Below are positions 1-64,000 of a stretch of DNA of 64,000 nt, piece by piece (positions within the stretch are counted from its first letter, which is position 1; each line of letters starts with the position of its first letter). Made by a program: the position numbers and the translations under genes. Under the pieces are notes generated by a model. It did no database searches. It saw only the letters and a program-made list of their open reading frames with translations, and was not told the DNA's origin. Source of the DNA: Vibrio sp. 10N.286.49.B1 (lineage in GTDB: Bacteria > Pseudomonadota > Gammaproteobacteria > Enterobacterales > Vibrionaceae); the NCBI RefSeq assembly GCF_002873335.1, contig NZ_MCUW01000009.1, forward strand, positions 1 through 64,000, in the 5' to 3' direction.

Positions 1-445
1 CAAGTAGTTCTCTCAAAGTTATTCCTTTAACGACACTGCCGTGAAAACCTTTAGGAAAAAAATAGAAAAAAGGCGAAAAAGTTATCGTTTGACTAAGATT
101 TGAGCAAACAGTAAAAAAACACACAAAAAGGGGTAAAGTTTACCAAAGGAGGGTCGACAACATCTGGTTTGTCATAGTACAGCGGGACAAAGAGTCGCAT
201 TTACTTTGCTTTAGAAAAAGAAAAAGCCCCTTTTCCTTTGAGAGAACTGGGGCTGGGTGGTCGCCAGAGGCTGCGTGGAGATCAAGAGAAATGAACGCAA
301 ACCGGCAAACCGAACATACCTTGTTACCGTATTAGGGCAGGTTGTGAGAGAGAGCCCCAACACCTTCGCAAGATATGCATGCCTGTAAGTGATGATAGAT
401 TGCCACGTCTGGCGGCTATCACTCTTACTTAACTTACGCTGTTTA
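1..445. other. Non-coding region downstream of the flagellin gene
   Basis: No credible gene is visible here. The stretch lies downstream of the leftward flagellin gene and contains one terminator-like hairpin (225-254). It probably also holds the promoter region of the next leftward gene beyond the window edge; I looked for a sigma-28 promoter there and found only a partial match. Confidence 0.6.
225..254 (-). terminator. Probable terminator of the flagellin transcript
   Basis: Read on the minus strand, AGCCCC and GGGGCT form a 6-bp stem around an 18-base loop, followed by a T-rich run. It lies about 190 bases past the flagellin stop codon. The long loop makes it a moderate candidate. Confidence 0.5.
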
Positions 446-1582
446 CTACTGGAGTAAGGTCATCGCAGAGTTAGGCAACTGTTTCGCTTGAGCAAGAATC
501 GATGTACCCGCTTGTTGCAGGATTTGATTCTTAGTCATCGCGGTTGTTTCTTTAGCAAAGTCGGTATCTTTAATACGGCTATTAGACGCATCAACATTCT
601 CTTGGACATTTGCTAAGTTATTAATACTGTGGCTTAACCGGTTCTGCTTCGCCCCGAGATCAGCGCGTTGCGAGTCCACATACTTCAATGCCGAATCAAT
701 CACTGAGATACCATTTTGGGAACCCGCGACTGTCGTCATATCAATATCTTGAACGGTGGTATTGATCGCTTGGTTGCTTAAACCGAGATCAGACGCGAGA
801 CCACCAGAAATCGATAAGTCACCCTCTAAATCAGGCTCAGCAATAAAGATTTGTAGCTCACCATCATCACCAACAGAAGCATTAATCTTGTCCGATTGAC
901 CATTGATGTAAGTGGCTAGTTGCTCAATATCATCCCCTGGTTTTGCCAGAATATCGACTGAGATTTCTTCGCCACTTTTCGTGACAAACTCAAATTTCAA
1001 ATCGCTTGCATCAGGCGGCACTGACCAGTTCTTGTCCTTGCCATTCTCAGCTAAAAATGTTGAGCCACCCATGCGAAAATCATCCGCACGAATGCTGGTT
1101 AAGCCCATGATCATCGCCTCACCTGAATTGGCACCAATTTGGAATGACGCATCACCAAAGGATCCATTCAGCAAGCGGCGACCACCAAATGAGGTCGTTT
1201 CAGCGATACGATTCAACTCGGCTTGTAAAGCCGTTGATTCTTCATTGATCGCCTGACGCTCAGAAGGGGAGTTAGTGCCGTTTGAGGATTGAATCGCCAG
1301 ATCTCGCATTCTTTGTAAGATATTGGTTGATTCATTCATCGCACCTTCCGCCGTCTGCGCTATCGAAATACCATCATTGGCATTACGCATCGCGACATCT
1401 AAACCACGCGACTGCGCAGTAAGACGGTTAGAAATCTGTAAACCCGCGGCATCGTCTTTCGCACTATTGATCTTATGACCAGACGAAAGGCGTTCCATTG
1501 AGGTGTTTAAATCCCCAGAGGCTTTATTTAAATAACGTTGTGCGGTCATTGCCGACACGTTAGTACTGACTGTCACTGCCAT
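446..1582 (-). CDS. flaA: Polar flagellin, FlaA type
   Basis: Flagellin subunit of the polar filament, exported through the flagellar type III apparatus and polymerised under the filament cap. The 378 residues show the conserved coiled-coil N-terminus (about 1-140, with [16 protein letters not shown]) and the C-terminal D0/D1 end ([16 protein letters not shown]). The short central domain resembles Vibrio FlaA, with DDFRMGG and DLKFEF. The start is an ATG with an AGGAG ribosome site. The gene follows flgL and has its own sigma-54 promoter at 1760-1776, as known for V. cholerae flaA, the flagellin essential for the filament there. Other vibrios number the flagellin at this position differently (for example flaC), so the letter is uncertain while the family is not. 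Confidence 0.93.
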
Positions 1583-1673
1583 TTTGCTCTCCTAAATGAG
1601 TTCGCAAACGTTCAAGATGGATTGCGAAGTGGTCAGCATTGCTCTCATAAGGAAATGCACTGACCGACAACAT

Positions 1674-1698
1674 CCATCTGATACCCCGTATCAGATGG
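1674..1698 (-). promoter_or_regulatory. Perfect hairpin in the flaA 5' leader
   Basis: An 11-bp perfect inverted repeat (CCATCTGATAC / GTATCAGATGG) with a 3-base loop. It lies between the flaA sigma-54 promoter and the start codon, so it should be part of the untranslated leader, about 90 bases before the ATG. No T run follows, so it is more likely an mRNA stability or translation element than a terminator. Confidence 0.5.
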
Positions 1699-1759
1699 AG
1701 TATCTATTCATAAAAACCAACGAACTCCGTTAGCCTTGTTGCTCGTACTACCATACAAA

Positions 1760-1776
1760 AGCAATTAATATGCCAA
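1760..1776 (-). promoter_or_regulatory. Sigma-54 promoter of flaA
   Basis: On the minus strand, TGGCAT-N5-TTGCT gives the GG-N10-GC spacing required by RpoN, with nearly the full consensus. It lies about 180 bases upstream of the flaA ATG. In Vibrio the activator would be the flagellar regulator FlrC, which is not in this window. Confidence 0.85.
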
Positions 1777-2011
1777 AAACAAAACTTTCATTTAATTCAA
1801 CAATAAACCTTTAACTATCCTATTGTTACAGGGAATTCCATTCAAAAAAATGATAGCCCATCTCAATACATCAATAATGTGGCAACAGAATCGCGGTAAA
1901 TATTGCCGCTTTATCAACCTACGCTCATATGGCAGTGCACATACGGCAACCGAGGTCGTATTCTTTCTTTTATTGAACATCACCGAAACTAGAAATTAAA
2001 TGTCATCGAGA

Positions 2012-3205
2012 CTATAGATAATTAAATAATGTCAGGTCTTTCGTTTTACCAAATGCTAATTGCGATGCTTGTAGCGCCCTTGAGTTTTCTTCAAACTCAA
2101 TCACGGCCTTCGAGTAATCAAGGTCTTCAAAATTACTCTTGGAACGTGCTAACGAAATTTTGAAATCTTCATTTTGCTGCTCTTGAGTATCGAGCGTATT
2201 CAGCCTTACACCAACGTCGGTTCTGGCTTTTGTTAGATGTAAAAACGCGGTATGAAACTCTTCAGTCACTTGATGCAGTTTTGCATTAGCAGAGGCATCC
2301 GAAACGTCATAATCTAAGGCGTCAATGGCATCTCGAAACGTGTCAAACACACTAAAGCTTTCTCTAGGCGCCAAGACAATGGCATCGCCCGCCGTGATCT
2401 GCCCTTTCACTCGTAAACTGAACCCGTCATGTTCAATGCCTGCTTTGGGATCATAGTCCCCGGCTTTTACTACCGAGCCATTTCGCTCGAGCTGATAACC
2501 AAACTGCGCCTTACCCATATCGACAAAGGTGACCTTGTATTCACTGTCGTCATTCACCTTATTGTTGGTCGCTTTATCTAGGAGCAACTCAGACGCATTT
2601 TGTAACTGGTAGCTGGGTTTGTAGTCTCCAAACGGATTCTCGATTTCCATGAACAACTTGCTACCAGGGTAATTAATTGGCATCTCCATACTATTAGAGA
2701 TGCGCATTTTTCGCTGATAGTCGTCACCGGCGTAGGCCATCTTCCCTTGGTTATCAGTAAAAAATGGCTGCGTTTTAGGCTTCGTACCCGCAAACGTGTA
2801 GTTACCAGACTCGTCTTGATTGTTAGCGAGCGCGAGAAAGTTCTTAGCAAGCTCTTGTAATTCACGCGCCTTAGCGCCTCGGTCTTCTGGTGATAACGCA
2901 CCATTGATCGATTCCATGGTGAGTCGTTTCGCATTATCGGAAAACTGCTCGGTTTCTCTGATCATCACCTCTTGGTGTTCTAGGCGATTACGCGATAATA
3001 CAATCGCGTCAGTAAATTGGTCGAGCTGCTCGGTTTGTTGCCCGACTTTTTGCAGATAATGAATCGCCAACGGGTCATCCGCTGGTTTTTGAAGCTGCTT
3101 GCCAGAGGCCAATTGAGCTTGATTGTGATGGATTTTGTTCTCTTGCTTACGCATGTCATTTTGCACAGTTTGATAGCTGTGAAAACTGGAGATTCGGTTC
3201 ATCAT
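2012..3205 (-). CDS. flgL: Flagellar hook-filament junction protein FlgL
   Basis: Second junction protein (HAP3) between hook and filament. The 397 residues begin with the typical N-terminal helix region (MNRISSFHSYQTVQ). The C-terminal coiled coil resembles flagellin (FEDLDYSKAVIEFEENSRALQ). Two ATGs stand in tandem at the start behind AGGAG, and the first is used here. It follows flgK by 12 bases and must be co-transcribed with it from the sigma-54 promoter at 5164-5179. Confidence 0.96.
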   Translation of the reverse strand: MMNRISSFHSYQTVQNDMRKQENKIHHNQAQLASGKQLQKPADDPLAIHYLQKVGQQTEQLDQFTDAIVLSRNRLEHQEVMIRETEQFSDNAKRLTMESINGALSPEDRGAKARELQELAKNFLALANNQDESGNYTFAGTKPKTQPFFTDNQGKMAYAGDDYQRKMRISNSMEMPINYPGSKLFMEIENPFGDYKPSYQLQNASELLLDKATNNKVNDDSEYKVTFVDMGKAQFGYQLERNGSVVKAGDYDPKAGIEHDGFSLRVKGQITAGDAIVLAPRESFSVFDTFRDAIDALDYDVSDASANAKLHQVTEEFHTAFLHLTKARTDVGVRLNTLDTQEQQNEDFKISLARSKSNFEDLDYSKAVIEFEENSRALQASQLAFGKTKDLTLFNYL

Positions 3206-3217
3206 AAGTTAGTGCTC

Positions 3218-5098
3218 CTACCTCAACTGCAAGATAGTGTCGAAGGTTTCATTGGCAGCCTGCATCACTCGAGAGGACGCCATATAAGCTTGTTGAAACT
3301 TCATCATATTCGCGGCCTCTTCATCGAGATTAACCCCAGAAATAGACGCAACACGGCTTTGTGCCGCTTCATGCTCAAGCTCTGCCACCTCCTGCAGTCG
3401 CGTCGCCGTTGACGCTTTTAAGCCAACGTCAGTATTGAGATTGTGATAAACATCAATAATGGTCGATTCGTTACCATTCATGGTCTTATTACGCTGAATA
3501 TCGAACATTTTACGTAAGTTACCATTGTCCCCTTCAGAAGGAGTGAGGTTAGCCGTAAACTTATCATTAGGCATAGCGCCAGCCGTTAATCGAAACTCAG
3601 TGCCCAACACAGAAACCGGCTCGGAAGGCGGGTAAGGTTGTGGCGCTAATAATAGGTTCCCTTTTGGATCTGTTACGGCAAACTCTTGGCCAGATGGCGA
3701 AACGTGTACCTCAAATTCACGGAGTTGGCCTACAGCCAGCATCGTAAATTTAGCGGTACCTTGTGCTTCGGTTGTCGATGCCTCAAAACTGTGTGCTGCT
3801 ATCGTTTTAGGATCGCTAGTGGCCATCTGAATATCGGCAGCGCCAGTGCGAGTTGGCCTAATCAATAGCTTTTCCCCCGCCGCCGGAGGATTTCGAATAT
3901 CGATAATCATGCCATCGATATAGAAAGCTCGGCCGTCAATATTCAGCTCAGCGTTAATCGTGTCACCATCGGGTTTGGTCACGGTATAATTGGAGCCATT
4001 GTATTTTAGGGCGTATTCTCCGCCCTTTAATGCACTGGTGTTCTCGATGTATACCGCCACTTCAGCATTTGACTGCGGCGTTCTTACCACGCGAGATAAG
4101 GCAATCGCCTCGCTATTGGTATCAATGAACATATCAGCACCAACTTGACCATTAAGATCAAGCCCCTGATTTTGTAGCTTATTAACCTCAAAGCTAAATG
4201 CCGTGGCCACGCGCCCTAGTTCATCCATAATGTAGGGTATTTCTTGGTCACGAAGCTCAAACATCGCTTCAATCTTGCCGCCAATATCGGTAGAAGTAAT
4301 GGGTTTTATCCCCTTACCTTCCACCATGGCCAATCGGCGTTGGTGGACATCGGGATCGCCATCAACCATCTTTAACTGACTAGACTCCGTACCTGATACA
4401 AGAGTATGTCCGCTACCAATATGAACATTAAACCCTTCGGCATTTTTTCGTGGTGTAACAGTGACCTTGGTGTATTCCGACAACTCTTTTACAAGATTCT
4501 CGTGTGTATCCATCAAGTCGTTATGCGGGCCTGGTGTTTTCATCATTAATCGATGAATATCACGGATTTCTACCGCAATTTGATTGACACGCTCGACGCC
4601 CATTTCCAGTTTTTTATTTGCCGTATCAGCTTGCTGACGCACCGTTTCATGGACGTTATTCAGTGTTTGTCTAATCTGATTGGCTTTCTCTAACACTACC
4701 TTTCGAGCACCCACATCATTGGGCGTATCGGCCAGTGTTTTCACTGAGCTAAACCAATCATTAAGGTTCTCAGGAATTTTCTTGGAGGCAACCGAAGACA
4801 ACATCCCCGACATAAGATCGAGATTGCTTAGGTTTTCATTGCGATAGTTCACTTGTGTCGTTGCCACATTCAGCTCTTTAACGGCAAATTGATCCCATGA
4901 GCGGCGAACATTTTCCACATGCACACCCATTCCATAGGTTTGGCCACCAAATTGCCTAGGGCTATTGGTACCTTGAACCACAGACTGCCGACTATAACCT
5001 TCTGTATTTGCATTAGAAATGTTATGACCGGTGGTGTTTAACTGTCTCTGAGCGGTCAGGACGCTTTGCGTACCTAAGTTCAGAAGATCTGACGCCAT
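3218..5098 (-). CDS. flgK: Flagellar hook-associated protein FlgK
   Basis: First junction protein (HAP1), which sits on the hook tip and bridges to FlgL and the filament. The 626 residues show the rod/hook family N-terminus (TTGHNISNANTEGYSRQ, about residues 23-39). The C-terminal helix (ANMMKFQQAYMASSRVMQ) is also characteristic of FlgK. The length is normal for Vibrio. A sigma-54 promoter lies 66-81 bases upstream, making flgKL a unit separate from flgFGHIJ, which ends in a terminator at 5264-5290. Confidence 0.97.
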   Translation of the reverse strand: MASDLLNLGTQSVLTAQRQLNTTGHNISNANTEGYSRQSVVQGTNSPRQFGGQTYGMGVHVENVRRSWDQFAVKELNVATTQVNYRNENLSNLDLMSGMLSSVASKKIPENLNDWFSSVKTLADTPNDVGARKVVLEKANQIRQTLNNVHETVRQQADTANKKLEMGVERVNQIAVEIRDIHRLMMKTPGPHNDLMDTHENLVKELSEYTKVTVTPRKNAEGFNVHIGSGHTLVSGTESSQLKMVDGDPDVHQRRLAMVEGKGIKPITSTDIGGKIEAMFELRDQEIPYIMDELGRVATAFSFEVNKLQNQGLDLNGQVGADMFIDTNSEAIALSRVVRTPQSNAEVAVYIENTSALKGGEYALKYNGSNYTVTKPDGDTINAELNIDGRAFYIDGMIIDIRNPPAAGEKLLIRPTRTGAADIQMATSDPKTIAAHSFEASTTEAQGTAKFTMLAVGQLREFEVHVSPSGQEFAVTDPKGNLLLAPQPYPPSEPVSVLGTEFRLTAGAMPNDKFTANLTPSEGDNGNLRKMFDIQRNKTMNGNESTIIDVYHNLNTDVGLKASTATRLQEVAELEHEAAQSRVASISGVNLDEEAANMMKFQQAYMASSRVMQAANETFDTILQLR

Positions 5099-5163
5099 AT
5101 CGCCCCCAAAAACTTCAATTAGCGTAACTAAATCCGCAAGTTACGCTGCACTGAACAATAAAA

Positions 5164-5179
5164 TGCAATATGTATGCCG
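5164..5179 (-). promoter_or_regulatory. Sigma-54 promoter of flgKL
   Basis: On the minus strand, CGGCAT-N5-TTGCA has the GG-N10-GC core with correct spacing. It is placed 66-81 bases upstream of the flgK ATG and downstream of the flgJ terminator. Confidence 0.8.
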
Positions 5180-5263
5180 TAGTGATAACTCTAAGAAAAA
5201 TTTCTCATTATTTAACGACACTCAATCACCGCGCAACGACATTTAAAGGGCACTATAAATACT

Positions 5264-5290
5264 AAAATCCCAGCTCAAGGCCGGGATTTT
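5264..5290 (-). terminator. Terminator after flgJ
   Basis: An 8-bp stem (AAAATCCC / GGGATTTT) around an 11-base loop. It lies 25 bases past the flgJ stop, between flgJ and the flgK promoter. Confidence 0.7.
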
Positions 5291-5315
5291 ATGTTCTTTT
5301 AAATGCGTGATGCGG

Positions 5316-6257
5316 CTAACGAGTCGTCATATTGTCGATTTGTGCTTTGACTCTTAACACCTTGTCGGCGTAGCTAGGGTCGGTTGCATAACCAGCTTGA
5401 TGAACGTCGCGAATGAACGACTCAGAACCACTGTCTCGCTTTAATGCCGATTGATAGCGTGGGTTATCATTAAGGAACTGAACGTAATCATTAAAGCTGT
5501 CTTCATAAGAACGGTAGGAACGAAACGCCGCGCGTTCTTGAACGGGTACATTTTGATGATACTCAAGTGTTTGGGTGGAAACCTTGTCACCGTCCCAACT
5601 GCGATCAGCTTTAATATTGAATAAGTTGTTACTGCTGCCCTGACTATTACTCACCACTTTTTTACCCCAGCCGGTTTCTAATGCTGCTTGAGCAAGCAAA
5701 AGTGACGGGTCAACACCTAACGACTTAGCGGCCCTATCAGCGTAGGGTTTCAGCGATTCTACGAATTTTTCTGGCGTGTTAAAGTCAACGGGCTGTGCTT
5801 GTTGACGATTATTAAGCCCAAGTGTCGCAGCGGTTTCACGAGCCTTCGCCTCATCATATGGCATTTGCAACGTGCTATGAAATGCCTCATTGCGCATACG
5901 AATCTCGCCACCAGCAGACGCTTCATCTTCCGTGCTTTGTCCTGCACTAAGTTGAGCCACAATCATATCGGCGAGCCCCATGGATCCTGAAGAACTCAGT
6001 TCACTCGCCATCTGGTCATCCAGCATTTGACGATAGAACTGCTCATTCTGGCTGTTCATCATGTCCGATTCAAAATGGGTATTAGCATCTCGCATCGATT
6101 TCAACATCATTGAGGTAAAAATCGACTCGAACTGGGTTGCCGCAGCACGTAACGCCGCTTTATCATCGCCTTTGTCACCGCTCGTAGCTTGTTGACGAAG
6201 CTTATCTAGGCTGCTGATATCATGGATAAAACCGACATCATTAGGGTTTTTAATCAT
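5316..6257 (-). CDS. flgJ: Flagellar rod-cap/peptidoglycan hydrolase FlgJ
   Basis: Bifunctional periplasmic protein of 313 residues. The N-terminal domain (about 30-105, FESIFTSMMLKSMRDA) scaffolds rod assembly. The C-terminal glucosaminidase domain (about 155-313) opens peptidoglycan for the rod. The catalytic glutamate is E194 in ALETGWG. Beta- and gammaproteobacterial FlgJ carry both domains, as here. It lies 14 bases after flgI and is the last gene of the flgFGHIJ unit. Confidence 0.96.
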   Translation of the reverse strand: MIKNPNDVGFIHDISSLDKLRQQATSGDKGDDKAALRAAATQFESIFTSMMLKSMRDANTHFESDMMNSQNEQFYRQMLDDQMASELSSSGSMGLADMIVAQLSAGQSTEDEASAGGEIRMRNEAFHSTLQMPYDEAKARETAATLGLNNRQQAQPVDFNTPEKFVESLKPYADRAAKSLGVDPSLLLAQAALETGWGKKVVSNSQGSSNNLFNIKADRSWDGDKVSTQTLEYHQNVPVQERAAFRSYRSYEDSFNDYVQFLNDNPRYQSALKRDSGSESFIRDVHQAGYATDPSYADKVLRVKAQIDNMTTR

Positions 6258-6271
6258 TAATGAGTTCCCAA

Positions 6272-7363
6272 TTAAATCACGATGAGCTGGCCTTCGATGG
6301 CTCCAGCTTGTTTTAGTGCTTGTAGTATTGCCATCAGATCAGACGGCGCGGCGCCAACCTCATTAACCGCTCTAACAAGATCATCCAGTGTCAGACCCGG
6401 CTCAAACTTAAACATTTTGCCATCGCCTTCTGTCACCTGAATATCCGAGTTTGGTACCACGACCGTTTCACCACCGGAGAATGCTCCAGGCTGGCTCACT
6501 CGCAAGTTTTCTTTTATCGCGACGGTCATACCACCGTGAGTTATTGCTGCCGCTTTCAAGCGAACATGCTTACCAACCACAATCGTACCCGTACGAGAGT
6601 TGACGATAATCTTAGCGCCGCCGTCAGCAGTATCAAATTCAACGTTTTCTACCGCCGATAAGAAGGCAACGCGCTGGCTTAGGTCACGCGGAGCTCTTAC
6701 TCGTACTGATGTGGAATCCATTGGGCTGGCCATTTGCGGACCAAGAAAATTATTGATCGCATTCGACATGTTTTGCGCGGTAGTAAAATCAGACTCAAGT
6801 AGATTAAAGGTAATGTAATCCCCTCGCGAGAATGGGCTTGGGATTTCACGCTCGACACTCGCACCACTTGAGATCATACCAACTACGGGGTTGTTGCCAA
6901 CAATCTTAGAGCCATCAAGGCCTTCTGCACTGAAACCACTCACGACTAGGTTACCTTGTGCTACCGCGTATACTTCACCATCAAGGCCTTGCATAAAGGT
7001 TTGCATCAAGGTCCCGCCACGCAGGCTTTTTGCCGCACCAATCGACGATACGGTGACGTCTACCCTTTGTCCCGGTTTTGAAAATGCAGGCAGCTCTGCT
7101 GTCACGATGACCGCCGCGACATTTTTAAACTTAGGCTTGAAACCAATTGGCATTTGAATACCAAATCGCTCCAACATCGAACGGAAACTTTGCTCAGTAA
7201 AAGGTGTTTTTTCACCTGTGCCTGGTAAACCCGTGACAAGGCCATAACCCACCAGTTGGTTACTCCGCACCCCGGCAACTTCTGCCACATCTTTGATGCG
7301 TGCCGCTTGCACCGTTGCCGCGGCAAAACAGAGCCCTAAAAGTAAAAACGCAAACTTTTTCAT
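6272..7363 (-). CDS. flgI: Flagellar P-ring protein FlgI
   Basis: Periplasmic P-ring subunit that forms the rod bushing in the peptidoglycan layer. The 363 residues start with a Sec signal peptide ([17 protein letters not shown]). Family hallmarks follow at once: [20 protein letters not shown], then [12 protein letters not shown]. The length matches the family. It needs FlgA as chaperone, encoded at 15336-16082. A perfect 9-bp hairpin lies between flgH and this gene. Confidence 0.97.
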
Positions 7364-7383
7364 GATGTTACCCCAAATACAAA

Positions 7384-7407
7384 CAAACCCTCATAGGAGA
7401 GGGTTTG
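7384..7407 (-). promoter_or_regulatory. Intercistronic hairpin between flgH and flgI
   Basis: A perfect 9-bp inverted repeat (CAAACCCTC / GAGGGTTTG) with a 6-base loop, in the 71-base gap between two ring genes that are otherwise co-transcribed. On the minus strand it is followed by TTTGTATTTG, so it could partially terminate or protect the upstream message. Confidence 0.55.
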
Positions 7408-7434
7408 CCGCTTTCGATTCGTTAAAAACCTATC

Positions 7435-8208
7435 CTATAGAGAGACATTAAAGAATCGTGCCAAGAATCCAGGTTCTTGCATATCTTGTTGTGTTCCGGT
7501 GCCAGAATATTGAATTCGAGCATTAGAAATACGATTGGACGCAATGGTATTATCGAACTCAATATCGTCAGGGCGTATGGTGCCGCTCAAACGAATGTAT
7601 TCATCGCCAGTATTCAACGTCAGCCATTTTTCACCGCGAATAATGAGGTTTCCATTGGCCAGCACTTCAATCACCTCTACGGTGATTGAACCCGACAAAC
7701 TGTTACTCTGGTTCGCAGACGCGTTACCTTTAAAGTTATTGTCGTTTTTCAGTTCATAGGAGAAGTCATAATCATTAATGGTCACTGGTCGACCGCCGAC
7801 CGCCAAAGGATCCATTGACGAATCATTTTTCTTAGATAAATCTGCATCCGAGCTTTTCGCCGCTTTTGTTGCTTCGTCTAGAGTAACCGTAATAATATCG
7901 CCCAAGCCACGTGGCTTAGAATCATCATACCAATCTCGAGAATAGTCCGTATTGAACAGTGAACCGGTGGCGGCAGCGTAATGTTCTGGTTTGTTTTTTG
8001 GATGAATTGGTGCCCATGCAGGGTCATCGGCAACAGGATCCGTTCTCCCTCTCAACGTATCAACAATTCCTGTAGACTGAGTACGGTCGCCTTCTACCGC
8101 ATCCACTGCTGTCGTACTATCGGCCACTTCGTCCACTGTTTCTTGCGGTCCAAACTGAGCACACCCCGACAGTATAGCTAGCAAGGAAATACAGATAAGT
8201 TTTTTCAT
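7435..8208 (-). CDS. flgH: Flagellar L-ring lipoprotein FlgH
   Basis: Outer-membrane L-ring subunit of 257 residues. I start it at the ATG at 8208 ([16 protein letters not shown]), which has AGGA nine bases upstream, rather than at a TTG six codons earlier. It has a lipoprotein signal peptide with lipobox LSGC. FlgH motifs include [14 protein letters not shown] and, near the end, [12 protein letters not shown]. In Vibrio the L-ring is surrounded by the H-ring of FlgO, FlgP and FlgT, encoded at 17.2-19.6 kb. Confidence 0.96.
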
Positions 8209-8369
8209 GGGCTTGAATCCTATCAAGTAGCGAAATGTCTGTTGCTTGTTGTTTGTCTGTTTAATGGGACCTATCGATTTATCGAGGTCATTTAAACGAC
8301 AGTAATTAATTCAACGGCAATAATTAAGTGAACAACAACCGCTACATAATTGACAAATATAGAAATAAA

Positions 8370-9158
8370 TTACAGCTGTTGAGTCGCGAAACTCATCATT
8401 TTATCAACGGAAGAGATAACTTTTGAGTTCATCTCATAAACGCGCTGAGCTTCAATCATGTTCACCAACTCTTCCGTGACGTTCACGTTCGAGCTTTCCA
8501 GCATAGACTGACGAATCTGACCAAAGCCATCAAGACCTGGTACGCCTTCGTTAGGATCGCCACTGGCACCTGTTGGTAAGTAAAGGTTTTGTCCAATCGG
8601 CTCTAAGCCGCCTGGGTTAATAAAGTCGACAGTCGTAATGTTACCCACAACTTGGTTATCTTGTTGACCACGGACTCGAACCGACACCTCTCCATCCGTA
8701 CCCACGGTGACTGAAATAGCATCCTCGGGAATGGCCACTTCTGGCTCTAGCGAATAGCCCGAGCCGGAGGTCACAATGATACCTTCATCGTTAAGGGTAA
8801 ACTGGCCGTTACGGCTATATCCAATATTGCCGTCTGGCATCAAAACTTGGAAAAAACCATCGCCTTCAATCATCATATCCATACTGTTAGAGGTGGTTTG
8901 AGCATTACCCGGTGTATGAATCTTTTGCGTTGCGACTACTTTAGAACCCGCGCCGAGCATAAGCCCAGATGGCAACTCCGTGTTTTGCGAAGACTGACCA
9001 CCAGGTTGATTAATATTTTGATAAAACAGATCTTCAAATACCGCACGGCTTTTTTTATAGCCAACGGTTGAGGCATTCGCCAAGTTATTTGAAATCGTTG
9101 AGATATTGGTTTGCTGAGCGTCTAAGCCCGTTTTACTTACCCATAGTGCCGGATGCAT
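8370..9158 (-). CDS. flgG: Flagellar distal rod protein FlgG
   Basis: Distal rod subunit of 262 residues. It begins MHPALWVSKTGLDAQQ and carries the rod/hook motif NNLANASTVGYKKSR. The C-terminal helix (SNVNVTEELVNMIEAQRVYE) is typical of axial proteins. It lies 18 bases after flgF; the 161-base gap before flgH contains no clear promoter. Confidence 0.97.
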   Translation of the reverse strand: MHPALWVSKTGLDAQQTNISTISNNLANASTVGYKKSRAVFEDLFYQNINQPGGQSSQNTELPSGLMLGAGSKVVATQKIHTPGNAQTTSNSMDMMIEGDGFFQVLMPDGNIGYSRNGQFTLNDEGIIVTSGSGYSLEPEVAIPEDAISVTVGTDGEVSVRVRGQQDNQVVGNITTVDFINPGGLEPIGQNLYLPTGASGDPNEGVPGLDGFGQIRQSMLESSNVNVTEELVNMIEAQRVYEMNSKVISSVDKMMSFATQQL

Positions 9159-9176
9159 CGTATTCCCCTAATCCTA

Positions 9177-9926
9177 TTAACCCATGCGAAGCAAGGAGTC
9201 AGACGCCTTGTCCATGTCTTCTGCCGATTTCATAAGCTTGACTTGCATTTCAAACTGACGCTGTAAGTCAATCAAACTGGTCATCTCTCCTACTGGATTA
9301 ACGTTGCTGCCTTCTACAGCGCCCGTCATCAGTTGGACATTACCGTCTAGGCCATAACCTAGTTCAGGGTTCTTATTACGAAATAAGCCATTGGTATCTT
9401 TGAATAACGAGCGATTGTCTGGATTGGTTAATTTAATGCGGTCGACAATTTCCATTTCATCGGCTGGCGCATCTTGCGGAATCACCGAGACGGTACCATC
9501 ACGACCAATTTCTATCTTTTTAAGCGGAACGGGCACCGTAATCGGTGTACCACGCTCACCCAATACAAGATGACCATTGCTGTTACTCAATAAACCGTTT
9601 TGATCGACTTGAAAGCTACCGTTACGAGTCAGGCCTTCTTTACCGGTTTTATCCATCACTGAGATCCAACCTTGCCCTTCGATGGTCACATCGAGATCAC
9701 GACCCGTCGTCACTACGCTGCCTTGCTCGAAGTTATGACCTGGACGCTCAGTCATGCTGAACACACGAGTCGGCATTCCCTCACCATAGGCTTGCATCGA
9801 ACGTGCTTGAGCGAGATCCGCTCGAAAGCCCGGCGTGCTGGCATTGGCTAGGTTGTTGGCTCTGAGTTGCAAAGCTTGCATATTTTGCTTTGCACCACTC
9901 ATAGATAGATATAGGGCACGATCCAT
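9177..9926 (-). CDS. flgF: Flagellar proximal rod protein FlgF
   Basis: Proximal rod subunit, 249 residues from the ATG at 9926 (MDRALYLSMSGAKQ). That start is preferred to a TTG four codons upstream because GGAG lies just before it and it matches known FlgF starts. It carries the axial motif NNLANASTPGFRAD and the C-terminal helix EMTSLIDLQRQFEMQ. It has its own sigma-54 promoter at 9962-9977 and heads flgFGHIJ. Confidence 0.96.
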   Translation of the reverse strand: MDRALYLSMSGAKQNMQALQLRANNLANASTPGFRADLAQARSMQAYGEGMPTRVFSMTERPGHNFEQGSVVTTGRDLDVTIEGQGWISVMDKTGKEGLTRNGSFQVDQNGLLSNSNGHLVLGERGTPITVPVPLKKIEIGRDGTVSVIPQDAPADEMEIVDRIKLTNPDNRSLFKDTNGLFRNKNPELGYGLDGNVQLMTGAVEGSNVNPVGEMTSLIDLQRQFEMQVKLMKSAEDMDKASDSLLRMG

Positions 9927-9961
9927 TGATAGCTCCAATAATCAAAGTACAGAACATACAT

Positions 9962-9977
9962 AGCAAAGTTTATGCCA
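9962..9977 (-). promoter_or_regulatory. Sigma-54 promoter of flgFGHIJ
   Basis: On the minus strand, TGGCAT-N5-TTGCT with GG-N10-GC spacing, 36-51 bases upstream of the flgF ATG. With the hairpin at 10180-10206 after flgE, it suggests that flgFGHIJ is transcribed at least partly separately from flgBCDE. Confidence 0.82.
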
Positions 9978-10179
9978 TAAAAATAATCGTTTTAAATACA
10001 GCAAGTTACATTGGAATTATGAAGATTATGAACAGAAAGGGTCTAGAGCGGCAAATGAAAAGTCAGCGTGTGGCAACACGAGGTGGCAAACTACGTCGTG
10101 TGGCAACGGAGCGCTTAATAGTAGTGGGGTAAAAGACGCCAACAAACAGCCGTGAGCAAAATGTCGTGCTTAAATAATG

Positions 10180-10206
10180 AAAGTGCCAGTCAAATACTGG
10201 CACTTT
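10180..10206 (-). terminator. Terminator after flgE
   Basis: A perfect 11-bp inverted repeat (AAAGTGCCAGT / ACTGGCACTTT) with a 5-base loop, starting 10 bases past the flgE stop. The T run on the minus strand is short, so read-through into flgF is possible. Confidence 0.7.
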
Positions 10207-10216
10207 ACATAAAAAC

Positions 10217-11521
10217 TTAACGAATTTGCAGGATGTTTTGTTGTAGCTGGTTATGCACATCCAGCGCACGAGAGTTTGCTTGGAAATTTCTTTGCGCAGA
10301 AATAAGATCCACCAACTCTTGAGTCATATCGATGTTTGATTGCTCCAGCGTACCATTATTAATAGTACCAAATGAGCCTTTATTCGATTCACCCCAAATT
10401 TTAGCACCAGACGCTGTGGTGGAATCCCATTGAGTACCGCCTTTCTTCTCAAGGCCTTGCTCATTGGCAACACGCACCATTGCTACACGACCGAGCGTGA
10501 CATTCTCACCATTGGAGTAGGTACCAAGAACGTTACCTTTCTCGTCGTAGTCGACTTTGGTTAAGAATCCCGTTGTTGCGCCATCTTCATTAAACTTAGT
10601 TAATTCAAACGGAGCGGCATATTGTGTGGTGCTATCGAGCTTAAAAGACAACTGCTGTGTTGGATCTGCACCATTCATTTCAACCGCGTTAGGCCCTTCG
10701 CCAATAGCTTCTGTCACAATCTGCTGGCCATTATTCAGGCTCGCGAGTGTGCCATCGTTATTGAAACGTATGGTATGCCCAACATGACCACTTGGTGAAG
10801 CCGCGTCACCACCAGAGATGTTTATCGGTTTTTCACCCGCGCCATCACTCACCGTGTAGTAACTTTGCCATGTATTCGGCTGATTTTGATCCTTCACATA
10901 ATAGGTCGTCATCTTATAAGACTGACCCATTGAATCATACATCGTTGAAGACGTAGAACGGTTGTAGGTTTCCGGATCAGAAAAGTCGAACAGCGCTGGA
11001 TCTTTTAAGTCACCATTAGCGGGTAAGTTAGCACCAATTTCAATATTAGCCGTCTGTTTTGGCTTACCAAATTCTGGCGGCACATTGATTGGTTTAGGTT
11101 CGTAGGAAACCACTTCATCGGTATCTTTGTTAACTTCGTACCCTAACAAAAACTCATCGTTAGATGTCACCATGTAACTGTCTTTGTTTAGATGGAACGC
11201 ACCATTACGAGTGATTTCGTTTTGCTGCGGAACCAAACGTTCTTTAGATACTGCAAAAAAACCGGTCCCACTGATACGTAAATCCATTGGGTTATTTGTC
11301 GATACACTCGAGCCTTCGTGAAATTGCTGAGCAATTTTACTTGGCTGAACACCACCACCTGGCGTGGTTTTAGAGTTGGTAAACAATGAGTTTGAATAGA
11401 CATCACCAAATTCAGCACGCGACTCTTTAAAGCCGAATGTGTTGGCGTTGGCAATGTTATTACTGGTCGTGTTTAAATCCAACTGAGCAGACGACAATCC
11501 ACTCAAAGATACATATGACAT
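10217..11521 (-). CDS. flgE: Flagellar hook protein FlgE
   Basis: Major hook subunit of 434 residues. The N-terminal axial motif (NNIANANTFGFKESRAEFGD) and C-terminal axial helix (LEQSNIDMTQELVDLI) flank variable hook domains. MSYVSLSGLSSAQLDL is the usual start. It follows flgD, its hook-cap chaperone, by 26 bases, and a terminator-like hairpin follows. Confidence 0.96.
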   Translation of the reverse strand: MSYVSLSGLSSAQLDLNTTSNNIANANTFGFKESRAEFGDVYSNSLFTNSKTTPGGGVQPSKIAQQFHEGSSVSTNNPMDLRISGTGFFAVSKERLVPQQNEITRNGAFHLNKDSYMVTSNDEFLLGYEVNKDTDEVVSYEPKPINVPPEFGKPKQTANIEIGANLPANGDLKDPALFDFSDPETYNRSTSSTMYDSMGQSYKMTTYYVKDQNQPNTWQSYYTVSDGAGEKPINISGGDAASPSGHVGHTIRFNNDGTLASLNNGQQIVTEAIGEGPNAVEMNGADPTQQLSFKLDSTTQYAAPFELTKFNEDGATTGFLTKVDYDEKGNVLGTYSNGENVTLGRVAMVRVANEQGLEKKGGTQWDSTTASGAKIWGESNKGSFGTINNGTLEQSNIDMTQELVDLISAQRNFQANSRALDVHNQLQQNILQIR

Positions 11522-11547
11522 TCCTAATCTCCTAACCTAGCTAATTA

Positions 11548-12255
11548 TCACGCTTTGCCGACTTCCAATACTTCTGCAAGTCGAACTGGGTTTTCAAAAC
11601 CAGCGAGATTGAGTAGTACGTTTCCATCTCCCTTGCCTAAAAGCACGCTGTTGACGTTTGCATAACTAGAAACTTCAAGCTCTTTGCTTTCTCCATCTAA
11701 CAAACCCGAAGCTCTCACCTTGTATTTGCCAGGCGGCATTGAATTACCGCTATCATCTTTTCCGTCCCATTCGACACGCGCATCACCGCCAGGTTTTGCG
11801 CCAGCATTGAAGGTGCGAACCAGTTGACCCATTTCATTTTCTACACGCACAAAAACGTTTTCTAAAGACTGGGGCAGTTTGACCATTGCCGCCATGCTTT
11901 TATCCGCTTCTTTAACACCTGCAGCGCCTGGCACCAACACATCACGCCCCACTAATGAAGACGCTTGAAGTGCTTGGTTTGATGTCATTGATGAATTCAA
12001 ACTCTCAAACTGAGAATTCATATTTCCAATACCATCTACCGTGGCAAATGATGCCATTTGGGCAATCATTTGATCATTACCCACGGGTTTAAACGGATCC
12101 TGTTGAGCCAACTGTTTGGTGAGCAAAGACAAGAAGTCTTCTTGTTTGAGGCTCTGCTGACCAGTGACTTCTTCAGGCTTATTTTGGTCCTGTAGCTTTT
12201 TCAGCTGATCAACGTAGGACAAACCGCTTTGACCAACATTGTTGATTCCGGCCAT
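11548..12255 (-). CDS. flgD: Flagellar hook-capping protein FlgD
   Basis: Scaffold at the hook tip that directs FlgE assembly and is then discarded. The 235 residues carry the FlgD N-terminal signature (LKQEDFLSLLTKQLAQQDPF, about 40-59). A central Ig-like/Tudor-like region follows with WDGKDDSGNSMPPGKYKVRA. It lies 16 bases downstream of flgC, in the flgBCDE unit. Confidence 0.96.
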   Translation of the reverse strand: MAGINNVGQSGLSYVDQLKKLQDQNKPEEVTGQQSLKQEDFLSLLTKQLAQQDPFKPVGNDQMIAQMASFATVDGIGNMNSQFESLNSSMTSNQALQASSLVGRDVLVPGAAGVKEADKSMAAMVKLPQSLENVFVRVENEMGQLVRTFNAGAKPGGDARVEWDGKDDSGNSMPPGKYKVRASGLLDGESKELEVSSYANVNSVLLGKGDGNVLLNLAGFENPVRLAEVLEVGKA

Positions 12256-12271
12256 TTGCTATCTCCTATCT

Positions 12272-12688
12272 CTATTGACCCATTTGCAGGGTACGTAACA
12301 ACATCTGTTTACTCGCTTCCGCTACCTGGACGTTAGTCTGGTACGAACGAGACGCAGAAATCATGTTGGCCATCTCTTCCATTACATTGACGTTAGGCTT
12401 GTAGATATAGCCTTCATCATTCGCAAGTGGATGATCTGGGTTGTACACCGCATTTAAGGGTTTATCGCTCTCTACAATACCCATTACTTTGACTGGCACG
12501 GTATGATCGCGGTTATAACGAGCCTTACTTAACTCAGCGCCAAAAACTGCATGGCGAGCCTTGTAAGTCTCTTTTGCCGAGCTGCTAACACTGTCGGCAT
12601 TGGCAAGGTTACTTGAGGTCGTATTAAGACGAACAGACTCAGCGCTCATCGCTGATCCCGTTACGTTAAAAACATTAAATAAACTCAT
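12272..12688 (-). CDS. flgC: Flagellar proximal rod protein FlgC
   Basis: Proximal rod subunit of 138 residues with SNLANADSVSSSAKETYKAR near the N-terminus and the helix PNVNVMEEMANMISASRSYQ at the C-terminus. It lies five bases after flgB. The length is typical of FlgC. Confidence 0.96.
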   Translation of the reverse strand: MSLFNVFNVTGSAMSAESVRLNTTSSNLANADSVSSSAKETYKARHAVFGAELSKARYNRDHTVPVKVMGIVESDKPLNAVYNPDHPLANDEGYIYKPNVNVMEEMANMISASRSYQTNVQVAEASKQMLLRTLQMGQ

Positions 12689-12693
12689 CTTAC

Positions 12694-13089
12694 TTACTCC
12701 CCTTTGATTGCCTTGGTCATATTTTTAAATTTGCTTCCTAAGAAATCGAGTGACGCTTGATGTCTTAGCTGGTTCTGCATGAACAAGTTTCGTTCTAGGT
12801 CCACGTCTACAGTATTGCCATCTCCGGTATCCGGCTGGTCGGGAATACGATAGAGCATTTCGCCAGTCACCGACGTGGAGGCAGATATATGCCGTCCATC
12901 CGTGCGATCCAGTCCAATGCTTGCCCCTGAGGTTGCCGCTTTTAACGCACGATTGAAATCCATACCTTTCGCTTTGAAGCCGGGTGTATTGGCTTGCGCG
13001 ATGTTGGTAGAGATGACTTCCGCATTCTTTTCGCGGACACCAACGGTGTGCTGATGAATACCGAGTGCATTGTTAAAAGAGATGGCCAT
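12694..13089 (-). CDS. flgB: Flagellar proximal rod protein FlgB
   Basis: Proximal rod subunit of 131 residues and first gene of the flgBCDE unit. It shows STNIAQANTPGFKAKGMDFN and the closing region LDFLGSKFKNMTKAIKGE typical of FlgB. A sigma-54 promoter lies 42-59 bases upstream at 13131-13148. Confidence 0.96.
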   Translation of the reverse strand: MAISFNNALGIHQHTVGVREKNAEVISTNIAQANTPGFKAKGMDFNRALKAATSGASIGLDRTDGRHISASTSVTGEMLYRIPDQPDTGDGNTVDVDLERNLFMQNQLRHQASLDFLGSKFKNMTKAIKGE

Positions 13090-13130
13090 TTAAACCTCAT
13101 TGTTCAAAAATATGTGCCTGGTAAATATAA

Positions 13131-13148
13131 AAGCAATTTCCGAGCCAA
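13131..13148 (-). promoter_or_regulatory. Sigma-54 promoter of flgBCDE
   Basis: On the minus strand, TTGGCTC-N4-ATTGCTT with exact GG-N10-GC spacing, ending about 42 bases upstream of the flgB ATG. It is one of the best RpoN matches in the window. Confidence 0.86.
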
Positions 13149-13394
13149 AATTTAAAGATCTATGAAGTTTTTAAATTTTGAAGAAACCTTGCCGCTGGCA
13201 CGCTAACGATTTAAGCAGCAAAATGTGCGCCACTGTTTTCTATCTACTGATTATTTCTATGTCGGTTTTTCAATACGCCGATACTCAGGGTATCGGTCGC
13301 AAAGCGATCGATGGGTCGATTAGGAATGTCGTTTACATTCGATGGCCTTGCTAACTCGTCAAGTTTAGCAAGAAACAAAGGCGGCGTAATAAGA

Positions 13395-13420
13395 AAAGCC
13401 TTGGAAGATACCAAGGCTTT
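13395..13420 (-). terminator. Terminator after cheR
   Basis: A perfect 10-bp inverted repeat (AAAGCCTTGG / CCAAGGCTTT) with a 6-base loop, just past the cheR stop. It separates cheVR from flgB. Confidence 0.75.
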
Positions 13421-13429
13421 AAGGAGAGA

Positions 13430-14260
13430 TTAAGCTTTTAACTTATAAATAATACCAGGGTTGCAGCGCACCATGTCAAATTGGTCAGTGAGCCCCGTCA
13501 GAGACTCGGAGGCACCAAGCAATAAATAACCACCGGGGTTGAGGCTGCGCGCCATCTGATTGAGCACCTGTGATTTCATCTCGGGAGAGAAATAAATCAA
13601 CACGTTGCGACAAAAAATAATATCAAACTTGCCCAGCAAGGCGTAAGAGTCCATTAGATTTTGAGGACGAAAATTAACCAGACGCTTCGCGTTGTCCTTA
13701 ATCTTCATCTTGCCATTACTGGTGCTTTCAAAAAAGACTCGACGACGTTCAGGCGATAAGCCTCTTCCAAGCGCTAAATTATCGTATTCACCCAGACGGC
13801 ACGCATCCAACATCGTGCTAGATATATCCGTTGCGGTGATTGATACGTTAGGCAACATGCCCGGCCTTTTCGCCTGAGTCTCCAGAACCGTCATTGCCAT
13901 TGAATAGGGTTCCTGTCCCGAGGAACTCGCGGCTGACCATATTTTCAATGGTCGTTTTTTTGCCGCCATCTCTGGCAACAACTTATCCGATAACACGGTA
14001 AATGGGTAATTATCCCGAAACCATAACGTTTCGTTTGTCGTCATGGCATCCACAGCAGCAATGCGTAATTCGCGGTTGCGCCCAGATACCACGTCTCTCA
14101 ACAACTGAGACAAAGAAGAAAGGCCGAACTTAGATACTAACGGGCTTAAACGACTTCGTACCAAATATTGTTTACTGTCTCCCAGTACGATACCGCACTG
14201 TGACTCTAAAAAGCGGCTAAAATCACGATACTCTTGATCGCTTATGGTTATCGCTGTCAT
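13430..14260 (-). CDS. cheR: Chemotaxis protein methyltransferase CheR
   Basis: Transfers methyl groups from S-adenosylmethionine to glutamates of chemoreceptors during adaptation. The 276 residues comprise an N-terminal all-helical CheR domain and a methyltransferase domain with the cofactor loop WSAASSSGQEPYS (about 108-120). FDIIFCRNVLIYF follows. It lies 63 bases downstream of cheV, the usual Vibrio polar cluster arrangement. Confidence 0.95.
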   Translation of the reverse strand: MTAITISDQEYRDFSRFLESQCGIVLGDSKQYLVRSRLSPLVSKFGLSSLSQLLRDVVSGRNRELRIAAVDAMTTNETLWFRDNYPFTVLSDKLLPEMAAKKRPLKIWSAASSSGQEPYSMAMTVLETQAKRPGMLPNVSITATDISSTMLDACRLGEYDNLALGRGLSPERRRVFFESTSNGKMKIKDNAKRLVNFRPQNLMDSYALLGKFDIIFCRNVLIYFSPEMKSQVLNQMARSLNPGGYLLLGASESLTGLTDQFDMVRCNPGIIYKLKA

Positions 14261-14323
14261 TAACTACTCTATACTGCTTGAAAGCTTGCTTAACACAAGT
14301 TCTGTTAGTTTTATTATTTGCCG

Positions 14324-15259
14324 CTAACCTGAGGTAACCGCAGCTTTCACTGCACTTCCCAACTCTTCAGGGTTAAACTTAGCGATAAACTCATTAGCAC
14401 CCACCCGTTCTACCATGGCTTGGTTAAATACGCCGCTGAGTGAGGTGTGCAAGATAATGTGTAGATCTTTCAGATCAGGGTGGCGTCGGACTTCCGCTGT
14501 TAAGGTATAGCCGTCCATTTCTGGCATTTCAATATCCGAGATCAGCAGTGAAATCTGTTCGCGAATATCGCCTTCGCCCGCCATTTCGACCAGCTTGTTG
14601 TACGCATCTTTGCCATCTTTGACCAAAATCGCCTCAAAGCCAATAGACTCGATAGCTCGTTGGACCTGTTTACGTGCCACCGCTGAATCGTCAGCAATCA
14701 TAATGCGCTTAACAATTTGTCTTTTTTGTTGCTCCTCTACCTCTGCGATTTCTTTCGCGAGGTTGCCATCCATGGTCTCAACAACGGGAGAAATCTCTGC
14801 CAGTATTTTCTCGACATCGATGATTTCAACGAGTTCATTGTCAATATTCGTTACTGCGGTCAAATAGTTGGCGCGCCCTGCGCCTTCTGGCGGCGGCAAA
14901 ATTGATTCCCAGTGCATATTGATAATACGCTCAACAGAACTAACCAAAAAGCCTTGAACACTGCGGTTGAATTCAGAGATCACCACAAAACTGTTCGCGA
15001 CATCCGTTGTTGGACGGCCGCCAACTGCCAAGCTAAGGTCGATAACGGAAATTGTCTGCCCACGAATATGTGCCACCCCCTTGACCAAACGATGCAAATT
15101 TGGCATCGCAGTGAGTCTTGGGCATTGCAGGACTTCTTTTACCTTAAAGACATTAATACCGTATCTTTGGCGTCCCATTAAACGAAATGTTAATAATTCG
15201 AGTCGGTTCTGACCCACTAGTTGCGTTCTCTGGTTCACCGAATCTAAGATACCGGTCAT
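14324..15259 (-). CDS. cheV: Chemotaxis coupling protein CheV
   Basis: Hybrid coupling protein of 311 residues: a CheW-like domain (about 15-165) that links receptors to CheA, fused to a receiver domain (about 184-308). The receiver keeps acidic residues D190/D191 and phospho-acceptor D242 in ISDIEMPEMDGY. It is divergent from flgA, with 76 bases between them. No sigma-54 core is visible in that gap, so a housekeeping promoter is likely. Confidence 0.95.
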   Translation of the reverse strand: MTGILDSVNQRTQLVGQNRLELLTFRLMGRQRYGINVFKVKEVLQCPRLTAMPNLHRLVKGVAHIRGQTISVIDLSLAVGGRPTTDVANSFVVISEFNRSVQGFLVSSVERIINMHWESILPPPEGAGRANYLTAVTNIDNELVEIIDVEKILAEISPVVETMDGNLAKEIAEVEEQQKRQIVKRIMIADDSAVARKQVQRAIESIGFEAILVKDGKDAYNKLVEMAGEGDIREQISLLISDIEMPEMDGYTLTAEVRRHPDLKDLHIILHTSLSGVFNQAMVERVGANEFIAKFNPEELGSAVKAAVTSG

Positions 15260-15335
15260 AAGTTCATCTCCATCTCAAACTTTACGCGAAAAAAGTGATA
15301 GTCTACTGCAGGCAACAAGGAACCTGAGAAACAGA

Positions 15336-16082
15336 ATGCTGTATTATAAGACATCTTTTTTGATTACATCCAGTGCCAATTTTAAGCGGTTGCTCAATGG
15401 GCTTTTATTATTTATCGTCTGGCACACGTTTTTCTTTAGTGCATTAACGCACGCGGCGACCCCAGAGCAAATAGAAAACATCCAAAAGGCAGCCCAAGCT
15501 CATGTTTTGGATACCCTAGAGTCCCCAATCGGTGCAGAGCTCACGGCAACGGCAGGTCGCATTGACTCTCGCGTGCATGCTACCGATTGCATTGAGCCTT
15601 TACAGGCTTCATCATCGAATGCAAAAAATACTAGCAGCAATGTGACCGTTCTTGTGGAGTGCCCCAGCGATGGTTGGCGTTTATATGTCCCAGTCAGGCT
15701 GTCTATTTCCCTGCCTCTCGTGACCGCTACACAACCATTGGCACGTGGCAGCATTGTGACACAAGGCGATGTTACAATGACGATGGTGGACCAGCGTCGC
15801 TTTCGCCGCCAAGGCTTCTCAAATTTTGAACACGTCATTGGATCAAAATTAAAAAAGAACGTCAGGCTTGGTGACGTCATTGAAAGGAATGACGTTTGTG
15901 TGGTTTGCCGAAATGAAAAGGTCGTAATTCGTGCAATAAAAAGCGGCATGACGATTTCAACCAAAGGCACTGCGCTTAGTGATGGTTCAAATGGTGACCA
16001 AGTTAGGGTGAAAAATGACAAGTCTCAGCGTATAATTGAAGGTATTGTCACTGGCGTTGCTGAAATTACAGTGAATTTTTAA
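15336..16082 (+). CDS. flgA: Flagella basal body P-ring formation protein FlgA
   Basis: Periplasmic chaperone for P-ring assembly by FlgI. The 248 residues have a long N-terminal signal region with hydrophobic core LLLFIVWHTFFFSALTHA. The SAF-type domain follows (LARGSIVTQGDVTMTMVD), and the C-terminus is VRVKNDKSQRIIEGIVTG. It is divergent from cheV and upstream of flgMN. Confidence 0.94.
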   Translation: MLYYKTSFLITSSANFKRLLNGLLLFIVWHTFFFSALTHAATPEQIENIQKAAQAHVLDTLESPIGAELTATAGRIDSRVHATDCIEPLQASSSNAKNTSSNVTVLVECPSDGWRLYVPVRLSISLPLVTATQPLARGSIVTQGDVTMTMVDQRRFRRQGFSNFEHVIGSKLKKNVRLGDVIERNDVCVVCRNEKVVIRAIKSGMTISTKGTALSDGSNGDQVRVKNDKSQRIIEGIVTGVAEITVNF

Positions 16083-16090
16083 TTTTTTAC

Positions 16091-16117
16091 TAAAGTATCC
16101 ATGGTTCAGGTCGATAC
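16091..16117 (+). promoter_or_regulatory. Sigma-28 (FliA) promoter of flgMN
   Basis: TAAAGTAT-N11-GTCGATAC is close to the FliA consensus (TAAA...GCCGATAA) with exact spacing, about 84 bases before the flgM ATG. Transcription of the anti-sigma factor by its own target sigma factor is known feedback in flagellar systems. Confidence 0.82.
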
Positions 16118-16200
16118 TGACGGTATACAAGAAACTATTTATATAACGACGGCTTCATTAGAGTCATTATTTATAGATACTACGCAAAGAAGGCTAAACT

Positions 16201-16518
16201 ATGGCAGGCATTGATAACATTCGTTCAGGACAGACGCTAACGACAACCAGTCGCGCCCCTGCTCGTTCGGATACAAGCACGAGCAGCAGCTCCGCCCAAG
16301 TTAGTCAGTCATCAGCAAAACAAGATGCCGTGACATTGAGTCAGGGCGGCAAAGCGATTGGACAAATGCATCAACAAATGGCGTCACAGCCTAGTTTTGA
16401 TACCGCCAAAGTAGCGGCAATTAAAGAAGCAATCGCAAACGGCTCTTATACCGTAGACCCGGAAAAACTTGCTGATAACATGATTAAATTTGAAGATGAA
16501 CTCGGCGGATTAAAGTAA
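16201..16518 (+). CDS. flgM: Anti-sigma-28 factor FlgM
   Basis: Binds and holds FliA (sigma-28) until the hook is complete, then is exported. The 105 residues have a disordered Ser/Thr-rich N-terminus (MAGIDNIRSGQTLTTTSRAP). The FliA-binding C-terminal helices include FDTAKVAAIKEAIANGSYTV and DPEKLADNMIKFE. It sits 51 bases upstream of flgN and behind a sigma-28 promoter. Confidence 0.95.
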   Translation: MAGIDNIRSGQTLTTTSRAPARSDTSTSSSSAQVSQSSAKQDAVTLSQGGKAIGQMHQQMASQPSFDTAKVAAIKEAIANGSYTVDPEKLADNMIKFEDELGGLK

Positions 16519-16569
16519 CGCATACCTACTATGAGTATGTGTTTAGCAGATTAAACTTAGGTGAATTGA

Positions 16570-16995
16570 ATGGCAGCCCTTGTTGATTTGGTTGATTATC
16601 AACTTAAAAATGCAAAAGCCCTGTCTCTTCTATTATCAGAAGAGACCAAAGCCATTACTGCGCGTGAATCCACTGATATAGAACGCCTCGCTAAAGAAAA
16701 AATGGCGTTAATCGGCCAACTGCAACAAACCGATCAGCGGCTGAGTCAGCATCAAGATGTCGCTCGACTCACCGACGAAAACTTATTGTCAAAGCAAGTG
16801 GATACGATTAAATCTATTATCCTCGATTGCCAAAAGCGCAATGAGATCAATGGTCATAGTTTGCAGCGCGCTCAACTCAGCTTCAACAAACTCAATAACC
16901 TCATGCAACAAAGCCATGGGAAAATTGGGATGACTTACAATGCCGGGGGGCAGACCCATACGCTATCAACACTGGGTACTAACCTAAAAGCCTAA
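16570..16995 (+). CDS. flgN: Flagellar export chaperone FlgN
   Basis: Cytoplasmic export chaperone for FlgK and FlgL. The 141 residues are mostly helical, with an N-terminal long-helix region (LVDYQLKNAKALSLLLSEE) and the QRNEINGHSL-like element (QKRNEINGHSLQRAQLS) seen in the family. It is the last gene of flgAMN and is followed by a shared terminator at 17097-17117. Confidence 0.93.
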   Translation: MAALVDLVDYQLKNAKALSLLLSEETKAITARESTDIERLAKEKMALIGQLQQTDQRLSQHQDVARLTDENLLSKQVDTIKSIILDCQKRNEINGHSLQRAQLSFNKLNNLMQQSHGKIGMTYNAGGQTHTLSTLGTNLKA

Positions 16996-17096
16996 GTTTA
17001 GCGCTAGCCGAAGTTTCAACATTAGTCGATATCTCACACATCCACCCTGTCTTTAACACCGTTCATGCTCGTATCATTACCTCGCGTGCACAAAAA

Positions 17097-17117
17097 AAGC
17101 GACAATTATTGCCGCTT
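17097..17117 (-). terminator. Terminator between convergent flgN and flgP
   Basis: A nine-pair stem with one mismatch and a 3-base loop (AAGCGACAA / TTGCCGCTT). On the minus strand it runs into seven T residues, a strong terminator for flgOP. It could also stop flgMN read-through. Confidence 0.75.
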
Positions 17118-17189
17118 CTTATATTAAACGTCGATGAGCCAATAATTCACATCGTTCACTGAGAGTTATCGGCTCAAATACATCGCAAA

Positions 17190-17618
17190 TTAAAACAAAG
17201 TCTGACGCTTCTTCTCTGGTACGCGGCGAATTTCACCGTAGTCACGAAGCCTATCCATTTTCTCAATATCGAGCAGCAACTCAGTGACGTAACTGTCACC
17301 TACTTTATAGCTTCTGATGACTTCGGCTCCACGAATCACACCATCTACCGCGCCTGTCGTCGATTCAACGCCGAGCTTTTGGTCTTGTAAATCCGCCCTT
17401 GCAGAGACACGAAGGCCATACACCTGTTCCGCCAGTTCTCGGTAAGCATCAATTTTAGAGGCTCGCATCGCCCGCACTTGCTTTTCTTCTTCACTACGAC
17501 CCGATTGCTCACTGATGCTGGCATAACCCACCGCCGTCAGCGTATTTTGACTGCTCATTCCTACTGGAGCACAACCTACCATCACCATGGCCGCAAAAGC
17601 GACTAACCACATTTTCAT
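17190..17618 (-). CDS. flgP: Flagellar outer-membrane lipoprotein FlgP
   Basis: Lipoprotein of 142 residues with signal MKMWLVAFAAMVMVGC (lipobox MVGC) and the FlgP/LPP20-like core (EEKQVRAMRASKIDAYRELA, then EQVYGL). In Vibrio it forms part of the outer-membrane disc (H-ring) around the sheathed polar flagellum, and its loss reduces motility. It lies nine bases after flgO in the same unit. Confidence 0.93.
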   Translation of the reverse strand: MKMWLVAFAAMVMVGCAPVGMSSQNTLTAVGYASISEQSGRSEEEKQVRAMRASKIDAYRELAEQVYGLRVSARADLQDQKLGVESTTGAVDGVIRGAEVIRSYKVGDSYVTELLLDIEKMDRLRDYGEIRRVPEKKRQTLF

Positions 17619-17627
17619 GTTCTTTTC

Positions 17628-18263
17628 CTAAGGTCGTAGAATAATAGTGTGCGGAGATGTCATCATTGGATCAGAACGAATCAACACCCCATCTTCTGTG
17701 CGCATTTGATTCAAGGTATCCAAATCTCGACCAATACGATCGGCTGGTAAGAAGCCTTGTGCAGAAGCAACGACCACGCGTGATTGCATACCGACAACAC
17801 GAGCATTAATCAACACACCACCTTCTTGGCGCAGCATCGTCCCTGTCAGAACAAATTGAATTTGTTGTTCTTGAGCCAAATCTTTCCAATCTCGACTCAA
17901 TGCAAAATCACCTTGGCTCGTCACCTGGATCGAGCCCGTTGTTTTATAATCGACAACCTTAAACCCACGACGTTGCAACTGGTGAATAAACCCTTCAGAT
18001 ACCGAGTTCCCCAGCCAATTTGTCGACTCCAAACTCTGTAAGTCAACAAAGGAGGCAACAGCAATTGGCGTCCTTACGGATACGCTGGTATTCGACTCAA
18101 CAAGATCGTCGGTCAAGCCCTCTACAAAATAATCCATCGTGTGGCGTGGACTTTCCATCAGCATAAATTTGCTGCCGCTGTAGGTTTCTTTACCGTTATA
18201 GATTGGTGAGTAGGCACAAGAGGTCAGTGTTAACACCGATGCCATCAATAGCCATTTATTCAT
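17628..18263 (-). CDS. flgO: Flagellar H-ring lipoprotein FlgO
   Basis: Lipoprotein of 211 residues, started at the ATG at 18263 (MNKWLLMASVLTLTSC, lipobox LTSC) behind GGAG, rather than at a TTG five codons upstream. FlgO domain motifs are FVDLQSLESTNWLGNSVSEG and FVLTGTMLRQEGGVLINARV. It acts with FlgP in the Vibrio outer-membrane flagellar disc. A sigma-54 promoter on this strand lies at 18406-18421, inside the upstream region of the divergent flgT. Confidence 0.93.
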   Translation of the reverse strand: MNKWLLMASVLTLTSCAYSPIYNGKETYSGSKFMLMESPRHTMDYFVEGLTDDLVESNTSVSVRTPIAVASFVDLQSLESTNWLGNSVSEGFIHQLQRRGFKVVDYKTTGSIQVTSQGDFALSRDWKDLAQEQQIQFVLTGTMLRQEGGVLINARVVGMQSRVVVASAQGFLPADRIGRDLDTLNQMRTEDGVLIRSDPMMTSPHTIILRP

Positions 18264-18318
18264 TTTTCCACTCTCCAAAGTTGTGAATTGGGTAGATTAA
18301 TTCCTTTGCCTGTAAAGG

Positions 18319-18336
18319 TTGGAACAATCTTTGCTT
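18319..18336 (+). promoter_or_regulatory. Sigma-54 promoter of flgT
   Basis: TTGGAAC-N5-TTGCTT on the plus strand, with GG-N10-GC spacing, about 100 bases before the flgT ATG. It shares the string GGAACAAT-N-TTTGCT with the oppositely directed promoter at 18406-18421. Confidence 0.78.
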
Positions 18337-18405
18337 TCTCATTGTTGTCGTTAACAAGAAAGTCCGCTCCAATATTCGCAGATTAACCTCTAGCAATAAT
18401 CATCT

Positions 18406-18421
18406 AGCAAATATTGTTCCG
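18406..18421 (-). promoter_or_regulatory. Sigma-54 promoter of flgOP
   Basis: On the minus strand, CGGAAC-N5-TTGCT with GG-N10-GC spacing, about 143 bases upstream of the flgO ATG. It points towards the flgT promoter, so the two transcripts should overlap for roughly 45-50 bases at their 5' ends. Confidence 0.75.
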
Positions 18422-18437
18422 CATTTGGATTAGTCGT

Positions 18438-19574
18438 ATGAAAAAAACTTTTTGTTCTTTAGTTTCAAGTACATTACTCGTATTTAGCATGAGCAACGCC
18501 CATGCGGCGTGGTATGAAGTGACCGGCGTCTCTACGATTGTCTCCTCAGACAAAGCGGCAAGAATTTACGCCCTAGAAGACGCGGTATATAAAGCAGTGG
18601 ATTTTTCAGGTGCCGATATTGGCGGGCTGTCCAAGCTTGCGCCACTGCTAGAGGACGATAAAGATCAATACCAGTTCATTGATTCTGAAGTTCGTCACAT
18701 TATCATTGACGACAAGTATGTAAGCGGCAACCAAATGGTGGTCAAAGCACGTATCGATATCTATCCATCGGCAAAGGCTTGCCATCAGAACCAATACAAA
18801 AAAACATTTGGGGTGGCAATGTTTGACATTGTTGACCCACAACAGGCCGTCATGGGACAAATCTATAAATTGGGCGAAGACTACAGCTCAGTTGTAGAAA
18901 AACAGCTCGCGACACGCTCCTACAGTTTTGTGTCAGTGGGAACCACACGCTACGAGATTAACAAACGCCAACCAGAACGCATCAAGATGATCGCACAAGA
19001 TTTGGGGGCACAATACCTAGTCACAGGTGAGATTAACGACCTTACTGCAACCATAACAACGGGAGGCTTATTAACAGACGACGTAACTAATCGTCAGTTT
19101 GCTATGGATCTTGCCATTTTTGATGGCAAAACTGGGCACGAGGTTTATCAACACTCTTATCGCGAAATCGCACAGTGGCCCTTTGCTAAAACCAGTAAAG
19201 TCGATACAAAAAGTGCTCGTTTCTGGACGTCGACGTACGGTGAGATGATGCAGAGAGTGAGCCGAAACATCATGTTGGATTTCGAGTCAGAAGTGTCATG
19301 TAAGATGACACTGCCTGAAGTCGTCGCAAGTTATGGCAATAAAATCACGCTTGATTTAGGCAGAGTTCACGGCGTACAAGCAGGCGACAAACTCACGCTA
19401 TGGCATACCGGATCGTTCATCGACCAAAATGGATTGCCGCGCAATAAGGTATCACAAAGCGACATCACACTAACCGTCTCAAGGGTCTACGAACACGAAG
19501 CAGAAGCCACCGTTGACCAACCAAGCCTAGCCAACAGCATCCAGATGGGCGATGTGATGCACAAACAGAAATAA
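18438..19574 (+). CDS. flgT: Flagellar H-ring/T-ring assembly protein FlgT
   Basis: Periplasmic protein needed to build the H-ring and the MotX/MotY T-ring in sodium-driven Vibrio polar motors. Started at the ATG at 18438 (MKKTFCSLVSSTLLVFSMSN), it has 378 residues and a Sec signal peptide ending NAHAAWYEV. An upstream TTG would add eight residues but lacks a clear ribosome site and would place the signal less typically. The C-terminal SH3-like region includes DLGRVHGVQAGDKLTLWH. It is divergent from flgOP. Confidence 0.93.
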   Translation: MKKTFCSLVSSTLLVFSMSNAHAAWYEVTGVSTIVSSDKAARIYALEDAVYKAVDFSGADIGGLSKLAPLLEDDKDQYQFIDSEVRHIIIDDKYVSGNQMVVKARIDIYPSAKACHQNQYKKTFGVAMFDIVDPQQAVMGQIYKLGEDYSSVVEKQLATRSYSFVSVGTTRYEINKRQPERIKMIAQDLGAQYLVTGEINDLTATITTGGLLTDDVTNRQFAMDLAIFDGKTGHEVYQHSYREIAQWPFAKTSKVDTKSARFWTSTYGEMMQRVSRNIMLDFESEVSCKMTLPEVVASYGNKITLDLGRVHGVQAGDKLTLWHTGSFIDQNGLPRNKVSQSDITLTVSRVYEHEAEATVDQPSLANSIQMGDVMHKQK

Positions 19575-19713
19575 ATCTAGACCGTTAGGCTTAACTTATT
19601 CAAATAAATGAGTAATATAGGCCATAAGCTATCATTGCACTGCGAGATAGAGCAAAACGAGCTCTAAACGTTTACTACTAAATGTTGAGTGACTAGCTAA
19701 CACTTACAATATT

Positions 19714-19789
19714 GTCCCCTTAGTTCAGCTGGATAGAACAAGGACCTCCTAAGTCTTAGACACAGGTTCGAATCCTGTAGGGGACACCA
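19714..19789 (+). tRNA. tRNA-Arg (anticodon CCU)
   Basis: A 76-base cloverleaf with a 7-bp acceptor stem (GTCCCCT / AGGGGAC), D-arm with TTCAGCTGGAT, anticodon loop CTCCTAA (anticodon CCT, read as CCU, for AGG codons), T-loop TTCGAAT and an encoded CCA end. A terminator follows at once. Rare-arginine tRNA genes of this kind are frequent integration sites. Decayed relatives of its 3' end are found at 27453-27480 and 30055-30082. Confidence 0.95.
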
Positions 19790-19797
19790 TATTCAAG

Positions 19798-19828
19798 AAA
19801 GTCAGCCTTATACGCTGGCTTTTTTTTC
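19798..19828 (+). terminator. Terminator of the tRNA-Arg gene
   Basis: A nine-pair stem with one G-T pair (AAAGTCAGC / GCTGGCTTT), 7-base loop and a run of eight T residues, starting nine bases after the tRNA. Confidence 0.85.
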
Positions 19829-19996
19829 GCTTCAAGAAACTTGGTAGCCGCTATCTCTATTATGATCATCACTATATCTATCATGATCGCTGGCTAACTT
19901 GATGAGCAAAGTCTGGAAAACCCAGCGCTGCATCAGCTCATTAATAATTCCATCAAATTACTGTACAACTGCGTGGTACTTTATAGCGAATAGCGC

Positions 19997-20998
19997 TCAA
20001 CCACAGGAACTTCTCACAACAAGCTTAGGTGGGAACACCACGCTTTTATGAGGTTGTTTATCTCCCCTCATACGAGATAAAATAATCTCCCCTGCAGTCC
20101 GGCCTATTTCCCTTGCGGAAACAGAGATGGAAGTAAGGGCCGGGTTAGTATCTGCTGACTCTGCCACGTCATCAAAACCAACGACAGCGATGTCTTTACC
20201 AACCGTTTTACCAAGATCTTTAATCGCCCTCATTACACCAAAGGCGACAATATCTTGATAACCAATAATCGCAGTAATCTCAGGGTACTGAGCTAACAAC
20301 TCTTTGGTCACTTTAGCCCCTTCAGAGCGTGATGCTGAGCAGCTGCGAATGTATCGTTCATTAAATGGTATCCCGTGTTCCATCAGCTTTGACATATAGC
20401 CACCAAGACGATGGGAACGAGTTTTTGAGATCTCTACCCCACCCACAAACGCGATATGCTTATGACCTTTCTTAATTAAGTGTTCTGTTGCCAGTTGTAA
20501 GCCCATAAAATTATTGGTACCGACAAAATCAAACTGGTCCTCACCAATAGGTCTAACCGCCAAGACAATCGGAAACCCTCGGCTTTGAACTGTCTCTAAG
20601 AAATTAAGATTGGTTTCCATCGCAGGACACATGACGACTCCACCAGCATTTTGGCTTAGTAGAGAGTCGATGAACTTACTTTGCCGCTCGACGCTCTCTT
20701 CAGCATTAGCAAGGAAAAGCAGCGAGTCTTGCTCTTCTAGATAATGACTTAACCCCGCGATCATTTCAGAGAAAAAAGGATTGGTAATATCCGGAGTCAC
20801 TAACCCGACCAAGTTGCTTCGCTTGTGGCGTAAGTTAGCGGCGGCTTGATTATAAACATAACCTAGCTCTTTAACCGCCTCTAACACTCGTTCTCGCGTC
20901 AGCGCAGATATTCGCCCCTTGTTCGTCAATACCATGGATACGGTCGCGGTGGAGACGCCGCAATACTTAGCCACGTCCGCAATGGTTGCTTTAGCCAT
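19997..20998 (-). CDS. LacI-family transcriptional regulator of the mannose-PTS operon
   Basis: Regulator of 333 residues, started at the ATG at 20998 (MAKATIADVAKYCGVSTATV), the standard LacI start, rather than at a TTG four codons earlier. The N-terminal helix-turn-helix (about 3-50) is followed by the hinge ANLRHKRSNLVGLV and a sugar-binding periplasmic-protein-like domain (about 60-333). It is divergent from the PTS operon. The 242-base gap contains a perfect 20-base palindrome and several TTAAC half-sites, consistent with repression of both directions. The inducer cannot be told from sequence; a phosphosugar or the transported sugar is likely. Confidence 0.9.
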   Translation of the reverse strand: MAKATIADVAKYCGVSTATVSMVLTNKGRISALTRERVLEAVKELGYVYNQAAANLRHKRSNLVGLVTPDITNPFFSEMIAGLSHYLEEQDSLLFLANAEESVERQSKFIDSLLSQNAGGVVMCPAMETNLNFLETVQSRGFPIVLAVRPIGEDQFDFVGTNNFMGLQLATEHLIKKGHKHIAFVGGVEISKTRSHRLGGYMSKLMEHGIPFNERYIRSCSASRSEGAKVTKELLAQYPEITAIIGYQDIVAFGVMRAIKDLGKTVGKDIAVVGFDDVAESADTNPALTSISVSAREIGRTAGEIILSRMRGDKQPHKSVVFPPKLVVRSSCG

Positions 20999-21058
20999 AT
21001 TGAGTTCCAATAAGTGAAATTAACATCAGTTATAGCGGGTTTCTTATCTGATTAAAAC

Positions 21059-21078
21059 AAGGTTAATCGATTAACCTT
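21059..21078. promoter_or_regulatory. Perfect 20-base palindromic LacI-family operator
   Basis: AAGGTTAATCGATTAACCTT is a perfect palindrome with the central CG typical of LacI-family operators. It lies 61 bases upstream of the regulator ATG and so could mediate autoregulation. Confidence 0.75.
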
Positions 21079-21161
21079 ATTAAGCTACATTTATCACCGT
21101 GATTATGTGATTAACTACAAAATTGCCCTTTTAATTATAGGTTAACAGATGCTAAATGCGT

Positions 21162-21178
21162 GGTTAAACGCGTTAACC
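21162..21178. promoter_or_regulatory. Second, looser operator-like inverted repeat
   Basis: GGTTAA and TTAACC halves, identical to those of the palindrome at 21059-21078 but with a 5-base spacer instead of 4. Further half-sites stand at 21107-21115, 21139-21146, 21189-21197 and 21221-21229, between here and the ATG of the PTS operon. They suggest cooperative operator occupancy near the promoter. Confidence 0.5.
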
Positions 21179-21240
21179 TGTTTGTTAGTTGATTAACTGA
21201 GTGATTAGACTGTAGTCAAATGATTAACTCAAGGTGATGT

Positions 21241-23001
21241 ATGAAGTACCTATCTGGTCAATCCAATTATGACAAGTTTCCCCATATAGAAGTCAACGGT
21301 TTTGAGAAAGAAGCGACGCGCGGATGGGACGATATCGTCAACAGAATTGAACAACGCATTCTGAACCAGGATAAACATATTTTGGTGATTGACACCTATC
21401 ACGGCGTCAATCACAACGAACTGCTCGACCAACTTATTGCGCCACTTTCACCTGCTGTCGTGGTCTCGACAGACGATGCGAAATACTCTGAACAACATAT
21501 CTTCTCCATGTTAGAACGCAATATTACCGAAGACCGCGTATTTGGTGTTATCGCACCACACAAGATGGACGAGTTTTTTGATAGCGAAAAGCTGTTGGAT
21601 CTAAAACAAACCGTCGCCGAGACTAACTCCGGTTTAATTGTTGTTGTTGGACATGGCGCACGATTGGTAGCAGAAGGGGATACTTTTATTTACGCCGATT
21701 TGGCTCGCTGGGAAATTCAGCAACGTTTCCGTCGAGGTGAACTCGGCAACTGGGGCGCAGAAAACTATGACGAGGATGTACTGCGTAAATACAAGCGTTC
21801 GTTCTTTATCGAATGGCGTGTCTTCGACCGCTATAAGACCAAACTATTGGCCGACGTTGACTTCCTATTGGATACCAATATAGGGCTTGATCCTAAGTTA
21901 ATTTCCGGTGAGGCCTTCAATGAAGGCCTCAAACAAGCAACGACTCAACCGTTCAGATTAGTTCCGTTCTTTGACCCAGGAGTTTGGGGGGGACAGTGGA
22001 TGAAAGAAGTCTGCGATCTCGAGCAAGATAAGCCGAATTATGCTTGGTGTTTTGACTGCGTTCCGGAAGAGAACAGCTTATTACTTAAATACGGTGACGT
22101 TATTGTAGAAATACCGTCTCAAGACTTGGTATTAACTCAACCTCGGGCACTATTAGGTGACAGCGTTCATGCTCGATTTGGAGCAGAATTCCCAATTCGA
22201 TTCGACTTCCTCGATACAATGGAAGGTCAACACTTGAGCTTGCAAGTGCATCCGCTAACTGAATACATTCAGAATGAGTTTGGTATGCATTATACCCAAG
22301 ACGAAAGTTACTACATGTTAGATGTCGGTGAGAAAGCCAGTGTTTATCTTGGTACCAAGTCTGGTATTAACCCTGATGAAATGATGAATGACCTTTACGC
22401 AGCACAGCGAGGCGAGAAATCTTTTGACGATGAACGTTTTATTAATCAATTCCCTGCGAAAAAGCATGATCACTTCTTAATTCCAGCGGGCACTATCCAC
22501 TGTTCGGGTTCTGACTCTATGGTACTTGAGATCAGTGCGACACCATATATTTTCACCTTCAAATTGTGGGATTGGGATCGTTTGGGGCTAGATGGTTTAC
22601 CGCGTCCTGTTCACCTAGACCACGGTAAAGAAGTTATACAGTGGGAACGTAACACCGAATGGTGCGAAGAACACTTAGTCAACGCCATCACCCCGATTAC
22701 TGAGGGCGATGGATGGAGAGAAGAGAAAACGGGATTGCACGAACGCGAATTTATTGAAACCCGACGTCACTGGTTCAACAAACCCGTTCTTCACAAAACT
22801 GAGGGGACGGTCAATGTTCTGAACTTAGTCGAAGGTAAAGAGGCCATTATTTTGAGTCCAGACAATAAATTTGAGCCATTTGTTGTTCATTATGCCGAAA
22901 CCTTCGTTATCCCAGCTCACGTAGACGCTTATGTCATCCAACCATACGGTGAAAGCGAAGGTAAAGAAATTGCCACTATTAAAGCGTTCGTAAGAGGTTA
23001 A
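21241..23001 (+). CDS. Class I mannose-6-phosphate isomerase with N-terminal kinase-like domain
   Basis: Predicted to interconvert mannose 6-phosphate and fructose 6-phosphate. The 586 residues fall into two parts. Residues about 230-586 are a zinc cupin PMI: QVHP (Q335, H337), E355 in DESYYML and H420 in AGTIHCSG fit the four metal ligands. Residues about 1-215 look like a P-loop nucleoside/uridine-kinase fold, but the P-loop position reads VIDTYHGVNHNELL, without GxxxxGK[ST], so it is probably not a working kinase. I recall similar long PMIs mainly from Firmicutes. The start has AAGGTG nearby. It is the first gene of the mannose-PTS operon and is followed two bases later by EIIA. Confidence 0.82.
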   Translation: MKYLSGQSNYDKFPHIEVNGFEKEATRGWDDIVNRIEQRILNQDKHILVIDTYHGVNHNELLDQLIAPLSPAVVVSTDDAKYSEQHIFSMLERNITEDRVFGVIAPHKMDEFFDSEKLLDLKQTVAETNSGLIVVVGHGARLVAEGDTFIYADLARWEIQQRFRRGELGNWGAENYDEDVLRKYKRSFFIEWRVFDRYKTKLLADVDFLLDTNIGLDPKLISGEAFNEGLKQATTQPFRLVPFFDPGVWGGQWMKEVCDLEQDKPNYAWCFDCVPEENSLLLKYGDVIVEIPSQDLVLTQPRALLGDSVHARFGAEFPIRFDFLDTMEGQHLSLQVHPLTEYIQNEFGMHYTQDESYYMLDVGEKASVYLGTKSGINPDEMMNDLYAAQRGEKSFDDERFINQFPAKKHDHFLIPAGTIHCSGSDSMVLEISATPYIFTFKLWDWDRLGLDGLPRPVHLDHGKEVIQWERNTEWCEEHLVNAITPITEGDGWREEKTGLHEREFIETRRHWFNKPVLHKTEGTVNVLNLVEGKEAIILSPDNKFEPFVVHYAETFVIPAHVDAYVIQPYGESEGKEIATIKAFVRG

Positions 23002-23003
23002 TC

Positions 23004-23432
23004 ATGCTCCATTTTTTCGTAGCCAGTCACGGTCCATTAGCCACTGCGCTTATCAGCAGTGCCAATATGGTATTTGGCGAACTTAGCAACACGACTGCGA
23101 TCTGCCTCACTGAAGAGGGAGGTATCGAGCAATTTAAGCAAGATTTCCATAATGAAATCCATGCAATAGCACCTAATGTCGATGGCATTGTCGTGTTATG
23201 TGATTTGGAGTGCGGCACACCATACAACGTTGCCTGTACTTATGCGTTCAACCCAAACTTCAATCCAAACGTTGAAGTCGTAACTGGGGTGAATTTTCCG
23301 ACACTTTTAATGACGGCAGACTTCGTTGAAGAAAACGACGCATCAATGGTTGCAGCAACCTTGCAACAAGAAGCGCTGAAAACGATTGTCGTAGCCAAAC
23401 CAGTTGAACTGGTACAAGAAGATGATTTTTAA
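23004..23432 (+). CDS. PTS EIIA component, mannose/fructose/sorbose family
   Basis: Cytoplasmic phosphocarrier of 142 residues that accepts phosphate from HPr. It has the mannose-family fold, with phosphorylated His9 in VASHGPLATAL and the ICLTEEGGIEQF segment. It is a separate single-domain protein, not fused to EIIB. It follows the isomerase by two bases and precedes EIIB by 11. The family is clear; the sugar (mannose, fructose, sorbose or an aminosugar) is not readable from sequence. Confidence 0.93.
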   Translation: MLHFFVASHGPLATALISSANMVFGELSNTTAICLTEEGGIEQFKQDFHNEIHAIAPNVDGIVVLCDLECGTPYNVACTYAFNPNFNPNVEVVTGVNFPTLLMTADFVEENDASMVAATLQQEALKTIVVAKPVELVQEDDF

Positions 23433-23443
23433 GGAGAAAAACT

Positions 23444-23938
23444 ATGGCTATTTCATTTGTACGTATTGATGACCGCGTTATCCATGGGCAGCTAATGACT
23501 CGTTGGGCTAAAGAGTTACCTTGTGATGGCATCGTAGCGATTGATGATGCAGTAGCTGCTGATCCATTGTTATCACAAGTCATGAAAGGTGCCGTTACCG
23601 ACGTTAAGGTTTGGCTATTTGATACCGCAACCGCGGTCAGCAAATTGCCAAAGGTTATTGCGAGCGATAAGAAATATTTCGTCATCGCAAAATCGCCAGT
23701 CACGCTACGTAGAATTAGCGAAGCCGGTATCAGTCTTGAAAACCTCAATAACAAAATCAACGTAGGCCCGATGAGCGCTCGTGAAGGGACTACAACCATT
23801 GGTGGTAACCAATGCGTCAATCAAGAAGAAGTTTCTGCATTTAATTACCTCTCTGAAGACGGACACCAGATCGACTTTAGACTGGTACCTGATGCCAGTT
23901 CCTACACCTGGCAAGATGCACTACAAAAGCTGAAATAA
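23444..23938 (+). CDS. PTS EIIB component, mannose/fructose/sorbose family
   Basis: Passes phosphate from EIIA to the sugar. The 164 residues open with the family signature ISFVRIDDRVIHGQLMTRWA, with phosphorylated His14 in VIHGQ. A strong AAGGAG ribosome site precedes the ATG. An 11-bp hairpin separates it from the membrane components, which may let the soluble parts be made at a different level. Confidence 0.94.
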   Translation: MAISFVRIDDRVIHGQLMTRWAKELPCDGIVAIDDAVAADPLLSQVMKGAVTDVKVWLFDTATAVSKLPKVIASDKKYFVIAKSPVTLRRISEAGISLENLNNKINVGPMSAREGTTTIGGNQCVNQEEVSAFNYLSEDGHQIDFRLVPDASSYTWQDALQKLK

Positions 23939-23950
23939 CAATAAGACAAC

Positions 23951-23988
23951 CTCCACTTTTGGCCTGCTAATAAACGTCAAAAGTGGAG
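23951..23988 (+). promoter_or_regulatory. Intercistronic hairpin between EIIB and EIIC
   Basis: A perfect 11-bp inverted repeat (CTCCACTTTTG / CAAAAGTGGAG) with a 16-base loop, in the 80-base gap inside the operon. No T run follows, so it is probably an mRNA stability or processing element rather than a terminator. Confidence 0.6.
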
Positions 23989-24018
23989 TACTTAATACGT
24001 GAGCTAAAGGATGACATT

Positions 24019-24822
24019 ATGTTTATAGAAGCAGTATTTATCGGGATACTCTGCTATCTCGGTGCCCTTTCTACCCCCTGGTTACTTGGATTGACTGGCG
24101 GCTGGTACACAATTACAAGGCCCTTAGTATCAGGCATGCTCGTCGGTATTATCTTGGGCGATATTCAAACAGGCATTATGGTTGGTGTCGCGGTGCAAGC
24201 CGTCTACATCGCGATGGTTACGCCAGGTGGATCTATGCCAGCTGATCTTAACTTCGTTGCCTATCCTGCCGTTGCACTCGGTGTCATGTCTGGACAAGGT
24301 GTAGAAGTCGCGGTGGCTATTGCCGCCACTATCGGTATTGCCGGAACGATAATCTTCAACTTTATGATGGTCATCAACTCCTATTGGAACCACAAAGCAG
24401 ACTTAGCCATTGAAGCCGGAAATGAAAACGGCGTATACATGAACTCAGCCATCTACCCTCAAGTCACTAACTTTTTGATGCGCTTTATTCCTACTTTCAT
24501 TGCCGTTTACTTTGGTAACCAATACATCGAAGGGTTTATGGCTAGCCTTCCGGACTTGGTGATCAATACCATGACCGTTCTAGGTGGCATTTTACCTGCT
24601 GTCGGTATCGCGATTCTTTTGAAGCAGATCATCAAAGAATCCACGATGCTTATCTATTTCTTAGTCGGTTTCGTTGGCATTGTCTTTCTAAACCTCAACA
24701 TGGTGGGTTTGGTCATGATTGGCGCTCTATTTGCTCTACTTCATTACAACTACAAACCAGAGCCACAAACGGCTAATGCTGCACCAGTTCAACAGACTGA
24801 TGATGACGAGGATGAATTCTAA
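24019..24822 (+). CDS. PTS EIIC component, mannose/fructose/sorbose family
   Basis: Membrane permease subunit of 267 residues that works with EIID. The ATG at 24019 (MFIEAVFIGILCYLG) behind AAAGG is preferred to a GTG 36 bases upstream, which lies inside the hairpin. The protein is almost wholly hydrophobic, with repeated segments such as PLVSGMLVGIILGD and GVAVQAVYIAMVTPGG typical of EIIC-Man. It ends in a short acidic tail and overlaps EIID by one base (TAATG). Confidence 0.93.
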   Translation: MFIEAVFIGILCYLGALSTPWLLGLTGGWYTITRPLVSGMLVGIILGDIQTGIMVGVAVQAVYIAMVTPGGSMPADLNFVAYPAVALGVMSGQGVEVAVAIAATIGIAGTIIFNFMMVINSYWNHKADLAIEAGNENGVYMNSAIYPQVTNFLMRFIPTFIAVYFGNQYIEGFMASLPDLVINTMTVLGGILPAVGIAILLKQIIKESTMLIYFLVGFVGIVFLNLNMVGLVMIGALFALLHYNYKPEPQTANAAPVQQTDDDEDEF

Positions 24823-25670
24823 TGACTGCACAACACAGCAAAACGGGTACTGAGGTCGAACCCAAAGTCGCACTCGACAAAAAAGATCTAACGAAATGCT
24901 GGCGTGCATGGATGATGTACAACCTGTCATCTATGAGTTTCGAACGCTTGGAATCCTTTGGTTTTTGCTTAGGCATGATGCCTGCTTTAAAGAAGCTCTA
25001 CCCGAATCCTGATGATCGAAAAGAGGCGATGAAACGCCACGCTTCCTTCTACAACACTGAGCCACAGTTGGGCGCTATCATCAACGGTATGGCTGTGGGC
25101 ATGGAGGAGAAAAAAGCCAACGGTGAACCCATTGACGGAGAAACCATTAACACATTAAAAGTCGGTTTGATGGGGCCCGTAGCGGGTATTGGGGATTCGA
25201 TGATACCGGGAATGTTGGTTCCAATTCTCTTGAGTATCGGTATGGCTCTCGCTGCTGGCGGTAGCATATTAGGCCCTATTTTCTACATTGTTGCCTTCAA
25301 CTCTATTGCCATCATCGGCTCTTACCAGCTATTTATGAAAGGCTACAAGATGGGCGCAGGCTCCGTCGAGATGCTCGTCAGCCATCGTTCAACGAAAATT
25401 CGCGAGGCTCTTTCGTTGCTAGGTGTGTTTGTCATGGGGGGAGTTGCAGCCAGTTATGTCAACCTCGGTACAGGGCTTGAGTTTGCGACCAAAGACGGCG
25501 TTGATATCAATGTTCAGATGATGCTAGATGGTATTTTCCCTAAATTACTGCCACTGGTTGTTGTCCTTGGCACCTGGTTCGCTATGGCGAAGAAAGGTCT
25601 AAGCCCAGTGAAAGCGATGCTTTCTCTTGTTGTATTGTCATTTATCGGTGTGGCTATCGGCCTCTTCTAA
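24822..25670 (+). CDS. PTS EIID component, mannose/fructose/sorbose family
   Basis: Second membrane subunit, unique to mannose-type PTS systems. The 282 residues show the N-terminal EIID signature (NLSSMSFERLESFGF), PQLGAIINGMAVGMEE and the loop GLMGPVAGIGDSM. Its ATG overlaps the EIIC stop, implying translational coupling. It precedes the epimerase gene by 51 bases, a gap that holds a small GC-rich hairpin (25684-25704). Confidence 0.94.
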   Translation: MTAQHSKTGTEVEPKVALDKKDLTKCWRAWMMYNLSSMSFERLESFGFCLGMMPALKKLYPNPDDRKEAMKRHASFYNTEPQLGAIINGMAVGMEEKKANGEPIDGETINTLKVGLMGPVAGIGDSMIPGMLVPILLSIGMALAAGGSILGPIFYIVAFNSIAIIGSYQLFMKGYKMGAGSVEMLVSHRSTKIREALSLLGVFVMGGVAASYVNLGTGLEFATKDGVDINVQMMLDGIFPKLLPLVVVLGTWFAMAKKGLSPVKAMLSLVVLSFIGVAIGLF

Positions 25671-25683
25671 GTCATCAATATCT

Positions 25684-25704
25684 AGGGCACTCGTGGGGTG
25701 CCCT
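25684..25704 (+). promoter_or_regulatory. Small hairpin between EIID and the epimerase gene
   Basis: A 7-bp stem (AGGGCAC / GTGCCCT) with a 7-base loop in the intercistronic gap, followed by the TGGAG ribosome site of the next gene. It may lower expression of the downstream isomerases. Confidence 0.45.
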
Positions 25705-25721
25705 ACTTCTTGGAGTAAACT

Positions 25722-26834
25722 ATGGACTCCCTCGCCTTTCAAATCGCTCGCAGCCAACAGTGGCTTACAAAGTATGCTCTACCTCGATGGCAAAAAACAC
25801 AATCCAGTCAAACGGGTATCTTTGCGGAGGGATTACTTTCCGACGGACAAGAATTTAGTCACGATTTATTTCGATTTCGCGTTCAGCCACGACAGGTTTA
25901 TGTCTTTGCTCATGCGACCAAGTTAGGACTTATAGATGGCAAGGATCAGGTCAGTGCCGCCATAAAAAACGGCTTTTCACATTTTGGTTCCGAAACATCT
26001 GGTTATCGATTTTCCATGTCCCGCAACAGTGAAATTAACTTGTATGAGCAAGCTTTCGCACTACTAGGGTTCGCGTGGCATTATCGGCTGACAGAAGATA
26101 AAAGTACTTTGCTATCGATGGAAACCATCTACGAACATATATCGACTCACCTCTGGGACACAAAGCATGGGGGCTTCTTTCTCACTGAAGGTAACACCGC
26201 AAACAAAGGGCAAAACCCACACATGCACCTGTTCGAAGCACTAATGGTCAGCTACGAACACACCGACAATCCCATTTGGTTAGAACGAGCTACGCAAATC
26301 TATCAACTCTTTAGCACTCAATTCCTTCAGAGCGATCATTTAGCCGAATTTTTTCAAGCGGACTTCTCGCTAACCCCGGGAATAGGGACTCATGTCGACC
26401 CCGGCCATCATTACGAATGGATTTGGTTGCTCAACCATTATGAAAAGCTCACAGGCGTCAATGTAGAGCCATCGATACAAACCCTGTTTACCTTCGCCCA
26501 ACTACATGGTCACAATACCAATGGTCTCGTCAGAGACGAGATATACACAAGTGGTAGGCCTTTACGCTCCACGTCACGCCTTTGGTGCCAAACTGAATAC
26601 TTGAAAGCCTGCATTACGCTTTGGGAACGAGACCCTACCGATGCGCATCGTTCAAATATCTGCCAAGCCGTAGAACACATCTTCATCCACTACTTAGACC
26701 CAGCCATAAACGGATTATGGATTGACCAAGTAAATGAACTTGGGCATGCCTTAAACAAACACTCCCCAGCAAGCAGTTTTTATCACCTATTTTTAGCGTT
26801 CTCTGAGTTGCTCAGAATAGCCAGCAAGGATTAA
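25722..26834 (+). CDS. AGE-family sugar epimerase/isomerase
   Basis: Member of the N-acylglucosamine 2-epimerase superfamily, an (alpha/alpha)6-barrel whose members interconvert mannose, glucose, fructose or N-acetylated sugars. The 370 residues keep the histidine-bearing motifs NPHMHLFEAL (H167, H169) and VDPGHHYEWIWLL (H229, H230), with SSFYHLF near the C-terminus. It is cytoplasmic, with no signal peptide. In an operon that brings in phosphorylated sugar it may act on the sugar phosphate or on free sugar released in the cell. YihS-like aldose-ketose isomerase or mannose isomerase are the closest guesses. Confidence 0.82.
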   Translation: MDSLAFQIARSQQWLTKYALPRWQKTQSSQTGIFAEGLLSDGQEFSHDLFRFRVQPRQVYVFAHATKLGLIDGKDQVSAAIKNGFSHFGSETSGYRFSMSRNSEINLYEQAFALLGFAWHYRLTEDKSTLLSMETIYEHISTHLWDTKHGGFFLTEGNTANKGQNPHMHLFEALMVSYEHTDNPIWLERATQIYQLFSTQFLQSDHLAEFFQADFSLTPGIGTHVDPGHHYEWIWLLNHYEKLTGVNVEPSIQTLFTFAQLHGHNTNGLVRDEIYTSGRPLRSTSRLWCQTEYLKACITLWERDPTDAHRSNICQAVEHIFIHYLDPAINGLWIDQVNELGHALNKHSPASSFYHLFLAFSELLRIASKD

Positions 26835-26838
26835 CAAC

Positions 26839-27399
26839 ATGCATCTATCTATTCCACCTACCATCAATTACCTCACTGGTAATATTGATGCTGACAACGT
26901 TATATCGAAACAGACAACACTTGGATCTCTTAAAGGCGTATTCGCTGACGAAGCACAACGTGCTAAAAGCGCACAGGACAGAGTCATTTACTATGTTGAG
27001 ATGCTTCCAGCTCAACATGAAGAAGGAGAGCTCAACTTTGGCGTTTCACATATCGAGCCAGGGGTAGTTGGCGACGAATTTCACATGACCAGAGGGCATA
27101 TTCACCAACGTAAAGAACAAGCTGAATTTTATTTTGGCTCACAAGGTGAAGGCTTGTTGCTCATGCAAACAGAACAAGGCGAAGTATTGATTGAAAAAGT
27201 ATGTCCCGGAAGCGTTCATCATATACCGGGATTTGTCGCGCACCGATTGATTAATACAGGTAACTCGCGATTATCTGCCCTCGCCGTTTGGCCAGCTATT
27301 GCAGGACATAATTATGATTTTCTAACCGATGTTGGATTTAAAGTTCGCGTACTTACATCATCAACAGGTTATAAAATTGCTTCTACAGACGACTGTTAA
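26839..27399 (+). CDS. Cupin-type glucose-6-phosphate isomerase
   Basis: Small cupin isomerase of the type first known from archaea, which interconverts glucose 6-phosphate and fructose 6-phosphate and is unrelated to the usual PGI fold. The 186 residues contain the metal-binding motif GHIHQRKEQAEFYFG, with H87, H89 and E96, and a later histidine near H127 (GSVHHIPGFVAHR). It lies four bases after the epimerase gene. With PMI and the AGE enzyme, the operon covers three kinds of hexose isomerisation. Confidence 0.85.
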   Translation: MHLSIPPTINYLTGNIDADNVISKQTTLGSLKGVFADEAQRAKSAQDRVIYYVEMLPAQHEEGELNFGVSHIEPGVVGDEFHMTRGHIHQRKEQAEFYFGSQGEGLLLMQTEQGEVLIEKVCPGSVHHIPGFVAHRLINTGNSRLSALAVWPAIAGHNYDFLTDVGFKVRVLTSSTGYKIASTDDC

Positions 27400-27452
27400 T
27401 TGCGACATCCTCACGATAGAGCAAAATTTCTGGCCCCCACAAGGGGCAGGTT

Positions 27453-27480
27453 ACAGGCTTAAATCCCGTCAGGAACGCTA
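27453..27480 (+). repeat. Decayed tRNA 3'-end-like element
   Basis: Resembles the T-arm and acceptor end of the tRNA-like element at 30055-30082, with 21 of 28 positions equal and every difference a transition. AATCCCGTC and GGAAC are preserved. It has a mismatched T-stem and no 5' half, so it is not a functional tRNA. A terminator follows immediately, as after the real tRNA at 19714. Confidence 0.5.
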
Positions 27481-27486
27481 ATGTTT

Positions 27487-27520
27487 AAAGGGCTAGCAAG
27501 TTAGTCTCTGCTAGCTTTTT
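27487..27520 (+). terminator. Terminator of the mannose-PTS operon
   Basis: Stem GCTAGCA / TGCTAGC with a 10-base loop, followed by TTTTTGTTGTTTTT. It is a strong intrinsic terminator about 90 bases after the last isomerase gene. Confidence 0.8.
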
Positions 27521-28034
27521 GTTGTTTTTAACGTTCTATGTCACAAATATGTAGCAGTTAGAAATGTGACACTTAAACAAAGAAACGAGAGCACATCTAG
27601 TCTCAACTTATAATATCTTCTCTATTGAGAATTACGTTTACAAGAGTAATTGCTCTCAACGCTTTTCGGCACGTAGCACGACCCTAGAATGCACCAGTAT
27701 TCGGCTGACAACGCGCTGATGAAGGTCCCCTTTTTCAAGGGGATGACGGTTTTTAATTTGTAGGAGCAGTCATATACCAGGGGCTATTCTGAGTTGACAA
27801 AAACTGAACCCATAATGGTTCTAAACTAGCAGATCATTGATAATTATAAGTACGGAAGTCCAACCAGCTTCATTTAGTGCCCTATATTAATGGTGCAGTT
27901 CAAAAAACACACGCAGATAACAACCTACTGTTGATGGATTCTGCTCGTTCGCGTCAACCTCCATTGCACCTAGCTGTAGCATAACGCCTTGCCGAAGAAT
28001 TTTGTCTGTTTACTTTTCGACACCGATTTATTCC

Positions 28035-29708
28035 CTAGCTACTGATCACCCTATTTTTCCCCTGTTCTTTTGCTTGATAAAGGTTGCAATCGGCTCGTTT
28101 TAACAAATGAGTTATATTTTCGCTCGATTGTATCTGACTGACACCTGCGCTGACGGTCACATGACCGGCATCTTCATACAACACCTCTTCAACCTGTTGC
28201 CGCAGTTTATTAGCTAAGTAATGTGCTTGGTTCAATTTGGTTCGAGGGCATAATATGAGGAACTCTTCGCCGCCCCAGCGACCGACAATATCTAAGCCTC
28301 GCACACAAGCCTTTAGTCGGTCAGCGGTCGAACGAAGCACGATGTCGCCAGTATTATGACCGTAGGTATCATTAACCAATTTGAAAGCATCGATGTCGAG
28401 CATAATGAGTGAAAATGGGTCCCCATATCGCTGGTAACGGTCGTGCTCTCGTTGAAGCTCAAGCTCCATTTTATGGCGATTAGACAAAGCAGTGAGTTGG
28501 TCTGTATATGATAGCCTTTTTAATTCGTCATTTTTTTGTGCAAGTAGCATGTAGGCTTGATTAGTTTGGTCATTCAGGCGTTTAAGTTCTACTGATTGAG
28601 TATAAAACTCTTGCGTTGTAAATTGCTCAACTTCTTGAGCAATACTCCCAATCTCATTATTTGGGTAACGATAAGAACTTCTGGACTCAGGACTCCCTTC
28701 TATTATGTAGGTTAGCCGCTTTTGTAGTTCTATTAGAGGCAGAGAATAGCGTTTACTTAGTGCATTGCTTTGCAATAACCCGAGAATAATGGCAAACAAT
28801 GCGACGATCACACTATGTGTAACGACGTTACTAATAATCGGTTTTACTATTTCTAACCTATTGACTACCGTGATTAATTGCCAGCCTGTTTTATTCAGTG
28901 TACTTGTATAACCAACATTTGTTGCCTCACCAAATTTGTAGTCAAAGTAACCTTGATCGGGATTGTTATTTTTTCCCACGAGATCTGTGATATTCTTTGT
29001 TAACATATCAGAATCTGGATGAATGATGATTTCCCCATCACCTTTTATTACGAAACTATAAGCCGATTGATATGAGGTAGTTTGCTGTTTCAGTATGTTG
29101 ACTATTTTGGCCACTGAACTATCAACTGACAACACACCAATAACCTTATCGTGCTCATCTTTGAATGCAACACTGGTTGCTATTAACCATTCGTTATCGC
29201 TTGCTTCTTGGTAAGGTAGACCTGTTGAAATATGTGGATAAGACACAACGGCTGCCGTATACCAAGGGCGCTTAGTTGGATCATAGTTTTCGGGGATTTC
29301 ATAATCATTAATGATCATAGTGCCATTCTCATAGCCAGAATAAATGTAACTTATACGTTCATTGGCGTTTGAAACATCGGCGTAAAACTTAAGTAAGTCT
29401 ACTTTTTTTTCGGAATCGAGGTCGCCTGCAGAAGCAGCAGCTTCGGTTTGTCCTGCTACTAGTACAAAATTACTTATTTCTCGAAAGTGCCCATCTAGAA
29501 GATAATTCAACGCTAGATTTCGTTGCTTTATAACCTCATATGCTTTGTTGACACGGATCTCATATAACGCGCTTGAGACAAAGGAGCCGATCACACCGAT
29601 GAGCAAGAATGTCAGTAGCATACTGCTTTTGAATAGATCTTTACGTATAGTCGATTTGGCGGTCAATTTAAAAAATCCTAAAGCTCTTGTTTGATTGCAC
29701 GTTTGCAA
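28035..29708 (-). CDS. Cache-domain diguanylate cyclase (GGDEF)
   Basis: Membrane-bound sensor predicted to make cyclic di-GMP. The 557-residue frame has a transmembrane segment (about 30-50), a periplasmic dCache sensor domain (about 60-290, with YPHISTGLPYQ and GEIIIHPDSD) and a second transmembrane segment (about 298-315). A linker and a GGDEF domain follow. The active site is GGEEF (479-483), and an inhibitory I-site RGLD (470-473) lies five residues before it. No EAL domain is present. The start is uncertain: the frame opens with a TTG lacking a ribosome site, and a TTG at 29666 behind AGGA is the better start. It stands alone between the two tRNA-like elements. Confidence 0.9.
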   Translation of the reverse strand: MQTCNQTRALGFFKLTAKSTIRKDLFKSSMLLTFLLIGVIGSFVSSALYEIRVNKAYEVIKQRNLALNYLLDGHFREISNFVLVAGQTEAAASAGDLDSEKKVDLLKFYADVSNANERISYIYSGYENGTMIINDYEIPENYDPTKRPWYTAAVVSYPHISTGLPYQEASDNEWLIATSVAFKDEHDKVIGVLSVDSSVAKIVNILKQQTTSYQSAYSFVIKGDGEIIIHPDSDMLTKNITDLVGKNNNPDQGYFDYKFGEATNVGYTSTLNKTGWQLITVVNRLEIVKPIISNVVTHSVIVALFAIILGLLQSNALSKRYSLPLIELQKRLTYIIEGSPESRSSYRYPNNEIGSIAQEVEQFTTQEFYTQSVELKRLNDQTNQAYMLLAQKNDELKRLSYTDQLTALSNRHKMELELQREHDRYQRYGDPFSLIMLDIDAFKLVNDTYGHNTGDIVLRSTADRLKACVRGLDIVGRWGGEEFLILCPRTKLNQAHYLANKLRQQVEEVLYEDAGHVTVSAGVSQIQSSENITHLLKRADCNLYQAKEQGKNRVISS

Positions 29709-30054
29709 TTGTATCTTTTTTGAATATCCGTTTATTCAGTAAAAATACTGTTAACAACTTCATGATTTGATTTATGTAGTGTTGGAAAGATAGAAGTTCT
29801 AACGTAGAGGAAGCATTAAAATTGATGAAGTATATGTATCGACCGAAAAAACACTTCAGCACACGCTCCCTCTACATCGAGTTGCGTTCGTACGTGAAGG
29901 TTTAATGATTAAAAACGACTATTGATAACGACCGGACGTAACAACCTCAATATTAAAACAAAACAATAACACTCATAGCAACTGACCACTCAATCACAGT
30001 ATATCGGACCTCCATTCCGTTCACCGTTATAGTTCAGTTCGTTTTACACGCTCG

Positions 30055-30082
30055 ACAGATTCGAATCCCGTCGGGAACACCA
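30055..30082 (+). repeat. tRNA 3'-end-like remnant (possible attachment site)
   Basis: Matches the 3' end of the tRNA-Arg at 19762-19789 in 24 of 28 positions, including TTCGAATCC, the CCA end and the following bases ATATT. Upstream, AGTTCAG recalls a tRNA D-arm, but no acceptor stem or anticodon arm can be drawn. It is therefore a tRNA remnant or an integration by-product. No integrase gene is present in 19.8-30.1 kb. Confidence 0.6.
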
Positions 30083-30087
30083 TATTA

Positions 30088-30123
30088 AAAATGCCGCAGC
30101 TAATTTATTAGCTGCGGCATTTT
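30088..30123. terminator. Bidirectional hairpin terminator
   Basis: A perfect 13-bp stem (ATGCCGCAGCTAA / TTAGCTGCGGCAT) with a 4-base loop, flanked by A and T runs so that it can work on both strands. It lies about 170 bases past the stop of the second PTS operon and directly after the tRNA-like remnant. Confidence 0.8.
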
Positions 30124-30217
30124 AGTTCTAGTTCACAAATGACTAAAAGCCACAGTCTGTTCAACAACTTTTTGCCAGCCTCATCATTTTATAATGATTA
30201 ATGATAGGGCACCTCTT

Positions 30218-30271
30218 CACAATTAACCAAGCACAATTAACCAAGCACCATTAACCAAACACCATTAACGG
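30218..30271. repeat. 14-base tandem repeat, about 3.9 copies
   Basis: Consensus CAC[A/C]ATTAACCAA[G/A]. Copies one and two are identical, and copies three and four share a C at the fourth position. It lies 24 bases past the stop codon of the EIIA gene, within the likely 3' untranslated region of that operon. Each copy contains ATTAAC, also found in the LacI-type operator at 21059-21078. Confidence 0.8.
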
Positions 30272-30294
30272 CTTGATCTTAGCCTTAACTTTCT

Positions 30295-30915
30295 CTAAAG
30301 CAACAGGAACAAAAATACCGAGATTAGTAATCCGCCCCCTAAAAACACGGGATACGCGATACGGCTAATATCCTTAGCCATTTCAGGTGCTTCTTTCGAT
30401 TGTGAATCCGAAACTGACGATGCTTCACTTTCAATAACATCATCGCTTTGAGTACGGCCATCTTCCGCACCAAACAATTTTATGATGTGCTCGGTCGAGT
30501 TCGCTGCTAACAATTCGTCTCGGAAATCATCATCAACTAGTGACGACGTTAATGTAGTTAACACTTCGATGTGCGTTGATCCGGCCTCGGCTAGCGGAAT
30601 CGCAATCAAAAAAATCATCTTGACGGGTTCATCACCGTCAATGCCTTGCCACATTAACTCGTCTCGAACAAAAGCACAGGCGAAAGCGGGCTCAATTACG
30701 GCAGGAGACTTACCATGAGGTACCGCTAGGTATTCACCAAGTGCCGTCGGTCCCTCTTCTTCACGTAGCAGTACCGCGTCTAAAAACTGCTCTTTGTTAC
30801 TTAATTTACCGGCTTGATCTATTTTGTCAGTGAGTGCATTAATGGCTGCGAATCGATCTTCAAATACAGCATCGAGCAGGATTAAACTTTCTGAAGTCAG
30901 GTCTGATAATTTCAT
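30295..30915 (-). CDS. PTS EIIA component, fructose/mannitol family, apparently tail-anchored
   Basis: Phosphocarrier of 206 residues, probably serving the EIIBC at 35373-36776. The EIIA domain covers about 1-148, with phosphorylated His67 in LAVPHGKS. A polar linker rich in Ser, Glu and Asp follows (about 149-182). The last 24 residues form a hydrophobic segment (YPVFLGGGLLISVFLFLLL) running to the stop. EIIA proteins are normally soluble, or fused inside a larger EII, so a C-terminal membrane anchor on a separate EIIA is unusual. It is the last gene of the operon, 10 bases after the phosphorylase gene. Confidence 0.88.
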   Translation of the reverse strand: MKLSDLTSESLILLDAVFEDRFAAINALTDKIDQAGKLSNKEQFLDAVLLREEEGPTALGEYLAVPHGKSPAVIEPAFACAFVRDELMWQGIDGDEPVKMIFLIAIPLAEAGSTHIEVLTTLTSSLVDDDFRDELLAANSTEHIIKLFGAEDGRTQSDDVIESEASSVSDSQSKEAPEMAKDISRIAYPVFLGGGLLISVFLFLLL

Positions 30916-30925
30916 TGCTAATTCC

Positions 30926-32620
30926 TTATTGCTGCTTTAACCAAACGAATTGGTATGGATTCAAAGTAACTGTGTTTCGTAACGACATATTAGTAATTAA
31001 GTCATACTCACCATCTTTCAATTGTACGCCTTGGGGTTGGTCACTTAAATTGACGATACAACGAATGGAATCTGAGCCTTCTCCACGTTGAAGCGCAAAA
31101 ATATGACTCCCAAGCTCTAGTATTTTCTGAGACGATAAAGGAGAAAATGCTCGATGCTGCTGGCGTATAGTAAAGAGTTCAACTAATCGACGATATACTT
31201 GCTCTCTCAGCGAACCAGGCTCCATTAGCTGTACCTCTAGTTCATTTAAATCAAACTTCATTCGATTGATTCGGCGATTAATGCCTGATTCGTTCATACC
31301 TTCAACGTCATTCTCACTACCCAAGAAGCTGTGATAATAAATAGCAGGAACACCAATGAACGATAATAATATTGATTGAGCGGCTATAAACTTATCAACC
31401 TTGCTTTCAATTGAATCGTCTGGCTCAGTAATGGCACTCAGATAGTTAATATTCAATTCATATGGAGACTGAGTACCGTCGCCATTATTCTTGTAATTTA
31501 CACGCCCACCCTTTCGCTCAACTTGCTCACACATGAGTTGACGATCTTCGTTCGTCAAAATGCCTTCTGTTGGGCGTACCCCTATGCCATCATGGCTTGC
31601 GAGGAAGTTAAAGTACGTTGTCTTGCGTCCTTCTTTTAACGATGTCATGGCTTCTTCAGTTAGCCCTTTGGCCCACTCAGTCAATACCTTGCTATTGTTG
31701 CTCATAAAAGCATGCAGAGTTAAAGGGGGCAATGGGAACTGGTAGACCATATGCGCTTCGTTTCCTTGACCAAAATACGAAACATTCTCCTTGTGAGGTA
31801 CATTCGTTTCCGTGATCAGTAATGCCCCCGGGATCGCTTCATCAAATATTATTCTCCACAATTGGATGATTTGGTGAACTTCAGGCAGATGTATACACGT
31901 ACTATTAAGCACCTTCCAAATAAAGCCAATCGCATCCAAACGGATAGAACGCCCACCGTTTGCAGCGTACATCAGCAAAATATCGATACTTTCCAATAGC
32001 ACGTTAGGGTTGTGGAAATTAATATCGATTTGGTCTTCCGAGAAGGTCGTCCAAATATGGGCCGTCTCACCCGAAGCCTTTTTAAACGGCGTAAGGAGCG
32101 GCAAAGCACGGGGACGCGTCACACTTGAATAATCTAGGTTTGGGTCCGACTCAACAAAATAATCTTGGTATTTTTCGTCGCCTGCTAAATACCCTTTAAA
32201 CCAATCGCTACTTTTGGATATATGATTGATTACACAGTCATACATCAAATCAAAGTTTTCAGACAAGGCATTCAAATGCTGCCAGTCGCCTAGGTTTTCA
32301 TCAATTTTCCGGTAATCAACGACACTAAAGCCATCATCAGACGTGTAGGGGAACATCGGTAAAATATGAATATTGCTGATTGAGCCTTTTACATATTTAT
32401 CCGCAAACGACTTCATACTGGTCAATGTACTTTCACCGGGTCTGCAGAAACTGTCACCATACGTGATGAGGTAAGAGGCAGTCTCATCAACCCACGTTGT
32501 GTATTGCGGTGCATGTAGCTTCCACTTCTCAATTAAGACTAAGATATCTTGCGTAATCGAATTAGCCTTATCTTCACCATAAATTTCAGTCACTTTATTG
32601 AAGATTTCTTTTTCAATCAT
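30926..32620 (-). CDS. GH13_18 glycoside phosphorylase, probable glucosylglycerate or sugar-phosphate phosphorylase
   Basis: Sucrose-phosphorylase-family enzyme of 564 residues. Catalytic residues are visible: nucleophile D229 in IRLDAIGF, acid/base E271 in LLITETNVPHKEN and D344 in ASHDGIGVRP. The length and the ETNVPHKEN segment recall YcjM-type glucosylglycerate phosphorylases, which split alpha-glucosylglycerate with phosphate. Sucrose-6F-phosphate phosphorylases are close relatives. It overlaps the GH38 gene by eight bases and lies in a PTS operon, so the substrate may arrive phosphorylated. Family assignment is firm; the substrate is inferred. Confidence 0.87.
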   Translation of the reverse strand: MIEKEIFNKVTEIYGEDKANSITQDILVLIEKWKLHAPQYTTWVDETASYLITYGDSFCRPGESTLTSMKSFADKYVKGSISNIHILPMFPYTSDDGFSVVDYRKIDENLGDWQHLNALSENFDLMYDCVINHISKSSDWFKGYLAGDEKYQDYFVESDPNLDYSSVTRPRALPLLTPFKKASGETAHIWTTFSEDQIDINFHNPNVLLESIDILLMYAANGGRSIRLDAIGFIWKVLNSTCIHLPEVHQIIQLWRIIFDEAIPGALLITETNVPHKENVSYFGQGNEAHMVYQFPLPPLTLHAFMSNNSKVLTEWAKGLTEEAMTSLKEGRKTTYFNFLASHDGIGVRPTEGILTNEDRQLMCEQVERKGGRVNYKNNGDGTQSPYELNINYLSAITEPDDSIESKVDKFIAAQSILLSFIGVPAIYYHSFLGSENDVEGMNESGINRRINRMKFDLNELEVQLMEPGSLREQVYRRLVELFTIRQQHRAFSPLSSQKILELGSHIFALQRGEGSDSIRCIVNLSDQPQGVQLKDGEYDLITNMSLRNTVTLNPYQFVWLKQQ

Positions 32621-35288
32621 GTCTTTGTCCTAATTGAGCAGCAGCAAACGTTACGCGTAAATCAATACTGTTGTTTGGTTTAACCGTCGGCCTTGGAGTA
32701 TGACCAAAACTTGCAGAATCTGTGTATGTCTTTGGCTGTTCTCTATAATCAACTAGCTCAACTTGTTTAAACTGCGTAAACGCATTGAAATCAAGTTCTA
32801 TCTCTGAGGGCGTTGGGTTAAACAACCGGACGATCACCGCATCTTTGTGGTAAAAAGAGTGCCCAATACTTGATAACACCAATGGCTGCTTGAGCGTAAG
32901 TAAGCTAAATGATGCTAAGCGTTCACGTGAATCGAACCGGACTTGGAAACGCTCTAATCGGTTTTCAAAGCTATTCAGTGTTTGCTTTTGGTAGCTAAAT
33001 GGAGCATCAAGGTATTCACACTCTAAACGACGAATCGTGCTGTGTTTCGCGTCTTTCGCTAACGCTAGAGCAAAGCTAAATTGCATCGATTTTTGCAGCT
33101 GTGCATCTGGAGTGTTTACCACGGTGTTGTTAATGCCAGAAGCTCGCCCCGGTCGCCACGCTAAATCATCTTTACCCAGTACACCTGTAGATTTGAATAG
33201 AGTGAGCGCAACCTTGTCTGAGTGCTCGCCTTTGATGATTTGGAACTCTTTGAGACCACTGCCGTTAATCACTAACGCTTTGTTTTGCTCGGCCAACGCC
33301 ACAGAACCTTCCGTTGTTTCGATGTCAACGGGACATTCTCGGAACGTTTTCTCCCAGCCTTCAATTGATGGTTCGATTGGGCGCTCCATCAGTGCAAATG
33401 GTTGTGTGCTAATCGACGTATTGGATTGAATATCTGTATTAACCAACACTCGCACGCGGTGATCCTTCGCTTGATTCATCGTTTTGATGCACACTATAAG
33501 CTGCTCACTGCCTTTGCTAAGCGTTAAGCCCACCTCAAACACAGCCTGATGATCATTCTGATTCGCAACGCGGGCATCAAGGTCAACTGGAATATCAAGT
33601 GTCGCACGGACCATCATCACTTGCTCAGTCTCTCCGACTTGTGCCTCGATGAGCTCAATCGATTGGTTATACAAGGGGGTATCGCCTTGTAATGGAGAGA
33701 AGTCATAAGAATCACCGTCATCCGCCTGCTCTTCAAATGTGAGAAGTTGAGGAATAATTCGATTCGTCTTTTTGTCGACCAATTGAAGCTGGCGCCCTTC
33801 ACAAGTCAGTTTAAGAAAAGCGTTTTCAATGGACTTTTGTTCACGGACTTGAACTTGACGATTACTTGTATCGCTTGGCTGCACTTCAAATACCTGATAG
33901 CCCATCGCAGGTAAGCTAACAACGGAAATATTCAATTCAAAACGATAATATGGCGGAACGGAGACTTCTTTCTCGCCGTCTTTCGTTACTTCAATCACCT
34001 TGCCGCCATCTAAAGCTTCACACTTAAGTACTTCGACAGCATAGTATTCGTGACCATCGGTGATGGCGATGTTTTCATGTGAACTGAATACGACAGCCCT
34101 AACCAGACCAGAGTATGGTTGCAGTCGCCCATTGAAAAGCATCAACTCACCGTCATTACAACTGCTCGCTATTTCTTTGATCACAAGGTTGTATAAACCG
34201 TGACAAATTTCTTGAGCCTGCTTTAAGCGATGCATAATGTCAGTATTGGTCGCATCGCTATTACAACCGCCGATGCTATCATGGGCATGGCATTCAAGAA
34301 TTTTTTTCCACGCGATATCAATCAGTTCAGTATGTACCGTAATGCCTTGCGCTTTAGCAATGGCAATTACCACTTCAAGCTTTTTAATTAAGAACTGTTC
34401 TATATCGAAATTAAGCTTTTTGATGTCATATCGAACTGAACCGATAGTTTTATGAATTCGTGCATAGCGTGGGGCTTTGAATTCGCCTTTATAAGTTTCA
34501 AAGCTCTCGCTATTATCACGTAGTACATCGATAAATGCTTCCATAGAAGAAATCGCATACACATCTTGATTTGGTGAGCGCTGCGTCGCAGTCTGCAGTG
34601 TTTTGGGAAGCTCAGGGTCAATATTTACCTGGTCACCACCCGAGGGAATAAGTACTTCGTTCAAGCCAGAAAGCGACTTAATTTTCTCAACCATAGGGAA
34701 GATTTTTTTATCTAAGTGCTCTGGAGTCGCGATCATATTTTTCGCAGCGCCATAACCATGCACAAGATTGTAGGCGTAAATTTCATCCCCACCAGCCGAA
34801 CGCCAATTGAAGTTCGAGCGCTTTACTTGTTGATCGTAATCAATCCCACGCCAAAAAATAATATTATCGATACCCATCCCTTTAAACAGAGTGGGCATTT
34901 GCGCGTTGTGACCAAACGTATCCGGTAAATACCCCACCTTCATGCTGTAACCCAAGCTTTCAGCAATGTGCATACCATATTTGAGGTTACGAATAATTGA
35001 TTCACCCGCAACGTTGTAGGTATCGGTTTGAGTGTACCAAGGACCAATAAAAAGCTTTTTGTCAGACACTAGCTTCGCCAGACGATCACGCATGTGTGGA
35101 AGAACGCTGAGATAATCCTCAACAATAGATGATTGACCATCGAGGTGGTAGCAACTGTATTCTGGTTGATTTTCTAACGTTTCAATAACTTTCGTAAAGT
35201 TATACGTTGCTAAGACGTCACTGTCTTGTTGGGTAAAATACCACTCACGATCCCAGTGTGTATGTGGAACTACATGAATTTTAGCCAT
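32613..35288 (-). CDS. mngB: GH38 alpha-mannosidase, MngB-like (6-phospho-mannosylglycerate hydrolase)
   Basis: Cytoplasmic glycosidase of 891 residues. The N-terminal GH38 domain has the zinc motif PHTHWDREW (H11, D13) and nucleophile D123 in GYLPDTFGHNAQ. A central helical domain includes AHDSIGGC, and beta-rich C-terminal domains follow. E. coli MngB (about 877 residues, also with GPWYTQTDT) hydrolyses 2-O-(6-phospho-alpha-mannosyl)-glycerate imported by the PTS protein MngA. This gene likewise lies next to a fructose-type EIIBC. Other phospho-mannosides cannot be excluded. Confidence 0.88.
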   Translation of the reverse strand: MAKIHVVPHTHWDREWYFTQQDSDVLATYNFTKVIETLENQPEYSCYHLDGQSSIVEDYLSVLPHMRDRLAKLVSDKKLFIGPWYTQTDTYNVAGESIIRNLKYGMHIAESLGYSMKVGYLPDTFGHNAQMPTLFKGMGIDNIIFWRGIDYDQQVKRSNFNWRSAGGDEIYAYNLVHGYGAAKNMIATPEHLDKKIFPMVEKIKSLSGLNEVLIPSGGDQVNIDPELPKTLQTATQRSPNQDVYAISSMEAFIDVLRDNSESFETYKGEFKAPRYARIHKTIGSVRYDIKKLNFDIEQFLIKKLEVVIAIAKAQGITVHTELIDIAWKKILECHAHDSIGGCNSDATNTDIMHRLKQAQEICHGLYNLVIKEIASSCNDGELMLFNGRLQPYSGLVRAVVFSSHENIAITDGHEYYAVEVLKCEALDGGKVIEVTKDGEKEVSVPPYYRFELNISVVSLPAMGYQVFEVQPSDTSNRQVQVREQKSIENAFLKLTCEGRQLQLVDKKTNRIIPQLLTFEEQADDGDSYDFSPLQGDTPLYNQSIELIEAQVGETEQVMMVRATLDIPVDLDARVANQNDHQAVFEVGLTLSKGSEQLIVCIKTMNQAKDHRVRVLVNTDIQSNTSISTQPFALMERPIEPSIEGWEKTFRECPVDIETTEGSVALAEQNKALVINGSGLKEFQIIKGEHSDKVALTLFKSTGVLGKDDLAWRPGRASGINNTVVNTPDAQLQKSMQFSFALALAKDAKHSTIRRLECEYLDAPFSYQKQTLNSFENRLERFQVRFDSRERLASFSLLTLKQPLVLSSIGHSFYHKDAVIVRLFNPTPSEIELDFNAFTQFKQVELVDYREQPKTYTDSASFGHTPRPTVKPNNSIDLRVTFAAAQLGQRHD

Positions 35289-35316
35289 TGATTTATCTCT
35301 ATTTTTCTTAATTTAG

Positions 35317-35348
35317 AATGAAAGAGGCGCGTTAATGCCTCTTTCATT
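35317..35348 (-). promoter_or_regulatory. Intercistronic hairpin between EIIBC and mngB
   Basis: A perfect 12-bp inverted repeat (AATGAAAGAGGC / GCCTCTTTCATT) with an 8-base loop, in the 84-base gap between two genes of one operon. It may stabilise the EIIBC message or cause partial termination before the hydrolases. Confidence 0.6.
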
Positions 35349-35372
35349 AATTTTTTAATAAAAGGGGCCCGC

Positions 35373-36776
35373 TTAGGCGTTATTTGGTTGCGGTTTTGTA
35401 CATAGCAATAATGCTGCGGCAATAAAGCTTGAACCAACGATTACCGATATGGTGTAGCTGATTGGGTCTGATGATAAGAACCACCCCCATACTGCAGGCA
35501 GTGGCAAGCTTTGATATACGTTAAGAACAACAGCCAATTGAGTTCCGATAATTGAACCAAGAATCATAATTGGGATCATCTTAGGGTTCTTAAGAATGAA
35601 CGGAATGGCCCCTTCTGAAATACCAATCATGCCTAACATGAGAGATGTCTTACCCACTGTTTGTTCTTCTGGCGTGAAGACGCGTTTGCGAAACTTGCCA
35701 TCTAGCATAGCCGCTAGGCCAACACCGATAGGTGGGATGACGATACCCAATTCACGAGCAACTAAGTCAAAACCTTCACTCATGCCATTAAGGCCAAGTG
35801 CCACCGAACCTGCGGCCTTGTTGATCGGACCACCCAAATCAAACGCTGTACCTGCCGCAATAACCATTGAGTAGATACCACGGCCTGCATCCCCTGCTTC
35901 GGTGAATAATTTAATCATCGCTAGATTTAAGGCACCAAAGAATGGGTTGATCGCATACTCCATCGTAAACACCATAACGACACCTGTTACTGCGGGGATC
36001 AGCAACATCGTTTTAAGTGTCGTTAGATCGGTTCTGACCTTAATGACATCGTTTAGATAACGGACTAAGTAACCAACGATAAAGCCAATAGCAATTGCAC
36101 CAAAGAAGCCTGATGGCGCCCACCCTTCCAAATCGAAGAACCGTTTATAGGGTTCATCTGTCATTAATCCACCAATAAAGGCTGGAATAAGAGCAGGTTT
36201 GCCCGCAATAGAATACGCTAAATATGCGGCGAAAATGGGGTACATAAACTTGATGGTCATAAACCCAAGCTTATCTAGCGTTTGAAAAGGAGTACCTGAA
36301 ATATCAATGAACTCGCCAGTGATCTTCGCAATGGCCATCAATAAACCACCAAGCACTACGACAGGCAGCATGTAGCTGATACCTGTCATGATATGGCCTA
36401 TCGCAACTTGATAAGCAGAACGCTTTTCATCATGTACTTCCGCATCTGCCTCCGACTTTTCTTTGCCACGAAGGAACACTGTCGGCAAGATGTCGTCGAC
36501 ACGTTTAATCAGCTCTTGAGTACGAATTTTTAGAGGGTTTGCGTTATCAAAGCGTTCCATATCCATAATGGGCACATCGACGGCCAATACGACACCATCA
36601 GCTGTCGCAATATCGTGGGCTGTTAGTTTGTTCTTAACACCATCACTACCTTGGGTTTCAACCTTAACTTCATAACCTTGCTTTTCAGCCCAGCTTTGAA
36701 TTTTCTTAGCAGCCATGAACGTGTGTGCAATGCCAGTAGGGCAGGCGGTCACTGCAACCAGTTTTTTCTTACTCAT
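35373..36776 (-). CDS. PTS EIIBC component, fructose/mannosylglycerate family (MngA-like)
   Basis: Imports and phosphorylates its sugar. The 467 residues have an N-terminal EIIB domain (about 1-100), with the phosphorylated Cys12 in VTACPTGIAHTFMAA. A membrane EIIC domain (about 125-460) follows, with GYLVRYLNDVIK and DLGGPINKAAG. E. coli MngA has EIIA in the same chain (about 658 residues); here EIIA is a separate gene three genes downstream. It is the first gene of the operon, divergent from the RpiR regulator. Confidence 0.9.
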   Translation of the reverse strand: MSKKKLVAVTACPTGIAHTFMAAKKIQSWAEKQGYEVKVETQGSDGVKNKLTAHDIATADGVVLAVDVPIMDMERFDNANPLKIRTQELIKRVDDILPTVFLRGKEKSEADAEVHDEKRSAYQVAIGHIMTGISYMLPVVVLGGLLMAIAKITGEFIDISGTPFQTLDKLGFMTIKFMYPIFAAYLAYSIAGKPALIPAFIGGLMTDEPYKRFFDLEGWAPSGFFGAIAIGFIVGYLVRYLNDVIKVRTDLTTLKTMLLIPAVTGVVMVFTMEYAINPFFGALNLAMIKLFTEAGDAGRGIYSMVIAAGTAFDLGGPINKAAGSVALGLNGMSEGFDLVARELGIVIPPIGVGLAAMLDGKFRKRVFTPEEQTVGKTSLMLGMIGISEGAIPFILKNPKMIPIMILGSIIGTQLAVVLNVYQSLPLPAVWGWFLSSDPISYTISVIVGSSFIAAALLLCTKPQPNNA

Positions 36777-36858
36777 GGTTTAGTACCTTATTATTATCGA
36801 CTGCGGCTAGTATATGAAGCATGAATATTTCCTGACACAGTTTCGTCGTACAACTTCC

Positions 36859-36870
36859 GTATCATGATAC
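36859..36870. promoter_or_regulatory. Palindrome between the PTS operon and RpiR gene
   Basis: GTATCATGATAC, a perfect 12-base palindrome in the 172-base divergent gap, 82 bases from the EIIBC ATG and 78 from the rpiR-type ATG. It is a candidate operator for the RpiR regulator. Its shortness leaves room for chance. Confidence 0.45.
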
Positions 36871-36948
36871 ATCTGTGATTGAAGTCATGGTAATTTGCCT
36901 GATTTTCGCGCGTAATATTGATAATCAATTCAATAATAGCTGAGAGCA

Positions 36949-37593
36949 ATGAACACATTTCAAGGTATAGAACGCGCTATTTACGAATATTTAATCGGTC
37001 ACGCCAGTGAGTTGCATGATATTTCCGCCAAGACCATTGCCAATAAAGCCTTAACGACAACGACATCGGTAAACCGAGTGTGTAAAAAGATGGGCTATTC
37101 AAGTTACACCGAGCTACGCTACAAACTAGCAAATGAACTAAATCATCAAGCTACTGCTCCATCAACGGAGGCAAACGCACATCAAATAATTAGTGTAGCG
37201 AATACCTTAAAATCATCGCCTGTGGTGTATCTATATTCTCGTGGAGCTTCCATCGTTAGCGTGAACTATCTATCTCGATTCTTGTCTCTCGCGAATTTGC
37301 CTCATTTGGTTATCACTGATATTCATCAACTGACACGAGCTGAACTCGGTACCCTACTTCTCATTAGTAAATCCGGAGAGACCAACGCTGTTATAGAAAT
37401 GGCAAACAACACCAAACGCAAAGGACTAAAGGTATTAGGGATCAGTCATAAAGGCTCAACGCTCGATCAAGTTTGCCATCTAAATGTCGACTTAGAAGAG
37501 CAAGTAGATGGCATTTCTTTATACGGAAGGGAATCTCAGATTCATACGCTACAAATCATCGATCAAATCGGAAAAGAGCTATTGGCCTTTTAA
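36949..37593 (+). CDS. RpiR-family transcriptional regulator
   Basis: Regulator of 214 residues with an N-terminal RpiR helix-turn-helix (about 1-70, SVNRVCKKMGYSSYTELRYK). A C-terminal SIS sugar-phosphate-binding domain follows (about 85-210, ISKSGETNAVIEMA). It is shorter than typical RpiR proteins (about 280) but both domains are present. It is divergent from the EIIBC-GH38-GH13-EIIA operon and presumably senses a phosphorylated product of it. Confidence 0.88.
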   Translation: MNTFQGIERAIYEYLIGHASELHDISAKTIANKALTTTTSVNRVCKKMGYSSYTELRYKLANELNHQATAPSTEANAHQIISVANTLKSSPVVYLYSRGASIVSVNYLSRFLSLANLPHLVITDIHQLTRAELGTLLLISKSGETNAVIEMANNTKRKGLKVLGISHKGSTLDQVCHLNVDLEEQVDGISLYGRESQIHTLQIIDQIGKELLAF

Positions 37594-37794
37594 TCGATAT
37601 ATGAAAAAACAGCCTTTCTTAGTGTTTTTGGATAACGAGTGTAAGTGAGTTCAGCAACAGCACATCTCTGGACATTGTGGTATCAGTGGATGAGTAAAAT
37701 CAATAAACGATAACTTGTTGGAAGTATCCTATGTTTTGATCGGGAATAGGCCACGTGTAACTTGATTTATATAGATTTTCACTCTGTCTATTGG

Positions 37795-38979
37795 CTAATA
37801 TCCAAAATCAATAATTGAAAGTTGCATTGGGTAACTGTCCTTCACTGGCTTCGCTGTTGTCATTCCAGTGGAGAAATCATCTTCAAGTTGCAGGCTATCG
37901 ATAAACTGCTGACGGTCGACCTGCCCTCGATAAGAAAACTGATTCAGTACATAAGGAACGGCATTGGAACCTGCTGGTAAGGGGCCTTGCATAAGATGGA
38001 AATGCAGATGAGGTGCTGAGGTATTTCCCGAATTACCCAGCTGAGCAATAGTGTCTCCCGACTGAATTCTGTCACCTTTTTTAACTAAGATAGAGCCGCT
38101 CTTTAGGTGGCCATACATGCCATAAAAACCATTGTCGAACAAAATTACGATAGCATTACCATCAACTGTTTCTAAGGAAATTGACCGAGGGTCAGGTATT
38201 GTCCCGGGTAATTGGTCTGGCAACCCATCAATGACCTTAATCACTTTACCCGCCCCCATTGCAATAACATTTGCACCGTAACTAAACCAATTCGTCAGCT
38301 TGTCTGGCGAGCCTGTGAACAAGTGCCCATTATCATCCAGCTGCATCCAGTCTATCGCATAGCGCTGAGAGTTAACCAACTCACCATTGATCGTCGCCAC
38401 CGAAAACCGGTGTGGGAAGCCCACTTGGCAGCAGCTATTAATCGCCACCCAGCGGTCCCCTTCAACAGGGCGTTCCATTACAGGGGGTAAGGTGCCACTA
38501 ATAGGATGCTGGGCCGCCAAATACTCCAAAGGGACCGCCTTTTTGCTTCCTGGATTATCAGCGCCTAATACGGTAATACGATGCACTACCTTTTTAGGAA
38601 TATCGCTACGCTCCGAAAAAGTGAGCTCCACGGCCAGCAGGCGACCGCCATTTCTTTCTATATTGGTAGTGTTTACAGGGCGAGTGCCAAGCTGTGCAAG
38701 TTGCTCAATGAGTTTTTTTTCATCGAAAGAAATCAATACGTTCTTGTGATCATCCGCATCTAATACCTCCAGTGACAAAAGTTTTGCGTCGATACTCCTT
38801 GCGGCGTTAGTGATCTCTAACTCGTAAGTGACATTAAACTTCCCATTGGTTCCTAAAACCGGGACACTCATCGAGGTCAATGGGCGTACAAGCACCGACG
38901 TATACACTTCTTGGTATGGCTGCGCATGTGATACTGAGCTAGCAATACTGGCGATCAATAGGAACACAACATATTTCAT
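37795..38979 (-). CDS. Exported M23-like (LytM) metallopeptidase-fold protein
   Basis: Periplasmic or secreted protein of 394 residues, started at the ATG at 38979 behind AAGGA rather than at an ATG five codons upstream. A Sec signal peptide ends around SHAQPY. An immunoglobulin-like N-terminal half is followed by an M23 domain (about 190-370) with GMYGHLKSG and APHLHFHLMQG, which supply the usual catalytic and zinc histidines. The first zinc pair (H-x3-D) appears as QRYAIDW, with Arg where His is expected, so activity is uncertain. It stands alone. Confidence 0.85.
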   Translation of the reverse strand: MKYVVFLLIASIASSVSHAQPYQEVYTSVLVRPLTSMSVPVLGTNGKFNVTYELEITNAARSIDAKLLSLEVLDADDHKNVLISFDEKKLIEQLAQLGTRPVNTTNIERNGGRLLAVELTFSERSDIPKKVVHRITVLGADNPGSKKAVPLEYLAAQHPISGTLPPVMERPVEGDRWVAINSCCQVGFPHRFSVATINGELVNSQRYAIDWMQLDDNGHLFTGSPDKLTNWFSYGANVIAMGAGKVIKVIDGLPDQLPGTIPDPRSISLETVDGNAIVILFDNGFYGMYGHLKSGSILVKKGDRIQSGDTIAQLGNSGNTSAPHLHFHLMQGPLPAGSNAVPYVLNQFSYRGQVDRQQFIDSLQLEDDFSTGMTTAKPVKDSYPMQLSIIDFGY

Positions 38980-39517
38980 AATGCATCCTTGCATGTTAAA
39001 CAGAGAACTTCACTGTCATAATTGCCTATGAAACAGAGTATAGTCATGCCATGAAAAACTGCGGATGTATCGGACGACTTAACCTTTCCTCATTACAAAA
39101 TTTGGAAGCGACCCATTGTTTTCACTGACTGTTAAATGTCTTCTTAACAAGGTCGGTATCTCGACCAAACCTAGGCTTATAGCAACAAGCAAGTAGTACC
39201 TCTCAATGTTAAGCATTTCACAATACCGAACGTTTCCATGAATCCGGCTTACTTAACAGCTCCAGCTCTATTTAAGACATCTAATATCTCAACGATTAAA
39301 TTGATCAGCTGACCGGTTTTAACCGCTAATACTGACTCCCACCCATGATTTTTCATTACTTTAAGTAATGAATAGACCAAATATTTATCGTGATTCAAGT
39401 CACATTTTTCTATTGATAGAATAGCATCCAAACTCTACTATCTGCGCCTTAATCCCCCGCAGGGGCTTTTTTTACAAAAATTCAATCACGCACGACCCAC
39501 AACGAGAACGAACAAAA
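38980..39517. other. Intergenic region upstream of emrD
   Basis: About 540 bases between two divergent genes. It contains a 60-codon minus-strand frame without family resemblance (not called) and an intrinsic terminator on the plus strand at 39450-39474, just before emrD. Confidence 0.55.
39450..39474 (+). terminator. Orphan intrinsic terminator upstream of emrD
   Basis: CCCC and GGGG form a tight stem with a 4-base loop, followed by seven T residues, 45 bases before the emrD ATG. No plus-strand gene ends here, so it may end a small RNA or act as an attenuator in an emrD leader. Confidence 0.6.
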
Positions 39518-40726
39518 ATGGCATCCAGATACTCATTAGCTAAACTGACCTTTCTTATCGCAATCCTAACGGCGGTTGGGCAGATGACACAAACAATGTA
39601 TGTGCCATCCATCGGGCAAATGGCGCAAGAGTTTCGAGTCAATCCCGCGATGCTACAAGCGGTGATGGCGTGCTACCTGATCCCATATGGTTTATCTCAA
39701 TTTATCTATGGCCCGTTGTCCGACAAACTTGGGCGTAAACCGATAATTATTGCCGGGCTAGGGATCTACCTCGTCGGTGCTGTCATTAGTCTGTTTGCGC
39801 ACTCATTTGAGCTGTTTTTACTTGGTAGCTTTATTCAAGGGGCAGGGATTGGAAGTGGTGGTGCGATGTCTCGCACACTTTCTCGCGATTGCTTTTCAGG
39901 GGACGAGCTTCATAGAGCAAACAGCATTATTAGCATGTGCGTCATTTTCTCTCCGCTACTCGCACCTGTTTTAGGCGGCGTACTAACCGAGACTCTGGGT
40001 TGGCGGTCAAGCTACTTGTTCTTAACGTTGTTTGCTGTCGCGGTAGTGATCATCATGTCATCAAAACTTGCAGAAACATTGCCAATAGAGAGAAGAACTC
40101 AAGCCTCTGCCATGGACAATTATCGCTTTGTGCTTTCTGACAAACGCTTCCAAGGCTATGTTATTTGCTTGGTCGCCACCTTTGCCGGTGTGGCCGTATT
40201 TGAAGCCGCTGCTGGCGTGTTATTTGGTGGTGTGCTAAAGCTATCCGCATTTACGGTCAGCGTTTTATTTGTGTTACCTATCCCAGGTTATTTACTGGGT
40301 GCGGGGCTATCTTCATTCATCGCAAAGCGCTATAGCAAAGACTCTGCATTTAAATTCGGGCTGATCGCCATAATGATGGGTTCTTTTGTTGTCCTCATCC
40401 CTGGTTTACAAGGTGCAACAGACGCTTGGACATTGACCATTGGCTCGACCATTTATTTTCTTGGTGCGGGTGTACTCTTTCCTGCCGCCACAACGGGAGC
40501 ACTAACACCATTTCCCAACCATGCCGGCACAGGAGGCGCAGTGCTTGGTGGCATGCAAAACCTTGGTGCAGGGCTCACCACCTTAGGCGCATCCGTCATA
40601 CCGGCCACCAGCCAATTACCGCTCGGGGTCATCATGCTGATGATGGCATTACTCGCAATGTGGGGGCTGCATATCGCGAAGCGAGACAATGGGCCGGACA
40701 ACGCTGACAATACTGTGATGATATGA
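39518..40726 (+). CDS. emrD: Multidrug efflux MFS transporter EmrD
   Basis: Proton-driven drug exporter of the major facilitator superfamily, DHA1/EmrD branch. The 402 residues show 12 hydrophobic segments. The N-terminus closely follows E. coli EmrD (AVGQMTQTMYVPSIGQMA, then YGPLSDKLGRKP for the loop 2-3 signature). Its ATG lies 45 bases after an orphan terminator. Confidence 0.9.
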   Translation: MASRYSLAKLTFLIAILTAVGQMTQTMYVPSIGQMAQEFRVNPAMLQAVMACYLIPYGLSQFIYGPLSDKLGRKPIIIAGLGIYLVGAVISLFAHSFELFLLGSFIQGAGIGSGGAMSRTLSRDCFSGDELHRANSIISMCVIFSPLLAPVLGGVLTETLGWRSSYLFLTLFAVAVVIIMSSKLAETLPIERRTQASAMDNYRFVLSDKRFQGYVICLVATFAGVAVFEAAAGVLFGGVLKLSAFTVSVLFVLPIPGYLLGAGLSSFIAKRYSKDSAFKFGLIAIMMGSFVVLIPGLQGATDAWTLTIGSTIYFLGAGVLFPAATTGALTPFPNHAGTGGAVLGGMQNLGAGLTTLGASVIPATSQLPLGVIMLMMALLAMWGLHIAKRDNGPDNADNTVMI

Positions 40727-40777
40727 GGTCGATACACTAACGTCCATTATTCGAGGCTTCGAACTTCCAAATACTTG

Positions 40778-40822
40778 CCCTGTGGCCATCACTTTCTGAC
40801 CTAAAAAGTGATGGCCACAGGG
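40778..40822 (+). terminator. Long perfect hairpin after emrD
   Basis: An 18-bp perfect stem (CCCTGTGGCCATCACTTT with its complement) and 9-base loop, about 50 bases after the emrD stop. No T run follows, so termination may be weak, but the stem is unusually long and stable. Confidence 0.65.
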
Positions 40823-40968
40823 TAAAAAAGTACAATAGGGTTGCCTTTCCAAGCCACGGCTCTATATGTAATGAATTGTATTAGTACGTTGGATAGCAAG
40901 ATCACGCAACGTCCATAATAGGTTATTCGGTTACTCTGATAAGACAATATCAAAGAGCGAATGAAACG

Positions 40969-42162
40969 ATGCGAACACTATCTTTAGCCATATTGATATC
41001 GACCATGACTCTAGCGGGCTGTAATAATATTAGCGGCCAAGCTTCCACTTCTTCTCTAGCCACGCCTATCACGCCATCTGTTGTCCATGGTGTCAACATA
41101 GAGGCCGTACCGGCGCAGTTTTCGGCTTACTCCAAGGCCGGCTATAACCGGTATGTCGCGGTAAAAGCGCCGAATGGCAAAGCGATTCATATTCTCATCA
41201 TGGATCGCTTAACCGATTTTCAGATAGTCAAAGCTGTCAACGTGTTAAACCACTATCTAACCCCTGTCACCGGGACTCAATTTGGCAACGCCGAACAAAA
41301 ACAGCGCATCGCCAATGCCATGGCTAACAACGGCGCTATCTTAAAGCTAATGAACTACCATGATGAGCCCCAATACAATGACGAGCTAGACGGACAGCCG
41401 TTATTCGAAGAGGAGATTCAAGTTGAAGGAGGGCCTTGGTACATCAATCAAGACTACGACCATCATCGTGACGCGTCATTCGAGGAAATTTTGCACCTAG
41501 TGCATGATTACGGTATTGGCGTACTCAATGCGCCTAGCGCCGAGTTAACCGCCTTACCCAAGTTTCAAAAAGAACTCAATATCATTCAAAAACAAGCGCT
41601 CAATAGATCATACCACCCACCAGCAGATATACTGAAAGAGTGGCAGCAAGAGATCAGCGTTGACCAAGAATACTTTGCCGCTGTCATCGACAGCTATTAT
41701 GGCCTTTGGGACGCATTTGATGGCCGTGGCATGTGGGGACTCTATGATGTCAAAAATCGTCAAGACTTTACTCAATACGACCCTGCCACGCGGCATCTGA
41801 CGGAACAAATTTTCTCGCCCACACTCACCTATGATGCCTATATAGCGGATTCTTTTAAAGGCACGTTTAAATTAACCCTAGACCCTGAAACGCCGTACAC
41901 CCATCAAGCCCAATACTTAACGAAAGTCACCCTGACAGGGACAAATAATAGTAACGTTGAACTCAATGAGTACAACAATACGGTAACAGGAAACGAAGGC
42001 ATTAATACTGTGATTGTTCATGGCAATAAAGCGCAATACCAAATAGAAAGACTCGATAACTCTACGATTCAACTGATTGACTTGATCCGAAATAGAGACG
42101 GCAACAACACGCTGTCCAATATAGAAAACATTCAGTTCGCCGATCAAACATTAGCGTTATGA
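40969..42162 (+). CDS. Lipoprotein of unknown function with RTX-like C-terminal tail
   Basis: I do not recognise the main domain. The 397 residues begin with a lipoprotein signal (LAILISTMTLAGC, lipobox LAGC). The central part (about 85-290) contains DYDHHRDASFEEILHLVHDYG, split here as YDHHRD and FEEILHLVHDYG. That cluster of Glu and His could be a metal site, but it is not a standard HExxH. The last 75 residues (NNTVTGNEGIN... and TLSNIENIQFADQTL) match the closing module of RTX/type I-secreted proteins. Lipid anchor plus RTX tail is an odd pairing. It stands alone. Confidence 0.7.
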   Translation: MRTLSLAILISTMTLAGCNNISGQASTSSLATPITPSVVHGVNIEAVPAQFSAYSKAGYNRYVAVKAPNGKAIHILIMDRLTDFQIVKAVNVLNHYLTPVTGTQFGNAEQKQRIANAMANNGAILKLMNYHDEPQYNDELDGQPLFEEEIQVEGGPWYINQDYDHHRDASFEEILHLVHDYGIGVLNAPSAELTALPKFQKELNIIQKQALNRSYHPPADILKEWQQEISVDQEYFAAVIDSYYGLWDAFDGRGMWGLYDVKNRQDFTQYDPATRHLTEQIFSPTLTYDAYIADSFKGTFKLTLDPETPYTHQAQYLTKVTLTGTNNSNVELNEYNNTVTGNEGINTVIVHGNKAQYQIERLDNSTIQLIDLIRNRDGNNTLSNIENIQFADQTLAL

Positions 42163-42629
42163 CGTCGATATAAATGAATAATTCAACATAAGTATTATGA
42201 GTCAACTCCCCCCTTTCATAAATTACGTTTTATGAAAGGGAGTACGATTACCTTAACTGACTGGGCTCGCCCTGCAACTCAACATTTGTCGATCATCTTT
42301 TACTTGTAATCACTTACCTGCAAATTGATACTCAACGGCTCAATCACAGTAAATATTATCCGCCCCCCCTATCACTCGGATTTGTTCATTACTCAATAAA
42401 ACATAACCAACTAAATATTAATACTTTTTAAACCACTCTCATTTCAATGTTCTTTTTCAATAGATTACTTTTCAATTATCGGAATTGAGACGTCAGTATT
42501 TAGCTGCTACGTTTCAATCACAATCACCATGGTGTTTTTGACACCCTGACCTATATTAAAAATAACTGTCCATTTGTCTTTTACTTACCACTCTCTCTTG
42601 TACATAAGTGGTTCTTAAGGAATTAAATT
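42163..42629. other. Intergenic region upstream of the YgiW-type gene
   Basis: A 467-base gap, AT-rich, with one strong hairpin (42211-42240) near its left end that may end the lipoprotein gene. I see no gene in the rest. Confidence 0.55.
42211..42240. terminator. Hairpin after the lipoprotein gene
   Basis: A perfect 12-bp stem (CCCTTTCATAAA / TTTATGAAAGGG) with a 6-base loop, about 50 bases past the stop. No T run follows. Confidence 0.55.
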
Positions 42630-43028
42630 ATGAAAAAGCTTACTTTTATTTTAATGGCATCAATAATCATTTCTGCACCTAGCTTTGCAAGTGAAAGCGC
42701 GATCAATCAAGAGGCAATGGAGACCGCTACTGGCGGATTTCAAGGCCCTGTTGAAAATGACACATTGAGCACGGTGGACGAAGTCATGAACGCGGGTTGG
42801 TTAACGGATGGTAATAAGGTCACCCTGAATGGTCATATCATCAAATCTATGGGCAATGATATCTACATCTTTAAAGATCAAACCGGTGAAATGAGAGTCG
42901 AAATAGAATCTGATGAATGGCGTGGGCAGACGATTACGCCAAAGCATAAGGTTCAAGTCATTGGAGAGGTCGAAAAAAATAACAGTGATGTGGCCGTCGA
43001 AGTCGACTCGATTTTAATCATGAAATAA
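42630..43028 (+). CDS. Periplasmic OB-fold stress protein, YgiW/YdeI (BOF) family
   Basis: Small exported protein of 132 residues with signal peptide MKKLTFILMASIIISAPSFA and a bacterial OB-fold (BOF) domain (about 48-131). Characteristic segments are KVTLNGHIIKSMGNDIYIFK and DQTGEMRVEIESDEWRG. Relatives in enterobacteria (YgiW, VisP, YdeI) are linked to tolerance of oxidative stress and antimicrobial peptides. An AAGGA ribosome site precedes the ATG. The next gene, a peroxidase, starts 80 bases later. Confidence 0.88.
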   Translation: MKKLTFILMASIIISAPSFASESAINQEAMETATGGFQGPVENDTLSTVDEVMNAGWLTDGNKVTLNGHIIKSMGNDIYIFKDQTGEMRVEIESDEWRGQTITPKHKVQVIGEVEKNNSDVAVEVDSILIMK

Positions 43029-43108
43029 CGCTAGCTGTCTTTACCGATTAAGCGATCTCAAACATTCCAGAGCACTAACCAATCAATAATTAAAGACTAG
43101 AAAGGTTT

Positions 43109-44053
43109 ATGATGACCAATAACATTGCACAAGTTTCACAACCAGGCGTTTTATCAGATCCGTCAACATTTGCAGAATACCTAACGTTTGTCCTTAAACA
43201 AGGCTCTACATCAGATGACATTTTAGAGGCTTTCTCTCAGATATCGGGAATAGAAAAGTCTATCTCTCAGAAAGACCCCAGCGCCGATCTGACGATTACC
43301 GTGGCTGTGTCAAAAAAAGCATGGCCCATGCTGTTTGTGGATAAACCGGCGCCGAAGCACCTATCCACCTTTCCGGATATGCAAGAAGACAACCGTCATT
43401 TTCCAAGTACCGAAGGTGACATCTTCTTTATTATCAAATCAGAACGCATGGATTTAAACTTCCAAGTGGCCAAATACCTTCTAAGTGCATTTAGAGAGTC
43501 CGCCGATTTAGTAGAAGATATTCAAGGCTTTAAGTATTTAGATAATCGTGATCTTATTGATTTTGTGGACGGAACGGAAAACCCCAAACACCAAGCTCGC
43601 ATTGACGCCGTTTTAGTTAATGATGACGAAGACACTTATCGAGGTGGCAGTTATTTAACCATCCAACGTTATGTTGACAAAGAAAGAGAATGGCAACGCC
43701 AACCCATTGAGTACCAGGAAAAAGTAATCGGTCGCACTAAGCTTGACAACATCGAGCTGAGCGATAAAGACAAGCCAGTCTGGGCACATAATAACAAGAG
43801 TAAAGTTATCATTGATGAGCAAGAAATAAAAATGCTGCGCCAAAACCGACCATTCGGGAATGCGTTAGAGCATGGCACCATGTTCGTGGGGTTTGCTGCT
43901 GATCCAAACGTGATTGAGACTTCGCTACGCCAAATGATTTACGCCGATGACAACGGCCACTATGACCGACTTTTGGATTTTGTTGACGCTAAATCAGGCT
44001 GCAACTATTTTGTATTATCACAAACACTGCTGGATTCGTTTGATGATGAATAG
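43109..44053 (+). CDS. DyP-type haem peroxidase, YfeX-like
   Basis: Cytoplasmic dye-decolourising peroxidase of 314 residues. It has the GxxDG-region motif FVDGTENP (about 152-159, catalytic Asp154). The proximal haem-ligand histidine is probably H227 (VWAHNNK), and the distal region is NRPFGNALEHGTMFVGFAAD. No Tat or Sec signal is present, as in the YfeX group. It ends 130 bases before the convergent BatD gene, with a hairpin between them. Confidence 0.92.
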   Translation: MMTNNIAQVSQPGVLSDPSTFAEYLTFVLKQGSTSDDILEAFSQISGIEKSISQKDPSADLTITVAVSKKAWPMLFVDKPAPKHLSTFPDMQEDNRHFPSTEGDIFFIIKSERMDLNFQVAKYLLSAFRESADLVEDIQGFKYLDNRDLIDFVDGTENPKHQARIDAVLVNDDEDTYRGGSYLTIQRYVDKEREWQRQPIEYQEKVIGRTKLDNIELSDKDKPVWAHNNKSKVIIDEQEIKMLRQNRPFGNALEHGTMFVGFAADPNVIETSLRQMIYADDNGHYDRLLDFVDAKSGCNYFVLSQTLLDSFDDE

Positions 44054-44139
44054 GTGCGTGACCGCAGCCTAAGGCTCTGTTATTGAGGTTATATTAAAAC
44101 GAACGTGTTCAAAATTGGTGTTGTATAACGGCGATAATT

Positions 44140-44173
44140 CAGTGATGCTAGTACACATATACTAACGTCACTG
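44140..44173. terminator. Hairpin between convergent dyp and batD genes
   Basis: A 14-pair stem with one G-T pair and one mismatch (CAGTGATGCTAGTA / TACTAACGTCACTG), with a 6-base loop, placed between two converging genes. Confidence 0.5.
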
Positions 44174-44183
44174 GATGATATCA

Positions 44184-45437
44184 TCACCACAAATTAAACC
44201 AATCTCGCCTCTTCAATCGAGCCGACTGACTTTGCTTCTTCCCATAACGCTGTCGCTGTAATCGCAATAAAATCTGTTTTTTTAATGCACTACTTGTCGA
44301 TTCAACTAAACAGTATTGCTGAGATTCATCTAACTGCCGCCGATATAAAACATTTTCAGCCATGACATCTTGTCTGAGTTTTATGGCCCGCCCATATTGC
44401 CACCACAAAGGTAAGAGCCCCTCTTTTTTCGCATTCTGGTAACGATAAATTACCCTTCTCCCCAACACGAACAAAACTAAAAACGTGAAAACAAATAAAA
44501 TAATCTGGGGAAAGTAAGCCTTAATAAAAGACAACAAAGTGTGCTCAACCGTTAGCCGCTTTCCGGATAAGGTATGCGGAGTCAACAGCTGTGTTTTTGG
44601 ATTCCATTGGTAGATAGTCATATCTGGAAGAGAAAACTCACCCGGTGCTTTAAATCGATAAGTGAGTTGCTGAGACTGATTTGCCCAATACTCTCCTCGA
44701 TTACTGTCATCACTTCGAATGACAGGCCCTGGATAGAAAAAATACGACTCATTATCTGCATTTTCGAGATGGTTGAGATCGGGCATGAGCATTATCGACG
44801 CATCGCTTGCTCGCAGTGAGATAGTACGTTGGATAGCATCTCCCACCTCAAATACCTGTTCACTTTGCGATTCTCTCGTCGCCCTCGTCACCAGCCAATC
44901 TTGCTGAAATCGAACGTCTGGGCTCACTAACCAAGCGACGTCATCGACCATCATTACGGACGGTTTGTTTACTTTGAAGTGAAACGGTTGTGTTGCAAGG
45001 TAACCGGTTAGATCGCCACCTTCCGACTTTATGGTTAGTTCAGCCGTAATACTTGGAATAAAAACATCGCCCGTTTTCAGCGGGTACACTGCCACTTCCC
45101 AACGTTGTTTTACGTAGGTCTTTCCACCGAGGATCTGTGTCGAGTTATAAGCGAACTTTTGGTTTGAGACCACAAGGGCATTCGCAACCTCAAAGCGATG
45201 GATTAGCGTTCCCTTTGTGAACCAAGTATCTGTCATCACTTCTATATTGACGATCACCTGTTGATGCACAGCAATTAAGTTTTTGGGTTCCACCCAAGCT
45301 CGTATCGCAACCCGACTTTCGGCCTGATTTTGCGCTAAGTCATTGCCATTCGCCGAACAAGATAAAAGGGCTATCAATAATAAAAATAGTAACCAATACC
45401 CCCTCAAAAAAGACATGCCATCAGTGCGATAACTCAT
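44184..45437 (-). CDS. BatD-like membrane protein
   Basis: Last gene of the MoxR-VWA operon, 417 residues. The ATG at 45437 has a perfect GGAGG site and overlaps the previous gene by 17 bases; an earlier TTG-type extension is not needed. It has an N-terminal signal/anchor (YWLLFLLLIALLSC, possibly lipidated) and a long periplasmic region of beta-rich repeats (VEPKNLIAVHQQVIVNIEV). A transmembrane segment (about 345-365) and a basic cytoplasmic tail follow. This is the BatD layout. Bat proteins partner MoxR ATPases; the exact role is unknown. Confidence 0.8.
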   Translation of the reverse strand: MSYRTDGMSFLRGYWLLFLLLIALLSCSANGNDLAQNQAESRVAIRAWVEPKNLIAVHQQVIVNIEVMTDTWFTKGTLIHRFEVANALVVSNQKFAYNSTQILGGKTYVKQRWEVAVYPLKTGDVFIPSITAELTIKSEGGDLTGYLATQPFHFKVNKPSVMMVDDVAWLVSPDVRFQQDWLVTRATRESQSEQVFEVGDAIQRTISLRASDASIMLMPDLNHLENADNESYFFYPGPVIRSDDSNRGEYWANQSQQLTYRFKAPGEFSLPDMTIYQWNPKTQLLTPHTLSGKRLTVEHTLLSFIKAYFPQIILFVFTFLVLFVLGRRVIYRYQNAKKEGLLPLWWQYGRAIKLRQDVMAENVLYRRQLDESQQYCLVESTSSALKKQILLRLQRQRYGKKQSQSARLKRRDWFNLW

Positions 45438-47037
45438 GGTGAACCTCCGATTGCGTGGCAGTCCCAAGTTCAAGCTGTCGGTGAAATTTATAGGCAAGAA
45501 AAATACCTAAATCACTGTTAACACGTTTCATCCAAATTGCATTCACTTCAGGGTTGTTGAGAATATCTTCTGCATCCAGAGTACTTTCAATCAATAAATC
45601 TTGGTTAATTTCTTGTGATACACCCTCTGAAGTTTCGGGTTGTTCACCAAGCTCATGGCTGCTTTGTTGCGCTCCGCTGTCGGATTGGCTAAGGGTAAAT
45701 TCGTTGATGTCTTTTATAATCTTGTCCAGTAATACTAGATTGGCTTTGGCGATATCACTATTAGGGTAATCGCGCACAATATCGCGGTAGTGATTTCTAG
45801 CCGCGATATACTCGCGTTGATGAGCTAACGATGCCGCTGCACCGAGGTGGCCAGGCAGAGTGTCACTGCGCATATAATATTGTTGTGCTTTCTCATAGTC
45901 ACCTAAATGATAATAAGCGCTCGCTTTCCACTGCGTGTCTTCAAATACTTCAGCCGCAAGTTGATATTCTTCCTGATCAAAATAGCGTTGCCCTTGTTGA
46001 TCTTTAGTGAACCATATATCTGACCAGGACATTATTTTCGCTGCCGCATTCGGCGAATAACTTAGACTACTAGACACCATTATTACTAGGCACCACTGCA
46101 CAAGCCAACCACGTCGAAACCAAAATAGGAGGATCAATAACATCACCCACACAAGCGCATACCCTGAATCATTCCAGGGTTCACTAAAGCCCCCTGACGC
46201 TTCAACATTATTCGCAATGATGCCAAGGACTACCTTTATATCGTCATGATTCATCGTCAGCGAAACGTAATCGCCCCCACTGCCATCAGCAAGCGCCTGG
46301 AGAGTCTCCACTTCTAAAGGATAATCTGCTAACAAATTATCGGCCCCCATCCCCCACACCACAAGGTTGTGGCGCGTTGATGAAAAGTACTCAATATACG
46401 TATTTAAAGCGATTTGGTTAATACCATCCCCTACCCAAACCACCGTGCCACTTTTTAGGTCATCGCTGAGTAGCTCGTCCACAAGAGGCAGAGCATACTC
46501 GGCAAACTTACCGTCTCTTGGCATAATTTCCGGTATCACCGCTGCCAACAATGGATTAAAAACATTCGTATCTTGGGTGAGAGGCATCGCCGTATGAGCG
46601 CTCCCAGAAAACACGATCAGCGCCGACTTACCTTTATTTCGCCGTGCCAATAAGTCTTGTATTTTTTGCTTGGCAATAAAAATTCGGCTTGGTGCCACGT
46701 CTTTTTGTTGCATAGTTTTGGATACATCAAGAACAATAATTAACGGTGCTTTATCCTCACCAAATGGTGAGGCCACCCGATACCAACTTGGGCCAGCTGC
46801 AACGACAATCGCTATCCCCCCTATCACGCAAAGCAATTTTATTGGTAAGTGATTCCCCCAAGAATTAAAACCAACGGTCAACGCTTTGAATAAGTGTGGC
46901 GGCAACTGCTTTAGCCAGCGACTCTTTATTTTCTCTTCGCGCCAGCGCCAACACAATAACATCAGAAACGGGAGGTACAGCCCTAGCCATTCTGGGCGTA
47001 GGAAATGAAACTGATGAACAAACATTGAGAATGTCAT
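45421..47037 (-). CDS. VWA-TPR membrane protein (BatB/BatC-like fusion)
   Basis: Protein of 538 residues: N-terminal membrane segments (about 18-30 and 66-82), a von Willebrand A domain (about 97-285), a third membrane segment (about 305-325) and TPR repeats (about 350-440, DQEEYQLAAEVFEDTQ, YYHLGDYEKAQQYY). An acidic tail follows. The metal site reads DVSKT (from D104), where the usual MIDAS is DxSxS. In Bacteroides-type Bat operons VWA (BatB) and TPR (BatC) are separate; here they are one chain. Its ATG overlaps the upstream VWA gene by four bases (ATGA). Confidence 0.83.
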   Translation of the reverse strand: MTFSMFVHQFHFLRPEWLGLYLPFLMLLCWRWREEKIKSRWLKQLPPHLFKALTVGFNSWGNHLPIKLLCVIGGIAIVVAAGPSWYRVASPFGEDKAPLIIVLDVSKTMQQKDVAPSRIFIAKQKIQDLLARRNKGKSALIVFSGSAHTAMPLTQDTNVFNPLLAAVIPEIMPRDGKFAEYALPLVDELLSDDLKSGTVVWVGDGINQIALNTYIEYFSSTRHNLVVWGMGADNLLADYPLEVETLQALADGSGGDYVSLTMNHDDIKVVLGIIANNVEASGGFSEPWNDSGYALVWVMLLILLFWFRRGWLVQWCLVIMVSSSLSYSPNAAAKIMSWSDIWFTKDQQGQRYFDQEEYQLAAEVFEDTQWKASAYYHLGDYEKAQQYYMRSDTLPGHLGAAASLAHQREYIAARNHYRDIVRDYPNSDIAKANLVLLDKIIKDINEFTLSQSDSGAQQSSHELGEQPETSEGVSQEINQDLLIESTLDAEDILNNPEVNAIWMKRVNSDLGIFLAYKFHRQLELGTATQSEVHHELSH

Positions 47038-48050
47038 GTGTTATGTCCTCTCATTATGTTTTTGACTCTCGCTTGGCGGGAAATCCAAACATGGCCACAC
47101 ATAAAAAGAAGGTAATTTAAAAGAGCAATCAATACCGGAAGAAAGTGCAAACTGGATTTAGGCTGATAAGTGAAACTCTCAAACAATGTTGGTTCTAAAA
47201 TCGATATTTGTTCATAGACTTGTTGTAAGTCATCTGGAGACATAGCAAGAAAGGCCTGCCCTCCCGTCAAATCCGCAACCTGTTTAATCACATCCATATT
47301 TAGAGCTTGTTCACCCGCTGTATTTGGACTGCCCATCGCAACCATATGGATCCGAATATTGTGTGCGGCGGCAACCTTTGCGGCATCAACGGGTGGGACT
47401 AAACTGTCGGTGTCATTGCCATCGGTTAACATCACAATGACACGCTGTGTCGAAGACATTTTAGATCCTGACATGTAGGTTTTAATCGCCAATCCAATGG
47501 CGTCGCCAAGTCGAGTGCTTTCTCCAGCCATTGCGACTTCTGCTTGTTGTAGCAGTGACAGCCAAGCACCATGGTCCGCCGTAAAAGGGGCTTGTAAGTA
47601 TGGTGCATCACCGAATAAGATGAGCCCTAACCGATCACCTTCTCTTTGTTGACTGAATGTAGAAAGCACCTGCTTGGCCGCGGCAAGCCTAGAAAGACTT
47701 TGCCCAGTCGCGTCATTAAAATCCATCTCTGACATCGAGCCCGACAAGTCAACAATCACCATTAAATCTCGCCCTGTCAGCTCTCGAGTTTCCGGTTCGC
47801 TTAACCACATGGGCTTTGCTGCGGCAGTCAATAACAAGCACCAGGTCAAGACCAATGAAACACGCTGCCAACGGCTCGACTTTAATTCTACGGCACCTGA
47901 CTGAGCCGTAAGATTAAGCGCCTCTATCAAGGACAAAAAAAACGGCACTCTCAGCGCAAGCTGTTGAGTATAATGCCCTGGAGCCCAACGAAATATCATC
48001 AGGGGTAACGGCAAAAACAAGAAAACCCAACTGTATTGAAATTCAATCAT
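47034..48050 (-). CDS. VWA-domain membrane protein (BatA-like)
   Basis: Protein of 338 residues, started at the ATG at 48050 behind AGGA rather than at an upstream TTG. It has membrane segments at about 8-20, 64-79 and 312-330. A von Willebrand A domain (about 95-285) has an intact metal site DLSGS (101-105) and later TDGNDTDS. It follows the DUF4381 gene by 11 bases. In MoxR systems such VWA proteins are the usual partners or substrates of the ATPase. Confidence 0.85.
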   Translation of the reverse strand: MIEFQYSWVFLFLPLPLMIFRWAPGHYTQQLALRVPFFLSLIEALNLTAQSGAVELKSSRWQRVSLVLTWCLLLTAAAKPMWLSEPETRELTGRDLMVIVDLSGSMSEMDFNDATGQSLSRLAAAKQVLSTFSQQREGDRLGLILFGDAPYLQAPFTADHGAWLSLLQQAEVAMAGESTRLGDAIGLAIKTYMSGSKMSSTQRVIVMLTDGNDTDSLVPPVDAAKVAAAHNIRIHMVAMGSPNTAGEQALNMDVIKQVADLTGGQAFLAMSPDDLQQVYEQISILEPTLFESFTYQPKSSLHFLPVLIALLNYLLFMCGHVWISRQARVKNIMRGHNT

Positions 48051-48061
48051 CAGCACATATC

Positions 48062-48538
48062 CTAGTGGTGAGTTTTCAGCCAAAGATTGACCATTCTTTC
48101 TAGCTTTTCCAATTGCTTGTCCTGCCAGTCCGCCTGATTAATAGGTGTATACAACGACGCCTGCCACTGCTTTGCTAGTTCATTTGAGAAATCAACATTG
48201 CGTGACGTCGATGACAAAAAGTCCAACCAATACTCCCCAGACAGTGACGCTACCTTTGAGTGTTGATATTTAAAACAAGCCGCTTGCTTAAGTAAGCTAT
48301 TCAAGCCGAAGATGAATTTTTTAGGGTCATGCTTAGGGAGTTTGCCAACCGCTTTTATCGCGCGACGGCGATAACCATTGGCACGATAATGCTGCACACA
48401 ACGAAACCCGGCGATAGCAATGCTTAGTACTACAAGTAAGAATAGAATTTTACACCCCACCGTCTCAGGTAAAAAACTCACCTCTTCGGGTAAAGTGGGC
48501 TCCTTCAACCGCTCAAGTAAAATATTATTTCGAGACAC
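48062..48538 (-). CDS. DUF4381-family membrane protein
   Basis: Small membrane protein of 158 residues that starts with GTG behind a GGAGG site, inside the end of the DUF58 gene (14-base overlap). One transmembrane segment (about 29-46) is followed by a cytoplasmic helical domain with SGEYWLDFL. DUF4381 proteins occur between DUF58 and VWA genes of MoxR operons; no biochemical role is known to me. Confidence 0.8.
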   Translation of the reverse strand: MSRNNILLERLKEPTLPEEVSFLPETVGCKILFLLVVLSIAIAGFRCVQHYRANGYRRRAIKAVGKLPKHDPKKFIFGLNSLLKQAACFKYQHSKVASLSGEYWLDFLSSTSRNVDFSNELAKQWQASLYTPINQADWQDKQLEKLERMVNLWLKTHH

Positions 48539-49457
48539 GACGGCCTCCGGATAGCTGAGTCGTCAACTGTTTTAAGTGTGAACCCGACGTGTCTAAAACA
48601 ATACTTTGCGATTGTAAGCGCTGCTTAAGTTTAGCCTGAGATGATACTAGCCTGCGATTAAGGCCCTCCAATTGCGCATTGAAGTTTTCATCGACAGAGA
48701 CTTGCTGATACCCGTCACTCAAATAGATCTGGTCAGTAAAATGGACAGGTTGTTCGAATGAATCTTGGATAGAGATAGCCGACACATCGTTATGACGTTG
48801 TAATAACGATAAGAAACGAAGCGTTGTGTCATCCAAATCAGAAAAATCACTAATAAGAATGAGCGACGCCCCTTTTAGCCCCTGTTTATGCAGTGTATTC
48901 AGGGCGTCATTAAACGTACTGGCGGAATCCAATGTTGCCCCCTTGCCTTCTTGATTTAGCAATGACTGATTACAGTCAACAAGGGTTTTAAATATACGAG
49001 ACAAATGCGCGACACTATTTCTAGGCTTGAAACAAGCGCAACTCGAATCATTCAATATTACCGCTCCAATCCGGTCGCTATTTCGTATCGTTTGCCATGA
49101 TAGGCAAGAAAAAACTTCCGCTGCGACGACGGATTTCATTGTATCTACCGTTGAAAAAAACATCGTCTTTCGCTGATCAACACATATCACGACAGGGCGT
49201 TCCTTCTCTTCGCTGAATAAACGAACATAAGGTACGCCGGTTCTTTGCGTAACCCTCCAGTCTAAACTGCGTATATCGTCCCCCAACTGATATTGGCGAA
49301 ACTCAGAAAAGTCCAGCCCACGCCCTTTCTTACTTGAACGATATTTTCCGATTAGTTGATTGATTTTTCTTGAACGTGATGATGTCAGCTCAGCACGATG
49401 CCCATGCCTCATTGCCATTAACCGTTCGAACTGAACCGCAACTCTAGAATCAAACAT
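48525..49457 (-). CDS. DUF58-family protein
   Basis: Cytoplasmic protein of 310 residues with the DUF58 signature (RQYQLGDDIRSLDWRVTQRT, about 61-80). A degenerate VWA-like fold follows, with VVICVDQRKTM and LILISDFSDLDD. No transmembrane segment is apparent. DUF58 genes almost always follow moxR, here by 10 bases, and are thought to take part in the same assembly pathway. Confidence 0.88.
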   Translation of the reverse strand: MFDSRVAVQFERLMAMRHGHRAELTSSRSRKINQLIGKYRSSKKGRGLDFSEFRQYQLGDDIRSLDWRVTQRTGVPYVRLFSEEKERPVVICVDQRKTMFFSTVDTMKSVVAAEVFSCLSWQTIRNSDRIGAVILNDSSCACFKPRNSVAHLSRIFKTLVDCNQSLLNQEGKGATLDSASTFNDALNTLHKQGLKGASLILISDFSDLDDTTLRFLSLLQRHNDVSAISIQDSFEQPVHFTDQIYLSDGYQQVSVDENFNAQLEGLNRRLVSSQAKLKQRLQSQSIVLDTSGSHLKQLTTQLSGGRRVSK

Positions 49458-49467
49458 ACTTCCGCCC

Positions 49468-50454
49468 CTATACTAAAGCGACATGACGTAGGATTTCGTC
49501 AACGACTAAACTGGGCGTAACCCCGTCTGACATTGCTTCAAAGGTCAACGTAATTCGGTGCCCTAGTACCGCTTGAGCAATCGAGCGGACATCATCTGGT
49601 GTGACGTAATCACGCCCTTCTACGTGCGCATGGGCTCGACTACAACGATCCAGCGCGATAGAGGCTCGTGGGCTTGCACCTATTTCGATCCACTCGGCCA
49701 ATTTTGACTCCGAATAGCGCTTGGGCTCACGTGTAGCAATAATTAAGTCAACAATGTAGCGATCAATCGACTCCGAGACATAAGCATGCTTCACCATTTC
49801 ACGTTCCTGAATAATGAAATCTTGGTTTTCAAACAATACCCGCTTTGAATCAAAGACCGTGTCATCAACAAGTCCCATATCTTCGTTTCTTATTAAGCGT
49901 ACAATGGCTAACTCGGCTTCCGCTGATGGGTAATCGACATCAATCTTCATAACAAAACGATCCATCTGAGCTTCCGGCAGTGGATAGGTGCCTTCTTGTT
50001 CAACTGGATTTTGCGTGGCGAGCACCATAAAGGGACTCGGCAACGGCCTTGTTTCACCCGCTACGGTTACGGTTCCCTCTGCCATCCCTTCCAGTAGCGC
50101 AGCCTGAACTTTAGCTGGAGCTCGGTTAATTTCATCAGCGAGTACGATAGGGCTAAAGATAGGTCCGGGCTGGAACGTCAAACACCCTTGCTCATGATGG
50201 TAGAGCTGCGCTCCCGTGATATCAGATGGCAACAAGTCAGGTGTGAATTGTATTCGGCTAAACCCCAAATTCAGCGCTTCAGACAACGCTTTTACTGCCC
50301 GTGTTTTAGCGGTACCAGGAAGCCCTTCAAGTAGAATATGACCGCCTGTAAGTAGCGCAATAATCATCGATTTTGTGACATGACTTTGACCAACAATGGC
50401 GGCGTTAACTTCATTAATCAAAGAGACCAATGGAGAGTGGACAGCGTTATTCAT
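49468..50454 (-). CDS. MoxR-family AAA+ ATPase
   Basis: Chaperone-like AAA+ protein of 328 residues. Walker A is GLPGTAKT (44-51), Walker B VLADEIN (104-110), sensor 1 lies at VLATQNPVEQEG, and arginine fingers lie near QMDRFVMK. MoxR ATPases help fold or insert metal-containing or multi-subunit enzymes, often in the periplasm, with VWA partners. This is the catalytic centre of the operon. An AAGG ribosome site precedes the ATG. Confidence 0.93.
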   Translation of the reverse strand: MNNAVHSPLVSLINEVNAAIVGQSHVTKSMIIALLTGGHILLEGLPGTAKTRAVKALSEALNLGFSRIQFTPDLLPSDITGAQLYHHEQGCLTFQPGPIFSPIVLADEINRAPAKVQAALLEGMAEGTVTVAGETRPLPSPFMVLATQNPVEQEGTYPLPEAQMDRFVMKIDVDYPSAEAELAIVRLIRNEDMGLVDDTVFDSKRVLFENQDFIIQEREMVKHAYVSESIDRYIVDLIIATREPKRYSESKLAEWIEIGASPRASIALDRCSRAHAHVEGRDYVTPDDVRSIAQAVLGHRITLTFEAMSDGVTPSLVVDEILRHVALV

Positions 50455-50483
50455 GAGTAAACCTTGTTATAAAATTGGCGAGA

Positions 50484-51458
50484 CTAACGATATTTATCGA
50501 TAAGCGCTGTCACTGCCTCTTCTGGTGCAAATTGGCGCAATTTTTCCAAGCACGATATCGCACTCATCTGACTGGATAGTCGAGCCTCACATTGAGAAAA
50601 CAGATACTGAGGATTGCCAGTGGATGCATAAGCTTGGGTAAACAAAGTCCATGCTTCTTGAGGTTCCTGATCTAATATCATCAAACCCAACATATAACTG
50701 TATGTCGCACTGTTGGGCTCAAGTCGATACGCTTGCTGCATGTGCTGAAATGATAGCGATACCTGTTCATTGCGCCAGTAGGAGAGCGATAAGCTGTAGT
50801 GCAGCATGGCATTGTCATTGTCGGTGACGAGCGCTTGATTGAGCGCCTGAATCGCACGCACCTCTTGATGTTGGTCACTATAAAGCTCAGCAAGAGCGAT
50901 AGTGACATCAAGGTCATTTGGCTTGGTTTGCCACAAATTTAGCACGTGCTCTGCTTCAGTATATCGTTGACACCACCTAAGTAATTGAGCCTTTTCCAAC
51001 GCGCCTTCCTGTGTGGCAGGTAATGCTGCAATATAATGCTGTAACTTAGCGTCTAATTTATTTTGATAGCGAACTGGCAACGACGGCCATAATGGAACAA
51101 GTGCACGAATCGCCGCTTGTTGAATACGAGGTTGAGAATCTTCGAGTAACGGCTCAACCACATCCCACTTCGCTCGTCCTTGCCAACGTTTAGCGGCCTG
51201 AATACTCGACATTCGCATTTCTATACTCGGAGATCGTGATGCTCTGCCAATTGCGATAAGCGCGTTGGGACCTGAAAAATACCCCAATTGCTGCGTCGCG
51301 GCGGTACGTTGCTCTAGCGGCAAGTCCTGGTTTTGCGACATTTCGGCGAGTTGGGCTTCAGATGCCATCGTAGTCAATAGCTCTGCCAAACTGAAACTGC
51401 TATGAAAGACAAAGCAACTGAGCATTAACCACCTCAACACTCGTATTTGAGCCCTCAT
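50484..51458 (-). CDS. Exported HEAT/TPR-repeat protein of unknown function
   Basis: Not a named family to me. The 324 residues have a signal peptide (RWLMLSCFVFHSSFSLAE), HEAT-like helices (about 60-125, RSPSIEMRMSSIQAAKRW, EDSQPRIQQAAIRALVP) and TPR-like repeats (about 180-270, NDNAMLHYSLSLSYWRNEQ). Such repeats usually hold proteins together. It overlaps the next upstream gene by one base and lies between the maturase and moxR, so it may be a periplasmic scaffold for the MoxR-VWA machine. Confidence 0.75.
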   Translation of the reverse strand: MRAQIRVLRWLMLSCFVFHSSFSLAELLTTMASEAQLAEMSQNQDLPLEQRTAATQQLGYFSGPNALIAIGRASRSPSIEMRMSSIQAAKRWQGRAKWDVVEPLLEDSQPRIQQAAIRALVPLWPSLPVRYQNKLDAKLQHYIAALPATQEGALEKAQLLRWCQRYTEAEHVLNLWQTKPNDLDVTIALAELYSDQHQEVRAIQALNQALVTDNDNAMLHYSLSLSYWRNEQVSLSFQHMQQAYRLEPNSATYSYMLGLMILDQEPQEAWTLFTQAYASTGNPQYLFSQCEARLSSQMSAISCLEKLRQFAPEEAVTALIDKYR

Positions 51459-51985
51459 TACGCCTCCTCATCCCGGAGGTTTTGGTGCATGGCTTCTGCT
51501 TCAATCATCAACGAATGAAGAAAATAAACATCATCCGTTTTAGGGAAATCATGCATTACTAGCCATTCATTCACTGCATTCAAGGTATCATCAAACAATA
51601 TATCTGCATCGGGGCCCGCCTCTAAGTAAGCTAGTAACTGCAAAGAAGATACAAGTTCTGGATAGGCGACTTCTGGCATCAGTAATGAGGTCATATGGCG
51701 ATGATATACTTGCTTCAATACATCGTGATTCGCCTTAGCCGATTTATACTTCCTTTGTTTATTCTCGTAGCTATCAGTGCAGTCAGGATGTGTAGGCTTT
51801 TGCTGACAAAAATTAAACTGCGTGGCAAATGACGTATAACGAACACTTTTGGTTTCAAAGGCCAAGTCAATCATGCTGTTGACCTGCTTTTCGGGAAAAA
51901 GAACATCCACATCGGCAGCAGCCAAAGGTAAGGCATAAAATAACAAAAAAAACAGTGTGAACATTGTTGTCTTTATCGAGCTCAT
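51458..51985 (-). CDS. Small exported protein of unknown function
   Basis: No family recognised. The 175 residues start with a clear signal peptide (TMFTLFFLLFYALPLAAA). The mature part is helical and acidic at the end, with two cysteines (FNFCQQKPTHPDCTD) that could form a disulfide in the periplasm. A GAGGG ribosome site is present. It is locked into the operon between the maturase gene (12 bases) and the HEAT/TPR gene (one-base overlap). Confidence 0.72.
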   Translation of the reverse strand: MSSIKTTMFTLFFLLFYALPLAAADVDVLFPEKQVNSMIDLAFETKSVRYTSFATQFNFCQQKPTHPDCTDSYENKQRKYKSAKANHDVLKQVYHRHMTSLLMPEVAYPELVSSLQLLAYLEAGPDADILFDDTLNAVNEWLVMHDFPKTDDVYFLHSLMIEAEAMHQNLRDEEA

Positions 51986-51997
51986 ATTGTCACCCTC

Positions 51998-53302
51998 TTA
52001 CTTAAGTTTGATGTTCATCGCCGCAGGGTGGAACCCTTTATGGACTGGATAACCCATAGTGGCAACGACCATTGATATATATGGATCGATATGTTTGAAA
52101 AACTGTTTCCAACCCGCACACAGATAGTTCAGACCTACTTCGCCATCGAGTGTTTTTATGAAACGATTTTTCGGACATTCCCCGTAGCACGCAAATTGAT
52201 AGTTGCATGTTCTGCATTGCTTGGGTAAAGCGCCTTCCTTGGCTTTCCCAAACTCTTCTTGCCCTTTAGAAAACTGTAAACTCTCTAAAGCAGTGTCATG
52301 AATGTTACCCAATTTGTACTCTGGATAGACGTAGTGATCGCAAGCAAAGACATCACCATTGTGTTCTATTGCCAACCCCTTGCCACACATTGGTGCTAAC
52401 GTACAAAGTGGATTAATCCTGCCCATCCAAGTTTCAACACATGCTTCAAAATAAGGGACATTCACCTTGCCAATATCATTAGATAGCCACTCATCAAAAA
52501 TGGTGCATAGAAATTGCCCCCATTGGCTTGGTGATACACACCATGCCTCCACGATCGAGTTAGGATGACTCGGTTCTGTTTCTGGCATTCCTTGGAATAA
52601 CACATCTTGAGCCGACCAATGCTGTGGCGCGGTATCTCTAAATGATTTCGGCTCAACAATAGGGATAAACTGCAATTGCGGTGAACGGATTTCATCACGT
52701 AGGAACCGGTACACCTCAAGAGGATTCGCACCAACTAGGTTGTTCACGCAAGTCAATGTCGCGAAATTTATCTGGTATTTATGAAGAATTTCGACGCCTT
52801 TCATTGTTTTCTTAAATGTGCCACGACCTGATCGATTCGTTCGGTACGTATTGTGGATCATTTCAGGACCATCAATACTCAATCCAACCATGAAATCATT
52901 CTTACTTAAAAACTTACCCCATTCATCATTAAGTAAGGTGCCGTTAGTTTGCAGATTATTTTCAATGCTTACCCCTTTAGGGCAGTATTTTTTTTGTAAT
53001 CGAACGACATCACGGAAAAAGTTAACGCCTAATAGCGTCGGCTCACCGCCTTGCCAATGGAACACTATTTCCGGATAGTTTTGCTGCTCTATATACGACT
53101 GAATGTATGTTTCCAGCATGTCTTCTGTCATTTGAGAGCCACAACCTTTATCGTGTCCCAACAAGGTCTCTTTACTTAAGTAATAACAGTAAGTGCAATC
53201 AATATTACAGGCTGAACCAATCGGCTTAGTCATGATATTCATTCGTTGTACTGGAGATTTTTTAGGTAAATCAATATCAAGCTGTGGCGTGTAATTGGAC
53301 AT
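51998..53302 (-). CDS. Anaerobic sulfatase-maturating radical SAM enzyme, AslB-like
   Basis: Cytoplasmic radical SAM/SPASM protein of 434 residues. It oxidises the active-site Cys (or Ser) of a sulfatase to formylglycine before export. The radical SAM cluster is C32-x3-C36-x2-C39 (ACNIDCTYCYY). A conserved LSIDGPEMIHNTYR region follows. C-terminal auxiliary-cluster cysteines lie in CTLAPMCGKGLAIEHNGD and CRTCNYQFACYGECPKNRF. The next gene upstream is a sulfatase with the matching target motif. A CAGTA-N4-TACTG site lies about 120 bases upstream of the ATG. Confidence 0.93.
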   Translation of the reverse strand: MSNYTPQLDIDLPKKSPVQRMNIMTKPIGSACNIDCTYCYYLSKETLLGHDKGCGSQMTEDMLETYIQSYIEQQNYPEIVFHWQGGEPTLLGVNFFRDVVRLQKKYCPKGVSIENNLQTNGTLLNDEWGKFLSKNDFMVGLSIDGPEMIHNTYRTNRSGRGTFKKTMKGVEILHKYQINFATLTCVNNLVGANPLEVYRFLRDEIRSPQLQFIPIVEPKSFRDTAPQHWSAQDVLFQGMPETEPSHPNSIVEAWCVSPSQWGQFLCTIFDEWLSNDIGKVNVPYFEACVETWMGRINPLCTLAPMCGKGLAIEHNGDVFACDHYVYPEYKLGNIHDTALESLQFSKGQEEFGKAKEGALPKQCRTCNYQFACYGECPKNRFIKTLDGEVGLNYLCAGWKQFFKHIDPYISMVVATMGYPVHKGFHPAAMNIKLK

Positions 53303-53421
53303 ATCGAAGCCTCATGATGGGTCCACTATCAATGTGGGTGGTGCTTCCTGTAACGTGCAGTGATAAATAAAAGTGTCGTAAGAGTCATGATTATTATCAA
53401 TTTTCTCCTGCTATGCGTAAC

Positions 53422-53435
53422 CAGTATTTATACTG
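53422..53435. promoter_or_regulatory. CAGTA-N4-TACTG operator upstream of the maturase operon
   Basis: Perfect inverted repeat CAGTA-TTTA-TACTG within the longer match ACCAGTA...TACTGCTT that it shares with the site before the sulfatase gene. It lies 120-133 bases upstream of the maturase ATG, beyond the sulfatase terminator. Confidence 0.7.
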
Positions 53436-53505
53436 CTTTAGCGTTAAGAATAACGTTGCTCATTCCATCTTAGTGTTTACATTTCCCATCGCACAAATAG
53501 CACAA

Positions 53506-53527
53506 AGCCCAGCATTTATGCTGGGCT
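53506..53527 (-). terminator. Terminator after the sulfatase gene
   Basis: A 9-10 bp perfect stem (AGCCCAGCAT / ATGCTGGGCT) followed on the minus strand by TTTGTGC, 26 bases past the sulfatase stop. The maturase operon therefore seems to have its own promoter. Confidence 0.8.
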
Positions 53528-53552
53528 AAATCTTAGTGCTTTTTCATGACTT

Positions 53553-55130
53553 TTATTGGTATTGAGCACGTTGCCAGATATTCATTTTCTCTACGATTTG
53601 ATCGATAGAAAAGGAACCTGGAACCTGACGAGGAGGAAACTCTTGGAATGTTTGCAAGAACTGAGCGGTTGAGGCTGCGCCAAGGTACATGTACGGTAAA
53701 TGTTCAATATACCATTTTGTATAACGGCCTTCATGGTCGGCGTTTTCATACGGGTCTTGACGTAAGTTGTACATCTTGGGCGCACGAAGCTCTTCAAATG
53801 AGCAATTCCATGTTTCTAAGCCATGACAGTTATTTACGCTGAACATAATCTTATAATCACCCACACGAACCGCTGACACATCACCGGCATCCGTGGCATA
53901 GATATAAGACTGACGTGGCCAAGATGCGAGATTGTAGTGGGTTGTCGCTTTACCCGTTTTAAGCGCTGGTAACAGGTTATAGCCATCTAGATGAACTTTG
54001 TACTGTTTGCCGTTTAATTTCTTACCCTTTTTCAGGTCCGCCACAATGGTGGTATCGCCAGTTGCAGCAAGGAATGTTGGTGCCCAGTCGTTATGTGCAG
54101 CCATTTCATTAGCAATTGACCCTGCTGGGATTTTACCCGGCCAGCGCATCATCGCAGGCACACGATGTCCACCTTCCCAAGAAGAGTTTTTCTCACCGCG
54201 GAAGCGAACGGTACCGCCGTCAGGCCAAGATAACTTTTCCGCGCCATTATCGGTCGAATAACTGACGATTGTATTATCAGCGATCTTCAGCTCATCGAGT
54301 TTATCTAGAAGTTGACCGACATGATTATCATGTTCAACCAAACCATCACCGTAGATCCCACCACGCTTAGATAAACCTTTAGACTCCTCCTTTAGGTGAG
54401 TCCAAACATGCATACGAGTAGCATTAAACCAGATAAAAAATGGCTTCTCTTCCTTGTGCGCTCGATCAATAAAATCTAACGCGGCAGTTAAGAATTCTTC
54501 ATCAACGGTTTCCATGCGCTTTTTCGTCAGTGAACCCGTATCTTCAATTTTGCCGTCTGCGAAAGAGTGGATAACCCCACGAGGGCCAAATTTTTTCTGG
54601 AACCAAGGCATGGATGGGTAATCTGCGTGCTCAGGTTCTTCTTCTGCGTTTAAGTGATAAAGATTTCCAAAAAACTCATCAAAGCCATGCTCTGTAGGTA
54701 GTTGCTCATCAAGGTCACCTAAATGATTTTTACCAAATTGCCCGGTCATATAACCTTTGTCTTTTAGCATAACAGCAATCGTTGGATCTTCGGCTTTCAT
54801 ACCTTGTTTAGCACCAGGCATGCCTACTTTTGTTAACCCTGTACGAATAGGGTGTTGCCCTGTGATAAATGCCGCTCGTCCTGCTGTACAAGAATTTTCA
54901 CCATAAAAATCCGTGAATAAAACACCTTCATTAGCAATTCGGTCAATGTTTGGTGTCCAGTGCCCTGCTTGTCCTTTAGTGTAAGCACTTAAGTTATCCA
55001 TTCCGATGTCATCTCCCCAAATTGCAAGAATATTCGGACGAGAGGTATCGGTAGTCGCATAACTGGCCATTGCGGTCGTCGCTAAAGCGGCACCTACAAC
55101 CAATTGTAAAAAGGTTTTTTTCTTGAACAT
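53553..55130 (-). CDS. Periplasmic sulfatase, arylsulfatase family (AslA-like)
   Basis: Hydrolyses sulfate esters after export. The 525 residues start with a Sec signal peptide (LQLVVGAALATTAMASYA). Metal ligands are D40/D41 in WGDDIGMDN and the later STDNGAEK. The formylglycine site is C81 in SCTAGRAAF (C-x-A-x-R), which fits modification by the radical SAM maturase encoded next door. The substrate is not readable. The neighbouring FadL-family channel suggests a hydrophobic (aryl or alkyl) sulfate. A CAGTA-N4-TACTG site lies 74 bases upstream, and the LuxR-type gene is divergent. Confidence 0.92.
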   Translation of the reverse strand: MFKKKTFLQLVVGAALATTAMASYATTDTSRPNILAIWGDDIGMDNLSAYTKGQAGHWTPNIDRIANEGVLFTDFYGENSCTAGRAAFITGQHPIRTGLTKVGMPGAKQGMKAEDPTIAVMLKDKGYMTGQFGKNHLGDLDEQLPTEHGFDEFFGNLYHLNAEEEPEHADYPSMPWFQKKFGPRGVIHSFADGKIEDTGSLTKKRMETVDEEFLTAALDFIDRAHKEEKPFFIWFNATRMHVWTHLKEESKGLSKRGGIYGDGLVEHDNHVGQLLDKLDELKIADNTIVSYSTDNGAEKLSWPDGGTVRFRGEKNSSWEGGHRVPAMMRWPGKIPAGSIANEMAAHNDWAPTFLAATGDTTIVADLKKGKKLNGKQYKVHLDGYNLLPALKTGKATTHYNLASWPRQSYIYATDAGDVSAVRVGDYKIMFSVNNCHGLETWNCSFEELRAPKMYNLRQDPYENADHEGRYTKWYIEHLPYMYLGAASTAQFLQTFQEFPPRQVPGSFSIDQIVEKMNIWQRAQYQ

Positions 55131-55432
55131 GGGCTCAGACCTATCGGTTATTAATAGTAAAATTGTCGTGAGCTATTATTGGGAGTTTGGTTTTTCAGGT
55201 AACCAGTAGAATTACTGCTTAAATAAATCACCAGGTAAACTTTAGTCAATAGTGACGATAGCCTCATAAAACATTATTACGTATCAAGACAGCCCTCTCA
55301 TCAAGTAGTTAGTATAGATAAAGTTGCCCCGACATTATCGTCATAACGGTTATTCATCTATACTTGGTCATGATATAAACTAGCCAAAATATAATTACTT
55401 ATGCTCACATCAAAGAAAAAAGGTTACGCTCG
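55131..55432. other. Divergent regulatory region between sulfatase and LuxR-type gene
   Basis: A 302-base gap. It contains the CAGTA-N4-TACTG site (55204-55217), close enough to the sulfatase start to overlap its promoter. No gene is present. Confidence 0.65.
55204..55217. promoter_or_regulatory. CAGTA-N4-TACTG operator upstream of the sulfatase gene
   Basis: Inverted repeat CAGTA-GAAT-TACTG, flanked by the same AAC on the left and CTT on the right as the maturase site. It is 74-87 bases upstream of the sulfatase ATG. Confidence 0.7.
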
Positions 55433-56221
55433 ATGATAGACACTAAGCCTGATAATTTTGAATCTCTTCTCATGGCACAATCCAATGCTTTAACATCCTG
55501 TCAGCCTAAGAATTTTGATGAAACCTTTATTATTTTGGCACAACAAGCATTGGATTGGTTTAAATTGGATCGATTAACCTTGTTCCCAAATTCGATGATT
55601 TTACTCAATGATGGGAAAACTATTTCAGTATCAAGAGCAACAATCCCAGACCTAAACAAGCAGCGCTTTTTGAAAGGCAATTACAAAGACTATTTAAAAA
55701 TATTAAGAGTTAAATTATCTTGGCAGGTATTTGATAGCGATGCCCTCAAGCATCATAAACTCGACCCAATGAAAGAATTATATCAAGAAGGCGTACGCTG
55801 GCATGGGGTCATTCGTTTAGAACTCTTTGGGCAAACTTGGGGCGCGCTCGCCTTCTCTCGATTTAGCTTAGACGAAACCGAACTCACTGAGCAAGACATG
55901 AAGCGAATTAAGCTCTTATGTGACATGTGGCTTTGCTTTTGGCAACACTCGACAATGACTCGCAATTTAAGCCTAGATGATCAAGTCAACATCGACGAAA
56001 GTGAAAAGTTACTGCTGCTTAGCAAAAAACAATGTTCTGTTTTAACACTCTTAGCTCAAGGTTACACCGCTAAACAATGTGCTGAAAAGCTGTTTTTGAG
56101 CCCTCGAACAATTGAATCCCATAAATATCGAATGCTCGATTTATTGGAACTAGAAAACCACACCGAGCTCGTTCAGTTTTCACTGCGAAATGGCTTGGGC
56201 ATTGAATCGAATGACAGCTAA
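55433..56221 (+). CDS. LuxR-family regulator with GAF-like sensor domain
   Basis: Regulator of 262 residues. The C-terminal LuxR helix-turn-helix covers about 193-255 (SVLTLLAQGYTAKQCAEKLF, LSPRTIESHKYRML). The N-terminal 180 residues look like a GAF-type sensor (FDETFIILAQQALDWFKLDR, WGALAFSRFSLDETELTEQD). It lacks a receiver domain, so a small ligand is more likely than phosphorylation. It lies between the sulfatase operon and the YiaW-HlyD-FadL unit and is the obvious candidate to bind the shared palindrome. Confidence 0.87.
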   Translation: MIDTKPDNFESLLMAQSNALTSCQPKNFDETFIILAQQALDWFKLDRLTLFPNSMILLNDGKTISVSRATIPDLNKQRFLKGNYKDYLKILRVKLSWQVFDSDALKHHKLDPMKELYQEGVRWHGVIRLELFGQTWGALAFSRFSLDETELTEQDMKRIKLLCDMWLCFWQHSTMTRNLSLDDQVNIDESEKLLLLSKKQCSVLTLLAQGYTAKQCAEKLFLSPRTIESHKYRMLDLLELENHTELVQFSLRNGLGIESNDS

Positions 56222-56300
56222 TATTATCTAGTAGCTAACCTATTTTCATGATTTGTACACATAATCAGTAGCAATAACTCATTCAGACTACGACTCGATT

Positions 56301-56337
56301 TTTATACCGAATCAGTACTTTCCTTATTCGGTATAAA
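56301..56337 (+). terminator. Hairpin after the LuxR-type gene
   Basis: A perfect 12-bp stem (TTTATACCGAAT / ATTCGGTATAAA) with a 13-base loop, about 80 bases past the stop. No T run follows beyond the stem, so it is a candidate rather than a certain terminator. Confidence 0.55.
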
Positions 56338-56401
56338 AACACACCGCCCTCTTTTCATAAATTAACCTGACTCAATGTTTTGGCCTATTCATATTCCATA
56401 T

Positions 56402-56415
56402 CCGTAATTTTACTG
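56402..56415. promoter_or_regulatory. Variant operator upstream of the YiaW-HlyD-FadL unit
   Basis: CCGTA-ATTT-TACTG, one base from the CAGTA-N4-TACTG palindrome and followed by the same CTT. It lies 95-108 bases upstream of the YiaW-like ATG. Confidence 0.55.
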
Positions 56416-56509
56416 CTTCATCTTCCCTATATCCTCCTTACCATCCTCCCCATGCCATGACGCATTTATGGCGTACCTCTTTTTCGTTCACTCACTTTTA
56501 GGAACACTT

Positions 56510-56842
56510 ATGAGCTTGGTAAGTATGCCTTTCGTTGCAACTGGTTTTGACACTGGCTTGCACATCGTTGCCGGTGTCGTCTTAATAGGCACTATCGTCG
56601 GGGCTCTCTATGCATTTTGGAAGTTCCACGAATTACCCATTCACCATGCAGACAAAATGAAACATGGCCAAATGGCTTTGGTCACAACCCTCACTTGGAT
56701 TGGTTTCATCTGGCACTGGGTTTGGGTGCTAGCCGTAATCATTGCATTTGTGGATTCAGAGCAGACCATTCGTCGTACCCGAAAAATTTGGAATGACACC
56801 ACTCCCAGCGCAGTAATTAAAGAAGGCGAACAATCATGTTAG
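56510..56842 (+). CDS. YiaW-like inner membrane protein (DUF3302)
   Basis: Small membrane protein of 110 residues, started at the ATG at 56510 (MSLVSMPFVATGFDTG), which has AGGA at the right distance; an earlier ATG at 56468 lacks a ribosome site. It has two or three transmembrane segments (LHIVAGVVLIGTIVGALYAF, TWIGFIWHWVWVLAVIIAF). DUF3302 proteins (E. coli YiaW, 107 residues) are paired with an HlyD-like protein (YiaV), as here with a seven-base overlap. Function unknown; probably the membrane partner of the adaptor. Confidence 0.83.
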   Translation: MSLVSMPFVATGFDTGLHIVAGVVLIGTIVGALYAFWKFHELPIHHADKMKHGQMALVTTLTWIGFIWHWVWVLAVIIAFVDSEQTIRRTRKIWNDTTPSAVIKEGEQSC

Positions 56843-58059
56843 AAGGACTAGCGGTATGGGCGCTATTTATTTACCTACTAAGGCTGGTGGGGATTCCTTG
56901 GACAAAACCATTTAAACTCTTTGCCTACGGCGGAGGAAGCGCGTGGTTACTATTTGTTTGGGTGGGACTCATTACGTGGGCACCAATGGACTTATCTGGT
57001 GGCTCGGTTGTTCAATCACCACACATCCAATTGCGACCGGGCTCAACACGAATTACCGGCTCTATTGATAAGCTTCACATTTCACCAAACCAAGAGTTAA
57101 AACAAGGTCAACTTGTTTACGAAATCAATAATGAACCTTATAAAATAGCGGTTGGGAAATCACAAGCTTTGCTAGCAGTGGCTGAGATGTCCTACCGTTC
57201 CGCAGTACAAGATGCCAATATCGCCGATACCAATTACCAAGTTTCTCTGGAAGATATTGATATAATTGCGAATCAAATATCAGCGGCTCGACAAGATCTT
57301 GAACTAAAAGAAAGAACATTGCAGCGCTTTGTTAAACAGAATACTAAAGTAAAAAACACCGTCGCTGAAAGTAATCTTGATCAACAAAAAACCGTCATTG
57401 CCATGACAAAAAATCAAATTGAAATTCTTAAATCTCAACATGATAAAGCACTGATCAACGAACAGAAAAGCAAAAATCTACTCGCAAAATCCCAGCTCAC
57501 CATAAAAAGTAAGCAGGCAGATATCGCCAGTAAACAGTCTCAATTAAATCAAGCCATGTGGGACTTATCTCAGACAAAGGTTTATGCACCTGTTGATGGA
57601 TACGTCACCAATTTCATTGCTCGAGAGGGGCAGTTTATTGGCGCAACGCCAAGACTAAAAATGTACAGCAATGAAAAATTCGTGTTGATGCGAATTAATC
57701 ATCAGGCATTTAGGAATATTCGTGTAGGTCAAGAAGCTGAATTTGCCTCTGCGATTTATCCTGGCAAGGTTTTCTCTGCTGTGGTTGAGGGAATTGTTGA
57801 AGCCACGGGGGAATCCCAAGGTTCACTCGTTGCCCGTGAAACCAATGTTCGCGCTACTACTGGCAAAAATGTTCAGAATAAACATCACTTTGTTCGCTTG
57901 AGTATTCACGAGCCAGCAGGCTATGACATTCCAGTTGGCGCTGTTGGTCTAGCCTGGGTAAATGCAGAAAAACCTATCCCTTTTCTGAATTTCCTCAACG
58001 TTATTCGCGGCATCATTATTCGAATGAAAGCTCAGATCTACTACATCTACAGCATGTAA
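56836..58059 (+). CDS. HlyD-family membrane fusion protein (YiaV-like)
   Basis: Periplasmic adaptor of 407 residues. Two N-terminal membrane segments (about 4-20 and 30-48) precede a biotinyl-lipoyl region. A long coiled coil (about 100-215, ELKERTLQRFVKQNTK) and the returning barrel (WDLSQTKVYAPVDGYV, about 240-255) follow. No ABC, MFS or RND pump gene is nearby; the only inner-membrane partner is the YiaW-like protein. It may link inner-membrane and outer-membrane proteins of this regulon rather than serve classical efflux. Confidence 0.87.
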   Translation: MLEGLAVWALFIYLLRLVGIPWTKPFKLFAYGGGSAWLLFVWVGLITWAPMDLSGGSVVQSPHIQLRPGSTRITGSIDKLHISPNQELKQGQLVYEINNEPYKIAVGKSQALLAVAEMSYRSAVQDANIADTNYQVSLEDIDIIANQISAARQDLELKERTLQRFVKQNTKVKNTVAESNLDQQKTVIAMTKNQIEILKSQHDKALINEQKSKNLLAKSQLTIKSKQADIASKQSQLNQAMWDLSQTKVYAPVDGYVTNFIAREGQFIGATPRLKMYSNEKFVLMRINHQAFRNIRVGQEAEFASAIYPGKVFSAVVEGIVEATGESQGSLVARETNVRATTGKNVQNKHHFVRLSIHEPAGYDIPVGAVGLAWVNAEKPIPFLNFLNVIRGIIIRMKAQIYYIYSM

Positions 58060-58205
58060 TTGACGCTACTCCAGTAACGAAAGGGGTCTAATGCGACCTC
58101 TTTCTTTCACTTTATTTTCTTGGTTCCGTGGATATTGAACCTAGACGCTTTGCGGCCTCACTACAACTAACACGAACCTACGCGCTAAAAATAAGTCTAT
58201 TTATT

Positions 58206-59378
58206 ATGAAAAAAACGCTCATCGCTTCACTCATCATTACTAGCCAAGTCCACGCAAGCGGATTACTACTTCAAGAGGCCGTCACTGCTAATGCCGGAAC
58301 CGCTGGCGCTGGAGATGGTGTCTATACCCAAACAGCGAGTGCTAGCTGGACTAATCCAGCAACAATGACACACATGGGCGAGCAACTCACAACAGTAAAC
58401 GCTCTCATATTGGATCTCAAACTCGACTACGATGACCACAGTACGGTGCCTCAAAACGGTCAAGCAAAAACAACCATGCCATCTATCGGTATATTCCATG
58501 TTCGTCAACTCACTGACGAGATTCACCTAGGCATGAACTTTGGCGTAGTGGGGGGATCTTCTATTGAATATGGTACTGATTGGGCCGGGGCTCCATACCT
58601 TAATAAAGCTTTTATGACTGGGATTCAAATTAACCCTAATCTTAGCTATAAAATTAATGACCATGTTTCATTAGGACTCGGCGCACAAATTAACTATGGT
58701 TTACTTGAGGTATCAACTTCATCCGTACAAAGTAACCTCGATACAGATTGGGCTTATGGCTTTAACTTGGGCGCAATGTACCACCAAGACAATTGGGCTT
58801 TAGGTGTCAGCTATCGTTCAAAAATCAAGCATGAGTTTTCTGTAGAAGCAAGTCTGATGACCGCACCTTATAGCCTCCCTCTGAACACTGAACTTTTGAT
58901 CCCAACCATTGTTGATATAAGTGGTGCTTATGATCTTAATTCACAGCTAACGTTATTGAGCTCTGTCCAACTTCACCAATGGAGTGACTTTGATAAAACA
59001 CCCATTTACACCGATATCGGTACAACAAACATCGAACGTAACTGGGATGACGTATGGAAGTTTGCCATAGGAGCGGACTATCAACTAACTAGTACATGGG
59101 CACTCAAGGTTGGTTTTTCTTACGAGACTTCTCCTCAGGATAACCCTTCTTTGCAATGGGTCGATTTGCCTGTTGGTGAACAGTATCGATACTCGGTTGG
59201 GGCAAGTACAGATTGGAACTCGACCAAGGTTGATATATTCTACGAATTTGCCGACTTAGGTACCATGCCAATTACTCGACAAGTGGGTCCAAATCCTGGC
59301 CCAATTGACGGGCTTCCCGACCTAAATGGCGAGTTCTCAGGCCGTATTCATTTCGTAGGTATGAACTTTAGCTTTTAA
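58206..59378 (+). CDS. FadL/OmpP1-family outer membrane channel
   Basis: Beta-barrel of 390 residues, started at the ATG at 58206 (MKKTLIASLIITSQVHASG); a GTG 78 bases upstream would place a long non-signal extension before the signal peptide. The N-terminal hatch is typical (SGLLLQEAVTANAGTAGAGD, then ASASWTNPATMT), and the C-terminus ends in Phe (FVGMNFSF), as for outer membrane barrels. The family moves hydrophobic molecules across the outer membrane. It follows the HlyD gene by 146 bases. Confidence 0.9.
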   Translation: MKKTLIASLIITSQVHASGLLLQEAVTANAGTAGAGDGVYTQTASASWTNPATMTHMGEQLTTVNALILDLKLDYDDHSTVPQNGQAKTTMPSIGIFHVRQLTDEIHLGMNFGVVGGSSIEYGTDWAGAPYLNKAFMTGIQINPNLSYKINDHVSLGLGAQINYGLLEVSTSSVQSNLDTDWAYGFNLGAMYHQDNWALGVSYRSKIKHEFSVEASLMTAPYSLPLNTELLIPTIVDISGAYDLNSQLTLLSSVQLHQWSDFDKTPIYTDIGTTNIERNWDDVWKFAIGADYQLTSTWALKVGFSYETSPQDNPSLQWVDLPVGEQYRYSVGASTDWNSTKVDIFYEFADLGTMPITRQVGPNPGPIDGLPDLNGEFSGRIHFVGMNFSF

Positions 59379-59390
59379 AGCCTCTTATTT

Positions 59391-59427
59391 ATTAGGCAGG
59401 ACAATGACCTAAATTGTCCTGCCTAAT
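59391..59427 (+). terminator. Terminator after the FadL-family gene
   Basis: A perfect 15-bp stem (ATTAGGCAGGACAAT and its complement) with a 7-base loop, 12 bases past the stop. It lacks a T run on the plus strand but is very stable. Confidence 0.75.
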
Positions 59428-59814
59428 CACCACATAAATCATCACTCGTCTCATCACTCGTCTCATCACCAAGAATAACATTCACTATAATCTTGCTCGC
59501 TTTATCTGCACGTCTTCCACTTTCATGCCCTGAAAAACACGACAAAAACCAATATTGTTAGTCGCATAATCTTGAGGCCTGCTACCTTAAGGTTAACTCA
59601 CCGCTTGCACCCACTTACTCGTAATCATATGTTCAATAATAGTAGCGTTGAACCTACCTTATATTCATAACAACCAAAAACATACTCCACACCGCTCAAG
59701 ATAATCGATGAAATATACAGGCTAAAAATAAAATCCTGTATTAGAAACTGAGTACTGTTATTCAATAATATCAGCTTCCAAAGGAACCTTTTTAGCTGTA
59801 CATTATTTAAAGAC

Positions 59815-59844
59815 AAAAAAAAGCCAGTAGCGTTAACTACTGGC
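59815..59844 (-). terminator. Terminator after the porin gene
   Basis: Stem GCCAGTAG / CTACTGGC with a 6-base loop, followed on the minus strand by a run of eight T residues, about 46 bases past the porin stop. Confidence 0.85.
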
Positions 59845-59890
59845 AAAGGGTCGACAAAAATGTTTTAGCAGTGGGGTTGTTTCAACTAAA

Positions 59891-60940
59891 TTATAAGTTT
59901 ACATTCGCGCGTAAAAACAACTTGTCATCATCTTCAGATGCTACTTTATAATCAGTCACTAATTCTAGATGCTCATTTAAACGGTAAGACGCACCAATTG
60001 TGTACCAGTCGTCTGAATCAAAAGTGTTGCCTTTGTTCGACGTTCTGTCCCAATTGTATTCCTCTAGATTATAGGTTGCGGAAATTGAAAGGTTCATTGT
60101 CGCTTGATAAGCTGCGCCCAATGCATAACCTTTTGTTTCTTCGTTGTTTACATTCATTGTTTCAACATCGCCAAAATCATATTTAGCGGCGAAGTTGAAT
60201 TTATCTAGTACTGCAACAGCGCCGATTGTGTAGACTTTTTCTGAGCGGTTTTGGGCATCGGTTGAATACTCACCCTTCGCGATGTCTACATACGTACCAC
60301 CAATGACAACAGCCCCAAGCGTTGCTGAGCCGCCAACAGCCCATGCATCATTGGTGTGTTCCCATGCGGCACCAACATCGAAGTTTTCACCAAAATAATG
60401 ATGGTTAAGTTGCTCATCGGTACAAGCGGCTTCATCCGCTTCTGCGCCTAGGCCATGCTCTTTCGATATATCACCAAAGCCTAAGTACACATCAGCAATA
60501 CCGCATTGCTTACCAAACGTAGTCTTACCTGCGACCGTATTCACACCAAATGTAAAACGGTCCACGTAATTAATTGGGTCTATACGTGTATCATAACCAT
60601 TCCATTCATAACGAGCTTCACCACCAATCAAGAGTGAAAAACTATCTGTCACAGCATAGTCTAAATCCGCACCCACTTTAAACATATACGTATGAGCAAA
60701 GTTACTATCATTCTGGTCATCAAATAATACGTTACCGCCTAGCTCTGCACCAGAATATGCGACACCAGTCAGCTTATCATTTTCAATAAAATCATATAAA
60801 TTGTTAGGCTTATCTGCCGTCGAGGACAATTCTGAAATATTTTCTGCAGACGACTGTTCTGATGACGTAATGACAGCATTTGATTCAGCTAAAGCTGGAG
60901 CCGCTAATATGATGGCAATGGCGTATGCAAGTTTTTTCAT
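59891..60940 (-). CDS. Outer membrane porin (Gram-negative trimeric type)
   Basis: Porin of 349 residues, started at the ATG at 60940 (MKKLAYAIAIILAAPALA) with GGGA upstream. A TTG four codons earlier is less likely. The signal peptide is followed by an unusual Ser/Glu-rich stretch (about 19-50) before the barrel. Barrel strands alternate (VADSFSLLIGGEARYEW-type), with AAKYDFGDVE and a C-terminal LRANVNL. A cysteine pair may close a loop (FGKQCGIADV and DEAACTDEQ). Two palindromic sites of the sulfatase regulon lie upstream, so this may be the uptake pore for its substrate. Confidence 0.88.
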   Translation of the reverse strand: MKKLAYAIAIILAAPALAESNAVITSSEQSSAENISELSSTADKPNNLYDFIENDKLTGVAYSGAELGGNVLFDDQNDSNFAHTYMFKVGADLDYAVTDSFSLLIGGEARYEWNGYDTRIDPINYVDRFTFGVNTVAGKTTFGKQCGIADVYLGFGDISKEHGLGAEADEAACTDEQLNHHYFGENFDVGAAWEHTNDAWAVGGSATLGAVVIGGTYVDIAKGEYSTDAQNRSEKVYTIGAVAVLDKFNFAAKYDFGDVETMNVNNEETKGYALGAAYQATMNLSISATYNLEEYNWDRTSNKGNTFDSDDWYTIGASYRLNEHLELVTDYKVASEDDDKLFLRANVNL

Positions 60941-61024
60941 TTTATATCCCAATATTATCGAATTTTGATTAGTACGTTTTGTACTTCCGACATGGATATT
61001 GAGATAGTTTATACTTTCATAATA

Positions 61025-61038
61025 CGGTAATTATACTG
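61025..61038. promoter_or_regulatory. Variant operator proximal to the porin gene
   Basis: CGGTA-ATTA-TACTG followed by CTC; one base from the CAGTA-N4-TACTG palindrome. It lies 85-98 bases upstream of the porin ATG, with its centre 49 bases from the second site. Confidence 0.6.
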
Positions 61039-61073
61039 CTCCACATTAGGATGTGAAGTCGTGATTGGCAATG

Positions 61074-61087
61074 CAGTATATATACTG
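61074..61087. promoter_or_regulatory. CAGTA-N4-TACTG operator distal to the porin gene
   Basis: Core CAGTA-TATA-TACTG inside an 18-base perfect palindrome (61072-61089). It is the most symmetrical copy of the motif in the window, 134-147 bases upstream of the porin ATG. Confidence 0.72.
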
Positions 61088-61164
61088 CAGTGAGACACTA
61101 TATTGATTAAATAGTCATATTTACACCACAATAAAACATTCAATCCTTCACTGTATACGAGGCG

Positions 61165-62469
61165 TTACTTACTCATAAACTGCGCCTGCAAAAACGGCAA
61201 TAACAACAACCCAATCACCGCCGAACATACCGAGATTGCGACAAAAAAGCCGGTCCATTGGTAGTGCTCTTGAATCACCGCCAATGGATAGCCCGATAAG
61301 GCCGCCCCCATATAGGCAAACAAACCAACAAAGCCCGTTGCCGCGCCCACTGAGTCTTTATGTGAGCACTCTGCTGCGGCCATTCCAATCAACATTTGAG
61401 GACCAAAAACAAAGAATCCGATGGCAAAAAAACCCGCCGATTGGAAGACAAAGTTCGTCAATGGCATCAGCCACAGCGCCGCAACCGACAAAAATATGCC
61501 CATCGCAAATATCAGGTTCATTGGGCCTCGATTACCACCAAACAGTTTATCCGAGCCCCACCCCGCAACAAGCGACCCCACAAAGCCGCCTATTTCAAAA
61601 AAAGACACCGAGGCATTGGCACTAATTAAACTGTAATGATGCTGCTCTGTCAGATATAGATTGCCCCAATCATTGATGGCCGTGCGGACGATATAGACCA
61701 ATACATAACTGAACGCGAGCAACCAGATATACTTATTATTGAGCACATAGGACCACAATATCTCTTTCGGTTTTAGTCCTATACCGTCGTTCTCTTGCGC
61801 TAATTCCAGCTTGTCATCGCGCCATTGCCCTACCGTTGGTAGCCCCATTGTGGTTGGCTTATCTCTTAGCCGCCAACACAAAAATAGCCCAATTCCAACA
61901 CTCATCACCCCCGGCACAATAAACCCTTCTCGCCAGCTGTAGTGAAAGGTAAGGAACCCCACCAGCAAAGGGATCATCGCTCCACCGACATTATGTGCGG
62001 TGTTCCAAATTGACCAAAAAAAACCCCGCTCTGTGCGTGAATACCAGGTTGTCAGTAGCTTGGAGCAAGATGGCCACCCCCAGCCTTGGAACCAGGCATT
62101 TAGCATCCACAATGTGGCAAGTACGAATAATGAGCTCGATAGACCAAATACAATATTGATGACACCACTGGCAATCAAGCCAATGCCCATAAAGTAACGA
62201 GGGTTAGCACGGTCTGAAATAATGCCAGATAGAAACTTAGAGAGACCATAGATCAGATAAAACAATGTCCCCATTAAGCCAATATCCCCCTTATCAAGAC
62301 CGAGGTCGGCAATCAGCGCTGGAGCGGTGTAATTAAAGGTCTTTCGAGTGAGATAAAAACCCGCATAACCCAAATACATACCCACCATAATATGAAGCCG
62401 CCAATATCGATACTGGCCATCAACATTCTTTGTCTCATGTGAGCGTGAGGTTTGAGTATTCAAGGGCAT
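61165..62469 (-). CDS. uhpC: Hexose-phosphate sensor UhpC (MFS transporter fold)
   Basis: Membrane receptor of 434 residues that senses external glucose 6-phosphate and signals through UhpB. It has 12 transmembrane segments of the organophosphate:phosphate antiporter family, with GYAGFYLTRKTFNY, YGLSKFLSGIISDRANPRYF-type loop 2-3 and FQGWGWPSCSKLLTTWYS. Gene order (uhpB just upstream, nine bases apart) supports UhpC rather than the transporter UhpT. With uhpB out of frame, its signal may not reach UhpA in this version of the genome. Confidence 0.9.
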   Translation of the reverse strand: MPLNTQTSRSHETKNVDGQYRYWRLHIMVGMYLGYAGFYLTRKTFNYTAPALIADLGLDKGDIGLMGTLFYLIYGLSKFLSGIISDRANPRYFMGIGLIASGVINIVFGLSSSLFVLATLWMLNAWFQGWGWPSCSKLLTTWYSRTERGFFWSIWNTAHNVGGAMIPLLVGFLTFHYSWREGFIVPGVMSVGIGLFLCWRLRDKPTTMGLPTVGQWRDDKLELAQENDGIGLKPKEILWSYVLNNKYIWLLAFSYVLVYIVRTAINDWGNLYLTEQHHYSLISANASVSFFEIGGFVGSLVAGWGSDKLFGGNRGPMNLIFAMGIFLSVAALWLMPLTNFVFQSAGFFAIGFFVFGPQMLIGMAAAECSHKDSVGAATGFVGLFAYMGAALSGYPLAVIQEHYQWTGFFVAISVCSAVIGLLLLPFLQAQFMSK

Positions 62470-62478
62470 ATCTCTTGT

Positions 62479-63997
62479 TTAAACCAGCGGAAGTTTGGCA
62501 TCTATGACGGTGCCACGCTGTGTATCATGAACATCCATAGAGCTGCGAATAGTCAGTTGACCGCCCAAGGCCTGCACACGCTCTTGCATCCCTTTTAAAC
62601 CGAACCCTTTTTGACACTCTTCAAGTCGAAAGCCCACGCCATCGTCGGTAATCATCAACCTTAGCGTAGTATCAATCGACAACGCGATATGAACCTGCGT
62701 CGCTTGCGCGTATTTTTGCGCATTATTCAACGCCTCCTGGCAAAGCCTAAACAAGGTCACCGCCATCGTATCAGAGAGCTCTGTCATAGCATTGTCGTCA
62801 ACCTCAAACTCAACATGAACACCAAGTTGTTCAAACTCCATCTCACGGACCATTTGTTTGATGGCCGAGACAACATCAAGATCATCAAGGGTTTTGGGCC
62901 GCAGTCGTGTGAGCAGCCCTTTCGTTGTGTCATAAACGTTCAACGACAAGGACTCAATCGTATTGGCGCAACTCACGCTCAGCTCCGCACTGTTCACGCG
63001 TTTGATGATGCTTGCTTGCGTTCGTATAGCGGTAATATTTTGTCCAATCTCATCATGTAACTCACGAGCAATATCCTTGCGAACAGACTCCTCAGCTTGA
63101 ACCAGCTGCTTTGATAAGTTTTGATTGCGACTCAACTCTTGGCGCAACTTCTGGTTTAGGTCTCGCTGTTTTTGTACCGCGACCCCAAGTAAAATACCGG
63201 TGAGCGATTGCGCACTGATCGACAATAAAAGATCCGTCACCTCTATCTGAGAGACACCACTTCTTGCAGCAATTAACACACTGCTATTTAGCAGTGTGCC
63301 TAACAAGGCCCCCTGCCAGCCGTAACGAAAAGCCAGCAATATAATAGGGATAGCTAAACAAAACGGGGCGAATCGGCGTAGCTCGTCAGGCAAACCAATC
63401 TGCAACGATATGCTCGATATAAACAGTAAAGTAATAAGCACGATGGGCTTTATCTGAAACGTAATGGGCTGATGGATAAGATTCGACGTCAGCGGGCGCC
63501 AGGTGCTCTGGAACAGATAATTCCACACCAGATAACAAGTGGGCACCAACATCAAGCCGCCCGTCACCGTCACTAGTCCAACCAAACTTAGCGAGGCCGC
63601 ATGCCCGCTCAGTGCCATCATATTGATGATTGCGGTACCGACAATCGCCATCGCTTGCACGGATAAACGCTGCCACTGTGGTCCCGTGTTATAACGCCTT
63701 GAAACCCATGCCACTGGAATACTGGCAATACTTGCCACCAACACGGCCGACCATTGCGGCTGTGCCAATAATACGGCTAGTGATATCGTTAATACCCATT
63801 CTGACGTGTAGATTGCAGGCCAGTACTTTTTTGCACAATGCAGGGTTACCCCTAACCGAAGCGCAAAAGGCAAAAGGCAAAAATAAAATGGCCATTTCGG
63901 CATCATTCACAAAATAATATGAAATCACCCACAAGCAAAACCAACTGCATAACGTAATGAGCCATGCACTGATGCTGGCGACCAAATAGGTACGCAT
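62479..63997 (-). pseudogene. uhpB: uhpB sensor histidine kinase, frameshifted by a 7-base tandem repeat
   Basis: The N-terminal 43 or so residues are read from the ATG at 63997 (WFCLWVISYYF, MAILFLPFA). The rest is in another frame, from about 63870 down to 62479 (PFALRLGVTLHCAKKYWPA). It carries membrane segments, the HisKA_3 motif ARELHDEIGQ and the ATPase motif GVGFRLEECQKGFGLKGM. At the switch point three 7-base units lie in tandem (862-868, 869-875, 876-882 of the 63-kb block). Dropping one unit rejoins both frames into 503 residues, matching E. coli UhpB (about 500). As given, translation from the true start ends after 102 residues. It is a phase-off allele, a new mutation or an assembly error. 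Confidence 0.9.
63862..63882 (-). repeat. Three-unit 7-base tandem repeat causing the uhpB frameshift
   Basis: On the minus strand the units are TTTTGCC, TTTTGCC and TTTTGCG. Since seven is not a multiple of three, gain or loss of one unit moves the frame. With two units the reading frame encodes ILFLPFALRLG, which aligns with the E. coli UhpB segment at this place. Confidence 0.9.
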
Positions 63998-64000
63998 TAG

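Follow-up and report, generated by a model that had tools for sequence, protein, structure and literature searches.

The palindrome TAWK-CAGTA-WWWW-TACTG-MWTA is very probably the operator of a LuxR-type regulator encoded at positions 55433-56221 of the 64-kb stretch of DNA analysed here (the window), and the regulator would act on it as an activator. Because the palindrome keeps a constant distance to the promoters and travels with the regulator gene, the regulator would very probably switch the sulfatase cluster on at these sites.

Results

Palindromic sites and their extended consensus

CAGTA-N4-TACTG is matched 10 times in the window when up to one mismatch is allowed, compared with a mean of 1.49 and a maximum of 5 in 100 shuffles. 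Five of these matches had been described in an earlier note and were found again, three perfect and two with one mismatch (Table 1); the sulfatase site is within the sulfatase/luxR divergent region. That note had seen no site upstream of the other genes of the window, which was wrong, as a sixth site, the fourth perfect match in the window, precedes a Cache-GGDEF gene. It had also reported a CT on the 3' side of four of the five sites (plus strand); the count is correct, but the dinucleotide is not a separate element, and belongs to a symmetric flank around the core, from which the consensus given above is approximated.

Table 1. Putative operators, regulator and genes of the putative regulon in the window.
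Feature	Positions	Strand	Remarks
LuxR-type regulator, 262 aa	55433..56221	+	GAF-like sensor fold (predicted) and GerE/LuxR HTH (residues 196-249)
Putative operator, maturase-MoxR operon	53422..53435	-	perfect; GATAAT exactly 23 bp downstream; matrix score 22.5
Putative operator, sulfatase gene	55204..55217	-	perfect; AATAAT exactly 23 bp downstream; matrix score 27.3
Putative operator, DUF3302-HlyD-FadL unit	56402..56415	+	one mismatch; TACCAT (4/6) exactly 23 bp downstream; matrix score 17.1
Porin-proximal site	61025..61038	-	one mismatch; weak hexamer (3/6) at +23; matrix score 16.6
Porin-distal site	61074..61087	-	perfect; CCTAAT (4/6) at +23; matrix score 20.9
Sixth putative operator, Cache-GGDEF gene	29737..29750	-	perfect; TACAAT exactly 23 bp downstream; matrix score 24.9
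Sulfatase (PF00884)	53553..55130	-	arylsulfatase-type matches in PDB
Anaerobic sulfatase maturase, first gene of putative operon	51998..53302	-	TIGR03942, 477.8 bits (cut-off 349.45)
Rest of putative operon	44184..51985	-	gaps <30 bp, several overlaps
DUF3302 (YiaW-like, weak match), HlyD-type adaptor and FadL-type outer-membrane transporter	56468..59378	+	
Porin (Porin_4)	59891..60952	-	
Cache-GGDEF diguanylate cyclase, probable regulon member	28035..29708	-	

A matrix was trained on 47 distinct exact intergenic sites, which came from relatives and included the window's own four perfect sites; the mismatched sites at 56402 and 61025 were outside the training set. Beyond the search pattern, it carries information at -3 (A, 85%), at -2 (A/T) and in the centre (A/T). 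The five sites of the earlier note score 16.6-27.3, and the other four one-mismatch matches in the window (41621, 48908, 59181 and 62402) score 1.7 or less. Genomes were counted with the extended pattern WNCAGTANWWNTACTGNW; both the pattern and the matrix were made after sites of the regulator family had been seen.

It should be noted that the core shows no excess over the genome as a whole (89 contigs, 5.15 Mb), where 9 exact copies compare with 10 of a reversed control, and 169 copies with one mismatch compare with 276. Genome-wide enrichment was thus dropped as evidence, and the counts would suit the view that an AT-rich 14-mer can be found by chance in any window. What carries the signal is where the sites lie, their flanks and their phase to the promoter, rather than how often the core occurs in the genome. 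Four of the 9 exact copies are inside ORFs of 163-376 aa; the remaining five are outside genes, four in the window (that at 29737 being spanned only by a 64-aa ORF) and one at C20:48535. Roughly 0.6 kb separates the last copy from C20:49105-49878, the one other gene of this genome that encodes a full-length regulator of the family; that gene sits in a second sulfatase-MoxR neighbourhood (L098; sulfatase 54%, MoxR 60%). A third family match in the genome covers the HTH region only.

Conservation in the loci of relatives

A search with the family alignment gave 78 loci, 57 of which were used (L010-L066, some of them partial matches, e.g. L066); the 21 others (L067-L087), matching in little more than the HTH, were left out. 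In the 57 loci, CAGTA-N4-TACTG occurs in 46 intergenic copies and in 3 copies inside genes. This is the top intergenic count among all five-letter palindromes with spacers of 0-12, and 59 letter-permuted control palindromes gave a mean of 0.29 and a maximum of 3, so the motif is not equally common in random intergenic regions.

Upstream regions were tested for a site with at most one mismatch within 450 bp of the gene, using genes aligned over at least 85% of the query and having at least 200 bp upstream. A site precedes all 19 sulfatases of at least 70% identity (16 exact) and none of the six of 55-60% identity in the same family loci. It was likewise found upstream of 12 of 14 maturases (both misses being Moritella, L030 and L061), 6/6 porins and all five close DUF3302 genes; the single DUF3302 gene of 60% identity lacks one. 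Of 14 FadL genes, 9 have such a site, and the five without it (L019, L024, L026, L042 and L046) are located behind DUF3302-HlyD. For luxR genes the figure is 28 of 52 family rows; permuted palindromes matched in 89 of 6254 upstream tests. The site is therefore not absent from orthologous promoters, and the relation extends to Aliivibrio, Moritella and Thalassotalea. These conserved promoters speak decisively against chance as the origin of the motif. Intergenic bias and matrix scores point the same way, as do the control stretches, the proximity to family genes and the promoter phase described below, and we consider chance practically negligible.

Promoter geometry

The distance from the end of the palindrome to a -10-like hexamer (at least 4/6 matches to TATAAT) is exactly 23 bp in 31 of 36 nonredundant promoters; the next-best offset is shared by 11 of the 36. 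This set holds one start-proximal site per promoter, without luxR promoters, and segments sharing at least 75% identity were merged (from 52 to 36). The mean match at offset 23 is 4.36, and it was 2.75 or less in 5000 random shifts. The spacing was first noticed in sulfatase promoters and then tested on the remaining ones: without the sulfatases, 20 of 22 promoters reach at least 4/6 at this offset. The hexamers found there are AATAAT for sulfatase, GATAAT or AATAAT for maturase, TAAAAT or TACACT for FadL, and TAACAT or TACCAT for DUF3302. Five promoters do not follow the rule, namely the sulfatases of L042, L061 and L044 and the two porins. When luxR and distal sites are included, 24 of 57 non-sulfatase segments reach at least 4/6 at offset 23, which is still the top offset by mean (2.98; mean over offsets 2.0).

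If the hexamer is taken as -12 to -7, the centre of the palindrome falls at -42.5 and adjoins the -35 region, whose match is poor in the 36 promoters (mean 2.4/6). A centre near -41.5/-42.5 is typical of lux boxes and of class II activators, and the sites would thus be class II activator sites (overlapping -35), porin and luxR promoters excepted, with the transcript starts predicted from sequence. In the luxR genes' own promoters there is no fixed spacing between site and hexamer, so autoregulation by the same geometry is not supported.

A position beside the core promoter would permit repression too, the regulator occupying the site until released by an inducer. Proximal porin sites depart from the 23-bp rule, and the one in the window overlaps a promoter-like sequence at its TATAAT (TTCACA-16-TATAAT, from 61057 to 61030), so that repression there is possible; the promoter scan found 8 promoter-like sites against 20.3 in shuffles, which makes its porin hit weak evidence. 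However, an exact phase is unnecessary for a repressor, and the exact phase to the -10 hexamer together with a poor -35 region, seen at 31 of the 36 promoters, is as for activators. We consider a repressor rather unlikely, and activation remains the preferred reading.

Linkage of the sites to the regulator gene

The regulator family is present in 45 of the 247 genomes of the taxonomic family (E 1e-25). The genome comparison used 205 of the 247, with 42 of 102 same-family genomes left out. Same-genus genomes with the regulator family (n=40) carry a mean of 2.05 extended sites, compared with 0.47 in those without it (n=105); for the reversed control, the means are 0.45 and 0.79. Within 30 kb of a family gene lie 53 of the 92 extended sites of the 45 genomes (53 sites in 27 genomes), where about 1.8% would be expected, and 36 of the 92 are within 2 kb. 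An exact extended match is absent from 9 of the 45 regulator-family genomes, and 18 of the 45 have no extended site within 30 kb of the family gene. The sites thus travel with the LuxR-type gene, a point that the earlier note had wished to see tested, and the linkage seen across genomes and loci supports its choice of this regulator as the candidate binder. As the loci are related, and the locus set and the genome set overlap, these counts are not independent.

The regulator family was found in 18 of 19 genomes with a sulfatase of at least 76% identity. Eighteen sulfatase stretches without a family gene (191 kb), which surround more distant sulfatases (one in this genome, the other 17 in genomes not among the 45), contain no site at matrix score 15; their best score is 9.8, inside a gene (L110). 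The loci L067-L087 hold one site at this score in 322 kb.

The remaining 39 of the 92 extended sites are away from family genes. Fourteen of these were inspected: 11 are outside genes, 2 inside, and one scores <15. Several of the 11 intergenic sites, from different genomes, are found upstream of a small winged-helix-like gene, so that some of the far sites may serve another regulator or mark distant targets; read towards a gene, only four of the 11 are followed by a 4/6 hexamer at 23 bp. These sites, and the GntR genes that adjoin some regulator paralogs, would favour a real operator bound by another transcription factor, with the LuxR-type gene merely a frequent neighbour. Such a factor, unlinked to the locus, is hard to reconcile with the co-occurrence of site and regulator by genome, by locus and at the genome's second family gene, and with a geometry that suits a LuxR-type class II activator. 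Moreover, in the 20-kb Thalassotalea locus L060, screened with 12 window proteins, only the sulfatase and the regulator were found beside the site. We regard binding by another factor as improbable, and the LuxR-type regulator as the likely binder.

One genome (G084) has a close sulfatase and no regulator-family match at the cut-off. Here a diverged relative of the regulator is split into two overlapping pieces, no operator reaches matrix score 9, and a different palindrome lies at 8917 of the locus L097. That operator and regulator changed together in this genome is only a lead. In a tree of 54 regulator sequences, from which pieces aligned over <225 residues were left out, sulfatase-linked members group together (9 changes, compared with 16.9 after shuffling) without forming one clade, and branches are long.

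The regulator protein

The GerE HTH of the regulator (PF00196) scores 54.0 bits against a Pfam cut-off of 23.5, and it was matched in all 41 family members. When the model of the protein was searched with Foldseek, the top rows were SdiA, QscR and RhlR (E from 4e-9, TM about 0.5), and GAF domains were equal or better by Z; the N-terminal half of the model is GAF-like. PF03472, which we take to be the autoinducer-binding domain, does not appear in the list of 8 Pfam families obtained for the window regulator (E up to 5), and is not among 25 of the 29 families listed for the 41 family members. With no match to this domain in these lists, assignment as an AHL-type regulator was rejected. Pfam gave no receiver domain match in the window regulator either, which thus does not show the N-terminal receiver of a response regulator.

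Genes of the putative regulon

The region 44184..51985 encodes a 175-aa protein without Pfam match, a TPR-like protein, a MoxR ATPase, DUF58 and DUF4381 proteins, two VWA proteins and a BatD-like protein, and these genes are probably co-transcribed with the maturase. The PDB matches of the sulfatase are of general arylsulfatase types, and we do not commit ourselves to a specific substrate.

At the Cache-GGDEF gene, the TACAAT hexamer 23 bp from the site would place the transcript start (near 29701) below the first start codon; translation would then probably start lower, e.g. at the TTG at 29666-29664, which follows AGGA. In 147 other genomes (E 1e-90, up to 9 candidates scored per genome), three relatives of 35-39% identity were found, none with a site; as these were the only relatives among the candidates scored, with no close ortholog, footprinting of this site was ruled out.

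In relatives, sites also occur upstream of DUF3187 and porin genes, of a gene for a Gly-rich protein of 145-156 aa and of a GntR regulator, and one precedes a short-chain dehydrogenase behind luxR. The regulon thus appears wider than the earlier note held, with the GGDEF gene here and the DUF3187, Gly-rich protein and short-chain dehydrogenase genes in relatives as putative members. The common theme may be the envelope and the uptake of a sulfated, perhaps hydrophobic, compound.

Discussion

From the computed sites, their conservation, their linkage to the regulator gene, the fixed spacing and the fold of the model, we infer binding by the LuxR-type regulator as a dimer, activation, and control by a ligand. 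A dimer carrying the GAF-like sensor domain would bind the putative operator, whose centre would lie some 42.5 bp upstream of the transcript start, next to a poor -35 region, and would recruit RNA polymerase to the sulfatase gene, the maturase-MoxR operon and the DUF3302-HlyD-FadL unit, and probably to the Cache-GGDEF gene too. The tandem sites of the porin would act in some other geometry.

Taken together, the data allow a broader reading, which we offer tentatively as a serious possibility. The regulator family may form a new branch of the LuxR-type activators, with a GAF-like domain that responds to a signal other than an AHL, perhaps a desulfation product. Together with its CAGTA operator it may have spread through marine gammaproteobacteria, so that sulfatase, maturase, the MoxR/Bat complex, outer-membrane transporters and c-di-GMP synthesis would be joined in a single response.

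A recurrent marine sulfatase cluster would thereby have a precise putative operator, a single candidate regulator and a predicted promoter architecture. The MoxR-Bat genes, the YiaW-HlyD pair, the FadL transporter and the GGDEF protein become testable as one response. In addition, the operator-promoter could be used as a reporter in a screen for the ligand of the regulator, and perhaps thereby for the substrate of the sulfatase.

The part of the published literature covered by a narrow search, through one listing and the opening lines of abstracts, held nothing on point. The proposed mechanism is of a familiar type. The quorum-sensing LuxR-type activators (LuxR, TraR, SdiA and QscR) likewise combine a sensor domain with a GerE HTH, and SdiA, QscR and RhlR came nearest to the predicted fold of the window regulator in Foldseek, with GAF domains equal or better by Z. 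Like the tra box, the putative operator is an inverted repeat with a 4-bp centre, and like lux boxes it is centred near -42.5. However, its half-site is CAGTA, whereas those of quorum-sensing LuxR-type boxes are CTGTA/GTGCA; the regulator has no Pfam match to the autoinducer-binding domain, and its targets would be sulfatase and envelope genes. The NarL/FixJ response regulators, whose name many family members bear at NCBI, have an HTH of the same superfamily, but the window regulator has a GAF-like N-terminal half and no receiver domain. Finally, Vibrionaceae have further sulfatase-MoxR clusters, with sulfatases of 53-63% identity, that contain the same kinds of gene, i.e. a sulfatase, often MoxR and sometimes a maturase; the 18 control stretches differ from the window in having neither a family gene nor an operator at matrix score 15.

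Further sites of the CAGTA palindrome

The Cache-GGDEF gene of the window is preceded by the predicted operator of the LuxR-type regulator (CAGTA-N4-TACTG), followed by a -10-like hexamer, TACAAT, at the spacing of the regulon, i.e. with the palindrome ending exactly 23 bp before it. Among the candidates scored in 147 other same-genus genomes (at most nine per genome), only three matched its protein at E 1e-90, with 35-39% identity. At the porin gene, the -10 element of a promoter-like sequence falls within the proximal palindrome (61025-61038, minus strand, one mismatch).

In the 57 regulator-family loci of named genomes (L010-L066), CAGTA-N5-TACTG occurs in 10 intergenic copies, a number exceeded by spacer 4 alone.

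Features with palindromes or promoter-like sequence (L, fetched loci; L098, second full-length regulator-family gene of the genome that holds the window)
Feature	Position or region	Strand	Remark
Cache-GGDEF gene and its operator	window 28035-29750		perfect palindrome upstream
GntR-family gene	L098:8759-10879		CAGTA palindrome upstream
GntR-family gene	L134:1966-3296		CAGTA palindrome upstream
GntR-family gene	L059:10931-11716		CAGTA palindrome upstream
TTCACA-16-TATAAT	window 61030-61057	-	promoter-like, 11/12

A Gly-rich protein gene is divergent to the GntR-family gene in L098 and L134; L098 has a second, weaker site at 9578, with CATAAT 23 bp further on.

Regulator neighbourhoods and distant sites

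Directly downstream of luxR in L017 (partial match only), L026, L027 and L028 lie short-chain dehydrogenase genes. A CAGTA-type site accompanies them at 10812-10857, and their -10 hexamers match loosely; the dehydrogenase is possibly the next enzyme following the sulfatase.

The regulator gene appears split in two in several species (L043, L044, L045, L059), the palindromes being kept in L043, L044 and L059. In L097 (7960-8993), a diverged relative of the regulator in two overlapping pieces adjoins a close sulfatase (77%); no CAGTA operator was found there, and an inverted repeat, CGTAGT-TCT-ACTACG, lies at 8917.

In several regulator-holding genomes, distant from the regulator gene, an intergenic CAGTA palindrome precedes a small gene assigned by eye to a winged-helix-like family (L121, L122, L126, L128, L133; L043:18358-18660), and may represent either a distant target or the own site of another regulator.
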